Assembly (NCBI RefSeq): GCF_024006985.1
Contig: NZ_JAMXIB010000001.1
Coordinates: 124,001 to 188,000 of the forward strand
Length of the DNA: 64,000 nt
Direction: 5' to 3'
From: Robiginitalea marina
GTDB lineage: Bacteria; Bacteroidota; Bacteroidia; Flavobacteriales; Flavobacteriaceae
A program made the position numbers and the translations under genes. The notes beneath the pieces were generated by a model, which had not been told where the DNA came from, searched no databases, and saw nothing but the letters and a program-made list of their open reading frames with translations. Positions within the stretch are counted from its first letter, which is position 1. The number at the start of each line of letters is the position of its first letter. Positions 1 to 64,000 of the stretch are shown piece after piece.

Positions 1-675
1 CGACCCGAGAAAAATAAACGTATTGTTCAGTACCAGGCTACCCCCAACCCTGAGGTGCGTATGCAGTAGGGAAAGCCCGTAGCAATAGAAAAAGGGCAAG
101 ACCACACACATCCGGTCGTCCCCTGTGAGCTTCAGATAGGAAACAATGGACGCGGTATTCGCGATCAGGTTTCCGTGGGTCAGCATTACCCCTTTGGGCA
201 CCCCGGTGGAGCCGGAGGTAAAGATGATCTCGGCCAGGCGATCTTCCGGGAAAGACGAGTCCAACGACCTTTCCGAATCCCCGCGGGCGGCCACGATGCC
301 GGGGAGATCCGCTTCTGACAGTACCCTGACACCCTCCCCAAAGGCGTACTGGGCCCTTAACCGTTCCTGGCAAAAGACCAGGGGGCTTTCCGTTTGCTCC
401 AGGATGTACTCCAGGTTCCCCTGTTCAATAGTATAATTCAAGGGAACGCAAGCATTACCTGATTTTAGGATGCCCAGGTAGGACGTAATAAAAAAAACCG
501 AATTCGGGCTAACGAGCAGGATGTTCCTGCCCTGCCCGAATTCGTCTTGTAGCCAGGAGGCCAGGGAGTTGCTGTCGCGGTAGAGCTCCGCATAGGACAG
601 AGGCTCCCTACCCCCGACGATGAATTCCTTGTCCAGTCCTTTGGAATGCTCAAAAACGTAATCAAAGAAATTCAT
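1..675 (-). CDS. AMP-forming acyl-CoA/acyl-ACP ligase, partial (N-terminal 225 codons)
   Basis: The N-terminal part of an ANL-superfamily (AMP-binding) ligase runs off the left edge; the C-terminal subdomain is not in the window. The reading frame starts at an ATG at 675 (MNFFDYVFEHSK) and stays open to base 1. Motif A3 of the superfamily, TSGSTGVPKG, is at residues 153-162, followed by a THGNL motif and a PFFYCYGLS stretch typical of acyl-CoA ligases. The family activates a carboxylic acid as acyl-AMP and passes it to CoA or to a phosphopantetheine arm. It starts 9 bases after the stop of the NAD-synthase-like gene, so it is the last visible gene of a unit with an amidotransferase and an acyl carrier protein. 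I infer that it loads that carrier protein with an acyl or amino acid used to decorate the polysaccharide. The substrate cannot be read from the sequence. Confidence 0.85.
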   Translation of the reverse strand, partial: MNFFDYVFEHSKGLDKEFIVGGREPLSYAELYRDSNSLASWLQDEFGQGRNILLVSPNSVFFITSYLGILKSGNACVPLNYTIEQGNLEYILEQTESPLVFCQERLRAQYAFGEGVRVLSEADLPGIVAARGDSERSLDSSFPEDRLAEIIFTSGSTGVPKGVMLTHGNLIANTASIVSYLKLTGDDRMCVVLPFFYCYGLSLLHTHLRVGGSLVLNNTFIFLGS

Positions 676-684
676 GGAGTCCGG

Positions 685-1665
685 TTAAAAGATCGGACGC
701 ATCCGCAGGTATTCCGTGGTCTTTTTCTTCCTTTCGAAACTCTTGTAGATGTTTTCGACCTCCTGGGCGGTGCGGCCCATAACTTCCCCAACTTCCCCGG
801 CATGGTACTGGTTCTCCCATCCGTACCAGATCAGGTCCATCTCGGCGAAGGGCAATTGGTAGAAGAAGTCTTCCTGGGTCTGCTCAGCCGTATAGGTGTC
901 GGTAGTAGGGGTGCGGTCGATGATTTCCTGGGGCACCCCGAGGTGCCGGGCCAGTTGGTAGACCTGGGTTTTATACAAATGCCCGATGGGCATTACATCG
1001 GCCCCGCCATCGCCATATTTGACAAAAAAGCCCTGTTCCACCTCGTGTTTGTTCGGGGTCCCGATCACGGCGTAGTGGAGGCGTTCCGCATGGTAATAAA
1101 GCATGGACATACGGGTGCGTTGCTTGAAATTCGTTGCGGCAACGATTTGCAGGTATTCTTTGGCCGGCAGGAGTTTGCTGATGACCTCCCCATCCGGTTT
1201 GATCACGGTAATGGAAAAGATTGCGGGAATATTTTTACTGATATCCTGCTTGATCTCGATTTTGCTTTTGTCCACTGCAGGGTCAAAATCAGGAACGACC
1301 CGGGCAATGGCTTCGTCCCGGCGGCGATAGCACCCAAAGCCCTCCAGGGCCCCGGTGATGTTCTCCTCCAGGGTTTCCACCCCGAATTTTGCAGCCAGCT
1401 TCAGGGCCAGGGACTTGCTGTCTCCGCTGGAATCCTGTTCCGGCAGCATGATCCCGGTTACCTTCTCCGGGCCAAAGGCTTTCACACTGAGGGCCAGGCA
1501 AACCGAGGAATCGATCCCTCCGCTAATGCCGACGACCCCGCCGCGACGTTGCAGCGTTTGTCCGACATCCTTCCGAAGCTTTTCTGCGATCCGGTCGCAA
1601 ACCGCTTCGATATTCTCGAGATGCAGGATGTCTTTGGAGAAGGGCTTAACTTGTGTAGTATTCAT
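685..1665 (-). CDS. NAD+ synthase-like ATP-dependent amidase (N-type ATP pyrophosphatase)
   Basis: 326 residues. The ATP-pyrophosphatase P-loop SGGIDSS is at residues 48-54, followed by family-like motifs such as GTPNKHE and GDGGADVMPIGHLYKTQV. It has no nitrilase (glutaminase) domain, so it would use free ammonia or ammonia supplied by a partner. Housekeeping NadE converts nicotinate adenine dinucleotide to NAD. This copy lies 12 bases after an asparagine-synthase-like gene and 9 bases before an acyl ligase inside a polysaccharide locus. NadE-like genes beside asnB-like genes recur in exopolysaccharide loci, so it may amidate a polysaccharide precursor instead. It is longer than typical ammonia-dependent NadE (about 250-280 residues), with an extra C-terminal tail rich in Lys/Arg. 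The family call is firm; the substrate is open. Confidence 0.85.
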   Translation of the reverse strand: MNTTQVKPFSKDILHLENIEAVCDRIAEKLRKDVGQTLQRRGGVVGISGGIDSSVCLALSVKAFGPEKVTGIMLPEQDSSGDSKSLALKLAAKFGVETLEENITGALEGFGCYRRRDEAIARVVPDFDPAVDKSKIEIKQDISKNIPAIFSITVIKPDGEVISKLLPAKEYLQIVAATNFKQRTRMSMLYYHAERLHYAVIGTPNKHEVEQGFFVKYGDGGADVMPIGHLYKTQVYQLARHLGVPQEIIDRTPTTDTYTAEQTQEDFFYQLPFAEMDLIWYGWENQYHAGEVGEVMGRTAQEVENIYKSFERKKKTTEYLRMRPIF

Positions 1666-1677
1666 GTTTTTAATTGG

Positions 1678-3669
1678 TTACGTTGATATTACCTTATTTT
1701 CGATTACGATTTTGTCGGGGACCAGCCATTCGGCTGCCTCCAGGGGGATGTTTTTCCGGTTCACAAACTGGTCGTGGAGCATTTGCGTCGAAAGGACTGC
1801 CGTCAGGGCCATGTTGTCGACTTCCGAAATGCGCTGGCCGGTCCGCATCTTATCCAGCAATCGGTCTGTGTGTTCCGGGTTGAAAATACCCGCGGAGCGG
1901 ATTCCCTCCGCATTCAGGTATTCCGGATAGGCCAAGTCCTTTTCCGAAACAAAAACCGACCGGATTGGGGCCCGGTAGGCTTGTTTGGGGCGGTTCAGGA
2001 TGGCGTCGGGCAGGCGGCCCTTCATCAGTTTTTTTAATAAAAATTTCTCGTTCAGGCCATGGAGCTTCAGGTCGGGGTGGAGGCTCATGCACAAGTCGAT
2101 CACCCGGTGGTCCAGGAAGGGGTAGCGCCCCTCTATGGATTGTGCCATCCCCATGCGGTCGCCCTGGGAAGAAAGCAAGTACCCCGACATAAAGAGGTTT
2201 TGTTCCACCCACTGCGCTTTGGCCAGGTAATCGTATCCGTCCAGCTGGCCGCCCACGCTTTTTTCAAGAGCTTCCAAAGGGGAATACCCTGCCGTGGCCT
2301 CCTGGTATTCGGATGTCAGATAATTCCCAATTCGCGACGTATTGTTCCACCGCAGCAAGTGGGAGTAGAGCGGATGGGCCGTATCGCCCAGGCGATAGCC
2401 GAAAAAGAGCTTCAGGGCGTTGTTGTTCGCCGATTTCATCTGCGGCAGGTACGGGTACAGCTTTTTCAGCAACAGGGGCCTCAGGCGCGAATCCGGGTCT
2501 TTGGCCCAGAAATTCCGGATTTTGGCTTCCTTGAAAATGTTGTAACCGCCCAGGAGTTCGTCGGCGCCTTCCCCGGTAATCACCACTTTGATGTTGTGTG
2601 CCCGCACGTTGCCGGCCAGAAGCATCATTGGGGTAGGGGCGGTGCGCAGCAAAGGGGCTTCGCTATGCCATACCACTTTGGCAAAATTTGCAGCGATGTC
2701 TTCGGGGCGGCACTGGATCGCGGCGTGTTCGGTCTGGAAATAGGAAACCGCCAGGTTCTGATAGTCCGATTCATCAAAATCCTTTTCGGAAAACCCGATT
2801 GAAAAGGTCTTTAGGTTGCCCGGGGATATTTTTTTGATGAATGAGGTGGTTACGCTGGAATCGATGCCCCCGCTCAGGTAGGCGGCCACGGGAACGTCTG
2901 CCCGCAGGCGTAGGCGCACCGCATCTTCAAAAACAGCCTCGAAGGCTTCCGCGGCTTCTTCGGCCCGTTGAAACCGATAGGCATCCGGCCTGGTCAGGGG
3001 TGTTTCCCAGAACCTCCGCACGGTAACGCCTTTCGCATTGCAGACAAGATAGTGCCCCGGCGGCAATTCGCGGACCCCTTCGAAGGCCGTATCCGGGCTA
3101 AGGGCCGTCCAGAACGTAAAGTATTGGCGCAGCGCCCGGGGTGATAACTTTAGGTCCAAACCTGGAAATTCCATCAGGGCCTTGATCTCGGAGCCGAACA
3201 CGAAGGATTGCCCCACTTCCGCGTAAAACAGGGGGCGGATGCCCACCCGGTCGCGGGCCAGGAACAGTTCCCGCGAGACCCGGTCCCAGATGGCGATGGC
3301 AAATTGCCCGTTTAACCGGCTCAGGAAGTCGGGCCCATATTCTTCATAGAGGTGGACAATAACTTCCGTATCTGAATGCGTGCGAAAACGGTGGCCTTTC
3401 TTTTCCAGGTCCGCCTTTAGCTCGAGGTAGTTGAAGATCTCACCATTAAAGACGATCCAGTACCGGCCATCTTCATTGGAGAGCGGCATGGTCCCGGAAC
3501 TCAGGTCGATGATGCTCAGGCGCACGCTGCCCAGCCCGAGGTGCTCATCCAGGTAGATGCCGCTTTCGTCCGGGCCCCGATGGCGGATCCGGGTTAGCAT
3601 CCTGCACAACACCTCGCTCTGGGCTTCTGTGGAAGCCTGAAACTGATAAAACCCGGCTATTCCGCACAT
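1678..3669 (-). CDS. asnB: Asparagine synthase-like glutamine amidotransferase
   Basis: 663 residues with both AsnB domains. The N-terminal class II glutaminase domain begins MCGIAGF, so Cys2 becomes the nucleophile, and it carries RHRGPDESG and FNGEIFNY motifs. The synthase domain has the P-loop SGGIDSS at residues 266-272 and the later motif GEGADELLGGY. The family moves ammonia from glutamine to an adenylated carboxylate. In polysaccharide loci such enzymes can amidate hexuronic acids (for example WbpS in Pseudomonas O6), and this locus encodes several uronic acid pathways. It lies 22 bases after the acyl carrier protein gene and 12 bases before the NAD-synthase-like gene, so the three are probably co-transcribed. 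It could instead amidate the acid carried on the ACP. The symbol names the family, not a proven asparagine synthetase role. Confidence 0.87.
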   Translation of the reverse strand: MCGIAGFYQFQASTEAQSEVLCRMLTRIRHRGPDESGIYLDEHLGLGSVRLSIIDLSSGTMPLSNEDGRYWIVFNGEIFNYLELKADLEKKGHRFRTHSDTEVIVHLYEEYGPDFLSRLNGQFAIAIWDRVSRELFLARDRVGIRPLFYAEVGQSFVFGSEIKALMEFPGLDLKLSPRALRQYFTFWTALSPDTAFEGVRELPPGHYLVCNAKGVTVRRFWETPLTRPDAYRFQRAEEAAEAFEAVFEDAVRLRLRADVPVAAYLSGGIDSSVTTSFIKKISPGNLKTFSIGFSEKDFDESDYQNLAVSYFQTEHAAIQCRPEDIAANFAKVVWHSEAPLLRTAPTPMMLLAGNVRAHNIKVVITGEGADELLGGYNIFKEAKIRNFWAKDPDSRLRPLLLKKLYPYLPQMKSANNNALKLFFGYRLGDTAHPLYSHLLRWNNTSRIGNYLTSEYQEATAGYSPLEALEKSVGGQLDGYDYLAKAQWVEQNLFMSGYLLSSQGDRMGMAQSIEGRYPFLDHRVIDLCMSLHPDLKLHGLNEKFLLKKLMKGRLPDAILNRPKQAYRAPIRSVFVSEKDLAYPEYLNAEGIRSAGIFNPEHTDRLLDKMRTGQRISEVDNMALTAVLSTQMLHDQFVNRKNIPLEAAEWLVPDKIVIENKVIST

Positions 3670-3691
3670 GGATTATAAAGGTCGGTGACAG

Positions 3692-3940
3692 TTACCTTTT
3701 GCTTTCCAGGAAAGCAACAATGCTGTTAATGGACTCGAAATTCTCTACCACCAGTTCCTCGTCGTGGGTTTCCACCCCAAATTCTTCCTTGAGGAACTCA
3801 ATGAGAAACAACAGTCCCATGGAGTCGAGCAGGCCGGTTTCGAAGATCAGGGTATCATCCTCGATTTGGGATACATTGGCCAGCGTATTTTTGATAATGT
3901 ACTCTTTTACTTTGTTTTTGGTGTCAACAGCAGTGATCAT
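3692..3940 (-). CDS. Acyl carrier protein
   Basis: 82 residues, acidic, with the phosphopantetheine attachment motif LLDSMGLL; the modified serine is Ser40. Length and helix pattern fit a stand-alone ACP. It is the first gene of a minus-strand unit ACP, amidotransferase, NAD-synthase-like protein, acyl ligase, with gaps of 22, 12 and 9 bases. A dedicated ACP beside an AMP-forming ligase suggests an acid tethered to the carrier for transfer to a sugar by one of the acyltransferases encoded just upstream (4,227-8,625). It is unlikely to be the fatty-acid-synthesis ACP, which normally sits beside fabF. The 286 bases before it contain no gene I can support. Confidence 0.9.
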   Translation of the reverse strand: MITAVDTKNKVKEYIIKNTLANVSQIEDDTLIFETGLLDSMGLLFLIEFLKEEFGVETHDEELVVENFESINSIVAFLESKR

Positions 3941-4226
3941 TGTGCGATGAATTAAATTATGTGGTTAAGTCAGAATTTTAAATCTTTATTGTGGGGTAAA
4001 ACTACTTCTTAAAATTTTCCCAAAGGCTGGATTCCTGCGGATTTCGTTGAAATTGGATTTTTTTACGTTATGCGGTACCCGGGCCGGATTTAGAACAATA
4101 GAACGGGTTTTTGATAGAAAAAGTTGAACGATCTAAAAAGCCTTTTGGCAGAACCTTTCGGGCGGCTAACCCCTATGATGTTGGATTCCTACGACAAATC
4201 CCATTGTTTCCACATGCCAACCGGGT

Positions 4227-4826
4227 TTATGATCTTTCCCCTGTGGCCTTGAGAAAGTCGTCTTTCTTAGCTAGCAGGTTCCGCGATCTGGGGGCCACCC
4301 GTTTTAATGGATTGCCAAAATACAGATTCCATTCACTTAGGCTAGTAGATACCAAAGATAAGGCACCCACGGCCACCCCGTCCCCAATGGTTAAATTGGG
4401 CAAGACAATGCTGTTGGCCCCGATGATCACGTGTTCCCCAATCAGGACTTTCCCCGCTTTCAATTTTTTGTATTTGGAAGGGATGGTGGGGTTAGTTAAA
4501 GAATTTCCCGAATAATCATCTGTTTTGCTGTAGATTTTAACCCCCTGGGAAAGGCCACTAAAGTCTTTTATTTCAATGCCGTCATTGGCCAGCAGGTGAC
4601 AAAAAGCGCCGATGTGGATATATGTCCCAAGTTTTAATTCCCCCCCCGTGGCAATGATGGAGCAGAAGGCATCAATGATTACATTGTCCCCAATACTGAT
4701 GTTATGCAGCCCTGCTATGGTGCAATTTTTGGCAATCCTGACATTCCTGCCTACTGCTTTGAACCCGAAAGTACGCAGTTCGGTTTCACAATAATACCCT
4801 GTATTGAATGGGTTGTCGTCCGACAT
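4227..4826 (-). CDS. Left-handed beta-helix (hexapeptide) acyltransferase
   Basis: 199 residues. Imperfect hexapeptide repeats (for example IGDNVIIDAFCSIIATGG and IGEHVIIGANSIVLPNLTIGDGVAVGA) show the left-handed beta-helix of the WbbJ/CatB/NodL acetyltransferase family. The C-terminal LYFGNPLKRV resembles the usual GNPAK closing motif. Family members move an acetyl or other acyl group from CoA (rarely from ACP) to a sugar hydroxyl or amino group. It lacks the N-terminal Rossmann-like part of PglD. Its place between the ACP unit and three GNAT/FemAB-type genes points to acylation of the capsule repeat unit. Whether the donor is CoA or the neighbouring ACP cannot be told. Confidence 0.85.
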   Translation of the reverse strand: MSDDNPFNTGYYCETELRTFGFKAVGRNVRIAKNCTIAGLHNISIGDNVIIDAFCSIIATGGELKLGTYIHIGAFCHLLANDGIEIKDFSGLSQGVKIYSKTDDYSGNSLTNPTIPSKYKKLKAGKVLIGEHVIIGANSIVLPNLTIGDGVAVGALSLVSTSLSEWNLYFGNPLKRVAPRSRNLLAKKDDFLKATGERS

Positions 4827-5124
4827 GAATTTTACTTATATTTAATTGTGATTCGAAAGGATTCAAAAATACCCCAGCCGATTCATGTACTGAGAATATT
4901 CTGATGAAAACCCCATAAAAACGATTTACTACTGTTCGCATCTTTCTTCTGGCAGATAGGGCTTTACCATTTCCGATATCCAAGAAGATAGAAAAACGAT
5001 ATTTCTTATGACATCTCTCGGCGGAAAAAGGTCCGAACCTACACTGGTGAAGAGAAGGGACGGGCAAAAAGCTGGGGGGGTCCCCGAATTTATGAAAATT
5101 ATTTTATAGTTGAAGCTTCTCCAC
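4827..5124. other. Intergenic stretch, nothing recognised
   Basis: 298 bases between the hexapeptide acyltransferase start and the end of the first GNAT gene. A 93-codon minus-strand frame here (start about 5,067) has no recognisable domain and runs into the acyltransferase gene in another frame, so I do not call it. No clear terminator hairpin or consensus promoter was found. Confidence 0.5.
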
Positions 5125-6291
5125 TTAAGGGATAATCCTGAAGATTTTATCCGATTTCATCCCTTTAACCAAATAGTGCTGTGGGGACTTTTTTAACCGA
5201 AATACGTTGAGGCATTTTTCGGTATCCTCCGTTTCAAAGAGATACTCATAGATTGCCCTTCTGAGGACGGTAAATTCCGGAAGCCGGTAATCTATTTCAG
5301 CCCCTGCCTCCTGGCCCTCCTCAGGATCGTAGATACCCTCAATCTTACCGGCTGTAGAGAGCCCGGAAGGTTTTATCAGGTACGTGTCCCTGAATTGGTG
5401 ATACCGGTTAATGATTCCTTTTTCCCTAAGCCATTGCCTGAGCCACAGAATAAAAAGGAAGGCGTGGGTCGTTAAGGCAGCGCGCAGAGAGTTCCTTTGA
5501 TAAAAAATGTGATAATTGTAGTTATACACGCTATTGCACCACCTGCGTTTCCAATAAAAATCACCCTTGGAAAAGCTTATGGACGCGACTCCATTTTCGA
5601 GGCACCAGGTTATTTGATTCATTAAGTTGATGTATCCGGTGTTGAATTTGGAATAACAGATGTCATAGGTTCGGATGAACTGGAAGAGTACATTGTAAAG
5701 ATGGAAATTAAGGCAAATGTCAATTGGGATCCCCCGGTCAAAAATGACATAGAACGAAGCTTTTTTTTCCAGGATCATGGGGTAAACCTGCTCGTAGTAC
5801 CAATGTTTGGTTTTCAGGTTGCGATTGTTTTTTATTCCTTTTTCGTGGGACCGGATTTCCAGAAGGCGGTAAAATTCCTCAAAAACAAAATCGTATTCCT
5901 GGCGGGTCATCTCCCCAAAATACATGCGATAAGATATCTCAAAACAAGATTCCAGTTTTTTTACTGCCCGCCTGAGCTTATACCGGCTACTTTTGCCAAA
6001 GCGGGCCGCAAGATAGCCATCCAGGCTTTCCACATCCTTAAAATCTATGCGGAACCCCGGGTATTGCTTTATTTTTTTGAACCCAATGGATTTTGGCAAT
6101 TCTTTTAAGCCAACCTGGAAATAGTCCGGGATATCTTCGTAAACCATCGTGGGTCCTTTTAAATCAAGGGTACCCTTTTCCCCGACTACCGGCATTGATT
6201 TCTCGAATGATCCCACCTGGTAGGAAAGGGAATCATAGAATACAGGTAATTCCTGGAGGGTGTAAACCGAGAAAACAAAGTTGTTTTGCAA
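5125..6291 (-). CDS. GNAT-fold acyltransferase, CelD/BcsL (Acetyltransf_6) type, paralogue 1
   Basis: 388 residues. The middle part matches the CelD/BcsL-type GNAT fold: a basic RYKLRRAVKKLE segment (about residue 100), a helical EFYRLLEIR region, then a beta core with ISFSKGDFYWKRRW near residue 245, where the paralogues read FDFSKGHYDYKSDW and MDLRWGDFEHKKKL. It is clearly paralogous to the next gene (6,319-7,578) and to a distant gene at 44,134-45,015. The family transfers acyl groups, and related FemAB-fold proteins transfer amino acids; several occur in exopolysaccharide loci. It follows its paralogue by 27 bases, so it is probably the last gene of a FemAB-GNAT-GNAT operon. Substrate unknown. 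Confidence 0.75.
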   Translation of the reverse strand: MQNNFVFSVYTLQELPVFYDSLSYQVGSFEKSMPVVGEKGTLDLKGPTMVYEDIPDYFQVGLKELPKSIGFKKIKQYPGFRIDFKDVESLDGYLAARFGKSSRYKLRRAVKKLESCFEISYRMYFGEMTRQEYDFVFEEFYRLLEIRSHEKGIKNNRNLKTKHWYYEQVYPMILEKKASFYVIFDRGIPIDICLNFHLYNVLFQFIRTYDICYSKFNTGYINLMNQITWCLENGVASISFSKGDFYWKRRWCNSVYNYNYHIFYQRNSLRAALTTHAFLFILWLRQWLREKGIINRYHQFRDTYLIKPSGLSTAGKIEGIYDPEEGQEAGAEIDYRLPEFTVLRRAIYEYLFETEDTEKCLNVFRLKKSPQHYLVKGMKSDKIFRIIP

Positions 6292-6318
6292 AACTTAGAG
6301 GAGGTTAACGGTTAAAAA

Positions 6319-7578
6319 TCACAAAAAGCAAAGCTTTTGGATGGTGGATTGGCCCTGAAAGATGTATTTCTCTCCGGCCCGATCTTTGAACACCGTTACC
6401 CCAGAGAGGTGTTCCTGTGTTAGGAACAGAAAGGAATTCAGATGTTTTTTCAGGTGGCGATACTTTGCATCATTCATATCAATTTTACCCCATTGATCCA
6501 ACCCCGGCATAGATTCCAGTTCCGTTAGCAAGGGTTCCTTTCCCTCCGCCCTGGGAGCTGTTCGATGATATCCCCTGAGCTTAAAGAGGAGTTTGTTATA
6601 GCGTTCATTCAAATTCCTGTCCCTGAGAAACTGTTTCAGTGTTAAAAATTCCTTCAGCAACCAGGCGGTCGTACGGGATTTCAGGGATTTTTTGTTGTAG
6701 AAAATATGGTATTCAAACCTGTAGGGATGGGTCGCCCAATCGCTTTTATAGTCGTAATGCCCTTTTGAAAAATCAAAGATTTTAATGCCGTTTTGGTAGC
6801 ACCACTCCAGCTGTTTCATAATGGCAATGGTGCCAACATGAAATTTGCTGAAATCAGTATCGAAAACGGTAATGGCATTGAACATTACCCCGGAACCGAA
6901 ATAGTTTAGCGTAATGGAGATCGGTTCATCGTGGGCATAAATTACAAAAAGGCAAGCCTGGTTGCTTTGGATCATCTCATAAGCGACCTCCTGGTAAAAA
7001 GCCCATTCTTCCGCTTCCAGGTTATTGTTTCGGATTTGTTTTTCCCCAAAGCGTTTTTCCAGCAACTCCCGGAATTTAAGGAATAGTTGGTCGTAAGCCT
7101 CCCTTTCGATGGGCCCGCAGTGCATAGCGTAGGAAACCTCAAAACTTTGCTCCAAGCGCTTGGCATATTTCCGCAACTTATAGCGGGTATTTCGGCTGAA
7201 GAAGTTTTTGAAGTAGGCGTCATAATCCGGATAGGACTCCAGAGAAATCAGGTATCCCGGATACTGGCGTACCCTGTGCAAACCCACATTGGCTGGCAAT
7301 GGGCTCAGCTTCTGGGCAAAATATTCGGGGACATCATAAATCAAAAATACCTCGTCATCCATTGGCTTGCCGGTGCCATCGACACCAGACAGGGTATAGT
7401 TCATCCCTTTGGTCAGGTTTCGGCCGAGATTCAGGTAGTAGGGGAACTTGGGGTGCCTGTAAAAGGAGATACCGCTAAGAAACCCGGTATCAATAACGGG
7501 TTCGTTTCCCACAAAATGCGCAACAAACTTTTGCCTGAATTCTGGGGAGGTGAAGGGGTTGCTGTGAATAGTGACCAT
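6319..7578 (-). CDS. GNAT-fold acyltransferase, CelD/BcsL (Acetyltransf_6) type, paralogue 2
   Basis: 419 residues, aligned by eye with the preceding entry: RQYPGY versus KQYPGF, TRYKLRKYAKRLEQSFEVSY versus SRYKLRRAVKKLESCFEISY, and YRFEYHIFYNKKSL versus YNYNYHIFYQRNSL. That is a duplicated pair followed by divergence. The C-terminal 130 residues after the GNAT core are less conserved. The gene follows the FemAB-like gene by 6 bases and precedes paralogue 1 by 27 bases. Keeping two copies side by side suggests two different positions, or two different acyl groups, on the repeat unit; that is inference. Confidence 0.75.
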   Translation of the reverse strand: MVTIHSNPFTSPEFRQKFVAHFVGNEPVIDTGFLSGISFYRHPKFPYYLNLGRNLTKGMNYTLSGVDGTGKPMDDEVFLIYDVPEYFAQKLSPLPANVGLHRVRQYPGYLISLESYPDYDAYFKNFFSRNTRYKLRKYAKRLEQSFEVSYAMHCGPIEREAYDQLFLKFRELLEKRFGEKQIRNNNLEAEEWAFYQEVAYEMIQSNQACLFVIYAHDEPISITLNYFGSGVMFNAITVFDTDFSKFHVGTIAIMKQLEWCYQNGIKIFDFSKGHYDYKSDWATHPYRFEYHIFYNKKSLKSRTTAWLLKEFLTLKQFLRDRNLNERYNKLLFKLRGYHRTAPRAEGKEPLLTELESMPGLDQWGKIDMNDAKYRHLKKHLNSFLFLTQEHLSGVTVFKDRAGEKYIFQGQSTIQKLCFL

Positions 7579-7584
7579 GGGGAA

Positions 7585-8625
7585 TCAGGATTTGAACCGA
7601 TATAAGGGGAAATACCCGCTTTCCTCAAAATGCGCCGGATCTTCGATTTCTGATTTTCTTTGTTCACAAAGGTCCAGGTAAACTGCTTCATTTACAATAT
7701 ACTTCCAGACAGAAAAGCTCCTGAAGTCTTTTGAGAAGGAAGATTTGAAGTAAAACAGCGAATCTTCCTGGCTCCCCAGGCCCCCCCCCAGATTAAAAAA
7801 GCGGTAACCTTCCTCCATGGCCCTAATCCGGGTTTCATCAATCAAAAGCCTTAAGGGTGTTAAATTAAGGTATTCACTCCGGGTTCCCGAGAGGTGGTAT
7901 TGGACGATATCCCTGGTTTTGATCATCAGTGCACCGGAAATGATTTCATCCGTATCCCGCAATTTTGCAATCATAAGGTCGCACTGAAATTCTCTACTTT
8001 CCATTAAACCAAAAAAATAGGCCTCTTCAAAAAAATAATCCGGCTCTGCCTCCACCCGTTTCATGGTCTCATAATATAGGTCGATAAACCGGGAAACTTC
8101 CCCTCCGGAACTCACCGATACCACGTGACAGAGGCGCCTTAGGCGGTTTACATACCTCTTGGTGGTTTTCGAATAAGCCAGCCATTGATCTTCTTCGTTC
8201 TTTGTAAGGTCTATATTGACAATGGGTCCCAGGTGGTGGATTTCTCCGATCCTATCCAAAACAGTATCCTGAAAGGATATAAACGGATTTAGGCGAGAAA
8301 ACACACTGATAATCTTGCAAGCCTCCAACAACTCCAGCAAGGCCTCCCTGAAAGTACTGTTGTCAAAATGGGCATCTAGGTTTCGCGAAAGGGGCCCGGC
8401 ATACCCATATACACTGGTGAGGTCAAAATACCCGGTTTGGGCAATACGGCGCTTCAGGAAGGGCAGAGCGATGGCCGTATTTCCCTGCTCAAAGTAAATT
8501 AACAGGGGGGTTTCCCCTTCTTTTTTGGAAATTTTGTGGTAATCCCAGGTATGGTAGAAATCATAAAGGCTAAAGCCCTGAATAATTTGGCGCCAGGTAA
8601 TTTCGTCCTCAATTACTTTTAACAT
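7585..8625 (-). CDS. FemAB-like acyl/aminoacyl transferase (GNAT superfamily)
   Basis: 346 residues. The C-terminal half has the pattern of FemAB/lipid II:glycine glycyltransferase-like proteins: ISGALMIKTRDIVQYHLSGT, then RAMEEGYRFFNLGGGLG and DSLFYFKSSFSKDFRSF. The genuine FemX/A/B enzymes add amino acids from aminoacyl-tRNA to the peptidoglycan peptide. Single-domain relatives in capsule loci are often named FemAB-like without a known substrate. It starts 9 bases after the sugar transferase stop and ends 6 bases before GNAT paralogue 2, so these are one transcription unit. It could attach an amino acid or the ACP-bound acyl group to an amino sugar. Confidence 0.75.
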   Translation of the reverse strand: MLKVIEDEITWRQIIQGFSLYDFYHTWDYHKISKKEGETPLLIYFEQGNTAIALPFLKRRIAQTGYFDLTSVYGYAGPLSRNLDAHFDNSTFREALLELLEACKIISVFSRLNPFISFQDTVLDRIGEIHHLGPIVNIDLTKNEEDQWLAYSKTTKRYVNRLRRLCHVVSVSSGGEVSRFIDLYYETMKRVEAEPDYFFEEAYFFGLMESREFQCDLMIAKLRDTDEIISGALMIKTRDIVQYHLSGTRSEYLNLTPLRLLIDETRIRAMEEGYRFFNLGGGLGSQEDSLFYFKSSFSKDFRSFSVWKYIVNEAVYLDLCEQRKSEIEDPAHFEESGYFPLYRFKS

Positions 8626-8634
8626 AGGGCTACA

Positions 8635-9243
8635 TTAATCTGGAGTTCCCGTGAACATGGGCATCGTGTGCGCTTCACTGGCAGAAACCCCTTCCCGTTT
8701 AAATACTTTTTCCACGGTTTTCCACAAAATTTTAAAGTCTGTAACAAAACTGACATGATCCACATACCAAACATCGAGCTCAAACTTTTCTTCCCAACTG
8801 ATCGCATTGCGACCGTTGACCTGGGCCCATCCCGTGATCCCCGGTTTCACCTCGTGCCGGCGCGCCTGTTCTTGGTTATAAAGCGGCAAATAGGCAACCA
8901 GCAAAGGCCTTGGCCCTACCATTGACATGTCACCCACAAACACATTGACCAACTGCATCAACTCATCGAGGGAATAATTTCTGACAAATCCTCCGATTTT
9001 AGTAATGCGCTGCATATCGGGCAATAAATTCCCGTCTGCATCTTTTTTATCGTTCATGGTTTTGAACTTAATAATGGTAAAAATCTTTCCATCTTTACCG
9101 GGCCGTTTTTGCAGGAAAAACGGTTTACCCCCATTTGCAATGCTCAACAACAGGGTAATCCCCAGGATTAATGGGGAAAAGAGGACAAGTAACACCAGGG
9201 AGGCAAAGAGGTCGCCTATGCGTTTTACAATACTTATGTACAT
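8635..9243 (-). CDS. Initiating undecaprenyl-phosphate sugar-1-phosphate transferase (PglC-like)
   Basis: 202 residues, the size of minimal monotopic phosphoglycosyl transferases such as PglC. One N-terminal membrane segment (residues about 9-32, [19 protein letters not shown]) is followed by the catalytic core: [21 protein letters not shown], the DE pair in [21 protein letters not shown] and [14 protein letters not shown]. It starts each repeat unit by moving a sugar phosphate from UDP-sugar to the lipid carrier on the cytoplasmic face. A PglC-like enzyme fits the PglE/PglF-like genes at 28.3-31.4 kb, suggesting that a diacetamido-trideoxy hexose is the first sugar. It leads the run that continues into the FemAB and GNAT genes. 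Confidence 0.9.
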
Positions 9244-9445
9244 GGAGCGATGGAATTTTATTTATTGTCAAAAAATCACAGTCGAAATTCTAAATTTCCT
9301 GTTGAACCTGAAAGGCGAATCTTTCGAGTTGCGAATATTCTCGTTAAAACGTTGTTTGTAATTCCCCTGACGAATTAACCCATCACGGAAACTACCTTGC
9401 AAAAAAATTCGGGCACATTCTTGGCATTCTGTTTTGTTCCCGTAC

Positions 9446-10654
9446 TTATTTGAGATTTGAAAAAATGCCATCTACCTGGTCAGCAAATTCCTTACATAAA
9501 ATTGATTTATCATAGGTTGTTTCCGCCAGTGTTCTCGAATTTCGCCCCATTCGTTCACTGATGTCCGGGTTTTCTTTAAGGTATACAATTTTCCTTGCCA
9601 GGTCCATTGGATCTTCAGGGTTGACAAAGAAGCCACAGTCGTGCTTTTCCACCATTTCCTTAGTCCAGCCCGGGGAATTGACAATTACCGGTTTGCCTGC
9701 AGAAAGGGAGTCAAACAGTTTATTGGGGGAATTCGTGGCCAGGATGGGGATGTTGGCAAAGGTAACCAGGGAAACATCGCACAGGTTCACGATTTCGGAA
9801 AGTTCTTTCAGGGGAAACCCCCCTAAAAAGAAGGCGTTCTCTATACCAAGATCCCTGCACTTGTCTTTAAGCACCCCTTCGGTGGCCCCACCACCCATGA
9901 AGAGAAATTCCATATCTTCCCTGTCTTTAAGGTGCAACAGGGCATCAATGATATAATCCATCCCATTGGCCAGGCCCATGGCTCCAAAATAAACGACTTT
10001 AAAGGAATCTTCCTTCAGGTTAAGTCTTTTTATTAGTTCCTTATCCTTGGGCCTTCTGAAAAAGATGTCAATTTTGGACATATTCGGAATCATCGACACC
10101 TTTTCCGTGGGAATATTATGGCGGAGGACTCCATCATACATACCAGGGGAAAGGGCGACTATGTGTACAGCATTTTTATAGAGTGTTTTTTCGAACCAAA
10201 TGGCCACCTTCCGGGCCCATTTGTTATTCAGGGCACCCATTTGTATTGGAACCTCGGGCCAAAGATCCCGGACTTCAAAAAGGAAGGGTGTTCCCTTGAT
10301 CTTTTTTGCAACCCAGGCGGGAAACCCTATGGTTAAGGGTGTCGAAGTGGCAATGATCAGGTCCACGTCCTTTTCCCTTAGCGCAATCCACGTGGAGCGA
10401 ACCATAAACCGAAGGAAAGACCAAAGTCGCTGCAGCACCCCCATTTTCTGGCTGTAGGGTACCCGGAGGTATATCACGTCTATCCCATCCACGGACATCA
10501 TGGCTTTGCTTTTCCCAGTTTCCCCCTTGCGGTCGGCGCTGAGCATGGTGACCTCGTATCCGCGACTTATCAGTTCCTGGCTGATCCAGTAAGAACGGGT
10601 ACCCCCGCTTTGTTTGGGGGTAGTGAAGTATTGGTGGATATACAGTATTTTCAT
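9446..10654 (-). CDS. Glycosyltransferase family 4 (WbuB-like)
   Basis: 402 residues from the chosen ATG at 10,654 (MKILYIHQYFTTPKQSGGTR). A longer frame from 10,705 overlaps the preceding gene and adds residues unlike the family, so I reject it. GT-B fold features are present: the N-terminal donor/acceptor half with FLFEVRDLWPEVPI, and the C-terminal Rossmann half with VVYFGAMGLANGMDYII and the family motif around SPNKLFDSLSAGKPVIV. WbuB-type enzymes act early, often transferring a FucNAc-like sugar to the lipid-linked first sugar. The gene follows the next upstream glycosyltransferase by 4 bases, so both are translated from one message. The 202 bases after its stop separate it from the sugar transferase gene. 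Confidence 0.88.
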   Translation of the reverse strand: MKILYIHQYFTTPKQSGGTRSYWISQELISRGYEVTMLSADRKGETGKSKAMMSVDGIDVIYLRVPYSQKMGVLQRLWSFLRFMVRSTWIALREKDVDLIIATSTPLTIGFPAWVAKKIKGTPFLFEVRDLWPEVPIQMGALNNKWARKVAIWFEKTLYKNAVHIVALSPGMYDGVLRHNIPTEKVSMIPNMSKIDIFFRRPKDKELIKRLNLKEDSFKVVYFGAMGLANGMDYIIDALLHLKDREDMEFLFMGGGATEGVLKDKCRDLGIENAFFLGGFPLKELSEIVNLCDVSLVTFANIPILATNSPNKLFDSLSAGKPVIVNSPGWTKEMVEKHDCGFFVNPEDPMDLARKIVYLKENPDISERMGRNSRTLAETTYDKSILCKEFADQVDGIFSNLK

Positions 10655-10658
10655 AAGG

Positions 10659-11783
10659 CTATTTGCTTGTGGCATCTTTATAAAGATCCATATACTGCTT
10701 CGCAATCAGGGGCCAGGAAAACCTTGAAAAATCAAGGTTTTCCGTGTGATACTCAGGGTAATTCTCCACAACGGCCTGCAATCCTTTCTTTATAGATTCC
10801 TTCGATCTTGGATCTGCGGCTTCCCCCACCTTTTCTTTAAAGGTCCCATCGATGCCCTGATTTTGGGTAAATACGATGGGTAATCCCTGGGTAAGGGCTT
10901 CCACATAGACTAGGCCAAAAGTCTCCCCCTTGGAAACCATTGCAAAGATGTGATTTTCCCGGAACATCTGCCTTAACTTTTCCTGATCATAGATGGGACC
11001 ATGAAATGTTATAGATTCCTTATGTTCCCGGGCCAATTTTTTAATTTCAGGTTCCTGGGAACCCCCTTTTCCCACCAGGTTAATTCGCAATTCCGGAAAG
11101 TTTTCCTTTAGCGATAAAAAGGCCTGTAGCAATAACAAAACGTTTTTGTTGGTGTTAAACTTTCCGATGTAAAGAATGTTAGTGGGAGGAGTTTGCTTTT
11201 TCCGTGGATTTGCGTTTTCTATCCAATAGGCATCAAGACCGTTGGGAATTACCCTGCACTTCCCTTTCAGCTCGCCTTCAAGTTTTTGTATAAGGGGGGT
11301 ACTGAAAAAATTATTTCTCAAGGACTCACTAATGAAAACCACTTGTTTGGCTTCCCTAAGGATTTCCCGGGCAAGGCTATTAAGGTCCTTTCGGTATTTT
11401 AGAAAAAGATTAATGTCTGTTCCGCGTACGGCTACAATATATGGGATGCGATATTTTCTGAAAATTTTCAGAGCCAGTGCTCCATCACTGAAGAGGGTGG
11501 TGGCATGGACCAGGGTAAAGTCAGTTAAAGAAACTTTGCTTTGTATATCTCGGAAAAGGAACTTGATTTTTTGCCGGAAAAAAATCCGATGATACTCTTT
11601 TAGTACGCCAGAGAAGACCATTTGGCGTTTCAAAGGACTTTCCCACGCCTCCACTTTAGAATGAGCGTGTTTCCTTAGCGGGTAATAGAGGGTTTGCTTC
11701 ACGCTTTCCTGTGCCAAATGAGAATACAGGTTTTCGTGGACTTTGCTTCCCATGAGGTCGTTGCAGAGATGTAGGCAATTCAT
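10659..11783 (-). CDS. Glycosyltransferase family 4
   Basis: 374 residues. The N-terminal part (MNCLHLCNDLMGSKVHENLY) and the middle ILYIGKFNTNKNVLLLLQAF match GT4 enzymes. The C-terminal part has the EX7E-like region around VSKGETFGLVYVEALTQGLP. It transfers a sugar to the lipid-linked intermediate on the cytoplasmic side; donor and linkage are unknown. It is the first gene of the minus-strand run and faces the AT-rich plus-strand block across 274 bases of AT-rich spacer. Base composition falls from the genes to its left toward that spacer. Confidence 0.87.
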   Translation of the reverse strand: MNCLHLCNDLMGSKVHENLYSHLAQESVKQTLYYPLRKHAHSKVEAWESPLKRQMVFSGVLKEYHRIFFRQKIKFLFRDIQSKVSLTDFTLVHATTLFSDGALALKIFRKYRIPYIVAVRGTDINLFLKYRKDLNSLAREILREAKQVVFISESLRNNFFSTPLIQKLEGELKGKCRVIPNGLDAYWIENANPRKKQTPPTNILYIGKFNTNKNVLLLLQAFLSLKENFPELRINLVGKGGSQEPEIKKLAREHKESITFHGPIYDQEKLRQMFRENHIFAMVSKGETFGLVYVEALTQGLPIVFTQNQGIDGTFKEKVGEAADPRSKESIKKGLQAVVENYPEYHTENLDFSRFSWPLIAKQYMDLYKDATSK

Positions 11784-12057
11784 ATTAAACCGGTTATAAT
11801 AAAGAACTTAAATTTAGCCGTTTTCAACAAGAACTGAAATCCCTTGGCTTTGGGGATAAATGTTAATCATTTAAACCTGTTTGTTTTACCCTTTGGCCAT
11901 TTAATATATCAAAGCAAATGTAATTTCGATTTTTATCATAGCTTAGCGTTGAAATCATTAGAAATGAACGAATCAAATTTCGAAAAATTACATAAAGTAT
12001 AATAATATTTAAGAGCTATTCAGTTCTAACCTTTAATGACAAAAACAATTAATTTTT

Positions 12058-13068
12058 ATGATTGCAATACATTTTGAACAGGGAAACAATTTTAGTGTTC
12101 GGTGGAAAGAATACTGCGAGGAGAAAAACTTGCCTTTCAAAGTGGTATCCTGTTACGATAGCGATATTTTGGATCAATTAGTTGGCTGTACCTGTTTGTT
12201 GTGGAACGTCAATAACTTTAATTATAAAGATCAGATAATGTCAAAATATTTGGTTAAATCTCTTGAAAACATAGGTATTCAAGTTTTTCCAAATTACTCC
12301 ACTTTATGGCACTATGACGATAAAGTAGCGCAGAAGTATTTGTTAGAATCAATTGGGGCGCCCTTAGTTAAGTCATTTGTCTTTTATGATAAAAAGACAG
12401 CATTAAAATGGATAGAAACCACCACTTTTCCGAAGGTATTTAAATTGCGTAAGGGTTCCGGTTCTAAGAATGTTGTTCTATGTAAAAATAAAACTCATGC
12501 TAGAAAATTAGCTAATACGGCCTTTGGCAAAGGGTTCCCAATGTTGGACATGGTTTCTATTCTTAAAGAAAGACACAGAAAATACAAACTGGGCAAAGAG
12601 AGTTTACTCGGTTTAATAAAAGGAGCGATCAGGATTTTTATAGGTACCCCGTTTAAAAATATGTCAACAAGAGAAAAGGGATACCTTTACTTTCAAGAGT
12701 TCATGCCTGATAACAAATACGATCAACGTATCGTAATAATTGGACAAAAAGCTTTTGCTTTAAAAAGAATGGTAAGGGATAATGATTTTAGAGCTTCTGG
12801 TAGTGGACTTTTTTATTATGATAAGGAATTGTTCGACGAACGATGTCTCAAGATCGCTTTTGAGGTTAGCAATAAGCTCAATTTCCAAAGTATGGCTTAT
12901 GACTTCGTTTATGACCAAAATAATGAACCAAAAATCATTGAGATTTCTTTTGCTTTTAACCCCAAGGCGTATTTGGATTGTCCTGGTTACTGGGATGCCG
13001 ATTTAAATTGGCATCATGATAAGGTTTCTTTTCAAGACTGGATGATAGAAGGGCTCAATTGTTCATAA
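12058..13068 (+). CDS. ATP-grasp ligase-like protein
   Basis: 336 residues. The ATP-grasp fold is suggested by YDDKVAQKYLLESIGAPLV (hinge and lid start), FPKVFKLRKGSGSKNVVL (phosphate-binding loop) and, near the C-terminus, IIEISFAFNPKAY, where the metal-binding Glu and Asn are expected. The family joins a carboxylate to an amine or thiol through an acyl phosphate. Inside a polysaccharide locus it could add an amino acid or similar group to a uronic acid or amino sugar. The gene is much richer in AT than those at 0-9 kb, as are the next three genes. It precedes the polymerase gene by 4 bases. Substrate unknown. Confidence 0.75.
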   Translation: MIAIHFEQGNNFSVRWKEYCEEKNLPFKVVSCYDSDILDQLVGCTCLLWNVNNFNYKDQIMSKYLVKSLENIGIQVFPNYSTLWHYDDKVAQKYLLESIGAPLVKSFVFYDKKTALKWIETTTFPKVFKLRKGSGSKNVVLCKNKTHARKLANTAFGKGFPMLDMVSILKERHRKYKLGKESLLGLIKGAIRIFIGTPFKNMSTREKGYLYFQEFMPDNKYDQRIVIIGQKAFALKRMVRDNDFRASGSGLFYYDKELFDERCLKIAFEVSNKLNFQSMAYDFVYDQNNEPKIIEISFAFNPKAYLDCPGYWDADLNWHHDKVSFQDWMIEGLNCS

Positions 13069-13072
13069 GGAG

Positions 13073-14266
13073 ATGAGTTTAATTAAATATGCTAACAATT
13101 TTTTTCTGCTTCTCTTGGTTTTTTCTGTAACCTTTGAGAACTGGGATCCTTTTAAACTCGCAGGGAGCTATTCTGTCACTTATATAGCTAGTGCATTTTA
13201 CTTTCTTACATGGATTCCCTTATTGGGATATAACTTTAATTTTAAGTTTATAAACAGATATCTAATTCCCTTATTACTGTTTATTTACGTTGGATTGGTT
13301 TCAACAGCACTTCACAGTGGTTATGCCGAAGAACTTAAGGAGGCTTACAATTACCGCGTATTGCTTTTAATCATACTTATGGGATTAATTGCAAATCATA
13401 TACGCTCCAATCCAACTTTAATTAGCAGAGTTTTAAATGCGTATTTGGGAAGCGTACTTTTGATGTTTATTTTGGCAACCATTGGTGCAGGAACATCCTA
13501 TGAACATGGTCGTTTGTTATTATTTGGCGAGAATCCTAATATGATAGGAATGAAAGCAGCTATAGCCTTTCTAATTGTTCTCGCCCGACTACTAGATGTT
13601 AAATTTTCATTAAGGAATTTACTAATAAGTTCAATCTTAAGTGTTCCATTTGTTAGCCTGGTTATCTTGTCTGCTTCCAGAGGGGCCTTATTGTCGCTTT
13701 TGCTTGGCACAACTATTTTGATATATTTCAAAAAGTCAGGACTTATTCAGAAAATAATATTAGTTGTCATCGGTATTTCCGCTTCATTTTTCTTTATATC
13801 CCAAAGTTTAGATAACAATCCTGTTTTAAAACAAAGGATGCTTAATACAATCGAAAAGGGAGACACGGGAAGAAATGATTTATGGAAAGGTGCAATAGAT
13901 ATAATTGAAAATAATGTTTTAATTGGTGTTGGTTTTTCTGGAGTATTACCTGAAATGTACATTTATTCAGGACGATACATTGATCCTCATAATGTGTTTT
14001 TTTATGTTTTGATTTCCACGGGAATAATTGGATTTATTTTCTTCATGCTTTTTTTGGTGAGATTATTTAGGGACTTGTATAAAAGTTATCAATTCACAGG
14101 TCAAACTGTATACATGGTAATTTTGATTATTATATTATTTAATATGGCTAAGGCAGGAGGTGGCATTGGAAAAATTCTATTTTGGTTTTTTTTCGCAATT
14201 CTAATCGGTTCAACTATTCTTATTAAACAAGATTCGGTGAATTCAAAAAAGGTTAGAGTAGGATGA
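13073..14266 (+). CDS. wzy: O-antigen ligase/polymerase family membrane protein (Wzy-like)
   Basis: 397 residues, about ten hydrophobic segments and a long periplasmic loop around residues 255-310 with GDTGRNDLWKGAID and DPHNVFFYVLISTGIIGF. The latter resembles the conserved His-containing motif of the O-antigen ligase/Wzy superfamily (HNxxL-like). As the only such gene in the locus, it is the best candidate for the polymerase that joins lipid-linked repeat units in the periplasm. It overlaps the following glycosyltransferase start by 4 bases (ATGA) and follows the ATP-grasp gene by 4 bases. A WaaL-type ligase role is the alternative, but the locus has Wza and Wzc, which favours Wzy. Confidence 0.8.
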   Translation: MSLIKYANNFFLLLLVFSVTFENWDPFKLAGSYSVTYIASAFYFLTWIPLLGYNFNFKFINRYLIPLLLFIYVGLVSTALHSGYAEELKEAYNYRVLLLIILMGLIANHIRSNPTLISRVLNAYLGSVLLMFILATIGAGTSYEHGRLLLFGENPNMIGMKAAIAFLIVLARLLDVKFSLRNLLISSILSVPFVSLVILSASRGALLSLLLGTTILIYFKKSGLIQKIILVVIGISASFFFISQSLDNNPVLKQRMLNTIEKGDTGRNDLWKGAIDIIENNVLIGVGFSGVLPEMYIYSGRYIDPHNVFFYVLISTGIIGFIFFMLFLVRLFRDLYKSYQFTGQTVYMVILIIILFNMAKAGGGIGKILFWFFFAILIGSTILIKQDSVNSKKVRVG

Positions 14267-15381
14267 AGATTTTAGTAATATCGAATAATTATCCGTCTAA
14301 CAAATATCCCTCTCATGGGGTTTTTGTTTACAAACTCGTTCAGGAATTTGCAAAGTTAGGACATGAGATATCTGTAATATCTCCTACCAAAATTGGATTA
14401 AGCAAAGGGAACCAAAAAAAATCCACTTATGGAACCGAACTATGTGAAGTATACAGGCCAAAATATTTCTCTGCATCAGCGAAAAGAATTGGAAATTTTA
14501 ATACCTATAAATACTCACAAAGAGGACAAGTATTGGCAGTTAAGAGAACCGTCCGGAAAAAAAACATAGAATTTGATGTTGTTTACGCACACTTTATCAC
14601 AAATGCTATAATTGCAGTCGAAGCTCTGTCCGAATATAATAAGCCCATTTTTGGTGCAATTGGAGAAAGTAATATTGATGCTTCAGTTGCCTTCTTCAAT
14701 TCCAACTATTTCAAAAGGATAATTTCTAACGTCCAAGGTTTTATTGCCGTTTCTGCGAAGCTTAGGGACAAGCTTGCTTCATTTGGGGTAGCGGCGGAAA
14801 AAATATTATTAAAACCGAATGCCGTAAATCTTGATATTTACTATCCTAGGGATAAGATCGAAATGCGGAACAAATTTGGTTTTCCGAAGAATAAAAAAAT
14901 ATTGATATTCGTTGGACGCTTAATAGAGCATAAAGGACCTCTTCGGCTTTTAGAAGCTGTTCGAAACCTGACAGATATAAATCTAATTTTTGTTGGGAGT
15001 GGTTCCCAGAATCCTATTGGAGATAATATTGTTTTTAAGGGAGAGGTTCATTCCGAAGTTGTGCCGGAGTTACTGTCGAGCGCTGATTTATTTGTTTTGC
15101 CCACTTCAAAGGAAGGTTCCTGCAACGCAATTGTTGAAGCAATGGCTTGTGGCTTGCCAATTATTTCATCTGACATACCCGAGGTCAGGGACCAATGTGA
15201 TGATTCTTTTTCTATTCTAATAGATCCATTTAATATTTCTGCCCTAAGATCTTCAATAACTGAAATTTTATCAGATCCGCAAACCCTGAGCGCAATGTCA
15301 CAAAACGCAAGGGAATTTTCAAGAAATTTTGATGTCAAAAACCGCGCAAGAGAAATAATTGAATTCATAAGCACTAAATAA
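14263..15381 (+). CDS. Glycosyltransferase family 4
   Basis: 372 residues. The start MKILVISNNYPSNKYPSHGV is typical of GT4. The C-terminal domain shows ILIFVGRLIEHKGPLRLLEA, and the EX7E motif is in LPTSKEGSCNAIVEAMACGLP. It adds one sugar of the repeat unit in the cytoplasm. Its first codon overlaps the stop of the polymerase gene (ATGA), and it ends 42 bases before the convergent flippase gene, with no strong terminator between. Codon use is AT-rich like its neighbours at 12-17 kb. Confidence 0.88.
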   Translation: MKILVISNNYPSNKYPSHGVFVYKLVQEFAKLGHEISVISPTKIGLSKGNQKKSTYGTELCEVYRPKYFSASAKRIGNFNTYKYSQRGQVLAVKRTVRKKNIEFDVVYAHFITNAIIAVEALSEYNKPIFGAIGESNIDASVAFFNSNYFKRIISNVQGFIAVSAKLRDKLASFGVAAEKILLKPNAVNLDIYYPRDKIEMRNKFGFPKNKKILIFVGRLIEHKGPLRLLEAVRNLTDINLIFVGSGSQNPIGDNIVFKGEVHSEVVPELLSSADLFVLPTSKEGSCNAIVEAMACGLPIISSDIPEVRDQCDDSFSILIDPFNISALRSSITEILSDPQTLSAMSQNAREFSRNFDVKNRAREIIEFISTK

Positions 15382-15423
15382 TATTTTCACTCAACTGATT
15401 ATTTAAATAGTAATTTCCCTTAT

Positions 15424-16890
15424 TTACCCTCTAAATCTACTTTTCTGCAGAATGTCTTTTATCAGTAATTGCATATCTTTAAGGCTTTGAAGCTTAAATA
15501 GATAGCTAAAGCCGACATAGAAAACCACATAAAACATAGAACTAAAAATGATAAATAGCCAATCTCCAAGATCCAAAAATCCGGCAAGTGAATAATTAAT
15601 CAAATAGGTTCCAACCATTGCCAAAATGCCAATGCATAAAGTAGGAAGTAGGTCCATCATCTGCTCTTTGAAGGAGTAATCAATTATTTTACCACTATAG
15701 TGAATGTTAAAAAATGCTTGAACAAACATTCCAATAGCTCTTGCATAAACAGCACCTAGAAATCCAAATGGAATTATCAATAGTAGAAAAATAACAGCAA
15801 ATATTTTTTTGACTATCTCCAATTTTAAATGCAAATTACTCTTACCCTTTACCAATAAAATATTGAGATTATATACGCTTAATGGATAGGCTATAGCACT
15901 AAAGCACAATATTTGAAAATAGGGTACTGCCGGCAGCCATTTGTCAGTTAAAATTTGACGGAATAGAGGGGTTGCTAAAATTATTAATAGCAACATTATC
16001 GGAACCACAAGAAAAAAAACAACTGAAGTAATTTTTTTAAAAGTACTTTTTAATCTTTGATTATCATCCTGAATGGATGAAAAGATAGGAAATGTTACAC
16101 GCTGTAATGCACTTGTTAAATTTCTTACAGGAAACATTCGTAATGTATCTGCTTGATTGTAAAAGCCCAAAAGATTGGCTGGAAATAATTTCCCAATAAT
16201 TATGGCATAGGAATTTGAATAAATACTTGCAATTAAACTGGAAAGAGTAAGTTTAAAACCAAAATTAAAATGTTCTTTAAGTTTTTTAGTGTTAAAATAT
16301 AATCCAGGCCTCCAATTAGTTCTATACCAATGTTGAATCATAAATACAAAAGAGGTGGTGAGTCTAAAAAAGACGAGGCTCCACACTCCATAACCAAGAT
16401 AAGCAGTTACTATACCAACAATCCCGCCCAAAATAGAGGAGGGTAGCTGCATTATGGCTTGTAATTTAAAATTTACTTCTCGGGTCAAGACAGCACTTTG
16501 AACACCTACGAAGGCCTGAATAATGAAAGTAAGGGTCATAACTCTCACTATAATTGTGAGTTCTGGCTGGTCAAAAAAGGTTGCAATTGAAGGAGATACA
16601 AAAAAAAGAACGAAATATATAACTATGCTTGTAAGGATATTCATGTAAAAAACTGTAGAATAATCCTCTTGATCTGCTTGTTTATTTCGAATTAAGGAAG
16701 AACTCATCCCACTGTCCATTAAAGCTTGCCCCATTGTAATGAATATTTGAATCATTGCAATTAGGCCGAAATGTTCAGGAAGTAATAAACGAGCAAGAAC
16801 AATTTGAACAATAAAATTTATCAATTGAATGCTGAATTGCTGACTAAGCGCCCAGAATACTCCGTTGATAGTCTTGTCTTTAAGACTCAT
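15424..16890 (-). CDS. wzx: Lipid-linked oligosaccharide flippase (WzxC-like, MOP superfamily)
   Basis: 488 residues with roughly 12-14 hydrophobic segments. The N-terminus, TINGVFWALSQQFSIQLINF, and ARLLLPEHFGLIAMIQIF match the WzxC/TuaB-type polysaccharide transporters of the MOP superfamily. It moves undecaprenyl-linked repeat units across the inner membrane for polymerisation by the Wzy-like protein at 13,073. It is encoded opposite to its neighbours, convergent with the glycosyltransferase at 14,263 and divergent from the thrombospondin-repeat lipoprotein gene. The gene is AT-rich. Confidence 0.88.
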   Translation of the reverse strand: MSLKDKTINGVFWALSQQFSIQLINFIVQIVLARLLLPEHFGLIAMIQIFITMGQALMDSGMSSSLIRNKQADQEDYSTVFYMNILTSIVIYFVLFFVSPSIATFFDQPELTIIVRVMTLTFIIQAFVGVQSAVLTREVNFKLQAIMQLPSSILGGIVGIVTAYLGYGVWSLVFFRLTTSFVFMIQHWYRTNWRPGLYFNTKKLKEHFNFGFKLTLSSLIASIYSNSYAIIIGKLFPANLLGFYNQADTLRMFPVRNLTSALQRVTFPIFSSIQDDNQRLKSTFKKITSVVFFLVVPIMLLLIILATPLFRQILTDKWLPAVPYFQILCFSAIAYPLSVYNLNILLVKGKSNLHLKLEIVKKIFAVIFLLLIIPFGFLGAVYARAIGMFVQAFFNIHYSGKIIDYSFKEQMMDLLPTLCIGILAMVGTYLINYSLAGFLDLGDWLFIIFSSMFYVVFYVGFSYLFKLQSLKDMQLLIKDILQKSRFRG

Positions 16891-17488
16891 TTAATAACTT
16901 GATATGTTTGATTTTTAAACTATAGAAGACTCTTTTTAATGTCGTTGTTTACTCACCAAAATTGGGTTTTGCTAATTGGATTCATAATCAATCCGTAGGT
17001 AGTCAGAATTCGTTTTCGAGATTCATAATTTTTAAATTAATCTGCCCCTCAAAGAGGTCAAATCATTAATTAGCAAGATCATCTTCCCTTTAATAGCTAG
17101 AATTAGGCTTATGCAAATAACTCTATTTTCACGACTTGGAGTTCTTGTTTGTTTAAAAATATTTTTAAAAGTTAGTTTTCAAATCATCCTATTCAGTATG
17201 CCATAATTTGTTGTACCATCCGAGATTTTTTGATTCTCAGATTTCCGTACTATTTAATTCTTGAATAAATCAAGAATTGCTTATTAGAGTGTTAATAAAA
17301 GGATAACGTGGAAAAAGTAAAAATATCATTTACGTTATTGAAAAGCACTTTGAATTTTACTGGTTATTTAAATCTCTTCCTTGCTGAATTTACGGTTTTC
17401 CTCATATAACTATCTGATTTATATCATACTTTGCTGTTCAGGTCAAGATTACTTTTGAGCTTGTTCCCCCTGCTAGTATCCAACCAAA
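16891..17488. other. 598-base AT-rich intergenic region
   Basis: This region separates the divergent flippase and repeat-lipoprotein genes and must hold both promoters. No frame of useful length is present. A perfect 9-base hairpin (AATTCTTGA, 5-base loop, TCAAGAATT) lies at 17,256-17,278, with no T-run after it, so it is not an obvious terminator. A near-consensus -7 element (TACTTTG, one base short of TAnnTTTG) lies about 50 bases before the lipoprotein start. Confidence 0.5.
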
Positions 17489-20356
17489 ATGAACAAGCGA
17501 TTATTTCTTCCGGCACTTCTACTCCTTGTTATTCCTCTGATTTATTGGGGCTGTTCCGAGGAAGATGATCCAGAACAGTATAAGCTCACCATTAAGGTTT
17601 CTCCCAATGGAAGTGGAACTGTAAATCCATCCTCAGGAACCTTTGATGACGGGGAGCAAATCTCCATATCTGCTATACCCGCCCAAGGATATTACTTCTT
17701 CCGGTGGACGGGGGATAAAGGATGCAACTCCAATCCGTTTACCTTCAGGATTACCTCAGACACTGAACTAACTGCTGAATTTCTGAAGGAAGACCTGGAT
17801 GGAGACGGGGTGGCAAATGATCTGGATAAATGCCCAAACACACAATCTGGGGAAGAAGTTGACGAAAACGGTTGTGCTATATCCCAGGTGGATACGGATG
17901 GAGATGGTGTAGATGACAATATAGATCAATGCCCGGATACTCCTGAAGGCGAGGAAATCAATGCGCAGGGGTGTTCAAGTTCTCAGATTGACTCGGATGG
18001 TGATGGGGTCTTTGATGATGCGGACGAATGCCCAGACACCCCAGAGGGTGAAGAAGCTGATGAATTAGGTTGTTCGGATAGTCAAAAGGACACCGATCAG
18101 GATGGGGTAAATGATGACGCTGACCAATGCCCGAATACCCCAGAAGGAGAAGAAGTAAATGAACAAGGTTGTTCCAGTTCCCAAACCGATGCTGATGGTG
18201 ATGGCGTTAGTGATGACAATGACACTTGTGCAAATACCCCGGATGGAGCACCTGTGGATGAAAATGGCTGTGCTGACAGTCAGAAAGACACAGACGGGGA
18301 TGGAGTAACTGACGATAAGGATCAGTGTGCAAACACCCTTTCGGGCACCACTGTTGATGAGCACGGTTGTGCCCCCAGCCAAACAGATGGAGACAATGAT
18401 GGTGTTACTAATGACGCAGACCAATGCCCGAATACTCCAGTTGGGGAATCTGTGGATGCCCAGGGCTGTGCGGAGAGTCAAAAGGATGCTGATGGAGACG
18501 GCATTAACAATACGATTGACCAATGCCCTAACACCCCGGAAGGTGAGGACACCAATGCCCAGGGTTGTTCGGCTTCGCAAAGAGATACAGACGGGGATGG
18601 GGTGAATGACAATCTGGACCAATGCCCCAATACCCCTTCCGGGGCCTCTGTTAATGCACAAGGATGTTCAACAGCACAGCAGGATACCGATGGAGATGGA
18701 ATAACTGACAACCTTGATCAGTGCCCTAATACCCCGACTAATGAAACAGCGGATTCAGAAGGTTGTTCCGATAGCCAAAAGGATTTCGATGGTGATGGGG
18801 TAAGTGATGTCAATGATTTATGTCCGGGCACGCCATCTGGTGCTACTGTCAATGCCCAAGGTTGCTCTACTTCTCAGATGGATAACGATGAGGACGATAT
18901 TGCAGATAATTTAGATCAGTGCCCGAACACCCCAGTTGGCGAGACAGTAGACGGGCAGGGCTGCTCAGCAAGCCAAAAGGATAGCGATGGAGATGGGGTA
19001 AGCGACGAGGCAGATACTTGTCCCGATACCCCTACAGGTGAAAGTGTTAATGCGGAAGGTTGCTCTCAAAGTCAGACAGACAAAACGCCCCCTGGTGTAA
19101 CCAGTCTTGACATCCTTGAAGTCACCTCTACATCCTTCAAAGTAGATTGGAGCATTAATGAAGGAAGCAAAGGCTATGTCCGTTTTGGAACCTCGCCTGG
19201 GGTGTATGTGGCTTCAACCGCAATAGAGGAAGGTTATCTTACCAGGCATAGGCAGATCGTAGGCCCTGGCAATCCATTTGCCTTGACCCCTGGAACTTTG
19301 TATTATTTCCAAGTTTATTTGGAAGATGAAGTTGGTAATTCAGGATTCTCGCAGGAATATTCCGTTACAACCTTAGACGCAGATGGTGACGGCGATGGTG
19401 TTACTGACGACGTTGACCAGTGTTTAAACACAAAATCTGGAGTAACCGTCAATGAAGGAGGATGCCAAATTACCTATGTCCCAGATGATAGCTTTGAGCA
19501 GTATCTTATCAACAAGGGATTTGATGATTTGATGGATAATTATGTGCTAACCGCCAATATTGAAAGCGTGACAGAGTTGCGATTTATCAGTCCTTCACAA
19601 GATGGGTATAGCGGAGCTTCACCTATTGAAGATTTTACAGGATTAAAAGATTTCGCATCTCTTAAAGAGTTGGATTTCTATCAATCAGATGAAAGTAGCA
19701 GAGGTTTGTTGGACGTTAGCAATATTCCTTCATTGATAAGTATCAGCAGTTTTTATGGGCCTCAAAAGATCATTCTTGGAAACAACATCAGTTTAAAGAA
19801 TTTTTTTGTGGACGCGCCTGACGCTCCAAATCAATTAGCAACAATTCCCGATTTTAGTCAAGCCCCAAATTTAGAAACACTCACTTTAGGCAATGATGTT
19901 TATTTGTTTGCTGTTATTGATCTTTCCCAAAACCAAAAATTGAAGAATCTTCATGTTGAGTCTGGCCAATTAAGTGATCTTTCTTTAAATCCTTTATTGG
20001 AGAATCTTTTTTTGGACAGCAATGAGTTTGGGATATCTGGAGGACTAGATAATCTTAACAATCCTAACCTAAGAAGCATAACCGTTGGGGTTTATTCCGG
20101 TGTTGATCAGTTGCTAGATTTATCCAAATGCCCTGCAATTGAATATATAAGCATAATTACAAGAATAGAAGAATCTTCTTTTATTGGCATAAACCTCAGA
20201 AATAACAACAACAGTAATATTAAAGGTATCGAGTTGCTATTTTCATCAATTAAATGTATACAAGTAGATGACCCTTCATACTCCGTAGCGAATTGGGTAG
20301 GAAGTAATTTCAGTTTCCCAGTTGGGTTAATTTTCTCAACAGATTGTGGATATTAG
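17489..20356 (+). CDS. Lipoprotein with thrombospondin type 3 repeats, FN3-like domain and leucine-rich-type repeats
   Basis: 955 residues. A lipoprotein signal peptide ends at Cys22 (LLLVIPLIYWGCSEEDD). After it comes a short beta domain of the kind that often precedes such repeats (YKLTIKVSPNGSGTVNPSSG, residues 31-100). Thirteen tandem 33-residue thrombospondin-3 repeats follow at residues 101-529, each with DxDGDGVxD calcium-binding motifs and two cysteines, then a fibronectin III-like domain (about 530-630) and a 14th repeat. The C-terminal 290 residues begin VPDDSFEQYLINKGFDD and look like irregular leucine-rich repeats. No type IX secretion C-terminal domain is seen. It is probably a rigid, calcium-binding surface lipoprotein. 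It sits inside the capsule locus, so binding of the polymer is possible but unproven. Confidence 0.85.
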   Translation: MNKRLFLPALLLLVIPLIYWGCSEEDDPEQYKLTIKVSPNGSGTVNPSSGTFDDGEQISISAIPAQGYYFFRWTGDKGCNSNPFTFRITSDTELTAEFLKEDLDGDGVANDLDKCPNTQSGEEVDENGCAISQVDTDGDGVDDNIDQCPDTPEGEEINAQGCSSSQIDSDGDGVFDDADECPDTPEGEEADELGCSDSQKDTDQDGVNDDADQCPNTPEGEEVNEQGCSSSQTDADGDGVSDDNDTCANTPDGAPVDENGCADSQKDTDGDGVTDDKDQCANTLSGTTVDEHGCAPSQTDGDNDGVTNDADQCPNTPVGESVDAQGCAESQKDADGDGINNTIDQCPNTPEGEDTNAQGCSASQRDTDGDGVNDNLDQCPNTPSGASVNAQGCSTAQQDTDGDGITDNLDQCPNTPTNETADSEGCSDSQKDFDGDGVSDVNDLCPGTPSGATVNAQGCSTSQMDNDEDDIADNLDQCPNTPVGETVDGQGCSASQKDSDGDGVSDEADTCPDTPTGESVNAEGCSQSQTDKTPPGVTSLDILEVTSTSFKVDWSINEGSKGYVRFGTSPGVYVASTAIEEGYLTRHRQIVGPGNPFALTPGTLYYFQVYLEDEVGNSGFSQEYSVTTLDADGDGDGVTDDVDQCLNTKSGVTVNEGGCQITYVPDDSFEQYLINKGFDDLMDNYVLTANIESVTELRFISPSQDGYSGASPIEDFTGLKDFASLKELDFYQSDESSRGLLDVSNIPSLISISSFYGPQKIILGNNISLKNFFVDAPDAPNQLATIPDFSQAPNLETLTLGNDVYLFAVIDLSQNQKLKNLHVESGQLSDLSLNPLLENLFLDSNEFGISGGLDNLNNPNLRSITVGVYSGVDQLLDLSKCPAIEYISIITRIEESSFIGINLRNNNNSNIKGIELLFSSIKCIQVDDPSYSVANWVGSNFSFPVGLIFSTDCGY
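17789..19075 (+). repeat. 13 tandem 99-bp units encoding thrombospondin type 3 repeats
   Basis: Each unit is exactly 33 codons with the frame of the consensus D-x-DGDGV-x-D-x-x-D-x-C-PNTP and a second Cys seven or eight residues before the unit end. The units differ at many third codon positions, so the array is old or under selection, not a fresh duplication. Units at about 18,100, 18,420 and 18,600 share the longest identical stretches. Confidence 0.9.
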
Positions 20357-20688
20357 AGATTTTTTGGCAAATAATTTTGTTATTTCTAACCCCTTACTAG
20401 GCGCAAATCCCAGTTCCTTTTGGTTTTTTGCCACCAATGTCAGGAGTTTAGGCTTTCCGCGGTGTAATCTCTTTAAAAGTTGAAGGCTTACCCTTTTTTA
20501 AGCGTTGACTCAATAGAGGAAGGACCAATAAAGGTGCTTTAGAGAAATATGGATTGTTTAGAATAAAAGGGATAGGGTTGTGCCCATCTATGGTTTTTAG
20601 AAGAATAAAAAAAAAATCAGAGCCAGTTTTACCGGCTCTGATTCGTAATCTGAAAAATTGAACTTGTTCTGAAATCGACCTGAGCTTA
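20357..20688. other. Intergenic region between convergent lipoprotein genes
   Basis: 332 bases. The only clear element is the minus-strand terminator hairpin at 20,615-20,643. A 150-codon minus-strand frame starting at 20,900 is out of frame with the real gene there and has no recognisable domain. Confidence 0.6.
20615..20643 (-). terminator. Rho-independent terminator
   Basis: A perfect 10-base stem (AATCAGAGCC / GGCTCTGATT) with a 9-base loop, followed on the minus strand by at least nine T. It lies 46 bases after the stop of the lyase-like lipoprotein gene. Confidence 0.9.
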
Positions 20689-21990
20689 TTACGGTATTTC
20701 AGGATAAATAAGGTTGCCCTCCAAATACGATTGATTGTAAGCCATATTGGCAATACGTACCTTTTGATAGTAATAATAGGTAGGCAGCAATTCTGCATTT
20801 TCCAGTTTAGCCTGTAGTTCTGAAGAGAAGCGACCCAACTGTACCCAACCTTGGTCCCATAATGCAGCTTCAGATCCCCCACCGTCAATGTAATATGCAT
20901 GATTGTTCCAGGAATTGGATTTGAAGATCAGCCCTTCGAAGGTATTGATAAGCCTTTGCATATCGGTCTGGGACCAATAATCTCCCATTTCTGCTCCTAA
21001 AATCATTAATTCCACTTCTGCATTGGCATGGCTCACATCGTTAGACCCTGTCATAGAGCCCCATAAGCCGTTCCATACATAACCGGTTCCTCCATTGGCA
21101 TTCACTTCCCGTAACTGGTTTCTCATATTGCCACCGGTATGTGGACCGGAAGGAAAACCAGCATAACTCCAGTTCTCGTAGAAAGAACGATATTTAGGCG
21201 TGCCAGTAATCTCATGGAGAAACCAGGCCATCTGCCCCCAGTGGCTGCTCATATGTGTTCTACTCCGATATAAATTTCCAATTCCCCTGCTTTCCCATTT
21301 TTCCCAAATATGTTTTTCAAACCAGGCAAGCATCTCATCATACGCCTGTTGGTTTCCATTCCTTGAAAGGAAAGATGGGCTTTTGGCCAAGACCCAAAGC
21401 ATCCGAGCAATGGTCCGCATTCCCCTGCTTTCAGCCAAAGGCACTTCACTACCATCGTTCACCCGAACACCGTTAGTGATATCGGAGGTGCCATCTCTCC
21501 ACCCGAGATATCCGTCTCCTGGGGTTGCCCCGTCATTCGCAGTATTCATGGCATTTCGGAAAAGTTGCATGGCAAATTCCATGTACGAATCCTCTCCTGT
21601 TACCTGAAACATGTATATGTAGGGAGAAACATCCAAATAATAGATATCACCACCGTCACCAGAATTTGAAAGTGCTATCTGACGTTGGTCATCAGCAGTT
21701 TGATTATCGAAAAGGTTCTTCCAATCTAAGACTTTATTGCTGGGTTCCTTGGAAAATTCAGTTGTGCCTGCAGGATCTTGGGGATCGGGCTCCGATGCAT
21801 CTGATTGCGCAGGTTCTTCAGCAGGGGAATCATCCGTTTCCGAATCGACATTGCGTTCTTCAAGGAGTGCGTTTTCCTCAAGTACGGTATATTCCGCCAG
21901 GAGGTCAGAGTCTTTTGTACAGGAAAAATGAAGGGAAAAAACGATGAGGAGCAGGAGCACTTTCGTGGGGGTTAAAGTGTGTTTTCTCAT
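20689..21990 (-). CDS. Putative polysaccharide lyase/hydrolase lipoprotein (alpha-toroid type)
   Basis: 433 residues. The signal peptide ends at Cys24 (VFSLHFSCTKD), followed by an acidic Ser/Pro-rich linker to about residue 85. The rest is mainly helical, with aromatic and His motifs such as RSRTHMSSHWGQMAWFLHEI, SHANAEVELMILGAEMGDYW and EAALWDQGWVQLGRF. These resemble the (alpha/alpha) toroid folds of polysaccharide lyases and glycoside hydrolases, but I cannot name a family. A depolymerase within its own capsule locus would trim or release polymer, as AlgL or PslG do elsewhere. It has its own terminator. Three copies of a short motif lie 90-180 bases upstream of its start and may control it. 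Confidence 0.6.
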   Translation of the reverse strand: MRKHTLTPTKVLLLLIVFSLHFSCTKDSDLLAEYTVLEENALLEERNVDSETDDSPAEEPAQSDASEPDPQDPAGTTEFSKEPSNKVLDWKNLFDNQTADDQRQIALSNSGDGGDIYYLDVSPYIYMFQVTGEDSYMEFAMQLFRNAMNTANDGATPGDGYLGWRDGTSDITNGVRVNDGSEVPLAESRGMRTIARMLWVLAKSPSFLSRNGNQQAYDEMLAWFEKHIWEKWESRGIGNLYRSRTHMSSHWGQMAWFLHEITGTPKYRSFYENWSYAGFPSGPHTGGNMRNQLREVNANGGTGYVWNGLWGSMTGSNDVSHANAEVELMILGAEMGDYWSQTDMQRLINTFEGLIFKSNSWNNHAYYIDGGGSEAALWDQGWVQLGRFSSELQAKLENAELLPTYYYYQKVRIANMAYNQSYLEGNLIYPEIP

Positions 21991-22079
21991 GGGTTAAGAT
22001 ACAGGTTAAGTTTTAGTACATTTTATTTGGGACCTAAATCTATTTAATCGAACGCATATCTTCGGTAAAACAATTGTTA

Positions 22080-22167
22080 TTTTCGATGAACTGCAATTAT
22101 GCGTTTGGGGAGAGTTACGATTGCTTTTCGGGACATAGACGTTCATCGAGATTTGTTTTCGATGAAC
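22080..22167. promoter_or_regulatory. Direct and inverted copies of a 9-12 base motif, possible operator
   Basis: TTTTCGATGAAC occurs twice in direct orientation (22,080-22,091 and 22,156-22,167), and its reverse complement GTTCATCGA lies at 22,141-22,149, so the last two form a 9-base stem with a 9-base loop. All are in non-coding DNA 90-177 bases before the lyase-like gene. This could be a regulator binding site; no regulator gene is nearby. Confidence 0.45.
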
Positions 22168-22279
22168 GGCAGGTTTCTTTAACAAACTTTTGCATTTCTG
22201 CCCTGATTTAGGGAAATATTCATGGGAAAGTAGTGCTTCGCCTAGTACCGAAAAGGTTTACCAACAAAAGGCAAAAAAA

Positions 22280-22300
22280 AAGCACCCCAGTGGGGTGCTT
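22280..22300 (-). terminator. Rho-independent terminator
   Basis: Stem AAGCACCC / GGGTGCTT with a 5-base loop, followed on the minus strand by a run of T. It lies 24 bases after the stop of the TviB-like gene and ends the precursor operon. Confidence 0.92.
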
Positions 22301-22324
22301 TTGTCCAGGCAAGGTAGTTTTTGA

Positions 22325-23605
22325 CTATAATCGGGCGTCCACGGTTTCTTTAAGGATGCCCTTTACATCATATAAAATCCCATTTTCGTGTAACATAGAC
22401 CGGAGCGGCAACTCCAGGAACTCTCGGTGGGCCACTACCAGCACAATAGTGTCGAATTTGCTGTTGGGCAGGTTCTTTGTGGTATGCAAGCCGTATTCTT
22501 CCAGTACCTCTTCCGGGTTGGCCCAGGGGTCGTACACCGTTACTTCAGAGCCATAGCTCATCAGGTCCCTGATGACGTCCACGGCCTTGGTATTTCGCAC
22601 GTCCGGGCAATTTTCCTTAAAAGTAATCCCCAGGGCCAGGATATTGGAACCCTTTATTTTGATGTCTTTCTGCACCATCAGTTTCACCACCTCGGAGGCC
22701 ACATAGCGGCCCATGCCGTCGTTCATCCGCCTACCCGTGAGGATAATCTCCGGGTGATAGCCGTATTCCTGGGCCTTCTGGGCCAAGTAATAGGGGTCCA
22801 CCCCAATACAGTGCCCCCCCACCAGGCCGGGCTTAAAGGGAAGGAAGTTCCATTTGGTGCCCGCCGCTTCCAAAACGGAATGGGTATCAATCCCCATTAG
22901 GTTAAAGATCTTGGCCAATTCGTTTACGAAGGCGATGTTGATGTCGCGTTGAGAGTTTTCGATCACCTTGGCGGCTTCCGCTACGCGGATCGTCGGGGCC
23001 AAATGCGTACCCGCCGTGATTACGGAGGCGTAGAGCTCATCTACCTTTTTTCCTATTTCAGGAGTGGAACCCGAGGTTACCTTCAGGATCTTCTCCACCG
23101 TATGCTCCTTGTCCCCGGGGTTGATCCGTTCCGGAGAATACCCCACAAAGAAATCTTTATTGAAGGTAAGTCCGCTCACCCGTTCCAGGACCGGGACGCA
23201 TTCCTCTTCCGTTACTCCCGGGTATACGGTGGATTCATAGATGACGATATCCCCTTTTTTCAGGACTTTACCCACGGTCTCACTCGACTTGTACAAAGGG
23301 GTCAGGATGGGGCGGTTTGTTTTGTCCACCGGCGTGGGCACGGTAACCACATAGTAATTGCAATCTGCAATATCCGCAAGGTCGTGGGTGCAATACAGCC
23401 CCGTCTTCATTTTCGGGGAATCCACCAACACGCTTTGAAGCAAATCATCTTCCACCTCAAGGGTACTGTCTTTCCCGGAGCGCAATTCGGCCACCCGGCC
23501 CTGGTTGATGTCGAACCCGACCACCGGGAATTTGGTGGCAAACAGCCTCGCCAGGGGCAGGCCCACGTAGCCCAGGCCAATGACTCCTATTTTAATGTTG
23601 TCCAT
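22325..23605 (-). CDS. UDP-N-acetylhexosamine 6-dehydrogenase (TviB/WbpO-like)
   Basis: 426 residues of the UDP-glucose/GDP-mannose dehydrogenase superfamily. The NAD-binding motif is [13 protein letters not shown] from residue 10, and the catalytic Cys is in [16 protein letters not shown] near residue 264. The [12 protein letters not shown] region near the N-terminus is typical of the TviB/WbpO branch, which oxidises UDP-GlcNAc or UDP-GalNAc to the uronic acid. With the TviC/WbpP-like epimerase two genes upstream it would give UDP-GalNAcA. It follows the UDP-glucose dehydrogenase gene by 33 bases and is the last gene of the unit. A WecC-type UDP-ManNAc dehydrogenase is less likely, since no wecB is visible. 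Confidence 0.87.
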
Positions 23606-23638
23606 GCTTCTCGAGATTCTTTTAGTAAATACCTTTAA

Positions 23639-24991
23639 CTATGCGCTAACTTCGACGGGTAGGCTTTGCTTCCCAATCTGGTAGTATTCAAACCCCATCT
23701 GGCGCAGTTTGCCGTCGTTGTACTGGTTCCGGCCATCAAAGATGATAGGGGCATTCAACTGAGCCTTTAGTTCTTCGAAGTCGGGGGAGCGGAACTCCTT
23801 CCATTCCGTGAGCAGGATCATAGCATCGGCCCCCTTCAGGGTTTCGTACTTGGAATCGAAATAGGCCACCTTGGGGACGTCTTTCAGGTAGAAATGACGG
23901 GCCTCGTCCATGGCTTTGGGGTCGTAAGCCTGAATTTGCGCTCCACGTTTCACCAGTTCTTTGATGATATAGATGGAGGGAGCCTCCCGCATATCATCGG
24001 TCTGGGGTTTAAAGGCAAGCCCCCATATCGCAAAGGTCAGCCCGCTGAGGTCTTCCCCGAAGCGGTCTACCACTTTCTGGGCGACCACCAGCTTCTGCCG
24101 ATCGTTTACGTCTTCCACGGCTCCAATCAACTCGGCCGTATAGCCGTGCTGGGCGGCGGTTTTAATGAGTGCCTTCACGTCCTTGGGAAAGCAGGAGCCC
24201 CCGTACCCGCTGCCCGGGTAAATGAAGCTGTACCCGATCCTGGAGTCGGACCCGATGCCGATGCGCACCTTGTTCACATCGGCCCCCACCAGTTCGCAGA
24301 TGTTGGCTACTTCGTTCATGAACGAAATTTTAGTGGCCAGCATGGCGTTGGCCACGTATTTGGTCATCTCGGCGGAACGCACGTCCATGGTGATGAGGCG
24401 GTCCATGCTGCTGCGGAAGAAGGGGGCATAGAGGGAACGCATCTTTTCGGTGGCTTCGGCATCGTCGGAACCCACCACGACCCTATCGGGTTTCATAAAG
24501 TCATTGATGGCGTCCCCTTCCTTCAGGAATTCCGGGTTGGAAACTACATGGAACGAAAAATCCACCCCGCGGGCGTCGAGTACTTCCCGCATGGCTGCCG
24601 TTACTTTGTCTGCCGTCCCCACCGGAACGGTAGATTTATCGACCACAATTAAGGGGGCGACCATGTGTTCGCCGATTTCGCGGGCCACCTGCAGGACGTA
24701 TTTAAGGTCGGCAGAGCCGTCCTCCCCCATGGGGGTCCCCACGGCGATAAAGGCCACTTCACACTTACGGAGGCTTTCTTTCAGGTCGGTGCTGAAAAAG
24801 AGGGTTTTGTTTTCGATGTTTCGGGCCACCATGGGCTCCAACCCGGGTTCGTAAATGGGGATTATTCCTTTCTTAAGGTTCTCGATCTTTTTGGTGTCCA
24901 CGTCCACGCAGGTTACCCGGTTGCCCATTTCCGCAAAGCAGGCCCCGCTTACCAGGCCCACATAGCCCGTTCCAATTACTGTAAGGTTCAT
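23639..24991 (-). CDS. ugd: UDP-glucose 6-dehydrogenase
   Basis: 450 residues. N-terminal Rossmann motif [18 protein letters not shown], the active-site segment [17 protein letters not shown] with the catalytic Cys near residue 266, and the C-terminal UDP-binding domain with FDGRNQYN. It oxidises UDP-glucose twice to UDP-glucuronate using NAD. The product can serve directly as donor or be epimerised to UDP-galacturonate by the protein encoded at 26,186-27,211. It lies between two other sugar-nucleotide genes with gaps of 12 and 33 bases. Confidence 0.93.
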
Positions 24992-25003
24992 AGATGAAGT
25001 ATT

Positions 25004-26002
25004 TTATTTTAGGTTTTGCCAGTACCAGTGTACCGCTTCTTGTAATCCCTTTTCCATGGAATACTGAGGTTCATACCCCAGGAGCCGCCGGGCCTTTTCG
25101 ATGGAGGCCAGGGAATGGGGCACATCCCCTTTCCGTTCCGGCCCGTAGGTGGGTTCCAACGTTAAAATTTCCGGGTCATAAGCGCCCAGATATTTTTTCA
25201 GTAAGGTAAAAAGTTCGTTCAGGCTGGTGCGTTCCCCAAAGGCCACGTTGTAGACGGTATTGATCGCCTCAGGGTTCTCCGTCACCATAGCCAGCAGGTT
25301 TATCTGCACCACATTGTCGATGTAGGTGAAATCTCGTGAGAAACTCCCGTCCCCATTAATGACCGGGGCTTCGTGTTTCATCAACTGCATCACAAATTTC
25401 GGGATCACTGCTGCATAGGCCCCTGCCGGGTCCTGCCGCCTCCCGAAGACATTGAAATATCGCAGGCCGATGGTTTCCAGGCCATAGGTGCGGCTGAAAA
25501 CCTCGGCGTATAATTCGTTCACGTATTTCGTAACTGCATAAGGGGAAAGGGGCCTCCCGATGGCGTCTTCCACTTTAGGCAGGGCTTTGGAATCCCCGTA
25601 GGTAGAAGAACTGGCGGCATAAATAAACCGCTTTACCCCGGCGTCCCGTGCAGCGACCAGCATGTTCAGGAAGCCCGATACGTTAACCTCATTGCTGGTA
25701 ATGGGGTCGTTGATCGACCGGGGTACCGAGCCCAGGGCTGCCTGCTGCAGTACAAAATCGATCCCTTCGCAGGCCTGCTGGCAGGTCGGCAGGTTTCGGA
25801 TGTCGCCCTCAAGGAATTCAAAATGGGGGTGCGTAAGGAAAGGGGTGATGTTTTCCCGCTTCCCGGTGGCCAAGTTGTCGAGGCAGCGCACCCGGTTCCC
25901 GTTTTTCAGCAGGGTTTCGCAGAGGTTGGAGCCGATAAAGCCCGCCCCCCCGGTGACTAAAATATGCAGGTCTGAATTAAGACTAGGGATGTGTACGTCC
26001 AT
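25004..26002 (-). CDS. UDP-N-acetylglucosamine 4-epimerase (TviC/WbpP-like, extended SDR)
   Basis: 332 residues. NAD motif [14 protein letters not shown] near residue 17, the catalytic motif [13 protein letters not shown] (YxxxK), and [18 protein letters not shown], which is typical of the WbpP/TviC branch that accepts N-acetylated UDP-hexosamines. It would interconvert UDP-GlcNAc (or UDP-GlcNAcA) and the galacto form, giving UDP-GalNAcA together with the TviB-like dehydrogenase. It precedes ugd by 12 bases. 183 bases without a recognised gene separate it from the next epimerase. Confidence 0.85.
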
Positions 26003-26185
26003 GGTTTTCTAAATCCGTTGCAAAGATGCACAAAGCTGTAGGAAAAAACTTGAAAAACTGTTTAAACGAGCACCTTTTCCCGATAAGTGGGATTAGGGTA
26101 CACTTCAGCGGAAAAAAAGCTAATTAGAGCCATTAATTATACGCTGCACCAATGACCATTTAAGCCTTTGGGCAGATCAAGCATT

Positions 26186-27211
26186 CTAAACGCCGTAATA
26201 CTCCCGGTACCAGGTAACGAAGGCCTGCACGCCCTCCCGGATGGGGGTATTCGGCTGGTAGCCGTAATCGCGGATCAGGTCGTCCACATTGGCCCAGGTT
26301 TTTTCCACATCCCCGGGTTGCATGGGCAGCATCTGTTTTTCCGCCTTTTTCCCCAGGGTTTGCTCAATGGCTTCGATAAAGTCCAGTAATTTCACCGACT
26401 GGTTATTCCCAATGTTGTACACCTTGTACAACTCCCCGCTTTGAATCCGCGCCTCTACCGGCTTTTCAATCACCCGCACCACGCCCTCGGTAATGTCGTC
26501 GATATAGGTAAAGTCCCTTTCGAGGTTTCCGTGGTTGAAAACCTTAATAGGGTTTCCCTTCAGGATGGCTTCGGTAAAGAGGAACATAGCCATATCGGGC
26601 CGTCCCCAGGGGCCGTACACCGTAAAGAAACGCAGCCCGGTAGTCGGGAACCCATAGAGGTGGCTATAGGTATGGGCCATCAACTCGTTCGATTTTTTGG
26701 TGGCGGCATACAGGCTCACCGGGTGGTCCACGGTATCCGAAGTTTCAAAAGGCACTTTGGTATTGGCCCCGTACACGCTGGAACTGCTAGCATACACCAG
26801 GTGTTGGATGTGGTGGTGCCGGCAACACTCCAGGATGTTAAGGAACCCCACAATATTGCTGTCGATATAGGCTTCCGGATTTTCCAGGCTGTAGCGCACG
26901 CCGGCCTGGGCTGCCAGGTGGCAGACCACCTCAAAGCCTTCTGCCTTAAAAAAGCGCTGGAGGCCCTCCCGGTCTTCGAGGGGGAGTCGGATAAACGAAA
27001 ACGTTTCAAAGGTCGCGCTACCGGCCATCTGGCCGAAAACTTCGGCTTGCTCCCGGGGGATCCCCAGTACCCCGAGCCGCCCGTACTTTAAGTCCACATC
27101 GTAGTAGTCGTTGAGGTTGTCGAGGCCAACCACGGTATGGCCCCGCTCCAGAAGCGATTTGGAAACGTAAAATCCAATGAAGCCGGCGGCTCCGGTTACC
27201 AGGATTTTCAT
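26186..27211 (-). CDS. UDP-glucuronate 4-epimerase (LpsL/GAE-like)
   Basis: 341 residues, an extended SDR. N-terminal motif VTGAAGFIGFYVSK, the YxxxK motif in SLYAATKKSNELMAHTYSHL, and TGLRFFTVYGPWGRPDMAM, a hallmark of UDP-glucuronate 4-epimerases. It turns UDP-GlcA made by Ugd into UDP-GalA. It is the first gene of the precursor group; a likely -7 element lies 43 bases upstream. The product supports a galacturonate residue in the polymer. Confidence 0.9.
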   Translation of the reverse strand: MKILVTGAAGFIGFYVSKSLLERGHTVVGLDNLNDYYDVDLKYGRLGVLGIPREQAEVFGQMAGSATFETFSFIRLPLEDREGLQRFFKAEGFEVVCHLAAQAGVRYSLENPEAYIDSNIVGFLNILECCRHHHIQHLVYASSSSVYGANTKVPFETSDTVDHPVSLYAATKKSNELMAHTYSHLYGFPTTGLRFFTVYGPWGRPDMAMFLFTEAILKGNPIKVFNHGNLERDFTYIDDITEGVVRVIEKPVEARIQSGELYKVYNIGNNQSVKLLDFIEAIEQTLGKKAEKQMLPMQPGDVEKTWANVDDLIRDYGYQPNTPIREGVQAFVTWYREYYGV

Positions 27212-27254
27212 AATCTCAAATAAAATGAAGGTTAATTCTTATGGTAAGCACTTT

Positions 27255-27262
27255 CAAAAGTA
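27255..27262 (-). promoter_or_regulatory. Candidate -7 element for the sugar-nucleotide operon
   Basis: The minus strand reads TACTTTTG, a match to TAnnTTTG, 43 bases before the epimerase ATG at 27,211. No clear -33 TTG was found at the right distance. Confidence 0.45.
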
Positions 27263-27330
27263 TGCATTCTAAAGTTGCTTGTGTTTAAGGTGGCTATTCT
27301 TTATAAGTTGGGTTTCCACTTTAAACATAA

Positions 27331-27355
27331 AAACCCTGAAATGATCTCAGGGTTT
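27331..27355 (-). terminator. Rho-independent terminator
   Basis: A 9-base stem (AAACCCTGA / TCAGGGTTT) with a 7-base loop and T-runs on both strands. It is 20 bases after the stop of the small lipoprotein gene. Confidence 0.9.
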
Positions 27356-27374
27356 TTAGGCGATAAATTCAACT

Positions 27375-27857
27375 TTAGAAGGAGTTGGCGCCAATATTTG
27401 TTTGTGCAATAGTGGTACCGTCTGTTGGGCTTTCATAAATGTTAAGGTGCCCGTCAAAGGTCATCAACTCCACAAAAGTGACCGGGGTCCCGTTATCGAG
27501 TTGGGTAACAACGGTTTCACTGATTTCACATTCACATTCGTTCAGGGTAATGGCGATTGCCCCTCCGCTTTCAAGGGTCCCAAAATTTACCGTGGCCGGA
27601 TGGATGCCCTGGGAAGCGTTCTCCAGATCGATGTAGATGGTGGTACTCCCGTCATCGTTGGGGATAAAGGAGGCCAGGCCGGTTACGCCCGAACCGTTTG
27701 AGGTGGAGAGGACGTAATCTACCCGCTCCGGGTCGTCCGGGATGCCTGCGTCAGGCCCGGGCAAATTGGGGTTGTTTACGTCGGCGTCCTCGCTTTTGCT
27801 ACAGCCCAGGCTGGCAATCACTAGCAGGACAGAAAGGAAGAAGATCGGTTTTTTCAT
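27375..27857 (-). CDS. Small lipoprotein, possibly CHRD/Cu-Zn SOD-like fold
   Basis: 160 residues from the ATG at 27,857 (MKKPIFFLSVLLVIASLGCSKSED), which gives a clean lipoprotein signal with Cys19. A frame opening at 27,944 would put a charged 29-residue extension before the signal peptide and would include the likely promoter, so I reject it. The domain starting SGVTGLASFIPNDDGSTTIY, followed by NASQGIHPATVNFGT, recalls CHRD-type domains, but the usual HPAHIH metal ligands are largely missing. It has its own promoter and terminator and lies between the two capsule operons. Function unknown. Confidence 0.7.
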   Translation of the reverse strand: MKKPIFFLSVLLVIASLGCSKSEDADVNNPNLPGPDAGIPDDPERVDYVLSTSNGSGVTGLASFIPNDDGSTTIYIDLENASQGIHPATVNFGTLESGGAIAITLNECECEISETVVTQLDNGTPVTFVELMTFDGHLNIYESPTDGTTIAQTNIGANSF

Positions 27858-27898
27858 TTTCAAAAAAGTTTTGCGTTTTTCTTTTAGTTCTGAGGTGC

Positions 27899-27906
27899 CA
27901 AACTTA
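27899..27906 (-). promoter_or_regulatory. Candidate -7 element for the small lipoprotein gene
   Basis: The minus strand reads TAAGTTTG (TAnnTTTG), 41 bases before the chosen ATG at 27,857. It supports that start over the longer frame. Confidence 0.45.
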
Positions 27907-28162
27907 AATCGTCGGAATGTTTTATGGTGTATATGAACTTTCAAGAGCCTTAAAATTCGATCAAAGGCAGAATCGAAAGAGAAAGTATGGTTTGTACTGG
28001 CGTTTTATGGCTCACCATCTCTACCCTTCGTGTAATGGGCTTTTCACCGACAAAATTCAACCCTTTTAAGAAGGCAAAAGATGATTTTTATCAACTGGTC
28101 TGACTTTTGGCCTACTTCAGCGAATTATCGGCTGTCGATTTATGGAAGCTCGTTTAAAAGCG

Positions 28163-28170
28163 TAACTTTG
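28163..28170 (+). promoter_or_regulatory. Candidate -7 element for the aminotransferase/Wza/Wzc operon
   Basis: TAACTTTG matches TAnnTTTG, 132 bases before the TTG start codon at 28,303. No good -33 TTG is in place, so confidence is modest. The long leader would allow post-transcriptional control. Confidence 0.4.
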
Positions 28171-28302
28171 GAGTGTATTTTGGTTTTTTGATCGACGGTT
28201 TTTTTTAAGTTCGATTGGAAACCTCCCCAAATTTACCATCTAAAGGAATGCCCCGGGCGATGGGGTTTTCAAAGAGTACGAAACCAACAAAATGCTTTAA
28301 AA

Positions 28303-29436
28303 TTGGAAACGCTTACCCGGGATAAAATCTGGCTCTCCTCCCCCCACATGGGAGGTACAGAGCAGGAGTATGTTCGAGAGGCCTTTGACAGCAACTGGAT
28401 TGCCCCCCTGGGCCCCAATGTCAACGGCTTTGAAAAAGCGATTGAAACCTTTGTCGGGGGAGATATTCATGCGGCCTGCCTGAGTTCCGGTACCGCGGCC
28501 CTGCACCTGGCCCTGGAACTCCTGGGGGTAGGCCCCGGCGATGAAGTCCTCTGCCAGTCCTTTACTTTTTCCGCCTCGGCCAACCCCATTGCTTATCTGG
28601 GGGCTACGCCGGTATTTGTGGATAGCGAACCGGAAACCTGGAATATTTCGCCTGCGCTCTTGGAAGAGGCCATTCAAACCCGGCTGAAAACGGGTAAAAA
28701 GCCGAAAGCCATCATCGCCGTGCATTTATATGGCATGCCTTACCAGCATTCCGCGATCCGTGAGATTGCTGAAAAGTATAGCATTCCCGTGGTTGAAGAC
28801 AGCGCCGAGGCCCTTGGAAGCACTTATAAGGGGCAATCTTGTGGTACCCTGGGCGATATCGGGATCCTTTCCTTTAACGGGAACAAAATCATCACCACCT
28901 CCGGGGGTGGGGCCTTGCTGACCCGCCATGCCGAATGGAAGGAAAAGGCCGTTTTCCTTTCCACCCAGGCCAGGGATGTGGCCCCGCATTACCAGCATTC
29001 GCACATCGGGTATAATTACCGGATGAGCAACGTACTGGCCGGTATCGGCCGGGGGCAGATGGAGGTTTTGCCTGAGCGGGTTGCCGCCCGCCGGAGGAAT
29101 TTTGAGGTTTATCAAAGCGAATTGTCAGGGGTGCCTGGCCTTGAATTTCTGCCCGAACCTGCAGGGGCCTTCAGCAACCGCTGGCTGACCACGGTGCTGA
29201 CCCCCTCCTTTGAAACCCGGGAGCGTATCCGCCTGGCCCTGGAGGAAGAAAACATCGAATCGCGGCCGCTGTGGAAACCGATGCACCTGCAGCCTGTTTT
29301 TTCGGCCACCCCTGCCTATGTCAATGGGGTTTCAGAAGACCTGTTTTCCCGTGGGCTCTGTTTGCCCAGCGGATCGAACCTGACGGAAACCGACTTGGAA
29401 CGCGTTATGGGAATTATTAAAAAGACTTTGCTATGA
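28303..29436 (+). CDS. DegT/DnrJ/EryC1-family sugar aminotransferase (PglE-like)
   Basis: 377 residues from a TTG start (METLTRDKIWLSSPHMGG); the only upstream ATG nearby (28,292) is out of frame and stops at once. The PLP-enzyme core is clear: SSGTAALHLALELLG, EDSAEALGSTY, and the Schiff-base lysine Lys195 in SFNGNKIITTSGGG. The family aminates keto-sugar nucleotides. Its stop overlaps the start of the PglF-like 4,6-dehydratase (ATGA), so the pair probably makes UDP-4-amino-4,6-dideoxy-GlcNAc from UDP-GlcNAc. This is the precursor of bacillosamine and of Qui2NAc4N-type sugars. Confidence 0.88.
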   Translation: METLTRDKIWLSSPHMGGTEQEYVREAFDSNWIAPLGPNVNGFEKAIETFVGGDIHAACLSSGTAALHLALELLGVGPGDEVLCQSFTFSASANPIAYLGATPVFVDSEPETWNISPALLEEAIQTRLKTGKKPKAIIAVHLYGMPYQHSAIREIAEKYSIPVVEDSAEALGSTYKGQSCGTLGDIGILSFNGNKIITTSGGGALLTRHAEWKEKAVFLSTQARDVAPHYQHSHIGYNYRMSNVLAGIGRGQMEVLPERVAARRRNFEVYQSELSGVPGLEFLPEPAGAFSNRWLTTVLTPSFETRERIRLALEEENIESRPLWKPMHLQPVFSATPAYVNGVSEDLFSRGLCLPSGSNLTETDLERVMGIIKKTLL

Positions 29437-31391
29437 TCCAGAGTTATATTGCGAACACAGCAACGCGATTTGCCAGTAAATGGCTGGTATTGGCCATCGA
29501 CCTGGTGACCTTCGGGGTCACCTTTGTCCTGGCCTATTTGATCCGGTATAACCTTACCTTCAATTTCGATGTCTCCCAATTCTGGTACCAAATCCCGTTT
29601 ATGCTGGGAGTGGGCGTCCTGGCCTTCCTGATCACCGGGTCGTATAAAGGGGTGGTCCGCCATACGGGGGTGCGCGACGTTTATAATATTTTTAACGCCA
29701 TCTGCCTGGCCAGTATTTTGACCATTTTGGTGATTCTGGCCAACCGGACCTGGGCGGTGGTGCCGGAATTCAAAATCCCCCTTTCCATTATCATTATTCA
29801 TAGCCTGATGGCCTTTTTGGGGCTAACAGCATCCCGCTATGTGTTTAAGGTGCTGTACAACAACCTGGTATCCAAGGATATTCGTTACTACAAGAACGTG
29901 CTCATCTATGGGGCAGGTGAGTCCGGCATCCTAACCTACAACGCACTTACAAGCAGTACAAAAAGCAACATGCAGGTACTGGGCTATATCGATGAAGACC
30001 GGCAGAAGGTGGGTAAACAGATCAACGGGGTACCTGTGTTCGGACCCGAGGTGCTGAGCGATGGTTTTTTGAGAAGTAAGAAGATTTCAGAGATCATTTT
30101 TTCCATCCATAATATTGAGCAGAAAAAGCTGCGCAAGCTGGTGGAGGGCATGGTCGATTTCCCGGTGCGGGTCAAGATTGTCCCCCCGGTAGACGACTGG
30201 ATTAATGGGGAGCTTCGGGTTTCCCAGATCAAACCCGTGCAGATCGAGGACCTGCTCGACCGGGTACCCATTTCCATCACCAACAAAAAGGTGAGCCGTG
30301 AACTGGCCGGGAAAAGCATTTTGGTAACTGGTGGGGCTGGCTCCATTGGGAGTGAGTTGGTGCGGCAAATCTGCAAGTACGAGTACAAATCGCTGGTGAT
30401 CCTCGACCAGGCCGAATCGGCCCTCTATGACCTGCAGCAGGAATTGAAGCAGAATGGCTTGCACAACTTTATCCCCGTGGTGGGCGATGTGCGCGACAAG
30501 AACCGCTGCAACTTGCTGTTCCAGGAGTACAAACCCGACGTGGTTTTCCATGCGGCTGCTTACAAGCATGTGCCCCTGATGGAGTGCAACCCCTATGAGG
30601 CCATCAAGATCAATGTGGCTGGTACCAAGGTGATGGCCGACCTGGCTTTGGAGCACAAGGTGGACAAATTTGTCTTCGTATCCACGGACAAAGCGGTGAA
30701 CCCCACCAATATTATGGGGGCCACCAAGCGTATTGCGGAAATGTATATCAGCTGCCTGCAGAAGGCAGGGGGCACCAAATACATTACTACCCGATTTGGG
30801 AACGTGCTGGGCTCCAACGGCTCGGTGATCCCCCTCTTCCGTAAGCAGATCGAAAAGGGTGGCCCGCTTACCCTCACACATAAAGACATCACCCGCTTTT
30901 TCATGACCATCCCCGAAGCGTCACAGCTAGTGCTGGAAGCCGGTGCCATGGGCGAGGGGGGGGAGATCTTTATATTTGATATGGGAGAATCGGTGCGGAT
31001 CTTCGACCTGGCCAAGAACATGATCCGCCTCTCGGGACTGCGTTACCCCGAAGACATCGACATCAAGATCACGGGCCTGCGCCCCGGCGAGAAACTCTAT
31101 GAGGAACTCCTGGCCAATGGGGAGAATACGCTCCCGACTTACCACAAGAAAATTTTGATCAGCAAGGTGCGCGAGCTCGACTACCTGGAGGTCCGTTCCC
31201 TGATCGATGAGCTTTGCGTCACCAACATGTTCTTTAATTCCGATACGGTAAAGCTTATGAAGCAGATTGTACCGGAATTCGTATCGAATAATTCGGAGTA
31301 CAGCCGGTTGGACGACCCCAAAAAGACAGGGGAAACTCCCCCGCAGGCGCCGAAGGCCCCACAAAAGGAAGCCGATAAAATTGTATCTTGA
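29433..31391 (+). CDS. Membrane-bound NDP-sugar 4,6-dehydratase (PglF/WbpM/CapD-like)
   Basis: 652 residues, the usual length of the large membrane-bound class. Four hydrophobic N-terminal segments (to about residue 140) are followed by a first Rossmann-like region (LIYGAGESGI) and the SDR catalytic domain, with NAD motif GGAGSIGSELV near residue 300 and STDKAVNPTNIMGATKR near residue 417, characteristic of PglF/WbpM. It converts UDP-GlcNAc to UDP-4-keto-6-deoxy-GlcNAc, the substrate of the preceding aminotransferase. The gene overlaps that aminotransferase by 4 bases and precedes the export genes by 30 bases. Confidence 0.92.
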   Translation: MIQSYIANTATRFASKWLVLAIDLVTFGVTFVLAYLIRYNLTFNFDVSQFWYQIPFMLGVGVLAFLITGSYKGVVRHTGVRDVYNIFNAICLASILTILVILANRTWAVVPEFKIPLSIIIIHSLMAFLGLTASRYVFKVLYNNLVSKDIRYYKNVLIYGAGESGILTYNALTSSTKSNMQVLGYIDEDRQKVGKQINGVPVFGPEVLSDGFLRSKKISEIIFSIHNIEQKKLRKLVEGMVDFPVRVKIVPPVDDWINGELRVSQIKPVQIEDLLDRVPISITNKKVSRELAGKSILVTGGAGSIGSELVRQICKYEYKSLVILDQAESALYDLQQELKQNGLHNFIPVVGDVRDKNRCNLLFQEYKPDVVFHAAAYKHVPLMECNPYEAIKINVAGTKVMADLALEHKVDKFVFVSTDKAVNPTNIMGATKRIAEMYISCLQKAGGTKYITTRFGNVLGSNGSVIPLFRKQIEKGGPLTLTHKDITRFFMTIPEASQLVLEAGAMGEGGEIFIFDMGESVRIFDLAKNMIRLSGLRYPEDIDIKITGLRPGEKLYEELLANGENTLPTYHKKILISKVRELDYLEVRSLIDELCVTNMFFNSDTVKLMKQIVPEFVSNNSEYSRLDDPKKTGETPPQAPKAPQKEADKIVS

Positions 31392-31421
31392 CGGCCGAAT
31401 CCTAATTTCAACGTTGCTGAG

Positions 31422-32198
31422 ATGAAAAACATGCGTATTTCCTTCAAGACCCCTTTTGTTGTAATTGCCGCGGCCGCCCTGCTCGCCTCCTGTGCCTCCC
31501 GCAAGGAGGTCGCCTACTTCCAGGATGCGGGGGACTTTGAAACCCTGGTCGACAACAATACGTCCATTACCAAATTCAAGGTGGATGATTTGGTATCCAT
31601 CCACGTGTCTTCCCTGACCCCCGAGGCCAGTGCCCCGTTTAACCTGTATCGCGGGGCCTCCGAAGGGGGGATCCGGGCCGAACAGGTGGATTACCTGGTG
31701 GACCAGGATGGGATGATCGACTTCCCGGTTATCGGGAAGCTTAAAATTGAAGGGCTTTCCCCTGACGAGGTAAGGCTGCTGTTGCGCGAAAAACTCTCAG
31801 ACTTCCTGAAAGACCCTATTATCAACATCCGCCTGCGAAACTTTACGGTGACGGTTTTGGGCCAGGTGGCCCGACCCGGTACCTACCCCACGAACGGAGA
31901 ACAGATTACCATCCTGGAGGCCCTTGGCCTGGCAGGGGACCTGACACTAAGGGGCAAGCGTGAAAACGTGCTGGTGATCCGCGACTTTAACGGAACCAAA
32001 GTGTATAATCGTATAGACCTGACCTCGAAGGACATCGTAAAATCCCCGGTGTTTTATCTCACCCAGAACGATGTGGTATATGTGGAACCCAATAAGGTGG
32101 GAATCCGGGAAACCTCTGTAGGTGCATCTACGGCCATAACGGTTTCCATTCTGACCTCCTTGTTGACCTCTGCTGTCTTTATTTTGACCCGAGTCTAA
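31422..32198 (+). CDS. wza: Polysaccharide export outer-membrane lipoprotein (Wza-like)
   Basis: 258 residues. The lipoprotein signal ends at Cys24 (ALLASCASRKEV). A poly-export domain follows (FKVDDLVSIHVSSL, DYLVDQDGMIDFPVIGKLKI), then an SLBB-type domain (FTVTVLGQVARPGTYPTNGEQITILEALG), and a hydrophobic C-terminus typical of Bacteroidota members. It forms the outer-membrane channel for the capsule with the Wzc-like kinase encoded 37 bases downstream. The protein is shorter than E. coli Wza (379 residues), as is usual in this phylum. Confidence 0.92.
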   Translation: MKNMRISFKTPFVVIAAAALLASCASRKEVAYFQDAGDFETLVDNNTSITKFKVDDLVSIHVSSLTPEASAPFNLYRGASEGGIRAEQVDYLVDQDGMIDFPVIGKLKIEGLSPDEVRLLLREKLSDFLKDPIINIRLRNFTVTVLGQVARPGTYPTNGEQITILEALGLAGDLTLRGKRENVLVIRDFNGTKVYNRIDLTSKDIVKSPVFYLTQNDVVYVEPNKVGIRETSVGASTAITVSILTSLLTSAVFILTRV

Positions 32199-32235
32199 AA
32201 TTTAATACCTAATCCGGATCAAGACCTCCTCTTCC

Positions 32236-34602
32236 ATGTTCCAAAAGAATGAAATTGATTACAAGGAATTAATAAAGCCGTATACCAAACATTGGAAATG
32301 GTTTGTATTATCCCTTGTAACTGCAGTTGCCCTGGCAATCCTCTATATTCGGTATGCAACCCCGGAATATGCCGTGCAGGCAAAAATCCAGATCCTGGAA
32401 GATCAGGGATCTGCCTCGGAATTGAGCGCGTTTAGTGATCTGAGCATGCTTACCGGGGGAAACATTCAGGTAGAGGATGAAATAGAGGTCTTGAATTCCC
32501 GCTCCAATTTTGTGGAAGTAGTTAAAAAACTAGGTCTGAACTCGAAAGTAATGGCCCAGGGCAGGATTCACGATTCGGAAATCTATGACAACCCTCCGGT
32601 AACTCTCGATTTTTTGGGACCCGATTCACTGCTTTACAGGGCAAAAGGAAGATTTGTCATAAAAATTTTGTCGGATACCAAATTTTGGCTGGCGGAGGAT
32701 AGTGATGCTCCGGGAAAGGAATATGTTTTTGGAAGTACAATTACTTCGGAACTCGGTGATTTTGTTATTACCCCGACCGCTGCGACCATAGGAAATCAGG
32801 CTGGAAAGGAGTTTGAAATTGTGCTCAACCCTATTGAGGAAGTCGCACAGGCCTATCAGAAGAAGATGGTTATTTCCATTACCAATGAATTATCCAGCAT
32901 AATAACCCTGTCTTTGGATGAGCCGGTTCAACAAAAAGGAATTGATATTGTTAATGCCCTTATTGACACGTATAATCAAAATGCAGTAAAGGATAAAAAG
33001 GAAATTGCCGATCGTACCGAAGCTTTTATAAATGATCGCATAACGGAGATGTATAGTGAATTATCCACGGTAGATGAATCTGCTGAAGCCTACAAATCTT
33101 CCAGGGGGATTGCTACGGACGTCGCCTCTCAGTCCAATATTAACCTGAATTTAAGCGCAGCCAGCCGCCAGGAATTGCGAAATGCCGAAGTCCAGTTGAA
33201 TCTGGCTACCCAAATCAAGAATTATATCGATTCGCAGTCGGGTTTTGAGGTGCTTCCTGTGAATATAGGCTTGAATGACCCCAATATAGCAGGGGTTACC
33301 TCGAGTTATAATGACCTGGTGCAACGGCGAAATAATTTATTGACCAGCTCCAACGAACGGAACCCGACTATTGTGAACCTCGACCAGCAATTAACTTCAC
33401 TAAAGAGAAGTTTACAGTCCAGTCTGGAAAGTATGATTAATAATCTAACCCTCCAGGTGAATAACCTTAGCGGTCAATTATCCAGGATAACCGCGCAAAT
33501 CTACTCTGCTCCGGGTCAGGAGCGCGCGATTCGCGATATTGACAGGGAGCGCCAAATCACAGAAACCCTCTATCTCTATTTATTACAGAAACGAGAAGAA
33601 GCACAGATTACCTACGCCTCTTCTTCCCCGAAATCAAAAATAATCGATTGGGCTTACGGAACCAGTCCGGATCCGGTTTCTCCCAAAAAGCCGATCATCC
33701 TGTTGGCTGCGATGATCTTGGGTCTTCTGGCCCCTTTTTCCCTAATTTACCTTAATCAGTTGCTGGACAACAAAGTCCACAACAAAGTCGGGTTGGAAAA
33801 ACTGGTCGGCAGCATCCCGGTGCTGGCGGAACTGCCCCGGTTGGGAAAAAACGAGCGTACCCTGGTGAATTCCGGAGACCGTTCGGTGCTGGCGGAGTCG
33901 CTTCGCATCCTGCGCACTAACCTGGATTACCTCTTGAAAACCAAAAAGAAAACGGAAGGCGCAAATGTGATTTTTGTGACCTCCAGCGTTCCTGCGGAGG
34001 GCAAAACCTTTGTGGCGTCCAACCTGGCAATGATTTACGCGAAGGCGAACAAAAAGGTACTCTTATTGGGGGGCGACATCCGCAACCCAAAGATCAACCA
34101 GTTCTATTCCGGTAAAAATGTGGATTCCCTGAATAGAGGTTCGGCCAATAAAGACAACAAGGGCCTGACGGATTACCTGGTAAATGATTTTATGACGCCC
34201 AGGGAGGTGATCTCCAGCATGCTGGTAACCGACCAGACCGTGGACATCATCCACTCCGGGAAGCTCATGCCGAACCCGGCAGAACTGTTGATGAGTGACC
34301 GGATGGGGGAACTCTTTGAAGAGGTACGCAAGCACTATGACTACATCATTGTAGACACGGCCCCCTTAATGGTGGTCTCCGACACCATGATGATCAGCAA
34401 GTACGCTGACCTCGTACTGTACGTAACCCGTGCGGATGTTACTGAGACCAAGGTGCTGGAGTTCCCCCTGAAGATGCACGAGGAGGGCAAACTGAATGGG
34501 CTTTCCTTTGTGGTGAATGGGGTTAAGGATACCAACCTGGGTTATGGCGGGAAGTACGGCTATGGCTATGGCAAAACCACCAAAAAATGGTGGAAGGTCT
34601 AA
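32236..34602 (+). CDS. wzc: Polysaccharide co-polymerase and tyrosine autokinase (Wzc-like)
   Basis: 788 residues. Membrane segment near residues 22-41, a Wzz/GNVR periplasmic domain with coiled coil to about residue 480, a second membrane segment (IILLAAMILGLLAPFSLIYL), then the BY-kinase domain. Walker A is TSSVPAEGKTF near residue 582, the A' motif is VLLLGGDIRNPK, and Walker B is YIIVDTAPL near residue 703. The tail GYGGKYGYGYGK carries the tyrosine cluster that is autophosphorylated. It sets chain length and couples Wzy polymerisation to export. The first two thirds of the gene are visibly lower in GC than the kinase part. The PHP phosphatase gene downstream is convergent. Confidence 0.93.
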   Translation: MFQKNEIDYKELIKPYTKHWKWFVLSLVTAVALAILYIRYATPEYAVQAKIQILEDQGSASELSAFSDLSMLTGGNIQVEDEIEVLNSRSNFVEVVKKLGLNSKVMAQGRIHDSEIYDNPPVTLDFLGPDSLLYRAKGRFVIKILSDTKFWLAEDSDAPGKEYVFGSTITSELGDFVITPTAATIGNQAGKEFEIVLNPIEEVAQAYQKKMVISITNELSSIITLSLDEPVQQKGIDIVNALIDTYNQNAVKDKKEIADRTEAFINDRITEMYSELSTVDESAEAYKSSRGIATDVASQSNINLNLSAASRQELRNAEVQLNLATQIKNYIDSQSGFEVLPVNIGLNDPNIAGVTSSYNDLVQRRNNLLTSSNERNPTIVNLDQQLTSLKRSLQSSLESMINNLTLQVNNLSGQLSRITAQIYSAPGQERAIRDIDRERQITETLYLYLLQKREEAQITYASSSPKSKIIDWAYGTSPDPVSPKKPIILLAAMILGLLAPFSLIYLNQLLDNKVHNKVGLEKLVGSIPVLAELPRLGKNERTLVNSGDRSVLAESLRILRTNLDYLLKTKKKTEGANVIFVTSSVPAEGKTFVASNLAMIYAKANKKVLLLGGDIRNPKINQFYSGKNVDSLNRGSANKDNKGLTDYLVNDFMTPREVISSMLVTDQTVDIIHSGKLMPNPAELLMSDRMGELFEEVRKHYDYIIVDTAPLMVVSDTMMISKYADLVLYVTRADVTETKVLEFPLKMHEEGKLNGLSFVVNGVKDTNLGYGGKYGYGYGKTTKKWWKV

Positions 34603-34624
34603 CCTCCACCTGATAAGAAGTAAA

Positions 34625-34650
34625 AGGGGCCCGCAATTACGCGGGCCCCT
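34625..34650 (+). terminator. Rho-independent terminator after wzc
   Basis: A 10-base GC-rich stem (AGGGGCCCGC / GCGGGCCCCT) with a 6-base loop, followed by ATGTTTTTT. It ends the export operon 22 bases after the wzc stop. Confidence 0.93.
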
Positions 34651-34725
34651 ATGTTTTTTCGGCCCCGGGGTTTCCTTCCGGGCAATGGGCCTGCGCGGTT
34701 AAAACCCGTCTGCACCGGGGAGGCA

Positions 34726-35466
34726 TTAATAAAAAGTATCGATGGTCTGGATGATCAGCGGTTCGATGCGCTGGAGTTCCCCGGGTTTGAGCTGGATTTC
34801 AGACAGTGCCTCCAAATGCCTTAGCCCGTGGGCGTCGGACGCCAAAAAATCGATATGCCCCTCATCGATCAGTCTCCAGGCCATCTTCTGCACGTCCCGT
34901 CCGTAGTACCCGTCAAGCGACAGGAGGTTTAACTGAAAAAGGATGCCCTGTTGGCGGTACTCCCGGTATTTTTCCGGTTGTTGGTGCAGGTAGGCATACC
35001 GCTCCGGGTGTGCGAGGATGGGGGTCAGCCCCTTTCGGGTGATGGCCGTTATGGCCTGGTCGAAGTTCAGGGAAGGCTGCAGGTACGACATTTCCACCAA
35101 TAGGTAAGACTTCCGCAGGGGCATGACCTGCCCGGCATGGAGCAGGTCCTCGAAGGCGTCATCGATCATGTGCTCCGCGGCGGCTTCCACGGATACCTGG
35201 GTAAGCCCGTGGTCCATGAGGCCCCGGCCCAGTTCCTGATGGGCGGCCCCGATGGTTTCCGGGGTATTCGGGTACAGGGGGTTCAGGATGTGCGGCGTGG
35301 CGATAAACCGCTGGATTCCCATTTCCCCGAACCCTTTCACCATGGCGATGGACGCTTCCACCGTTTCGGCCCCGTCGTCTATGCCCGGCAAAATGTGGTT
35401 GTGGATGTCCACAAACCCGCCCAGGGAATCGACCAGGTATGTCTTCTTTAGGAACCAGTTGAACAT
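34726..35466 (-). CDS. PHP-domain tyrosine-protein phosphatase (CapC/YwqE-like)
   Basis: 246 residues from the ATG at 35,466 (MFNWFLKKTYLVDS). A frame from 35,556 adds 30 residues across the ppdK terminator region and is rejected. PHP metal-binding motifs are present: DIHNHILPGIDDGAET, ATPHILNPLYPNT, ILAHPERYAYL and LASDAHG. In Gram-positive capsule systems (CpsB, YwqE) this Mn-dependent family dephosphorylates BY-kinases. Here it is encoded convergently with wzc, 123 bases away, so it is the likely phosphatase of that kinase. Confidence 0.9.
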   Translation of the reverse strand: MFNWFLKKTYLVDSLGGFVDIHNHILPGIDDGAETVEASIAMVKGFGEMGIQRFIATPHILNPLYPNTPETIGAAHQELGRGLMDHGLTQVSVEAAAEHMIDDAFEDLLHAGQVMPLRKSYLLVEMSYLQPSLNFDQAITAITRKGLTPILAHPERYAYLHQQPEKYREYRQQGILFQLNLLSLDGYYGRDVQKMAWRLIDEGHIDFLASDAHGLRHLEALSEIQLKPGELQRIEPLIIQTIDTFY

Positions 35467-35545
35467 ATGAAGGAGTTTTCCCCAGGCAAAAATAAGGGAT
35501 TCCGTGCAGCCCTCCCGGAAATTTATGGGGCCTTTATAAAGAAGG

Positions 35546-35581
35546 AATCCCCGCAAGGGCCGTAAAGCACCTGCGGGGATT
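35546..35581 (-). terminator. Probable terminator after ppdK
   Basis: Stem AATCCCCGCA / TGCGGGGATT with a 16-base loop, starting 24 bases after the ppdK stop, followed on the minus strand by a T-rich stretch (CCTTCTTTAT), not a clean T-run. A second small hairpin (CCTGCC / GGCAGG) lies between it and the stop codon. Confidence 0.65.
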
Positions 35582-35604
35582 CCCCTGCCATTGGGCAGGC
35601 CGGC

Positions 35605-38340
35605 CTACCGGTCAGTTTCCGCAATGGCGGCCTGGGCGGCAGCCACCCGTGCAATCGGCACGCGGTAGGGGGAACAACTCACGTAGTTCATGCCCACTTC
35701 ATGGCAGAAGGCCACAGAGCTGGGCTCCCCTCCGTGTTCGCCGCAGATGCCCACTTTCAGTTTGGGCTTGTTTTGCCGGCCCCTTTCGGTTCCCATGCGC
35801 ACGAGTTGCCCGACCCCTTCCCGGTCGAGGACTTCGAACGGGTCGTGCTTAAGGATTCCCTTTTCCAGGTACACCTGCAGGAATTTCCCCGCGTCGTCGC
35901 GGGAATACCCGAAGGTCATCTGGGTAAGGTCGTTGGTGCCGAAGGAAAAGAAGTCGGCGTGCTCGGCAATCTGGTCGGCGAGCAGGGTCGCCCTGGGGAT
36001 CTCCATCATGGTGCCGATGGTGTAGGGGATCCGGTCTTTATACCGTTTGAAGGTTTCTTCAGCGGTATTCTGGATGATCTCTTTCTGCAACAGGAATTCC
36101 TTCACCGTGCCCACCAGGGGGACCATAATCTCCGGCATGGATTCGATGCCCTTCTCCTTCTTCACGTTAAGGGCCGCTTCAATGATGGCGCGCGCCTGCA
36201 TTTCCGTGATTTCCGGGTAGGTGTTGCCGAGGCGGCAGCCCCGGTGGCCCATCATGGGGTTGAATTCTGACAGCTCCGCCACTTTGGCTTTTACGGCTTC
36301 GAGGGAGATGTGCAGGTCTTCGGCCATATCCCGCTGGGTGGCGAGTTCATGGGGCACAAATTCGTGCAGGGGCGGGTCCAGGAGCCGGATGGTTACCGGG
36401 AAGCCTTCCATGGCCTCGAAAATGCCCTCGAAATCTTCGCGCTGCATGGGGAGGAGTTTGTTCAGGGCGGTTTTCCGTCCTTTGACCGTGTCGGCCAGGA
36501 TCATTTCCCGCATGGCCTTGATCCGGTCCACCTCGAAGAACATGTGCTCGGTGCGGGTCAGGCCGATGCCTCGGGCCCCGAAACTACGGGCGATCCGGGC
36601 ATCCCTGGGGTTGTCTGCGTTGGTGCGGACATCCATCAGGGCAAACTTATCGGACAGTTCCATCAATTCGGCAAATTCCCCGCTCAGTTCGGGTTCCCGG
36701 GTGGCTACCTTGCCCTCAAGGATGTTCCCTGTGGACCCATTGATGGAAATCCAGTCGCCTTCCTGGTATTCGTGGTCGCCCACCTTCAGGGTGCGCGTCT
36801 TGTAATTGATTTTAAGGGCGCCGGCGCCGGAGACGCAGCATTTGCCCATCCCCCGTGCCACCACGGCGGCGTGGGAGGTCATCCCACCCCGGGCGGTGAC
36901 GATTCCGCGGGCGATGTTCATCCCTTCCAGGTCTTCCGGGGAGGTTTCGATCCGCACCAAAATGGAATTCTTGAATTTTGCAGCCTCATCGGCAAAGAAA
37001 ACGATTTGCCCGGTGGCGGCACCCGGGGACGCCGGCAGCCCCTGGGCGATGACATGGGCCTTTTTCAGGGCCTGCGGGTCGAAGACGGGGTGCAGGAGTT
37101 CATCGAGTTTAATGGGGTCGATCCGATTAAGGGCGGTTTTTTCATCGAGGAGGCCTTCCCGAAGCAGGTCCATGGCAATTTTCACCATGGCGGCCCCGGT
37201 GCGCTTACCGTTACGGGTTTGCAGGATCCAGAGTTTGCCCTGCTGGATGGTGAATTCCATGTCTTGCATGTCGCGGTAATGGTTTTCAAGGGCGCGCTGG
37301 TATTCGAAAAGCTCTTTATACAATTCAGGCATAACTTCCTCCAGGGATGGGAATTGCTCAAGGCGTTCCTCTTCGGATACCTGGGCCAGTTCCGCCCAAC
37401 GTTGCGACCCCAGTTTGGTGATCTGAAGCGGGGTGCGGACCCCTGCTACCACATCCTCGCCCTGGGCGTTGATCAGGTATTCCCCGTTGAATTTGTTCTC
37501 GCCTGTGCCGGCGTCGCGGGTAAAGCAGACCCCGGTGGCGGAATCCTGCCCCATGTTACCGAACACCATGGCCTGCACGTTTACAGCCGTACCCCAATCT
37601 TCAGGATAGCCGTGCATTTTGCGGTAATACAGGGCCCGGTCGCCGTTCCAGCTGTTAAAGACTGCAATCACGGCACCCCATAGCTGGTCCCAGGGGTCTG
37701 AGGGGAAGGCCTTTCCGGTGCGTTTCCGGACCACCTCCTTGAAGTCAAACACAAGGTCCTTCAGGTCCTGTACGGTAAAGTCGGTATCGAGGGTGATGTT
37801 CCTTTTTTCCTTCAGGTGCTCGATGATTTCTTCAAACGGGTCGAGGTCTTCCTTGTTTTCGGGTTTCAGGCCCAGCACCACGCCGCTGTACATCTGTATA
37901 AACCGCCTGTAGGAATCCCACACAAAACGTTCGTTCCCTGTTTTCTGAATCAGCCCCTTAACGGCCTCTTCATTCAGCCCCAGGTTGAGCACGGTATCCA
38001 TCATCCCCGGCATGGAAACCCGGGCCCCGGAGCGTACCGACAGGAGCAGCGGGTTTTCGTCGTCGCCGAAAACCGCACCCATGGTGGCTTCAATTTCTTC
38101 TATGGCCTGCCGCACCTCGGGTTCGATCCGTTCGATGACGGTTTTCTGCCCCTCCTGGGTATACTGGGTGCAGACCTCGGTGGTGATGGTGAAGCCGGGG
38201 GGCACGGGGATTCCGATGCGGCTCATCTCGGCCAGGTTGGCCCCTTTTCCCCCGAGGAGGTTCTTAAGTTCTTTGCCCCCGTCGGCCTTTTTGTTTCCAA
38301 ATTTATAGACGCTCAGGGAGCGTTCCTGTACTGTTTCCAT
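35605..38340 (-). CDS. ppdK: Pyruvate, phosphate dikinase
   Basis: 911 residues, the normal length. The N-terminal nucleotide-binding domain starts VYKFGNKKADGG and has LLGGKGANLAEM. The swivelling domain carries the phosphorylated His in GGMTSHAAVVARGMGKCC. The C-terminal TIM barrel has the PEP-site motifs RTEHMFF, GTMMEIPRA and FSFGTNDLTQMT, and the catalytic Cys is in KVGICGEHGG. It interconverts pyruvate, ATP and phosphate with PEP, AMP and pyrophosphate, serving gluconeogenesis or glycolysis. It is apparently monocistronic, with a probable terminator. Confidence 0.97.
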   Translation of the reverse strand: METVQERSLSVYKFGNKKADGGKELKNLLGGKGANLAEMSRIGIPVPPGFTITTEVCTQYTQEGQKTVIERIEPEVRQAIEEIEATMGAVFGDDENPLLLSVRSGARVSMPGMMDTVLNLGLNEEAVKGLIQKTGNERFVWDSYRRFIQMYSGVVLGLKPENKEDLDPFEEIIEHLKEKRNITLDTDFTVQDLKDLVFDFKEVVRKRTGKAFPSDPWDQLWGAVIAVFNSWNGDRALYYRKMHGYPEDWGTAVNVQAMVFGNMGQDSATGVCFTRDAGTGENKFNGEYLINAQGEDVVAGVRTPLQITKLGSQRWAELAQVSEEERLEQFPSLEEVMPELYKELFEYQRALENHYRDMQDMEFTIQQGKLWILQTRNGKRTGAAMVKIAMDLLREGLLDEKTALNRIDPIKLDELLHPVFDPQALKKAHVIAQGLPASPGAATGQIVFFADEAAKFKNSILVRIETSPEDLEGMNIARGIVTARGGMTSHAAVVARGMGKCCVSGAGALKINYKTRTLKVGDHEYQEGDWISINGSTGNILEGKVATREPELSGEFAELMELSDKFALMDVRTNADNPRDARIARSFGARGIGLTRTEHMFFEVDRIKAMREMILADTVKGRKTALNKLLPMQREDFEGIFEAMEGFPVTIRLLDPPLHEFVPHELATQRDMAEDLHISLEAVKAKVAELSEFNPMMGHRGCRLGNTYPEITEMQARAIIEAALNVKKEKGIESMPEIMVPLVGTVKEFLLQKEIIQNTAEETFKRYKDRIPYTIGTMMEIPRATLLADQIAEHADFFSFGTNDLTQMTFGYSRDDAGKFLQVYLEKGILKHDPFEVLDREGVGQLVRMGTERGRQNKPKLKVGICGEHGGEPSSVAFCHEVGMNYVSCSPYRVPIARVAAAQAAIAETDR

Positions 38341-38486
38341 AGTACCCTCGATGTTATAGGTTTACAGAGGTCGAAGGTACCCTCTTTACATGCGGTATTT
38401 AATGACATATGTCATAAACGGGAAAAGCCTGCTGGTCGGTTCCCGTCGTAAAGGTGTTTCAGCCTTTTTATGGGGCGGGGACTAGG

Positions 38487-39203
38487 TCAGGAAGCCCCGG
38501 GGGTAGCAATTTCAAGGGAAAAATGCCTATAGGAAAGCAGGGCGTATAAAAAAAGGATAAGCCCGCCCATTTCCAGGCTTTCTTCCAGGGTATACAGGAC
38601 CTTAAAACCTGGGGATTCAAACCCATGGGTCACAGCTTCCCTGCCTTCCAGTAGTTCTATCCCGATAGCTCCTGACACGTAGATGATACCCGAAACAACC
38701 ATGGCTTTAGAAGTTTGTCGCGGAAGCCTTTTCAAAAACCTAAGATAGATAAGAGCCAATAAGGTCAGGCCGATGCCATAAGGAAGTACCCAGGCGAAAT
38801 AGAGTATGCCGGATAAATTGAATTGCGACCGAACCGGGTCTATCAACCTTTCATGAAGCACCGCAATTTCGTCAAGAGACAAGAAAAGAAAAATCAGGGA
38901 AAGGACTTTCCATTGGATGACCCCCCATTGTTGCTGCCGGGCCTGGAACATACCCAAAAGGAACAGCGCAATGGAGGAGAAAAAAAGCAACAGGGCATTG
39001 AAAAAGGTTGGGATATTTCGCTCCGTATTGAAATCGAACAACTTAGTAAGATATAATACAACATCCCTCATTGTGCTGCTTTCCACAAGATCGGACCAGT
39101 GATTCAGGGAAGCAATTACTCCCAAAACATTTAATAAGAGGAGTATTAAGGCTATAATGCCCAGTCGCAAGCAAAATCGTTTAGGTTCTATGCTGATCCG
39201 CAA
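38487..39203 (-). CDS. Multi-pass membrane protein of unknown function
   Basis: 238 residues with about six or seven hydrophobic segments. A conserved-looking FLFLSLDEIAVLHERL motif in the middle is shared by a widespread family of uncharacterised membrane proteins that I know only by pattern. It is divergent from sdhA, but the His pattern and helix number do not fit the cytochrome b subunit SdhC, so I do not assign that role. Lower GC than the neighbouring ppdK and sdhA. Function not recognised. Confidence 0.75.
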   Translation of the reverse strand: MRISIEPKRFCLRLGIIALILLLLNVLGVIASLNHWSDLVESSTMRDVVLYLTKLFDFNTERNIPTFFNALLLFFSSIALFLLGMFQARQQQWGVIQWKVLSLIFLFLSLDEIAVLHERLIDPVRSQFNLSGILYFAWVLPYGIGLTLLALIYLRFLKRLPRQTSKAMVVSGIIYVSGAIGIELLEGREAVTHGFESPGFKVLYTLEESLEMGGLILFLYALLSYRHFSLEIATPGAS

Positions 39204-39445
39204 CGAGAAGATCTTTTAGAAAAAATTTACTTTTCGGTAATCCTGGGGTAAAGGTAGGGTAACATTGAAAAAAATACAAAAGAGGAGCTTTTCTATCCTG
39301 GTACTTTTCCTGAATCCATATTCTCATACCCCGGGAAGATGAAGAAGAGTGTTGTACCAAAATCCCCTCCACAGGTATTGGAATCCACCCCTCAATATCC
39401 TATTTTCAACCCATGCATGAAGATGCGAATTCCAAAGGATTTAAA

Positions 39446-41356
39446 ATGCTGGACCCAAAAATCCCGGAAGGCCCCCTGGAACACAAATGGCGGAATTACC
39501 AGACCCAGGCACGCCTGATCAACCCGGCCAATAAAAAACGGTTAAAGGTAATCGTGGTGGGCACTGGCCTGGCCGGGGCCGGAGCTGCAGCTACCCTGGG
39601 GGAGCTGGGCTACGAGGTCGAATGTTTCTGTTACCAGGATTCGGCCCGGAGGGCCCACTCGGTGGCCGCCCAGGGGGGCATAAACGCCGCAAAGAATTAC
39701 CAGCACGACGGCGACAGCATTTGGCGCATGTTTTACGACACCCTTAAAGGGGGCGATTTCCGATCCCGGGAGGCCAATGTGTATCGGTTGGCGGAATTGT
39801 CTGCCCCCCTGATTGACCACTTTACCCAGCAAGGCGTCCCGTTTGCACGTGAATATGGAGGAGTACTGGTAAACCGGAGTTTTGGAGGGGTCCAGGTGCA
39901 GCGGACCTTTTACGCAAGGGGCCAGACGGGGCAACAACTGTTGCTGGCTGCTTACTCACAGCTTTCCAAAATGAAGCGGGCTGGAAAGGTGGCGGTGTTT
40001 GCGCGCCATGAAATGCTCGACCTGGTCGTGATCGATGGGCGCGCCCGGGGGATCATCGCCAGGGACCTGGTGACCGGGGAATTAAAGCGCTTTGCCGCCG
40101 ACGCCGTGGTGCTGGCAACCGGGGGGTATTCCCGGGTATTCCGGTTATCGACCCTGGCCATCGGCTGTAATGGGAGTGCCATTTGGAAGGCCCACAAGCG
40201 GGGGGCGTTCTTTGCCGCGCCCAGTTTTACCCAAATCCACCCCACGGCCCTTCCCCAAAGCAGCGATGCCCAGTCGAAGCTCACCCTGATGTCGGAATCG
40301 CTCCGCAACGATGGGCGCATATGGGTGCCGACAAAGCGAGGGGACGATCGAAAACCCAACGAAATCCCGGAAGAGGAACGCGACTACTACCTGGAGCGAC
40401 GCTACCCCAGTTTCGGAAACCTCGCCCCCCGTGACATTTCATCCCGGGCAGCCAAGGAGCGCATCGATGCCGGCCATGGGGTGGGTCCCCTCAAAAATGC
40501 GGTCTACCTCGATTTCAGGCATGCCATTGAGCGCCTGGGCCTGGACACCATCCGGGACCGGTACGGCAATTTATTTACCATGTACAAAAAAATCACAGGG
40601 GTGGATGCCTACACCGAACCCATGTTGATTTCCCCGGCAGCCCATTTTTCCATGGGCGGGCTTTGGGTCGATTACGAACTGATGACGACCATCCCCGGGC
40701 TGTACGCCATCGGGGAATGCAATTATGCCGACCACGGGGCGAACCGGCTGGGTGCCAATTCCTTGCTACAGGCCAGTATTGACGGGTATTTCATCCTGCC
40801 CAACACCATCAACAACTACCTGGAGCAATTGCTCAGCGAAGGGGAGGCCCCCGGGGTGGACCATCCGGAATTCGAGAAGGCCGAAAGGGAGGTGGCGGAG
40901 TGTATTACCCGCCTGCTTTCGGTAGATGGGCGCAGCACGGTAGACCATTTTCACCGGGAACTGGGGAAAGTCATGTGGCAGGAATGTGCGATGAGCCGTA
41001 ACAGGAAGGGGCTTGAATCGGCTTTGGTGCGCATTGCGGAAATCCGGGACGCTTTCTGGGGGGATGTTAGGGTGACAGGGACAGCACAGGAAATGAATGG
41101 GGACCTGGAAAAGGCCCTCCGACTTGCGGATTTCCTGGAACTTGCGGAGCTGATGTGTACCGATGCCTTGCAGCGGGAGGAATCCTGCGGGGCGCACTTC
41201 CGGGAAGAATACCAAACCCCTGAAGGGGAAGCCCTGAGGCGGGATGATGCCTTTGCCTTTGTATCGGCATGGGAATATAACGGGGGCAGCTTCCGGTTGT
41301 ACAGGGAACCCCTGCACTTTGAGTATGTACAGCCCACCGTACGCAGTTATAAATAG
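39446..41356 (+). CDS. sdhA: Succinate dehydrogenase/fumarate reductase flavoprotein subunit
   Basis: 636 residues from ATG 39,446 ([15 protein letters not shown]), which matches the usual family start and has AAAGGA about 9 bases before it; an in-frame ATG at 39,413 would add 11 residues. FAD features: [19 protein letters not shown], the covalent-FAD His71 in [11 protein letters not shown], and [19 protein letters not shown]. Catalytic residues lie in TQIHPTALP and [19 protein letters not shown]. It oxidises succinate or reduces fumarate. Several insertions seen in common flavobacterial SdhA appear shortened. No SdhC gene precedes it, so it may be a second, divergent copy. Confidence 0.92.
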
Positions 41357-41360
41357 GAAC

Positions 41361-41381
41361 CGGCCGACAATCGGTCGGCCG
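41361..41381 (+). other. Hairpin between sdhA and sdhB
   Basis: A perfect 8-base stem (CGGCCGAC / GTCGGCCG) with a 5-base loop lies in the 42-base gap between the two genes. There is no T-run, so it is more likely an RNA-processing or stability element than a terminator. Confidence 0.6.
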
Positions 41382-41398
41382 CGAAAAGTTATGGAACC

Positions 41399-42157
41399 AT
41401 GAAGGTAACCTTCAAGATATGGCGGCAGGAGCATGCTTCTGCCCCCGGGCGTTTCCGGGAGTACGAGGTGGATGGGTTGACCCCCGATATGTCCTTTCTG
41501 GAGGCGCTCGATTTCCTGAACGAGCTCCTGGTTATACGCGGAAATGAAAAAGTCATTGCCTTTGAATACGACTGCAGGGAGGGGATTTGCGGGCAATGCG
41601 GGCTTTTTATCAATGGGCGGGCCCACGGCCCCCATGACCAGATCACAACCTGCCAGTTGCATATGCGCAGTTTCAGCGACGGCGATACCATTGTGGTGGA
41701 ACCCTGGCGGGCTGCGGCTTTTCCGATCATCAAGGACCTGGTGGTGGATCGTTCTGCCCTCGACCGGATTGTGGAGCACGGGGGGTACATCAGCGCCCGC
41801 ACCGGCACGGCTCCCGAGGCCAATGCCATTTTGGTGGGCAAGGAAGTGGCCGATAAGGCCATGGACGCGGCCGCTTGTATCGGGTGCGGTGCCTGTGTGG
41901 CCACCTGTAAAAACGCTTCTGCAGCCCTGTTTACCGCCGCGAAAATCAACCACCTGAGCAACCTACCCCAGGGCAAACCGGAAGCCGACCGAAGGGTATT
42001 GGACATGACCCGGCAGATGGACCTGGAAGGGTTCGGGAACTGCTCCTTTACCGGGGCCTGCGAAGTGGAATGCCCCGCTGGCATTTCCATAGTGAATATT
42101 GCCGAAATGAATGCCCGGGGGATCAGGGTTATGGGGCCAGGTACTGATAAAAAATAA
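41399..42157 (+). CDS. sdhB: Succinate dehydrogenase/fumarate reductase iron-sulfur subunit
   Basis: 252 residues. [2Fe-2S] ligands Cys59, Cys64, Cys67 and Cys85 (CREGICGQC). The C-terminal ferredoxin domain has [11 protein letters not shown] (Cys160, 163, 166, 170) and Cys215, Cys221 and Cys225 ([11 protein letters not shown]). It passes electrons from the SdhA flavin toward quinone. It lies 42 bases after sdhA, with a hairpin in between, and is convergent with mnmE (31 bases). The membrane anchor is not encoded nearby. Confidence 0.94.
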
Positions 42158-42188
42158 GGGGGAGCAGGGGATTTCCCGGCCCGTGCGG

Positions 42189-43586
42189 CTACTTCCCGAT
42201 ACAAAAATTCGAAAAAATATTCCCCAGCAAATCATCGGTGCTAATCTGCCCGGTGATTTCCCCCAGGTGGAAGAGCGCCTGGTTGATGTCGATGGAAACC
42301 AGGTCGGTGGGAACCTCTTCGGCCATGCCTTCCTGCACCCGGTGGATGGCCTCCAGCGCCCGGGTCAGGGCTTCGTAGTGGCGGCTATTGCTCACAATGG
42401 GGTCATTGTTTCGCAGCAGCCCGGTCTGGATAAACCCTAGCAGGCGTTGCTGCAGCTCCTCGAGGCCTTCCCCGGTTTTTGCGGAAATGAACAGGATCCC
42501 CTCCAGGGCCTGCCCAATTTCTTCCTGTCGGGTGGGGGAGAGGAGGTCCTTTTTGTTGGCCAGCAACAGGATGGGTTTGCCGGGGTATTGGGCCCGGAGC
42601 GCTTCGGATTCCAGCCGGGCCTTTTCCAGGCCCTGCCCATCCAGGGCGCTGCTATCTACCATATAGACCAGGACCCGGGCCTGCTCCATTTTTTCGTAGG
42701 TGCGCTGTATGCCAATGCTTTCGATGGTGTCGGCAGTTTCCCGAAGCCCCGCGGTATCGATGAACCGGAACCCGATCCCCTGCAGGGTGATTTCGTCTTC
42801 AATGGCGTCGCGGGTAGTACCGGCAATGTCGCTTACAATGGCCCGCTCTTCCTGCAGCAGGGCGTTGAGGAGGGTCGACTTACCCACGTTGGGCTGCCCG
42901 GCTATGGCGATGGGGATGCCTTTTTTGATGACGTTCCCCATGGCGAAGGAGTCGATGAGTTTTTTCAGCAACCGGGCGATTTTCTCCAGTAACTCCCGGA
43001 AGGCCTCCCGGTCTGCAAATTCCACGTCTTCCCCCGAAAAGTCCAGTTCCAGGGCGATCATGGAGGCAAAGTGGATCAACTGGTCCCTCAGGTCCCTGAT
43101 TTCAGAGCTGTAACCGCCCCGCATCTGCTGCAGGGCAATCTGGTGGCTGGCTTCGTTTTCCGAGGCGATCAGGTCGGCCACGGCCTCGGCCTGGCTCAGG
43201 TCCATCTTGCCATGCAGGAAGGCCCTGAGGGTGAATTCCCCGGGCCGCGCCATCCGGCACCCCAGGGCGAGGAAGCTTTGCAGGATTTCCTGCTGGATGT
43301 AGGGCGAGCCGTGGCACGAGATTTCCACCACATTTTCCCCCGTGTACGAACGGGGGGCGCGAAATACCGAAACCAGGACCTCGTCGAGCAGGCGTTTTCC
43401 TTCATAGAGGTTGCCGAGGTGGATGGTGTGCCCCGGGCAATCTTCCAGGGAACGGCCGCTTGCGGCCCTGAAACAGGAAGAAACCAGGGATATCGCCTGC
43501 GGCCCGCTGAGCCGGATGACGGCAATGGCCCCGCTCCCCGCGGGGGTGGCCAGTGCTATGATGGTATCCTGGTCTGCCTTGAGCAT
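42189..43586 (-). CDS. mnmE: tRNA-5-carboxymethylaminomethyl-2-thiouridine(34) synthesis GTPase MnmE
   Basis: 465 residues, normal length. The N-terminal formyl-THF-binding domain begins TIIALATPAGSGAIAVIRLSG. The G domain has GQPNVGKSTLLNAL (near residue 228), DIAGTTRD and LLANKKD, and the C-terminus ends in the conserved CIGK with the essential Cys. With MnmG it modifies U34 of certain tRNAs. A promoter with a TTG and a TATTTTTG element lies upstream, about 50-80 bases before the start. Confidence 0.97.
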   Translation of the reverse strand: MLKADQDTIIALATPAGSGAIAVIRLSGPQAISLVSSCFRAASGRSLEDCPGHTIHLGNLYEGKRLLDEVLVSVFRAPRSYTGENVVEISCHGSPYIQQEILQSFLALGCRMARPGEFTLRAFLHGKMDLSQAEAVADLIASENEASHQIALQQMRGGYSSEIRDLRDQLIHFASMIALELDFSGEDVEFADREAFRELLEKIARLLKKLIDSFAMGNVIKKGIPIAIAGQPNVGKSTLLNALLQEERAIVSDIAGTTRDAIEDEITLQGIGFRFIDTAGLRETADTIESIGIQRTYEKMEQARVLVYMVDSSALDGQGLEKARLESEALRAQYPGKPILLLANKKDLLSPTRQEEIGQALEGILFISAKTGEGLEELQQRLLGFIQTGLLRNNDPIVSNSRHYEALTRALEAIHRVQEGMAEEVPTDLVSIDINQALFHLGEITGQISTDDLLGNIFSNFCIGK

Positions 43587-43636
43587 CGAAGATTTTATAG
43601 ATGGAGGCGGCTTTGCCCCCCTGCCATTTTGCCCTT

Positions 43637-43668
43637 CAAAAATACGACTAAATGGCGAGCTGTAACAA
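43637..43668 (-). promoter_or_regulatory. Flavobacterial-type promoter of mnmE
   Basis: The minus strand shows TTG (43,666-43,668), a 21-base spacer and TATTTTTG (43,637-43,644), 50 bases before the start codon. Confidence 0.6.
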
Positions 43669-43718
43669 AAGTGGCTTATCTCCTACCCATTAGGTAGCTC
43701 ATCAATCAAACCAAAAAA

Positions 43719-44081
43719 ATGGAAGTAGTATCAGAAAACGGCCTGCGGATTGACCGCCCGTTGCTTACCGTAACCCACCTGACGCAGCTATTGAACTATA
43801 TCACCGGTTTTGGCGGCCTTATCGTGCCCCTGATCCTGTGGCTCACCACCCGGGACCAGGTGGACGGCATGGACCAGCATGGCAAGGCCATCGTAAACCT
43901 GCAGCTTTCCCTGATCCTTTATGTAGTCCTGAGCATCCCGGCCATACTGTTGCTCGGCCTGGGGATTCTTACCCTGATTCTGACGGGCATTTTGGGGTTT
44001 TTGCTGCCGATTGTCAATGCAGTGCGGGCAGGCAGGGGGGAAGCCCCGAGTTACTTCATGACGATCCCGTTTATATCCTGA
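43719..44081 (+). CDS. DUF4870-family small membrane protein
   Basis: 120 residues. The pattern LTHLTQLLNYITGFGGLIVPLILWLTTRD followed by two further hydrophobic segments (LILYVVLSIPAILLLGLGIL and a C-terminal ILGFLLPIVNAVRAGRG) is that of DUF4870/Tic20-like proteins. Function not established. It stands alone between mnmE (divergent) and the GNAT gene (convergent). Confidence 0.85.
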   Translation: MEVVSENGLRIDRPLLTVTHLTQLLNYITGFGGLIVPLILWLTTRDQVDGMDQHGKAIVNLQLSLILYVVLSIPAILLLGLGILTLILTGILGFLLPIVNAVRAGRGEAPSYFMTIPFIS

Positions 44082-44133
44082 AATTTGCGAAAAGTCGAAT
44101 AAAAACAACTCAGTAGGATAGTATACGTTTGAC

Positions 44134-45015
44134 TTATTGCCTCTGTTGTTTTATTTTAAGAAGGAATGCAAGGACCTGCGCCCTCATACGGGCAATGATG
44201 TTGCCCTTTCGATATATTATTTGGTTTTTGAAGGTATAGACCCGATTAGCGAGCTTCTTTTTGTGCTCAAAATCGCCCCATCTCAAATCCATTTTGTCAT
44301 ATCCATGTTCAAAACACCACTGTATTTTTTTAACCAGCATTAATTTCCCCAAGCCATAGGACGCCATATCGTTTTTGAAGGTGGTAACTGCACTATCCAG
44401 AACGGTTCCTTTATGGTAATTCAGGGCGAGACTGATGGGGACCCCATTGCCATACATTACAAATAATGACGCCTTTTTAATAAGGATCAAATCGAATACC
44501 GAGTCCCTGTAAAAATCCCACCTTTGCAGGGCAGTGTGTTCGTCTGCATTTTCTGCGAAACGATCCCTGATCATTTCCTGGAAAGCATCCATTAAACGCT
44601 GATAGGATTTTTTTTCAATCTCACCGAAAAAGGCCTCAAAGGTTACGACGTGCTTTTCATCTAACCTCCTGAAGTCCCTGTTGATTTTTTTTAAGGCCCT
44701 CGATCCAAGCTGCTTTTTCAAATATTGGTCAGGGCTTTCAAAACCTGCAAAATCCAATAAATATCCAGATCTGTAGCATAGGGTAATTGCAGAATAGCCT
44801 TCCCTGAGTAATAGTTGACCAAAATCAAGGTAAGGGGGTATGCAGAAAATAAGACCAGTTCCCCATGGCTTTACCGAATGGAAGTCTTTATAGACGATTT
44901 GACCTGAGTCCTCAGCCTTGTCTGGCACTATGTAATATGAAGGGACCTGATCCTCTTCGAAGTAGGTAAAGAAGAAATTATCGCTTTTAAAACCCAATAA
45001 TCGCTTTAAAAACAT
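44134..45015 (-). CDS. GNAT-fold acyltransferase, CelD/BcsL type, paralogue 3 (outside the capsule locus)
   Basis: 293 residues, homologous by eye to the capsule-locus proteins at 5,125 and 6,319: LYRSGYLLDF-type strand, SRALKKINRDFRRLDEKHVV, ASLFVMYGNGVPISLALNYH, and WCFEHGYDKMDLRWGDFEHK, where the paralogues read WCLENGVASISFSKGDFYWK. It is shorter at both ends. AT content is higher than in flanking mnmE and dnaN. It stands alone, 10 kb beyond the end of the capsule genes, so it was either duplicated out of the locus or gained separately. Acyl donor and acceptor unknown. Confidence 0.72.
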   Translation of the reverse strand: MFLKRLLGFKSDNFFFTYFEEDQVPSYYIVPDKAEDSGQIVYKDFHSVKPWGTGLIFCIPPYLDFGQLLLREGYSAITLCYRSGYLLDFAGFESPDQYLKKQLGSRALKKINRDFRRLDEKHVVTFEAFFGEIEKKSYQRLMDAFQEMIRDRFAENADEHTALQRWDFYRDSVFDLILIKKASLFVMYGNGVPISLALNYHKGTVLDSAVTTFKNDMASYGLGKLMLVKKIQWCFEHGYDKMDLRWGDFEHKKKLANRVYTFKNQIIYRKGNIIARMRAQVLAFLLKIKQQRQ

Positions 45016-45060
45016 GATTAATTACAAGATTAAGGGAATTTATGTTAAATCTTTTAAACA

Positions 45061-45087
45061 AAAAAGGGCGGGATAAAACCGCCCTTT
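45061..45087 (-). terminator. Rho-independent terminator
   Basis: Stem AAAAGGGCGG / CCGCCCTTTT with a 7-base loop and T-runs on either side. It lies 27 bases after the stop of the thioester-type lipoprotein gene and separates it from the GNAT gene. Confidence 0.93.
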
Positions 45088-45113
45088 TTCAGAAAATTAT
45101 TGCAGATCTGGCA

Positions 45114-46265
45114 TTACTCTGAATCGTCAAACATAAAGTAAGTCGCCCAGTTATTGCCTGGGAAGTTTCCACAATCCCTTGATGCAGAATTCCGAGCCCA
45201 GGCTGTTTCTGAACAGCGTTCTTTGCATTCCACAGGGATTGGAATGATTATGGCTTGTTTGTTTGGAGTTGAACTTTCGTCTACAGGCACCAGGATTACC
45301 CCCACGAAATCTCCACAACCGGGAGTGTACCCGTTTTCTATAGCCTCCAGGGCCATCTGCCGAATCTCACCAGCACGGCCGAGGGTATCGTCATAATCAC
45401 CCAGGTTTAGTCCTGAACGCGTGGGTTCATCATCGATAAGGAGCCAAATAGCATTTTGGAAATCCCCAAAATTGTAAATGCCCCCAACGCCGGCACTTGT
45501 TGTTCCCAGGATCTCATCCTGGTTGTTCAGGAGCCAGTTAACAGCAGGCATGTTTTGTGGGTTTTCGAAAAGGGCCGGAGGAAAGTCCAGGCTGGAATAG
45601 ACTAAGGCGTCCTCTATACACTCCTGACCGATTCCCAGGTCAACATCCACGCACCAGGCTCCATATCCTCCTGAAAGCGCCATACCGTCAACCGTAACGT
45701 CAAAGTATGTTCCGCCGGCGTTTACTCCCTGGGCATCGATACAGAAATCGGCTACTTCGGGTAACTCAGGGACCACTATTTCCACGCACTTTACGACCGC
45801 ATGTGCGGCTATGTAAGCGCCTGTATTGGGAACCGTGTAGGTAACGCTGGAAGTACATTCGTGGTTTCCCTTATACTCGAACTGACCGGGTGGCGGATTT
45901 CCGTTGCCAGACATTGGAAAGTTTTCGGGAGAATCCACCACGGAAAGATGGGTTTCGGTAAGGCAATAACCGGAATTGACCGTGTAGGTAATGGTATATT
46001 CCCCATCAATGAGATCAACGGTTACCTTGCCAACCAGGGTGTGCTGGCCTGCATAAAGTTCAGCCTCCTTGACGGCATCACAAGGGGCGTTTTCAAAATC
46101 GAAGGAGGTACTTGAGACCGATTGATCATTGTTTTTGGTATTCTCCTTGCTTTTTTTGGCCTTTGCGGCAACCCCGTCCAATTCAACCTGGGAGCTGAGG
46201 TCCTCTTGTTCACAGGAGGTAAAGACCAGTCCCCCCAGCATTAGGAAAAAGAGTATTTTTTTCAT
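45114..46265 (-). CDS. Lipoprotein with probable Cys-Gln thioester-type domain
   Basis: 383 residues. Signal peptide with lipobox Cys18 (LVFTSCEQED), then a basic linker and a beta-rich Cys-containing domain (residues 55-170). The C-terminal half has YGAWCVDVDLGIG (Cys205), VNWLLNNQDEI and GDFQNAIWLLIDDEP (Gln270). The pair AWCVD and FQNAIW recalls the Cys and Gln that form an internal thioester in bacterial surface thioester domains, which bind host or surface amines covalently. The call rests on pattern recall only. It has 11 cysteines after the lipid-attached one, has its own terminator, and no partner gene is evident. Confidence 0.65.
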   Translation of the reverse strand: MKKILFFLMLGGLVFTSCEQEDLSSQVELDGVAAKAKKSKENTKNNDQSVSSTSFDFENAPCDAVKEAELYAGQHTLVGKVTVDLIDGEYTITYTVNSGYCLTETHLSVVDSPENFPMSGNGNPPPGQFEYKGNHECTSSVTYTVPNTGAYIAAHAVVKCVEIVVPELPEVADFCIDAQGVNAGGTYFDVTVDGMALSGGYGAWCVDVDLGIGQECIEDALVYSSLDFPPALFENPQNMPAVNWLLNNQDEILGTTSAGVGGIYNFGDFQNAIWLLIDDEPTRSGLNLGDYDDTLGRAGEIRQMALEAIENGYTPGCGDFVGVILVPVDESSTPNKQAIIIPIPVECKERCSETAWARNSASRDCGNFPGNNWATYFMFDDSE

Positions 46266-46450
46266 AAAGTTCAGTTTTGTGTTATTCTAGGTTAGGATAA
46301 AAAGCAATATAAAGGTAGTGGACTTATATCCTGGAAGTGCTTTTGATCGATGAGTAACAGCAAAACCCGTTCAGGGTAACGAAAGGCGCTAAGTGTCCTG
46401 AATACAGCTAATTAAGTAGGAAATATAAGCGGCTTTTTGAAGAAACCTCC

Positions 46451-47569
46451 TTAGGAATTCAACATCACCGGCATCACCAGCATGATAATTTCTTCCCCGG
46501 GGTCCAGGCCGTCCACCGGGGTGAGGATGCCGGCCCGGTTGGGCAGGCTCATCTCGAGGGACACCTCGTCGGAATCGAGGTTGCCCAGCATTTCGACCAA
46601 AAAGCGGGAGTTGAAGCCGATCTGCAGGTCGTCGCCCTGGTAGGAGCAGGTGAGTCTTTCCTCGGCCTTGTTGCTGTAATCGATGTCTTCGGCGGAAATA
46701 TTCAGTTCAGCCCCGGCGATTTTAAGCCGGATCTGGTGCGTGGTCTTGTTGGAGAAAATGGAAACCCGCCTTACGGAGCTGAGGAACTGCCCCCTGGATA
46801 TCACCAGTTGGTTCGGGTTTTCCCTGGGGATCACCGCCTCGTAATTCGGGTATTTCCCGTCGATCAGCCGGCAAACAAGCTCAGTATTCTCAAAGGAAAA
46901 TTTAGCATTGCTGTCGTTGTAGGCCACTACCACATCCTCCTCGCTGCCGGAAAGGATCCCTTTGAGCAGGTTGAGCGGTTTTTTGGGCATGATAAATTCC
47001 GTAACCGCTGGAGCGTGCACATCGGTCCGGCGGTATTTCACCAGTTTGTGGGCATCGGTGGCCACAAAAGTCAGGTGTTCCGGGGAAAACTGGAAGAAGA
47101 CCCCGCTCATTACCGGGCGAAGGTCGTCGTTACCTGCTGCAAAAAGGGTTTTGTTGATGGCGGAGGCCAGGATGTCGCCCTGTATCCGGGTGGTACTGGG
47201 GTCGGGCAGTTCCACGGCCTTGGGGAATTCCGCCCCGTCGGCGTAGGCCAGGGCGTATTTTCCATGGCTGGAACTGATTTCAACGGTATTGTTGTCTTCC
47301 ACCACAAAGGTGAGCGGCTGTTCCGGAAAGGTTTTAAGGGTATCCAACAAGAGGCGGGCAGGTAGGGCAATGGCCCCGTGGTCTTTGGAATCCACCTCCA
47401 GGACGGAACTCATGGTGGTCTCCAGGTCGGAGGCAGACACGGTGAGTTTCCCCTGGTCGAGGTCAAACAGGAAATTATCCAGGATGGGCAGGGTGTTGCT
47501 GCTGCTGATCACCCCTCCAAGGACTTGCAATTGCTTGAGGAGATAGGTGCTGGATACGATGAATTTCAT
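46451..47569 (-). CDS. dnaN: DNA polymerase III sliding clamp, beta subunit
   Basis: 372 residues, normal length, three clamp domains. It begins MKFIVSSTYLLKQLQVLGGVI and ends LVMPVMLNS, the usual C-terminus MPM/VxL. The middle has GVFFQFSPEHLTFVATDAHKLVKY. It tethers the replicative polymerase to DNA. It lies 110 bases after gldG and has its own likely promoter in that gap, so it may be transcribed both alone and from upstream. Confidence 0.97.
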   Translation of the reverse strand: MKFIVSSTYLLKQLQVLGGVISSSNTLPILDNFLFDLDQGKLTVSASDLETTMSSVLEVDSKDHGAIALPARLLLDTLKTFPEQPLTFVVEDNNTVEISSSHGKYALAYADGAEFPKAVELPDPSTTRIQGDILASAINKTLFAAGNDDLRPVMSGVFFQFSPEHLTFVATDAHKLVKYRRTDVHAPAVTEFIMPKKPLNLLKGILSGSEEDVVVAYNDSNAKFSFENTELVCRLIDGKYPNYEAVIPRENPNQLVISRGQFLSSVRRVSIFSNKTTHQIRLKIAGAELNISAEDIDYSNKAEERLTCSYQGDDLQIGFNSRFLVEMLGNLDSDEVSLEMSLPNRAGILTPVDGLDPGEEIIMLVMPVMLNS

Positions 47570-47633
47570 AGGCTCTTAAACTTTCGTCTGGTGATCAATA
47601 ACCGCAAGCCCCATTGGCTTGGGGCACGCCAGA

Positions 47634-47641
47634 CAAATATA
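47634..47641 (-). promoter_or_regulatory. Candidate -7 element of dnaN
   Basis: The minus strand reads TATATTTG, 64 bases before the dnaN start. The predicted leader can form a GC-rich hairpin (GCCCCA / TGGGGC, 47,608-47,625). Confidence 0.5.
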
Positions 47642-47679
47642 TCCCAAATGGCGGTGGATGGAAAACAAACTTATTAACA

Positions 47680-49350
47680 TTACTTCCCGTACCGGCGGCG
47701 CCTCAGCCCATTGAAAACCACCCCCAGTAAAAGGATGAGCCCCACGGGAATACCGATGTTCAGAAGCTGCCACCGGGTTTTTCCGGCTGCGATTTTTTCC
47801 GGGTCCAACAGGGGGATAGACACTTTTTTGTTTCGGATGTTTATAAGTCCGGTATCTTCCAGGAGGTAGTTCATGGCATTCACCAGGAATTCCCTGTTGC
47901 CGTAAAAATTATTGGTCCATTTGTCGTACCCCAGTTCCAGGGGCCGGCCATTGCGGAGCTGGTTGGCGACAAGGTCGCCGTCGCCGATCACGATCATGCG
48001 GTTTTCAGGGCCCTCTTCCACAAAACCGGGCAATTCCAGCGGCCTGACCCGGTTCTTATAGGCCGAGGTAAAGCGCCCCTCCACCAGCACGGCCAGGGGG
48101 TAATTCCCAGGGGTGTAGGTGCTGCGGTCCGGTTCCCTGCTGATCGCATCCAACCCGATAATCTTGGGGGTCCCCTCCACACGGGAAAGGGGGGAGGATG
48201 CGTAAAGCACCGTCTTCCTGTACGGGTTTGGGAGGGTGTCGATGCTGCTGGCAAATTGCATCCGCAAAGCCTCGGTATTGGTGTTTATCGGGTGGTCTTC
48301 CCGGGAAAACACCATGGGGTGGTAAACCCATGGCACCGGGTCGTACTGGGCGTTGTTCCCTTCCCCTGCAGCAAGCACGATTTGGGTGGCGTAAAGGTCG
48401 TTCACCAGGTTCGGGTTTAGCCTGATCCCATAGCGAAAAAGCAAATCGCCAAGGCCGAGGTCCCTGGGCAGGGCGACTGCCTCCCCGTCGCGGTTCAGCA
48501 GGCTGTCGAGTTCCATGGCTACCCCGTCGAGCAACCACAGCGATTTCCCACCGGAAACCATATACTGGTCCAGGACATATTTTTCTGCCTCCGTAAAGGC
48601 TTCCGTGGGTTTGGCCATCAGGACCGCATCAAACCGCTTGAGGGTCTCTACCGTCTTTTCAGGGGCCGTGTCCACCGAATCGAGGGTGAAGGGGGCGAGG
48701 TTGTAATAGCCTTTCAGGGCGGTGAGGTAATCAGCCAGGTAAATGTCTGCCAGTTGCCCGTTACCCTTAAGTACTGCAATGGTTTTCTTTTCGCTTAACC
48801 CGAGTTTTGTAAAGGCATCGGCAAAGGCGTATTCCAGGTTTTGAATGGAGGCATTTACGCGCTCTTCGGTGGAGGCCCCGAGTTGGTTTTTCAGCAGGGC
48901 GACCTTTTCCGTTTTGTCCCCGAACGTTACCAGGGCCCAGGGGAACACGACTTCCTGGGAAACCCTGTTGTTTTCCTCGACGGTAACGCTGGCCGGGCGC
49001 AACCCGCCTGATTGCAGGGCGCGGAGGGTTTCCTCGTCATCTGCCCCGGAGGCCATGGGGTCGGTAAAGGAAACCTCCAGGGCGCGGTGGTACTGGGCAA
49101 ACTGTTCGAGCAACAGCCGGGTTTCCTGCTGCAGGCGGGCGAATTCCGGGGGGAGTTCTCCATCGAGCAGGATTTGCACGCCAACCGGGCCTTCCAGGGC
49201 TTCGGCAGCACGGATGCTCTGGGGGGCAAGGGTAAAGCGGTGGTCTTCGGTAAGGTCCCACCGGGTATAGGCCAGTTCCGAAACCGCGTTGACGGCGACC
49301 AGGGCGACCAGGGCAAGGAGCCCTTTAAGGGCCGGGGATTTCCTGTTCAT
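47680..49350 (-). CDS. gldG: Gliding motility-associated ABC transporter substrate-binding protein GldG
   Basis: 556 residues. An N-terminal membrane anchor (LKGLLALVALVAVNAVSELAY) is followed by TRWDLTEDHRFTLAPQS, a signature of GldG-type proteins, then a large periplasmic domain and a C-terminal membrane segment (LLNIGIPVGLILLLGVVFNGL) with a basic tail. With GldA and GldF it forms an ABC transporter linked to gliding in flavobacteria. Its start overlaps the gldF stop by 4 bases. gldA is not in the window. Confidence 0.93.
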   Translation of the reverse strand: MNRKSPALKGLLALVALVAVNAVSELAYTRWDLTEDHRFTLAPQSIRAAEALEGPVGVQILLDGELPPEFARLQQETRLLLEQFAQYHRALEVSFTDPMASGADDEETLRALQSGGLRPASVTVEENNRVSQEVVFPWALVTFGDKTEKVALLKNQLGASTEERVNASIQNLEYAFADAFTKLGLSEKKTIAVLKGNGQLADIYLADYLTALKGYYNLAPFTLDSVDTAPEKTVETLKRFDAVLMAKPTEAFTEAEKYVLDQYMVSGGKSLWLLDGVAMELDSLLNRDGEAVALPRDLGLGDLLFRYGIRLNPNLVNDLYATQIVLAAGEGNNAQYDPVPWVYHPMVFSREDHPINTNTEALRMQFASSIDTLPNPYRKTVLYASSPLSRVEGTPKIIGLDAISREPDRSTYTPGNYPLAVLVEGRFTSAYKNRVRPLELPGFVEEGPENRMIVIGDGDLVANQLRNGRPLELGYDKWTNNFYGNREFLVNAMNYLLEDTGLINIRNKKVSIPLLDPEKIAAGKTRWQLLNIGIPVGLILLLGVVFNGLRRRRYGK

Positions 49351-50078
49351 CGTTTCAACCCGTTTAGTTGTTTCACGCTCAGGTACAGGAAAAAGAGGGT
49401 CAGGGAGAGGAAGTAAACCAGGTCCCTGCTATCGAGGATGCCCTGGCTGATCCTTTCATAATGCGCCTTCATCCCCAATTTTTGTACCCACAGGGCCGTT
49501 TGTCCTTCGTCAAAAAGGGTCGAAAGGGCTTCGAACCCGTAATAGAGGAGGAAGCAGAGCAAAACGCCCCCCATAAAGGAGGCTATCTGGTTTTCCGTTA
49601 GGGTGGAGGTAAATTGCCCGATGGCCGTATAGACCCCCATCAGGAAAACCAGGCCGGCATATGACCCGGTGACCAACCCCGCATCGAAGTTCCCCGGTTC
49701 GGTGCCCAGTTCGTACAGCGTCGCCACATAAAGTACCGTAGGAACGACGGCCAGCAGTACCAGGGCCAAAGCCCCCAGGTACTTGCCCAGCACCAGCAAA
49801 GCGACCGGCAGGGGTTTGCTCAGCAACAGCTCCAGGGTCCCCAGTTTGCGTTCCTCCGCAAAAGACCGCATGGTCAGCGCCGGGATCAGCAGCAGGAAGA
49901 TCCATGGGGCCAGCAGGAAAAACAACCCGAGGTTGGCAAACCCATGGTCAAAAATATTAAAGGGCCCCCGGAACACCCACAGGAAAAGGCCGGTGAGCAC
50001 AAGGAACAACCCCATGACCAGGTACCCCACCGGGGAGGTGAAAAAGGATGCTATTTCTTTTCTAAAAACAGACCACAT
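49347..50078 (-). CDS. gldF: Gliding motility-associated ABC transporter permease GldF
   Basis: 243 residues with six hydrophobic segments. The N-terminus MWSVFRKEIASFFTSPVGYLVMGLF and FAEERKLGTLELLLSKPLP are typical of the ABC-2/GldF permease. It is the membrane partner of GldG. It lies 20 bases after the monooxygenase-like gene, suggesting one operon with the two upstream genes. Confidence 0.95.
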   Translation of the reverse strand: MWSVFRKEIASFFTSPVGYLVMGLFLVLTGLFLWVFRGPFNIFDHGFANLGLFFLLAPWIFLLLIPALTMRSFAEERKLGTLELLLSKPLPVALLVLGKYLGALALVLLAVVPTVLYVATLYELGTEPGNFDAGLVTGSYAGLVFLMGVYTAIGQFTSTLTENQIASFMGGVLLCFLLYYGFEALSTLFDEGQTALWVQKLGMKAHYERISQGILDSRDLVYFLSLTLFFLYLSVKQLNGLKR

Positions 50079-50098
50079 GGCAGTTTTTTTAACTCGGT

Positions 50099-50386
50099 TT
50101 AGTCTATCCGGTCCAGGGTCCAGGCCCGGGGCTTTTCTGCAAAAAGCAAGCGGGTCCGGCCCCAGACTTCCCTGAAAAAGTCGGAATTCCGGTAGGCTTC
50201 CAGGGCGCTTTCCGATTCCCAGCGGCTATAGGTGAAAAAGACACCGGGGTTGGACCCGTCCCGCAGGAGTTCCAGGTACATGCACCCGGGAAAGGCCCGG
50301 ATAGATTCCTTATTCGCTTCAAAAATGCGCTCAAAACTAGGGATATTTTCCGGTTCGAAAGTCATCTGTACAATGCGCGTCACCAT
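50099..50386 (-). CDS. Antibiotic biosynthesis monooxygenase-like (ABM) small protein
   Basis: 95 residues from the ATG at 50,386 (MVTRIVQMTFEP), one base after the stop of the preceding gene; the longer frame from 50,461 only overlaps that gene. The ferredoxin-like ABM fold is suggested by FPGCMYLELLRDGSNPGVFFTYSRW and WESESALEAYRNSDFF. The family includes quinol monooxygenases and heme-degrading proteins; substrate unknown. It sits between the SAM hydroxide adenosyltransferase gene and gldF. Confidence 0.85.
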   Translation of the reverse strand: MVTRIVQMTFEPENIPSFERIFEANKESIRAFPGCMYLELLRDGSNPGVFFTYSRWESESALEAYRNSDFFREVWGRTRLLFAEKPRAWTLDRID

Positions 50387-50387
50387 G

Positions 50388-51218
50388 CTATGAAAAATTG
50401 ATGCGGACCGTATCCCTATAATCCAGGCCGAGCAGGGTGGAGGCCCCTCCCACAGTGCCAAGGTTGCTTTTATAGATGGCCAGTTCGATATAGCCTGAAG
50501 AATTGAAGAGCGCCAGCAGGTCGCCCGGCCCCCGCCGCTGCGACTTGTCGAGCTTGAAATTTACGAAGTCGCTGTATTTCTGGTAAATTTCGGTGACCTT
50601 TTTGTTGCGCGCCTCCAGGGTGAATTTCCGGCCTTTGCGATAAGCTTCGAAGAGGCTCCTGTGGATGTTCGAGACCACATTGCCGTAATTATCTATATAC
50701 AGTACACTGCCGATGATGGCGTCGCCATTTTCGGTGATCCGGGGGGTGAGTTCCCGGATGGACCGTACCTCTGAAAATGGCTTTCCCACTACTTCGAGGG
50801 TCCCGCCCCGTGCCAGGTGGCAGGCCACCGGCACAAAGATGTCCAGCACGGGAAAAACCGTTTCCGGGCTGTTGGGCAGGTTTATCTCCACGACCTTGTC
50901 GGGGGTAACTTCTTCGATAATCAGGCTGATGACCCCATTGTCGGCCGTGATGAAAAAATGCCCGTCCACGGCAAGGGCCAGGTGGGTGGTTTCTGCCGTC
51001 CGCTCCGAATCGACCCCTACTATATGGATCGTCCCTTCAGGAAAGGCGCGGTAGGCATTTTTGAGCAGGTAGGCACATTCCTGTATATGGAACGGACTGA
51101 CCAGGTGGGAAATATCAACAATAGTGGCCCCGGGCAGTTCCTTGTGGATGTGCCCCTTTATGGCTCCCACGAAATGGTCTTTTAACCCAAAATCAGTGGT
51201 CAGGGTGATAATTGGCAT
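50388..51218 (-). CDS. SAM hydroxide adenosyltransferase family protein (DUF62)
   Basis: 276 residues. MPIITLTTDFGLKDHFVGAIKG at the N-terminus has the conserved Asp and Thr of the SAM-dependent halogenase/hydroxide adenosyltransferase family. FHIQECAYLLKNAYRAFPEG, HFFITADNGVIS and YIDNYGNVVSNI follow. Characterised members hydrolyse SAM to adenosine and methionine. It is the first gene of the run leading to gldF and gldG, and it shares a 126-base divergent region with phoH. Confidence 0.93.
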   Translation of the reverse strand: MPIITLTTDFGLKDHFVGAIKGHIHKELPGATIVDISHLVSPFHIQECAYLLKNAYRAFPEGTIHIVGVDSERTAETTHLALAVDGHFFITADNGVISLIIEEVTPDKVVEINLPNSPETVFPVLDIFVPVACHLARGGTLEVVGKPFSEVRSIRELTPRITENGDAIIGSVLYIDNYGNVVSNIHRSLFEAYRKGRKFTLEARNKKVTEIYQKYSDFVNFKLDKSQRRGPGDLLALFNSSGYIELAIYKSNLGTVGGASTLLGLDYRDTVRINFS

Positions 51219-51263
51219 GGGGCGCTGTTGATATTTTTTTAAGGGGTCAATCTGAATTTTACG

Positions 51264-51284
51264 TAAGTTTGTTCAGCAAAATTA
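51264..51284. promoter_or_regulatory. Overlapping divergent promoters of phoH and the SAM hydroxide adenosyltransferase gene
   Basis: TAAGTTTG (51,264-51,271, plus) lies 73 bases before phoH. TAATTTTG on the minus strand (51,277-51,284) lies 58 bases before the other gene and has a TTTG 17 bases upstream. The two -7 elements are 5 bases apart, so the transcripts probably compete. Confidence 0.55.
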
Positions 51285-51344
51285 CACAAAAAACGGCGGC
51301 GCAAAGCCTGGCTTACTTCGGCACTTATAAACACTTTTTGGTTT

Positions 51345-52298
51345 TTGAACGAACTCACTCTCGACCTCACCGATATTAACCCCAGGGATTTTTTTGGGGA
51401 CCGCAATGCCAACATCGACCTGCTGAAAAAATCGTTTCCCAGGCTAAAAATCGTGGCCAGGGGAAACCGCATTAAGGTCTATGGGGAGCCCCCGATGCTG
51501 GGGGAATTTGAACAGCAATTCCAGAAGCTTACCGATCATTTTTCCCGGTATAACAAGATCGATGAAAATGCCATAGAGCGCATCCTCGAGAGCCCTGCGG
51601 ATGAACAGTATGAATCTGCGGAGGGCAGTGGGGAAGTGCTCGTGCACGGGGTAAGTGGCCGGCTGGTGCGGGCCATGACGGCAAACCAGCGCAGGCTGGT
51701 CGACGCCATGTCGAAAAACGATATGGTCTTTGCCATAGGCCCGGCGGGTACCGGGAAGACGTATACCGGGGTGGCCCTTGCGGTGCGTGCCCTTAAAAAC
51801 AAACAGGTCAAGCGGATCATCCTCACGCGCCCTGCGGTGGAGGCCGGGGAAAACCTGGGTTTTTTGCCGGGTGACCTGAAAGAAAAGCTGGACCCCTACA
51901 TGCAACCGCTGTACGATGCCCTGCGCGACATGATCCCTTCCGAAAAGCTGGTAAAGCTCCTGGAGGACGGCACCATACAAATCGCCCCCATGGCCTTTAT
52001 GCGGGGAAGGACCCTCGACAATGCCTTCGTAATCCTCGACGAGGCCCAGAATACCACCCATGCCCAGATGAAGATGTTCCTTACCCGGATGGGCAAGAAT
52101 GCCAAGTTCCTGCTTACCGGCGACCCGGGGCAGATCGACCTGCCAAGGCGGGTAATTTCAGGCCTGAAGGAAGCCCTGCTGATCCTCAAGAACATCAAAG
52201 GCATTGAAATGGTCTACCTGGACGACAAGGACGTCATCCGCCACAGGCTGGTCAAAAAGGTCATTGACGCTTACAAAGACATAGAACACCAGAACTGA
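51345..52298 (+). CDS. phoH: PhoH-like ATPase
   Basis: 317 residues from a TTG start ([18 protein letters not shown]), which matches the normal family start; no ATG is available there. An N-terminal KH-like segment (residues 10-70) is followed by the PhoH ATPase domain: Walker A GPAGTGKT at residues 132-139, [21 protein letters not shown], Walker [13 protein letters not shown], and [12 protein letters not shown]. The family is linked to RNA metabolism. purC follows after 2 bases. Confidence 0.95.
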
Positions 52299-52300
52299 AC

Positions 52301-53254
52301 ATGAGCCAGACCCTCACCGGCACGGATTTCCATTTTCCCGGCCAGCAAAAGGTATATAAAGGAAAAGTACGGGAGGTTTACCACCTGGATAACGACCTGT
52401 TGGTAGTCATCGCCACCGACCGGCTTTCCGCCTTCGACGTGGTGATGCCCAAAGGCATTCCCTACAAGGGGCAAATCCTCAACCAGATTGCGCACCGGAT
52501 GATGCAGGCCACTGCGGACCTGGTGCCCAACTGGGTCACGGCAGTACCGGACCCGAATGTAACCGTGGGGGTAAAATGTGAACCCTTTAAGGTGGAAATG
52601 GTGATCCGGGGATACCTGGCCGGCCACGCTGCCCGGGAATACAAGGCCGGCAAACGGATGCTTTGTGGCGTCTCCCTGCCGGAAGGGATGCGGGAAAATG
52701 ATCCTTTTCCGGAGCCCATCATCACCCCGGCCACCAAGGCGGAGAAAGGGGACCACGACGAGGATATTTCCCGGGAAGGCATCCTTGAGCGCGGCCTTGT
52801 GAGTGAGCACGATTACCAGATCCTTGAAAGGTATACCCGGGCCCTGTTCCAAAGGGGCACCGAACTGGCTGCCAGCAAGGGGCTTTTGCTGGTCGATACC
52901 AAATATGAGTTTGGCAAAGGCCCCGACGGCACCATACGGCTTATCGATGAAATCCATACGCCGGATTCCTCCAGGTATTTCTACGCCGACGGCTACCAGC
53001 AGCGGCAGGAAAGGGGTGAGCCCCAGCGGCAGCTATCCAAGGAATTTGTGAGGCAATGGCTTATTTCCAAAGGCTTCCAGGGCCTTCAGGGGCAGGTGCT
53101 TCCCGAGATGGATGACTCCTATATCGCTTCGATTTCCGAGCGGTATATCGAGCTGTTCGAACAGATTTTAGGGGAACCCTTTGTAATGGCCGACACTTCA
53201 GAGATCCGCCAGCGTATAGAGCGCAACGTCCTTCGGTATCTGGAAGGCCTGTAG
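52301..53254 (+). CDS. purC: Phosphoribosylaminoimidazole-succinocarboxamide synthase
   Basis: 317 residues, the longer (yeast-like) SAICAR synthetase form common in Bacteroidota. Motifs: [51 protein letters not shown], and [19 protein letters not shown]. It joins aspartate to CAIR in purine synthesis. It begins 2 bases after the phoH stop and is convergent with the exonuclease gene 5 bases away. Confidence 0.97.
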
Positions 53255-53259
53255 TTCCC

Positions 53260-53895
53260 TTAACTCCCGATTCGCAATAAGTACTTCAGGGTAAGGGGCC
53301 TTTTGGCCGCCAGCAACCCCAGGATGTGTAAAAAAGCCACGGCCGTCAGGTAAGCGTCGCCCAGGGCCGTATGCCTGTCCTTGCAGGAAAGGTCAAATCG
53401 CCCGGCAAGTTCATCGAGGCTGTAGTGGGCTTTCTTGTTCAGCAGGGGGCTCTTTAGCAGAGTAGCCTTGTATAACAGGTCCGTATCGAGGCAGGGATTG
53501 CCCGGCTCGGGCATCCCATGGCGCGCCAGCCCCCGTCGCAACATCTCCAGGTCGAACCCGATATGGTGGCCCACCAGGATAGCCCCATCGCAAAACCCCA
53601 GGAATTGCTCCAGGGCTTCCCGCTCTGGGAGCCGTCGGTTTGGCCCCTGCTTCAGGATGCCGTGGATGGGTACGGAACGGTGGTCGAAGTGCTCCTGGGC
53701 GATGAACAGTTCCATGGATTCCCTAACCCTGATGCGCCCGCCTTGCAACTTCAGCACCCCGATACTGAGGATACGGTCGTGCAGGGGGTCCAGGCCGGTG
53801 GTTTCGGTGTCGAGGACCACAAACAGGGCTTCGGAAACGTCCTTTCCGGCTACGTCTCCGGCCGGGGAACCCGGGTTTTTCCTGAAAAGCTTCAT
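53260..53895 (-). CDS. DnaQ-like 3'-5' exonuclease
   Basis: 211 residues. DEDDh exonuclease motifs: FVVLDTETTGLD (Asp29, Glu31), ILVGHHIGFDLEML, and the C-terminal CKDRHTALGDAYLTA with the catalytic His. It resembles the polymerase III epsilon exonuclease domain without a polymerase-binding tail. It lies 7 bases after the cNMP/CBS/DUF294 gene; this pair occurs together in many bacteria, but the reason is not known to me. Confidence 0.9.
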   Translation of the reverse strand: MKLFRKNPGSPAGDVAGKDVSEALFVVLDTETTGLDPLHDRILSIGVLKLQGGRIRVRESMELFIAQEHFDHRSVPIHGILKQGPNRRLPEREALEQFLGFCDGAILVGHHIGFDLEMLRRGLARHGMPEPGNPCLDTDLLYKATLLKSPLLNKKAHYSLDELAGRFDLSCKDRHTALGDAYLTAVAFLHILGLLAAKRPLTLKYLLRIGS

Positions 53896-53902
53896 GGCGC
53901 AG

Positions 53903-55822
53903 TTATACCATCAGGGAGGAGACCTTGAACCGGATGGCGATGAGTTCCTGCAGCTCCTTGATGGTTTTAAAGGTTCGTTTGAGTTTCATTTTTTCTTCCT
54001 TGGTAAGGGTGTCCAGGGCAATGAACCGGCCGGAATCGCCATGGAGCAGGCCCTGTTTGGTCCGGAACTTCAGCAAAGCCTTGGTGGCGTAGGAGCAGGA
54101 GAGGAACAACTCCCGGTTGTTGGGTTCCAACTCCGCCAGTTTTTCAAAGCGTTCCGCGGTATTGTTGATATACCGCACCTGGTGCGACAGGATGAGGACG
54201 CGGGCGGCATCGGTTAGCGGCATCAGGGCCCGGTGCTTGAGGTCAAAAAAATCTTTGTGCATGCCGTCCTGTTCCACCAGGAATTGCCTGAAAAACCCTG
54301 TAGGGGAGGGGTTTTGCAGGGCCCCACTGGCCAGGTGGTAATAGAACATCGGGTACTTGCTGACATTGGAAAATATATAATCCGAAAGTTCCCGTACCAG
54401 CTCCTTGCGGCCATAAGTAAAGTTATAATCGAAAAAGATGGAGGAGAGCAAAACCTCCTCCTTTCCAGGGTTATGTACCCATTTGGAGATGGTATTTTTC
54501 CATTCCCCCAGGCTTTTACACCAGTCGGGGTTGGAAGCCATCATATCGGCAGGGCAATAGTCGTACCCTATGGTCTTCAGCCCCTTGTTCACGAGTTTGG
54601 CCAGTTCCAGGAAATAGGTCCGGATATCCTCCAATTGGTCTGCGGGGACTTCTTCAAAAACCAGGGCGTTGTCCTGGTCGGTGTGCAGCAGCTGTTCGCT
54701 CCGCCCCTGGCTTCCCATAGCCAACCATGCAAAGGCCACCGGGGTAGGCCCCTGTTTTTTCAGGCAAAGTTCAATAACCCGTTTAATGCAGGCATCGTTC
54801 AGTTCAGCGATCAGCTTCATGGTAATCGACATGGGGATATTATTTTCAAGGTATCCCCTCAAAAGGTAGGTTACCCGATCCCGTACGGGTTTGAGCCGTT
54901 TGATCTTCCGGGTCCGTTTGATCGCACGCATAAGCACTTCCGGGCTGTTGCCCAGGGCCAGCATCAGGTCGTATTTCGAAATGATGCCTACGGCGGGACT
55001 GTCCGGGGTACCGTCCTCGGTGAGGCAAAGGTGGCCGATCTCGTTTTTCATCATGGCCAACTGCGCCTGGGTAATGGTCATCTTCCTGGGGTAGGTGATC
55101 ACGGGCTGGGTCATGATTTCCGAAGCCGGGGCGGTAATGGGGACCTGCCCGCTGACCACTTTGTTGCGGAGGTCCTTGTCGGTGATAATCCCCACCGGTA
55201 AGCCTGCTGCTTCCACCAACACCGATCCGACATTGTTTTCCGTCATGAGGGCTGCTACCTCCTTCACGGGAAAATCGGGGGTGCAACTGACCAGGTTTTT
55301 GGAGGATTGGATGGGAAGGACTTCGCTAAATGGCGTCACGGAACCCGGGCCGGCGGGAGATCCAGGGATGCCCGGCAGGCGCCCCCCGTATTCCCTGGCA
55401 TAGGGGTTCCGGGTATTGGAGGCGAAGGATTCAATGAGGAAATTCCCAACCTCTTCATACGTTTGTATGTAGGGCCTGAAGGCCTCTATGGGGATGGCAT
55501 AGAGGATACTGTCTTCGCGTGCGCGCGCCTCAAGAAGGTAGTTTTCGCCTGCCATCAGCGGTCTGAGCCCGAAGATGTCGCCTTCATCGCAGATATCGGC
55601 CATATCGCCCGTGGCGGCGTGCCTGAGGTCTACTGCCCCGCGTTGCACCACGTAAAAAAACGTGTGGGCTGCTTCCCCTTCCCGAAAAATATAACTCCCT
55701 TTTTCCCGGTAGAGGATTTCCACACCCTCCGACAGTACGGAAAGGTCTTTGGGCGTCAGCTCATTGAAAGGGGGGTAGCGCCTCAGAAAATCGGCTACGC
55801 GTTCGGATATTCGATTGCTCAT
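53903..55822 (-). CDS. cNMP-binding/CBS/DUF294 putative nucleotidyltransferase
   Basis: 639 residues from the ATG at 55,822 (MSNRISERVADFL); a frame from 55,978 adds 52 unlikely residues. Domains in order: cyclic-nucleotide-binding-like domain (about 10-130), two CBS domains (about 160-290: FPVKEVAALMTENNVGSVLV and MTITQAQLAMMKNEIGHLCL), the DUF294 nucleotidyltransferase core with MGSQGRSEQLLHTDQDNALV, and the DUF294 C-terminal domain. It resembles a GlnD-like nucleotidyltransferase sensing nucleotides, with an unknown target. It is co-transcribed with the exonuclease gene. Confidence 0.92.
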   Translation of the reverse strand: MSNRISERVADFLRRYPPFNELTPKDLSVLSEGVEILYREKGSYIFREGEAAHTFFYVVQRGAVDLRHAATGDMADICDEGDIFGLRPLMAGENYLLEARAREDSILYAIPIEAFRPYIQTYEEVGNFLIESFASNTRNPYAREYGGRLPGIPGSPAGPGSVTPFSEVLPIQSSKNLVSCTPDFPVKEVAALMTENNVGSVLVEAAGLPVGIITDKDLRNKVVSGQVPITAPASEIMTQPVITYPRKMTITQAQLAMMKNEIGHLCLTEDGTPDSPAVGIISKYDLMLALGNSPEVLMRAIKRTRKIKRLKPVRDRVTYLLRGYLENNIPMSITMKLIAELNDACIKRVIELCLKKQGPTPVAFAWLAMGSQGRSEQLLHTDQDNALVFEEVPADQLEDIRTYFLELAKLVNKGLKTIGYDYCPADMMASNPDWCKSLGEWKNTISKWVHNPGKEEVLLSSIFFDYNFTYGRKELVRELSDYIFSNVSKYPMFYYHLASGALQNPSPTGFFRQFLVEQDGMHKDFFDLKHRALMPLTDAARVLILSHQVRYINNTAERFEKLAELEPNNRELFLSCSYATKALLKFRTKQGLLHGDSGRFIALDTLTKEEKMKLKRTFKTIKELQELIAIRFKVSSLMV

Positions 55823-56073
55823 GGGCTCCGGCCTTTCCTGTAAAATTACGTTTTCCGTGGCACTTTGGGAATGATTACGTGGAGGCGCGGTATAGAAGGG
55901 AACGGGGACCCCCCGCCCTCCCACCCAGTTCCAAAATATTCCGTTACCCCGCAACCCGTAATCAGCCCTGGGATACAATCCAAAACCTACATTTCGAATG
56001 GCCTTTATGGAAATGATTCACATCATTGATTTCCGACCTCCACGGAAATAATTTTAAATTAAAATCCCAGGTT

Positions 56074-56562
56074 ATGAAAACGCTTAGTTTCTTATCGCTG
56101 CTGACCCTTGTTTTCGCCATTACCACGACAAATGCCCAAAAAGTGAAAATGTATAAGATTTGGGTCACGACAGTAAACCAGGATCAGTTTAAGGGGACCC
56201 TGCACGCGGCTAATCAGGATGAACTTGTGATCCTGGGCGAGAATTTCACGGAGTTGAAATTTGTTCCTCAGAATATTCAGGGAATAAAAGTCAGGAGACA
56301 AGGGAATGTGGGCAAGGGCGCCTGGGTGGGGGCCGTCAGTGGGGCGGTTATTGGCGCTGTCATTGGATTTTCAAGTACTGAAGATGCCTATATTACGCAG
56401 GGTAGCGGGGCACTTTTTGGGGGACTGATTGGGGGCTCTGTAGGGACTCTCTTCGGTGCAGTAATTAAATCTGGGCGGAAAAAATTCCTGATTAATGGAA
56501 GCAAGGATGCGTATCTGTCGCTTCTTCCCAGATTACAGCAATACGCTCCTCAAAAAGTATGA
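56074..56562 (+). CDS. Exported glycine-zipper protein, tandem copy 1
   Basis: 162 residues from the ATG at 56,074 (MKTLSFLSLLTLVFAITTTNAQ), chosen because it gives a signal peptide cleaved after NAQ. A short beta-rich domain follows (KMYKIWVTTVNQDQFKGTLH), then a glycine-zipper segment, GKGAWVGAVSGAVIGAVIG and LFGGLIGGSVGTLFG. The C-terminus is YLSLLPRLQQYAPQKV. It is clearly paralogous to the next gene. Glycine zippers insert in or associate with membranes; function unknown. Confidence 0.8.
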   Translation: MKTLSFLSLLTLVFAITTTNAQKVKMYKIWVTTVNQDQFKGTLHAANQDELVILGENFTELKFVPQNIQGIKVRRQGNVGKGAWVGAVSGAVIGAVIGFSSTEDAYITQGSGALFGGLIGGSVGTLFGAVIKSGRKKFLINGSKDAYLSLLPRLQQYAPQKV

Positions 56563-56787
56563 ACAGTATAAGTGCAATAGCCCTCTATATTCTTAGGTGT
56601 TATTTCCCTGTTCTCAAATAATATGCAATCCTAAAGCGGCCTTTTTCGCTTTGGCTTCAAATGGGGTTTGACTTTTATTAAGCGAAGGTTCGATCAAAAC
56701 CGACGTTTTCGCCTATCATTGTCTGTGAGAAACAGTTCATTTATCTGGCACCTTGCCCGAAATTGTTATGTTGAAATTACCGCCGTT

Positions 56788-57285
56788 ATGAAAACGCTCC
56801 GTCCCTTGTGCCTGCTACTCTTCATTTTCACCCTCACTGCGGTAGATGCCCAAAGGGTAAGAACCTATAAAGTCTGGGTCACCTTGTTGGATAAAACGAA
56901 TATCCGGGGAACCCTTTATGCTGCCAATCAGGATCTATTTGTGATCCTTGGGGAAGATTTGGCAAAGTTGGGATTTTCTCCCGAGAGCCTTCAGGAAATA
57001 AAAGTCAGGAGACGCGGAAAGGTTGGCAAAGGCGCCTGGATAGGGGCCCTAAGCGGGGCCGTGATTGGGGGAACTGCAGGTTTGGCAGGGGGCGACGTTG
57101 GCTTTATCGACGCAGAGGCGATAGGGGCAGGGTATGCCATCCTTGGGGCTACCATTGGAGTGCTTACCGGAATGGCAATTAGCTCGGGCAAAGAGGTTTA
57201 TATTATCAATGGGGATAGAAATGTATATAAATCCCTTCTTCCCGAATTACAGCAATACGCACCTGAAAAAGTAAGTAAACCTTGA
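56788..57285 (+). CDS. Exported glycine-zipper protein, tandem copy 2
   Basis: 165 residues from the ATG at 56,788 (MKTLRPLCLLLFIFTLTAVDAQ); the upstream frame to 56,668 does not resemble the paralogue. It aligns end to end with copy 1: VRTYKVWVTLLDKTNIRGTL, LQEIKVRRRGKVGKGAWIGA, and SLLPELQQYAPEKV. The zipper is GALSGAVIGGTAGLAGG. The copies are separated by 225 bases with no clear promoter, and they have diverged mainly in the middle. Confidence 0.8.
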   Translation: MKTLRPLCLLLFIFTLTAVDAQRVRTYKVWVTLLDKTNIRGTLYAANQDLFVILGEDLAKLGFSPESLQEIKVRRRGKVGKGAWIGALSGAVIGGTAGLAGGDVGFIDAEAIGAGYAILGATIGVLTGMAISSGKEVYIINGDRNVYKSLLPELQQYAPEKVSKP

Positions 57286-57387
57286 AGCCGGTTTAATTAA
57301 TGAGCCCACCCATTGTTGAGGGCTGATTGGATACTTTGTTAAAGTGGCTTGGCAGATCATACAAGTTAGGAAATATCCCCAACAAAA

Positions 57388-57417
57388 AAGCCATCTGATC
57401 CTTCAATCAAATGGCTT
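57388..57417 (-). terminator. Rho-independent terminator of the tRNA-Met unit
   Basis: Stem AAGCCAT-c-TGAT / ATCA-a-ATGGCTT with one mismatch and a 6-base loop, followed on the minus strand by six T. It starts 9 bases beyond the tRNA 3' end. Confidence 0.85.
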
Positions 57418-57426
57418 CAAATGTAG

Positions 57427-57500
57427 TAGCGAGGGGGGGAATTGAACCCCCGACCTCAGGGTTATGAATCCTGCGCTCTAACCACCTGAGCTACCTCGCC
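57427..57500 (-). tRNA. tRNA-Met (anticodon CAT)
   Basis: 74 bases, full cloverleaf: acceptor GGCGAGG paired with CCTCGCT (one G-U), D-arm with AGCTCAGGTGGTTAGAGC, anticodon loop TTCATAA, and T-arm GGGGG-TTCAATT-CCCCC. The discriminator is A and CCA is not encoded. The anticodon CAT could also be tRNA-Ile2 with lysidine; the stem sequence fits elongator Met in my reading. It stands alone with its own promoter and terminator. Confidence 0.95.
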
Positions 57501-57513
57501 GGATTGCTTTGAA

Positions 57514-57533
57514 CAGGGAGGCGTACCTCCCTG
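57514..57533 (-). other. Leader hairpin just upstream of tRNA-Met
   Basis: A perfect 8-base stem (CAGGGAGG / CCTCCCTG) with a 4-base loop lies 13 bases before the tRNA 5' end in the precursor. It may guide 5' processing. Confidence 0.55.
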
Positions 57534-57565
57534 CAGACAAGGCCCTAAAGCCTGCAAAGCGGGGG

Positions 57566-57596
57566 CAAATATACTCGATTATTTTTGCCCGGTCAA
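57566..57596 (-). promoter_or_regulatory. Flavobacterial-type promoter of tRNA-Met
   Basis: The minus strand shows TTG (57,594-57,596), a 20-base spacer and TATATTTG (57,566-57,573), about 65 bases before the mature tRNA. Confidence 0.75.
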
Positions 57597-57684
57597 AAAT
57601 GACTGCCCAAAAAGTTTTTTTGGATTTATTTTTTTATCATCCATAAATCAATATATTGCCCGGAGACTTAACACTGCTTTTCGA

Positions 57685-58068
57685 ATGGGCGAGAAAACAA
57701 AATTTGAACTTGAGTTTGTCATCCAGTCTTCCCCACAGCTCCTGTTCCAATATCTCTCCACGCCTTCCGGGCTCTCAGAATGGTTCGCCGACAATGTAAA
57801 TTCCAGGGGAGAGCGGTTTACCTTCATCTGGGACGGGTCTGAGGAAGACGCGCGGTTGCTGAAGCGCAAGACGGATGAGTTTGTGCGTTTCTGCTGGGAA
57901 ACCAGTGAGGATGGGTGCTATTTTGAAATGCGGATCTTGGTGGACGAGATTACCAAGGATGTATCCCTGTTTATTACTGACTTTGCAGAAGAAGATGAAG
58001 TGGATGAAGCCAAAATGCTGTGGTCCAACCAGGTATCTGACCTAAAACAAGTGCTGGGGTCGGCCTGA
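57685..58068 (+). CDS. START-like (SRPBCC) domain protein
   Basis: 127 residues. The pattern FELEFVIQSSPQLLFQYLSTPSGLSEWFADNV is that of START-like/AHSA1 proteins conserved in Bacteroidota. The single domain fills the whole protein. The SRPBCC fold binds hydrophobic ligands; no ligand or function is known here. It precedes the aminotransferase IV gene by 53 bases, a gene order common in flavobacteria. Confidence 0.88.
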   Translation: MGEKTKFELEFVIQSSPQLLFQYLSTPSGLSEWFADNVNSRGERFTFIWDGSEEDARLLKRKTDEFVRFCWETSEDGCYFEMRILVDEITKDVSLFITDFAEEDEVDEAKMLWSNQVSDLKQVLGSA

Positions 58069-58088
58069 CCCTTCCGGAAAGAAGTCCG

Positions 58089-58096
58089 TATCTTTG
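58089..58096 (+). promoter_or_regulatory. Candidate -7 element for the aminotransferase gene
   Basis: TATCTTTG matches TAnnTTTG, 25 bases before the ATG at 58,122. No clear -33 TTG. Confidence 0.45.
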
Positions 58097-58121
58097 GCCT
58101 TGCAAGTACAAGGCTTTTTTT

Positions 58122-58970
58122 ATGGTCAATTTCAACGGGGACCTGCTTCCCGCTTCCAGTCATTTTACAAACCACCACAACCGGGGCCTGCGTTATGGTG
58201 ACGCCCTCTTTGAACGCATCAAATCCACCGGGAAATCGCTCCTTTTCCTCGAGTCGCACTATTTCAGGCTGATGGCTTCCATGCGACAACTGAGGATGGA
58301 GATCCCCATGGAATTCACCCTGGAGTTCCTCCAGGAAGAAATCGACAAAACCCTAACGGCTGCCGGCCTTTCCGGGAAGCCTGCAGGGGTCCGCCTGACC
58401 GTCTTCAGACAGGATGGGGTGGGGTATTTGCCTGAATCCCTTGAGGTTTCATACCTGATCGAAGCTACCCCCCTTGCCCAGGCAACCTTTGCCCTGGGGG
58501 CCACCCCCTTTACGGCCGACCTGTTCCGGGATTATTACCTGCAGGCCGACGGGCTGTCGCGGCTCGACCATGCGGGTAAACTGCCCCAGGTACTGGCAAG
58601 CATTTATGCCCGCGATAACGGGTTGGATACCTGTTTGTTGGTCAACCACCGAAAAGAAGTCGCCGGGGGCATTCACGGTAACCTTTTCCTGAGGAAGGGC
58701 AACCAGATCAAGACCCCGCCTCAGGGGAGCGGCTGTGCCGAGGGGGTATTGTGGAAGGTCCTGTTGAAACAGAAATGGGCTGAAAATCCTTATGAAATAA
58801 CCGAGGCGGTGGTTTCCCCGTTTGAACTGCAGCAGGCCGATGAACTCTTCCTGCTGGACTCCCTGACGGGGATACAGCCCATTACCCACTACAGGAAGGC
58901 CGTATATGGAACGGAAGCCTCGGAATATTTTACCCGAGGGCTAAATGAACTGGTGCTTACAGAGGCTTAA
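58122..58970 (+). CDS. Class IV PLP-dependent aminotransferase
   Basis: 282 residues. Fold type IV features: NRGLRYGDALFERIKSTG near the N-terminus, SRLDHAGKLPQVLAS with the probable PLP lysine, and VAGGIHGNLFLRKG. The family includes branched-chain aminotransferases, D-amino acid aminotransferases and aminodeoxychorismate lyase (PabC); the short length fits the last group best, but I cannot choose. It is convergent with the YqgE gene and overlaps it by 4 bases. Confidence 0.88.
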   Translation: MVNFNGDLLPASSHFTNHHNRGLRYGDALFERIKSTGKSLLFLESHYFRLMASMRQLRMEIPMEFTLEFLQEEIDKTLTAAGLSGKPAGVRLTVFRQDGVGYLPESLEVSYLIEATPLAQATFALGATPFTADLFRDYYLQADGLSRLDHAGKLPQVLASIYARDNGLDTCLLVNHRKEVAGGIHGNLFLRKGNQIKTPPQGSGCAEGVLWKVLLKQKWAENPYEITEAVVSPFELQQADELFLLDSLTGIQPITHYRKAVYGTEASEYFTRGLNELVLTEA

Positions 58971-59527
58971 TTCAGGCTGGGGTTTTCCGGGGCGTTGGAC
59001 CAAAGGAGGTACTGGCCGCCCAGTTCCATCATTTTTTCCCTCCAGAAAGCCTGGGTTGATTTGCGGATAATAGCGCTTTCGTATTTGTTGGATACCACAA
59101 TCCAGGACCTGGAGTCGAGTTCCTGATCGAGCTGGAAAGAGGCCCAGCCCGAATAGCCCAGAAAGAAACGGATTTCGTTCTGGCTGATTTTCCCCGTATT
59201 GATAAGGGTAACGGTGATCTCGAAATCGCCCCCCCAGTAGATCCCATCCGATATTTCAATGGAATTCGGGATCAGCTCCGGAACATTATGGATAAAATAG
59301 AGGTTATCCTGTTCCACAGGGCCCCCGTTGAACACCGGAAAAGGGATCCGGATTTCCTCCACCAGGTCGTCCATGCTGTAATTCAGGGGCTTGTTCAGGA
59401 TAAACCCCACGGAGCCTTCCTTGTTGTGTTCGGCCAGCAGTACAACGGATCGATTGAAGGATACGTCCCCGGTGAGCGAAGGCTCTGCGATCAACAATTT
59501 CCCCTTTTTCGGCTTTAAACCTACCAT
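58967..59527 (-). CDS. YqgE/AlgH family protein
   Basis: 186 residues. KKGKLLIAEPSLTGDVSFNRSVVLL and GSVGFILNKPLNYSMDDLVEE are signature strands, followed by FNGGPVEQDNLYFIH and FFLGYSGWASFQLDQEL. A widely conserved protein with no settled function; AlgH was once thought a regulator in Pseudomonas. It is downstream of HU but separated from it by a terminator. Confidence 0.95.
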   Translation of the reverse strand: MVGLKPKKGKLLIAEPSLTGDVSFNRSVVLLAEHNKEGSVGFILNKPLNYSMDDLVEEIRIPFPVFNGGPVEQDNLYFIHNVPELIPNSIEISDGIYWGGDFEITVTLINTGKISQNEIRFFLGYSGWASFQLDQELDSRSWIVVSNKYESAIIRKSTQAFWREKMMELGGQYLLWSNAPENPSLN

Positions 59528-59584
59528 GTCGGAATCGGCTTATCTACTTAAAAATAGGATAATCCCTTCAATTGACAAAATAAA

Positions 59585-59608
59585 AAAAGCACCCCGCAGG
59601 GTGCTTTT
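59585..59608 (-). terminator. Rho-independent terminator of the HU gene
   Basis: Stem AAAAGCACCC / GGGTGCTTTT with a 4-base loop and a T-run on the minus strand, 23 bases after the HU stop. A second small hairpin (ACTGGTT / AACCAGT) lies at 59,611-59,626. Confidence 0.92.
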
Positions 59609-59631
59609 GAACTGGTTAAAACCAGTTTTAA

Positions 59632-59904
59632 TTAGTTCACAGCGTCGCTCAGTTCTGATCCGGCCTTAAACTTCACTACCTTTTTGGAAGGGATTTGGAT
59701 GGTTTTTCCGGTAGAAGGGTTCCTTCCTTCGCGCGCATTCCTTTTGGAAACGGACCAGGAGCCGAATCCTACCAGGGAAACGCGGTTTCCTTTTTTCAGA
59801 GAGCCCTCAACGTTGCCCAGGAAAGATTCAAGGGCCTTTTTTGCAGCAGCTTTGGTAATACCGGCATCGGCAGCCATAGCATCGATCAATTCAGTCTTGT
59901 TCAT
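59632..59904 (-). CDS. HU family DNA-binding protein
   Basis: 90 residues, the standard length. Starts MNKTELIDAMAADAGITKAA and has the family signature GFGSWSVSKRNAREGRNPSTG with the DNA-binding arm IQIPSKKVVKFKAG. It bends and compacts DNA as a dimer. It is monocistronic, with a near-ideal promoter and a terminator, as expected for an abundant protein. Confidence 0.97.
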   Translation of the reverse strand: MNKTELIDAMAADAGITKAAAKKALESFLGNVEGSLKKGNRVSLVGFGSWSVSKRNAREGRNPSTGKTIQIPSKKVVKFKAGSELSDAVN

Positions 59905-59947
59905 AATTTAAAAGAATTAAGAGTTGTTATATATTGCAAAGCGCAAA

Positions 59948-59976
59948 CAAAATTATACGGATTTGCGGGTGACGCA
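59948..59976 (-). promoter_or_regulatory. Flavobacterial-type promoter of the HU gene
   Basis: The minus strand shows TTG (59,974-59,976), exactly 18 intervening bases up to 59,956 (19 if counted from an alternative edge), and TAATTTTG (59,948-59,955). It is 44 bases before the start codon, and the match is among the best in the window. Confidence 0.75.
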
Positions 59977-60080
59977 AGTAAATCCGGGGGAAATCCCCGA
60001 TTTTGTTAATAACTTCGAAGCATTGTTGATAACAGGCCCGGATTCCGGGTGTCCCTTGGAAAGCCTTGTAGGACGGGGGC

Positions 60081-61031
60081 TCACAGAAACCGTGAGGTTA
60101 CCTGCAGTTCCAGTCCGTTAAGGACCTCCCTGGCGGCCATCTTTTTTTTTCCGGGAAGCTGTAATTCCAGGATTTCAAGCCACCCGTTCCCGGTGGCAGC
60201 AAACCACCGGTGCCCCTTAATCCTGATTTGCCCGGGATCTCCCTGTTCAGGGATTTCTGCCTCTGCCGCCTTGAAAAGCTTAACCGGGTTTAGGTCGCCT
60301 CCATGCTCTAAAAATGTCCACGCCCCGGGGTAGGGCGATAACCCCCTGATTTTATTATACAGCTGCCCGGTGGGTTCTGTCCAGGCCACCCGGCAGTTTT
60401 CACGGTCCAGTTTTGGGGCTTGTTTGGACGACTGAAGATGTTTCTGGGCCCTGGTGTCGAGGTTGCCTGCGGCGATCCGCCCTACGGTCTCCACCACAAG
60501 GGCCGCCCCCAGGTGCATCAGGCGGTCGTGGAGTTCCCCGGCGCTCTCCCCGGGGCCGATTGCGGTTTCCCTTTGGAGGATGATATTCCCGGTATCGATC
60601 TTTTCATCGATGAAGAAAGTTGTTACCCCGGTTCGGGTTTCCCCGTTGATAACGGCCCAGTTGATGGGTGCAGCCCCGCGGTAATCGGGCAAAAGGGAGG
60701 CATGCAAGTTAAAGGTCCCGTACTGCGGAAGCGACCATACCTCGCGGGGCAACATCCTGAAGGCCACTACGACCTGCAGGTTAATCCGGTGTTCCTTCAG
60801 CTGTTCCAGGAAATCGGGGTCCCTAAGCCGCTCCGGCTGCAGGACCTCAATCCCATGCTGCAGGGCAAAGACCTTCACCGCTGAAGGCTGTAATTTCCTG
60901 CCCCTGCCGGCGGGCCGGTCCGGGGCGGTAACCACCACGGGAATGGAATACCCCGACTCCAACAGGGCCCTGAGGGAGGCTACGGCAAATTCGGGGGTTC
61001 CCATAAAGGCAATTCTAAGGTCGTTTTTCAT
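60081..61031 (-). CDS. fmt: Methionyl-tRNA formyltransferase
   Basis: 316 residues. RIAFMGTPEFAVASLRALLES at the N-terminus, NLHASLLPDYRGAAPINWAV with the catalytic His, and DTGNIILQRETAIGPGESAG, then the C-terminal OB-like domain with CRVAWTEPTGQLYNKIRGLSPYPGAW. It formylates initiator Met-tRNA. It overlaps the recQ stop by 4 bases, so both are on one message. Confidence 0.97.
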   Translation of the reverse strand: MKNDLRIAFMGTPEFAVASLRALLESGYSIPVVVTAPDRPAGRGRKLQPSAVKVFALQHGIEVLQPERLRDPDFLEQLKEHRINLQVVVAFRMLPREVWSLPQYGTFNLHASLLPDYRGAAPINWAVINGETRTGVTTFFIDEKIDTGNIILQRETAIGPGESAGELHDRLMHLGAALVVETVGRIAAGNLDTRAQKHLQSSKQAPKLDRENCRVAWTEPTGQLYNKIRGLSPYPGAWTFLEHGGDLNPVKLFKAAEAEIPEQGDPGQIRIKGHRWFAATGNGWLEILELQLPGKKKMAAREVLNGLELQVTSRFL

Positions 61032-62926
61032 GACAGGGAGTATTGGTTTTCGGCTCCGAGGACTAGGGTGCCCTTGTGGAGGAGGCGTTGGAGGCAGTTC
61101 AGGGCTGCGCTTTCAGGCTGCCCTGTGGTTTGCAGGAGTTCCCGCGAGGTTTTCGGGCCCTGCCGTAGGGCGCTGAGGAGGGCTTCTTCCACCTCCCGGA
61201 GGGCCTTTGCATCGAGGGGCTTCTTGGCCTGGCAGACATCGCATGACCCGCAGGGCTGGGCCGATATTTCCCCAAAGTACCGCAGCAGCTGTACCTGCCT
61301 GCATACGCGGTCGTTGGTGAGGTAGGAGGCCATCTGCCCGACCTTTTCGCGCTTCACCTTCAGACGTTGTTCGATGGCGCCAGACAGCGCATAAATGGTC
61401 CGCTCGTCTTCCCTGGGGACCAAAAATCGGATTTCAAGGTCGCCCTGCGCGGTTTCCAGCTCCAGAAGGCCGTCTTTTTCAAGTTGCTTCAAGTACTCCA
61501 GCAAGGTTGTTTCCGTGACCGATAACCGGGCAGCCAGGGAACGGAGGTCCAGAGGGGTTGGGAAATCAAATACCCCCCCATAAGTGCGGAGCAGCACCTG
61601 AATGGCAGGTTGCAGGCCGGGGTAGGTATCCATGTAGTTCCAAAGGGTGTCTTTACCACAGATAAACTGCACGCGCGTGGCCTGCCAGAATTGCTGCGAA
61701 AGGGAAAGGACCCCCTGACGGTCGAGCAGCTCCAGGGCATTGAAGGTTTCGGGCACAGGCAGGTGATAGGTTTCGCAAAAATCCGAAAAGCGAAAGGAAA
61801 AAGGGCCCTCGGCAAGCTCCCCGTAGGGGAGTTTGAAAAAGGCGTTTATTTTCCGGTAGGTGCTTAGCACGTCCCTGACCTCGGGCAGGCTACCAAGGTA
61901 ATGCTCCCGGCTGCGGGCAATATCCCCGGGGGCCAGGAGCAGTTCGGCCCGGGCCGGGTTCCCATCGCGCCCTGCCCTGCCGGCTTCCTGAAAATAGTGT
62001 TCCAGGGTTTCAGGGACTTCATAATGCACCACCAGGCGCACATCGGCCTTGTCAATCCCCATCCCAAAGGCATTGGTGGCGACCATGACCCTAAGGGAAC
62101 CGCCCTGCCAGTCGCGCAGCAACTTGCTTTTGCGATCGCCATCGAGCCCCCCGTGGAAAGCATCGGCCTTTATGCCCTGCCCGTTGAGGTAGGAGGCCAG
62201 AGCCACGGTGGCCCGACGCGTTTGCACGTATACGATGGCGCTACCCGGATGCTCCCCCAGCAATTTCCTGAGGCGGTAGTTTTTGTCCTCGGTTGGCTGG
62301 AGGGAATACACAATATTGGGTCGGTGGACCGAATCCCTGAAAGTGCGCGGCGCCTGCATGGCCAGGGATTTCTCGACATCTGTGAGGACTTCGGGGGTAG
62401 CCGTGGCCGTAAGGGCCATCATGGGGACTCCCGGATGCAGGTCGCGCAGTATGGCGCATTTCCTGTACGCCGGTCTAAAGTCAAACCCCCATTGCGAAAT
62501 ACAGTGGGCCTCGTCGATGGCGATGAGGTTTATCTCGAGGGTTTTCAGGCGCTCCAGTACGAGGTCCTGCCCCAGGCGCTCCGGGGAAAGGTACAGGAAA
62601 TCAAAATTCCCGAATTCGGCATTGTCGAGTTTTCGAATCAGGTCCTCCTGCCGAAGCTTTCCGGAAAGGCTCATGGCCCGAATGCCCCGGGCCTTGAGAT
62701 CCGCAACCTGGTCTTCCATCAGGGCCAGCAGGGGAGAGACCACCAGGCACAGGCCGGGCATGGCCAGGCCGGGGACCTGGTAGCAAAGGGATTTGCCTCC
62801 ACCGGTCGGGAGCAGGGCAATAACATCCCTTCCCTCCATGACGGAGGCGATGATTTCCGCCTGGGAACCCCGGAACCCCGGGTAGCCCCAGTACTGCCTG
62901 AGTATTTCATTAGGGGCCTTATCCAT
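61028..62926 (-). CDS. recQ: RecQ-family ATP-dependent DNA helicase (without HRDC domain)
   Basis: 632 residues. Walker A LLPTGGGKSLCYQ (near residue 40), DEAH box IAIDEAHCISQWGFDFRPAY (near 133), motif VI QEAGRAGRDGNPARAELL, then the RecQ zinc-binding region, whose cysteines include CGSCDVC near residue 555, and a winged helix. There is no C-terminal HRDC domain. Many Bacteroidota carry two RecQ-type genes, of which this is the shorter kind. It unwinds 3'-tailed DNA in repair. It overlaps both neighbours: the AAA ATPase gene by 8 bases and fmt by 4. Confidence 0.94.
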   Translation of the reverse strand: MDKAPNEILRQYWGYPGFRGSQAEIIASVMEGRDVIALLPTGGGKSLCYQVPGLAMPGLCLVVSPLLALMEDQVADLKARGIRAMSLSGKLRQEDLIRKLDNAEFGNFDFLYLSPERLGQDLVLERLKTLEINLIAIDEAHCISQWGFDFRPAYRKCAILRDLHPGVPMMALTATATPEVLTDVEKSLAMQAPRTFRDSVHRPNIVYSLQPTEDKNYRLRKLLGEHPGSAIVYVQTRRATVALASYLNGQGIKADAFHGGLDGDRKSKLLRDWQGGSLRVMVATNAFGMGIDKADVRLVVHYEVPETLEHYFQEAGRAGRDGNPARAELLLAPGDIARSREHYLGSLPEVRDVLSTYRKINAFFKLPYGELAEGPFSFRFSDFCETYHLPVPETFNALELLDRQGVLSLSQQFWQATRVQFICGKDTLWNYMDTYPGLQPAIQVLLRTYGGVFDFPTPLDLRSLAARLSVTETTLLEYLKQLEKDGLLELETAQGDLEIRFLVPREDERTIYALSGAIEQRLKVKREKVGQMASYLTNDRVCRQVQLLRYFGEISAQPCGSCDVCQAKKPLDAKALREVEEALLSALRQGPKTSRELLQTTGQPESAALNCLQRLLHKGTLVLGAENQYSLS

Positions 62927-63485
62927 ACCACTGCTGAATCATTCCCAATAGGTTTTCTGCCCGGTCCTTCACAGATCCCGAGGGCAGGGTTTGTACCCGG
63001 TACCCGCACCGGGCGTAGCTCCGGGCAAGGTAATCGTGGATTTCGCAGGCCTGCTGGAAACTTTCCAGGCGGGCTTCGTCGCGGGTATAAATTTCCTCCC
63101 ACGGCGGGAGCAGGATGGCTGCATCATAGCGCAAATCCTGGCAGGGTCCGGTGAATTCTTCGCAATAGCCCTGCCCGAAATAATCCATGTAGGCAATAAC
63201 ATCGGGGATGCCGCGGTCGTAAAATACAAATGGCTCCTGCAATTGGGAGGCATGCTGGTACTGCTGCATCCTCCCGTGGAGGATTTTGCGGTTAAAGGCA
63301 TATGGATCCGATACAAAGGCCAGGGGATTTATCAGGGGTTCCGTCCCGTCCCGTCCTTTTTTGGCCTCCAGGGTCATTTCCCTGATGATTTCGTGGAAAC
63401 AGACGTATCCCCTGCCTTCCAGTTCCCTGACCAGGGCGGTTTTCCCTGTCCCGGGCCCCCCTGTGATTACAATCCGCCTTGCCAT
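62919..63485 (-). CDS. AAA_28-type P-loop ATPase/kinase
   Basis: 188 residues from the ATG at 63,485 (MARRIVITGGPGTGKTALV); a start at 63,509 would lie upstream of the predicted transcription start. Walker A GGPGTGKT is at residues 8-15. The later DRGIPDVIAYMDYFG and LPPWEEIYTRDEARLESF are typical of the AAA_28/NadR-kinase-like family. The substrate is unknown. It is the first gene of the operon with recQ and fmt. Confidence 0.88.
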   Translation of the reverse strand: MARRIVITGGPGTGKTALVRELEGRGYVCFHEIIREMTLEAKKGRDGTEPLINPLAFVSDPYAFNRKILHGRMQQYQHASQLQEPFVFYDRGIPDVIAYMDYFGQGYCEEFTGPCQDLRYDAAILLPPWEEIYTRDEARLESFQQACEIHDYLARSYARCGYRVQTLPSGSVKDRAENLLGMIQQWYG

Positions 63486-63506
63486 TGCCTTTTGGGTGCT
63501 TGAAGG

Positions 63507-63537
63507 CAAAAGTACGCAATCCGCCCGGCTCGTTCAA
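63507..63537 (-). promoter_or_regulatory. Flavobacterial-type promoter of the AAA_28-recQ-fmt operon
   Basis: The minus strand shows TTG (63,535-63,537), a 20-base spacer and TACTTTTG (63,507-63,514), 22 bases before the chosen start codon. Confidence 0.7.
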
Positions 63538-63552
63538 CCCGTAGCTTTGGCG

Positions 63553-63560
63553 TATATTTG
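63553..63560 (+). promoter_or_regulatory. Candidate -7 element of the DUF493 gene
   Basis: TATATTTG, 13 bases before the ATG at 63,574, giving a very short leader. A second match, TAGCTTTG, is at 63,542-63,549. It is divergent from the AAA_28 promoter, whose TTG lies only 16 bases away. Confidence 0.5.
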
Positions 63561-63573
63561 CAAAAAAGATAAA

Positions 63574-63861
63574 ATGGAGCAGCAGGATCCGGAAGCCTTC
63601 TACAGCCGCCTGAGGGAAGAACTCCTCAACGATACCGAGTGGCCGTCAAAATACCTTTTTAAGTTCATCATCCCGACCGATACGGAAAAAATTGCGCAAA
63701 TCCAGGCCATTTTTGATAATACCGGGGCCGTGGTGGAGTCCAAACAATCGAAGACCGGCAAATACACCAGCCTGTCCATTACCGTCTATTATGACCATCC
63801 GGACCAGGTGATTGAGAAATATGTGGCCGTAGGAAAGGTGGAAGGAGTTATCTCCCTCTGA
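63574..63861 (+). CDS. DUF493 family protein (YbeD-like)
   Basis: 95 residues from the ATG at 63,574 (MEQQDPEAFYSRLREELL); the longer open frame upstream only mirrors the AAA_28 gene. WPSKYLFKFIIPTDTEKIAQI and SKTGKYTSLSITVYY are typical of DUF493, a small ferredoxin-like domain with a possible regulatory role. Next comes the DUF4290 gene, the usual flavobacterial order. Confidence 0.92.
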   Translation: MEQQDPEAFYSRLREELLNDTEWPSKYLFKFIIPTDTEKIAQIQAIFDNTGAVVESKQSKTGKYTSLSITVYYDHPDQVIEKYVAVGKVEGVISL

Positions 63862-63945
63862 CCATGGCCATATCATTTTAATTTGGTACTTTGCAGGCCG
63901 GGGAGAAGCCCCGGAAATTGCCCTAAAACATACATCCTTTATCCG

Positions 63946-64000
63946 TTGAACGCAGTAGAAAACCTTCAGTACAATACCGAACGCCCGCACCTCCACATCC
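63946..64000 (+). CDS. DUF4290 family protein, partial (first 18 codons)
   Basis: A TTG-initiated frame, MNAVENLQYNTERPHLHI, runs off the right edge and matches the conserved start of DUF4290 proteins of Bacteroidota, which normally lie between DUF493 and murA. A GC-rich hairpin (CCGGGG / CCCCGG, 63,898-63,914) lies in the leader. The rest of the gene is outside the window. Confidence 0.75.
   Translation, partial: MNAVENLQYNTERPHLHI

Follow-up and report, generated by a model that had tools for sequence, protein, structure and literature searches.

A NadE-like protein encoded in a portable four-gene cassette within a polysaccharide locus of Robiginitalea marina

Two kinds of gene that automatic annotation labels 'NAD(+) synthase' and 'asparagine synthase' lie in a Wzx/Wzy-type polysaccharide locus of Robiginitalea marina, which raises the question of what such enzymes do there and with which partners. 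The window, i.e. the whole stretch of DNA that was analysed, comprises 64,000 nucleotides, and the genes concerned lie at its start (table 1). The original prediction had read the first 8,625 positions as one module of eight genes, in which an acid is activated, held on an acyl carrier protein (ACP), amidated and passed to a sugar. All eight genes were found on the minus strand, at approximately the positions predicted.

Table 1. Genes of the cassette, its neighbours and related sugar genes in the window.
Feature	Positions	Strand	Evidence
LigA, AMP-forming acyl/aminoacyl ligase (AMP-binding)	1..675	-	PF00501 E 7e-45
NadE-like protein (NAD_synthase; NF002048/PRK00876 subfamily)	685..1665	-	NF002048 440.4 bits
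AsnB-like glutamine amidotransferase	1678..3669	-	PF13537 (GATase_7) + PF00733 (Asn_synthase)
ACP1, carrier protein (PP-binding), serine in LLDSMG	3692..3940	-	PF00550 22.8 bits, cut-off 20.8
Hexapeptide-repeat transferase (Hexapep), candidate acyl-ACP transferase	4227..4826	-	PF00132
GNAT1 (Acetyltransf_6)	5125..6291	-	PF13480 26.9 bits
GNAT2 (Acetyltransf_6)	6319..7578	-	PF13480 65.6 bits
FemAB-like transferase (FemAB + Acetyltransf_6)	7585..8625	-	PF02388, PF13480
Sugar-phosphate transferase, likely first step of the repeat unit	8635..9243	-	PF02397
DegT aminotransferase + PglF-like dehydratase, probable UDP-4-amino sugar supply	28303..31391	+	PF01041, PF02719

Only the first 225 of the 487 amino acids of LigA are encoded inside the window; the protein of the whole gene (L003:17212-18675) scored 264.5 bits against PF00501 and also carries AMP-binding_C. 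The AsnB-like translation starts with MCG and contains an SGGIDSS motif. The gaps separating LigA, the NadE-like gene, the AsnB-like gene and ACP1 are 9, 12 and 22 bases, whereas 286 bases lie between ACP1 and the hexapeptide gene, so the tight unit consists of the first four genes only. GC3 was 0.60–0.71 in these four and 0.52–0.57 in the block from the hexapeptide gene to the first glycosyltransferase. The labelling of the two GNAT proteins as CelD/BcsL-type was borne out, since both contain an Acetyltransf_6 domain (cut-off 22 bits).

Loci in other genomes were picked by the NadE-like gene alone. Within 6 kb of this gene, 38 of 39 other loci had the ligase, 34 the ACP and 32 the AsnB gene, and 29 had all three, using four profiles that were built from loci later counted with them. 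None of these partners was found at any of 52 control loci of ordinary NadE (mainly Flavobacteriales by title), which were searched with the same profiles. The association is above chance, because the partners recur in other genomes and no control shows any of them. The four genes are thus a portable cassette across distantly related bacteria; that the ligase, the ACP and the two putative amide-forming enzymes form a unit had been predicted. Linkage of the NadE-like gene to the ligase extends over ten phyla and linkage to all three partners over six. At stricter scores all four genes were present in 27 loci, in six phyla and ten gene orders; 25 of these loci were one-stranded, of which 19 span 4.7–5.0 kb. 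The distances of NadE, AsnB and LigA correlate with each other (r 0.80–0.88 over 28 rows; permuted maximum 0.36). Of the 32 AsnB profile hits, 26 start with MCG and the rest begin later or are cut.

Some loci are incomplete. AsnB is absent from L036, L056, L058 and L065, and a separate ACP from L058, L064 and L071, with no contig end explaining the absence. Among the ten loci lacking a partner, L053, L068, L077 and L078 stop at or near a contig end and the stretch of L065 stops inside the ligase, while L036, L056, L058, L064 and L071 meet no contig end. The ligase match of L038, counted among the 38, is a 20-bit remnant of 126 bases; AsnB is in pieces in L037, and the ligase is in two in L045. 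L171, which shares a contig with L052, was excluded from the counts, and L068 and L070 are near copies. An apparent NadE-AsnB fusion in L042 (955-aa ORF) was dropped, as the profile ranges proved to be adjacent separate genes. Asp at position A4 is a feature of alpha-amino-acid adenylation domains. LigA has Cys there, and across 38 ligase rows the residues were C (15), D (10), S (5), N (2), I (2), V (2) and T (1), with one gap; prediction of the substrate from the ligase was given up because of this variation.

The four remaining genes of the predicted module did not follow the cassette as a rule. With a profile built on the GNAT proteins of the window, no member of their family was found near the cassette in 43 loci, a pool without a positive control, and GNAT2 (35% identical to GNAT1, residues 77-411) had a match at E <= 1e-15 in one of 149 genomes of the class, namely its own. 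FemAB-like proteins occurred in four of the 43 loci (L038, L039, L040 and L172, with L039 and L172 being seed sources); this count used other seeds than a first FemAB/GNAT profile (0/39 loci), which was too weak, given that L039 has two such proteins by Pfam. In L172 a FemAB-like homologue (48% identical) adjoins the cassette. Hexapeptide proteins were present in 11 of 43 loci, three of which gave seeds, compared with one of 52 controls, and in L037, L038, L039 and L065 the gene immediately precedes ACP. The eight-gene unit was therefore rejected, as FemAB and hexapeptide genes recur only sometimes and the GNAT family was not found.

Further genes were seen near the cassette, in counts whose seeds were drawn from some of the counted loci: a VOC protein (6/43 loci, one at 22 bits only), a GHQS protein (5/43), a PrmC-like methyltransferase (6/43, versus 1/52 controls), a protein of about 380 aa (8/43) and one of 223-230 aa (5/43).

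At about an even chance of being right, we favor a portable pathway of four genes for loading an acid and forming an amide, with a transferase specific to each genome and a sugar as the acceptor in R. marina. From the gene families we infer that LigA would adenylate a small carboxylic acid and attach it to the phosphopantetheine arm of ACP1. Before or after loading, the AsnB-like protein (with ammonia from glutamine) and the NadE-like protein (with ammonia), both of the PP-loop ATP pyrophosphatase type, would turn carboxyls of the acid into carboxamides; the second step might instead convert an amide to an amidine. A separate transferase, which may be a hexapeptide protein, a FemAB/GNAT protein or an NRPS condensation domain depending on the genome, would move the group to its acceptor. 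In L071, NadE and AsnB have an AMP-ligase-like protein on one side and a condensation-adenylation-carrier module on the other, an arrangement that favors enzymes acting on acids bound to a carrier. The predicted course of activating, holding, amidating and passing on an acid survives in part: its chemistry fits the families and four of the genes are linked, but the eight-gene set does not co-occur.

The acceptor in R. marina would most likely be an amino sugar of the repeat unit, because the cassette sits inside the polysaccharide locus. Glycan genes were found within 9 kb of the cassette in 20 of 39 loci versus two of 52 controls, both counts being lower bounds, since profile seeds were few and many loci short. 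Wzc-like genes occurred in 14 of 43 loci (1/52 controls) and Wza-like genes in eight (0/52), and in L172 a protein 73% identical to the window's sugar-phosphate transferase is encoded directly before the cassette. The window also encodes TviB- and TviC-like UDP-uronic-acid enzymes. These bear on a different explanation, in which the AsnB-like protein would be a uronamide synthase of the WbpS type, the FemAB and GNAT proteins would transfer amino acids from aminoacyl-tRNA in the manner of FemX, the ligase, ACP and NadE-like protein would serve elsewhere, and the neighbors would be separate decorations. The AsnB-like protein matched the general model TIGR01536 best and TIGR03108 next, a family that, in the available text of PMC7468200, includes the uronamide synthase WbpS. 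The same text describes N-seryl-glucuronamide in Porphyromonas gingivalis as made with WbpS and VimA, which is related to TIGR03019, a model that the window's FemAB-like protein matches weakly (28.6 bits). The best Foldseek matches of the low-confidence GNAT2 model (mean pLDDT 60.8) were FemX (E 2e-8, but TM 0.35) and aminoacyl-phosphatidylglycerol synthases, with likeness to FemX, MprF and Sbb17. Given the TIGR03108/WbpS score and the uronic acid genes, the AsnB-like protein might act on a sugar. The explanation as a whole is unlikely, if worth weighing, as AsnB keeps company with the ligase, ACP and NadE-like genes where no glycan genes are visible, and L038 and L039 have a second, different AsnB-type protein (31-32% identical to that of the window) besides that of the cassette.

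The settings of other cassettes also suggest that the product could be a small molecule, such as a signal, an osmolyte or a metabolite of the envelope, which is set free as an amide; its polysaccharide surroundings in R. marina would then be incidental. Sinorhizobium meliloti pSymB carries the cassette near minCDE, and on Mesorhizobium ciceri pMESCI01 it lies amid regulatory and unrelated genes, with one GT2 gene 2.8 kb off. In L168, L169 and L171, which belong to the same family as R. marina, no homolog of the window's glycan genes was found beside the cassette, and L037, L064 and L071 have NRPS-like neighbors (by Pfam on one L071 protein only). We consider a free product distinctly improbable, since glycan, Wzc-like and Wza-like genes are enriched near the cassette. 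The predicted capsule link thus holds as a frequent association, but not as an obligatory one; about half of the loci, including S. meliloti, have no glycan gene nearby, so the acceptor of the pathway that we favor need not be a sugar.

The NadE-like protein exceeds the curated cut-off of NF002048 (440.4 versus 313 bits), and its clade is split from ordinary NadE with support of 100/100. SGGxDS is retained in all 39 loci. The PSA-type lid pattern (PSAxL / TDE) occurred in 44 of 52 ordinary loci, covered only across profile-hit ranges (median 147 aa), and in none of 39 cassette loci; the window protein likewise lacks it. A TQE-E/D-F pattern was found in 35 of 39 cassette loci and in no ordinary locus, the TQE stretch being one of two retrieval patterns for 28 named cassette loci. 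The cassette NadE profile gave 178 bits for one control, L079, which places it between the two groups, and no phage protein matched the NadE-like protein at E <= 1e-30. Azospirillum NadE1/NadE2 were set aside as members, being described as glutamine-dependent in the available text of PMC7196632. The protein retains the NadE fold with its PP-loop and a large part of the NadE sequence, so it may have NAD-type activity. That it is a plain second NAD synthetase in accidental company is nevertheless highly improbable, given its linkage to a ligase across ten phyla and to the full set of partners, in shuffled order, across six, together with its changed lid motif and the fact that the host has another NadE-type gene (87.6 bits, 312-aa frame). 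It is possible, if somewhat doubtful, that the NF002048 clade, rather than being NAD synthetase, represents a new type of enzyme that forms amides or amidines and acts in series with the AsnB-like protein while the acid is attached to its own carrier protein. In that case the four genes would constitute a pathway not described before, found whole in six phyla and carried by S. meliloti, and its product would be a polar building block shared by polysaccharides, NRPS-like assembly and stand-alone uses.

Housekeeping names given by automatic annotation thus hide a conserved pathway. Its presence in the genetically tractable S. meliloti makes the product directly testable. Should this product turn out to be an amide or amidine bound to the carrier, a further biosynthetic route to the unusual acyl groups of surface sugars in bacteria would be established.

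The locus continues about 6 kb past the window edge (C11:117984-124675) with the rest of LigA, a second ligase (LigB), a third GNAT and three genes that stand together (L003:13146-15475), namely those of a second ACP (ACP2), a ketoacyl synthase (KAS III) and a PglD-like transferase. None of the six proteins of L003, nor of those annotated in the window up to position 16890, was a ketoacyl-ACP reductase. In the KAS/PglD loci L150, L156 and L157, the DegT protein is 64–66% identical to that of the window. The analogy originally drawn with the dihydroxyhexanoyl group of the Flavobacterium psychrophilum O-polysaccharide fits this second set, but fits the eight genes less well.

A search of titles and abstract beginnings in a single open-licence library found no paper on the four-gene set. 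Related systems share parts of it. In Dlt D-alanylation, a discrete AMP ligase (DltA) and a discrete carrier (DltC) serve a cell-surface polymer, and we know of no amidating enzymes in that system. The second set resembles it in its discrete ligase and carrier, but LigB (291.1 bits, cut-off 559.85) and ACP2 (24.7 bits, cut-off 52.35) fall below the DltA and DltC cut-offs, and a DltA-like ligase was seen in none of ten KAS loci fetched. F. psychrophilum wfpC-wfpG, in the available text of PMC6519341, comprises a dedicated ACP, a ketoacyl synthase, a PglD-like N-acyltransferase and PglE/PglF/PglC-like genes, and similar gene company occurs in the second set and in L150, L156 and L157. The second set differs in its DltA-like ligase and in having no reductase seen beside KAS III, and that text describes no counterpart of the AsnB/NadE cassette.

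The accessory genes of XrtA/PEP-CTERM exopolysaccharide systems (TIGR03098, TIGR03108, TIGR03099 and TIGR03019) have ligase, AsnB-like and FemAB-like families in common with the window, and the L061 cassette has in its vicinity a decarboxylase that resembles TIGR03099 (359.1 bits, cut-off 478.45). The window proteins remain below the cut-offs, with LigA at 288.6 and LigB at 206.3 bits for TIGR03098 (592.35; the L059 ligase reached 482.5), the AsnB-like protein at 423 bits for TIGR03108 (816.9) and the FemAB-like protein far below that of TIGR03019 (260.35), and the families matched by the NadE-like protein included no XrtA model. The P. gingivalis Wbp/Vim system likewise combines families of the window, an AsnB-type amidotransferase and a FemAB/GNAT-type aminoacyl transferase acting on an LPS sugar; in the available text of PMC7468200 it is described without ligase, ACP or NadE-like protein, and its amide is placed on the sugar itself.

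All eight genes of the original prediction, which placed a ligase (LigA), a NadE-like protein, an AsnB-like amidotransferase, a carrier protein (ACP1), a hexapeptide transferase, two GNAT proteins (GNAT1 and GNAT2) and a FemAB-like protein in one module, were found on the minus strand of the window (G000:C11:124001-188000; genome size 3.25 Mb). LigA is truncated by the window edge, and the complete protein has 487 aa (L003:17212-18675, in the stretch of the same genome that runs past this edge). The first four genes are separated by only 9, 12 and 22 bases, and ACP1 lies 286 bases from the hexapeptide gene. When the minus strand at 3901-4300 was scanned with a simple TAnnTTTG pattern, no promoter of the Bacteroidota type appeared. 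GC3 is 0.67–0.71 for the ligase, NadE-like and AsnB genes and 0.60 for the ACP, 0.52–0.57 from the hexapeptide gene through the first glycosyltransferase, 0.42–0.51 for NeuD, ACP2, KAS and LigB of a second set (see table), and 0.28–0.35 for Wzx, Wzy, one glycosyltransferase and the ATP-grasp gene. From these differences, the eight genes look like two blocks differing in history. The ATP-grasp protein (12058-13068) is RimK-like. Relatives at 44–49% identity occur in two polysaccharide loci, L151 and L153, and as a fragment in L150; another (43%) immediately follows the cassette ligase in L053. Adjoining the polysaccharide genes is the gene for a 955-aa protein (17489-20356) that combines thrombospondin type 3 repeats with an InlB B-repeat domain.

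Of 296 genomes from the phylum, 12 (this one included) exceeded the cut-off of NF002048, a NadE-like subfamily profile, as did 6 of 299 family genomes and 1 of 10 genus genomes, so the spread is patchy. The control genome of Methanosarcina acetivorans also exceeded it, and by this profile match the subfamily may extend into archaea. Among the best 80 loci of a NadE search in named genomes, the first 28 (at least 43% identity) were taken as cassette-type and the other 52 served as ordinary-NadE controls. Eleven more loci brought the number examined to 39; no more than 6 kb from the NadE-like gene, a ligase was present in 38 (including one 20-bit remnant, L038), an ACP in 34, an AsnB gene in 32 and all three in 29, compared with none of the three in the 52 controls. 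At stricter scores, all four genes were present in 27 loci, 25 of them single-strand, in 10 gene orders and, according to record labels, six phyla (Bacteroidota, Pseudomonadota, Chloroflexota, Myxococcota, Ignavibacteriota and Acidobacteriota); the NadE-like gene and ligase occur in four more (Zixiibacteriota, Planctomycetota, Verrucomicrobiota and Lentisphaerota). This count omits L070, labelled Bacillus subtilis SK6B4, whose cassette is alphaproteobacterial-type, close to Brucellaceae L068, and is probably assembly contamination. Because the genes keep company while their order is shuffled, the data argue for a functional link and not merely common descent of one segment. The three large proteins have correlated pairwise distances (0.80–0.88, 28 rows), which is in part due to shared species history.

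Relatives of the NadE-like protein (E <= 1e-40) were also detected in 117 plasmid records, by first word Sinorhizobium (76), Azospirillum (12), Ensifer (9), Mesorhizobium (8), Shinella (8), Rhizobium (2), Roseateles (1) and Nitratireductor (1). Four records were inspected, and both of those with a gene table held all four genes. On S. meliloti pSymB the order is asnB, ACP, ligase, nadE, with minCDE about 2.5 kb away.

Glycan genes lay within 9 kb of 20 of 39 cassette loci versus 2 of 52 controls. When four loci from the window's own family were added (43 loci; one same-contig copy left out), Wzc-like genes were found near 14, Wza-like near 8, hexapeptide genes near 11, FemAB genes near 4 and the window's GNAT family near none; of the eight genes, only the four of the cassette occur together as a rule. 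The locus most like the window, L172, has a sugar transferase (73% identical to the window's), the cassette and a FemAB gene (48% identical), with a single 230-aa gene on the opposite strand ahead of the latter; no homologs of the window glycan genes (E <= 1e-3) were found beside the cassette in L168, L169 or L171. A hexapeptide gene lies immediately ahead of the ACP in L037, L038, L039 and L065, and its product is a fair candidate for an acyl-ACP transferase like the LpxA-type enzymes. In L071, NadE and AsnB are flanked by an AMP-ligase-like protein and a condensation-adenylation-carrier domain protein; L064 has a comparable arrangement, except that its 1101-aa protein is about 2.4 kb off on the other strand. 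L037 holds an NRPS-like protein and a further protein read from its sequence as a putative PPTase. Two other families recur near the cassette: a methylmalonyl-CoA-epimerase-like VOC protein (L038:11002-11427, L039, L054, L061, L069) and a family whose inspected members carry a GHQSVG motif (L059, weakly GDSL-like, L060, L062, L069, L170).

A second carrier-protein set lies left of the window.

Second carrier-protein set beyond the left window edge
Feature	Position	Length	Strand	Profile match
Whole set (ligase, ACP, KAS III, PglD-like transferase, GNAT)	L003:11984-17057 = G000:C11:117984-123057		same as cassette	
LigB, DltA-like ligase		506 aa	same as cassette	TIGR01733, 330.5 bits (cut-off 317.4 exceeded)
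ACP2, second ACP		77 aa	same as cassette	
KAS III-like protein		355 aa	same as cassette	
NeuD/PglD-like transferase		235 aa	same as cassette	
GNAT3, third GNAT		334 aa	same as cassette	

GNAT1, GNAT2, GNAT3 and a fourth GNAT (44134-45015) are paralogs. The fourth is about 36 kb from those of the polysaccharide locus and adjoins a 383-aa protein without a Pfam match and a DNA polymerase III beta gene. GNAT2 had no match (E <= 1e-15) beyond its own genome among 149 class genomes. The best matches of its low-confidence structural model include FemX, aminoacyl-phosphatidylglycerol synthases, MprF and Sbb17, as well as proteins of unknown function and a tandem GNAT of clavulanic acid synthesis. In FemX and MprF the amino acid donor is aminoacyl-tRNA, and because the model resembles these two, the GNATs may attach amino acids with no ACP involved, or may receive them from LigB/ACP2. 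At the position of the Asp found in amino acid adenylation domains, LigB retains this residue and LigA has Cys.

Among 148 genomes of the phylum, 11 (this one included) encode a homolog of the KAS III protein (E <= 1e-40). One stretch was compared from each of the other 10: seven (L149, L150, L151, L153, L154, L156, L157) have a PglD-like gene and a window-like sugar transferase, L152 lacks the sugar transferase, L155 and L158 lack both, and a LigB homolog was detected in none of the ten stretches. A DegT 64–66% identical to the window's is also present in L150, L156 and L157. In F. psychrophilum, wfpC–wfpG are the genes described for the dihydroxyhexanoyl group (PMC6519341), and the second set shares their layout, LigB excepted. 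The comparison originally drawn with this species is therefore apt, but it fits the KAS/PglD genes beyond the window better than the eight genes for which it was made.

The gene group behind the proposed decoration module is real and merits follow-up, although the claim now covers four genes, not eight, and extends beyond capsules to a portable cassette. Thioester formation would fall to LigA and ACP1 and amide formation to AsnB and the NadE-like enzyme, after which a transferase would hand the group onward. A precedent for the role proposed here for the AsnB-type enzyme is OxyD of oxytetracycline biosynthesis, an AsnB-type enzyme that provides an amide-bearing acyl starter.
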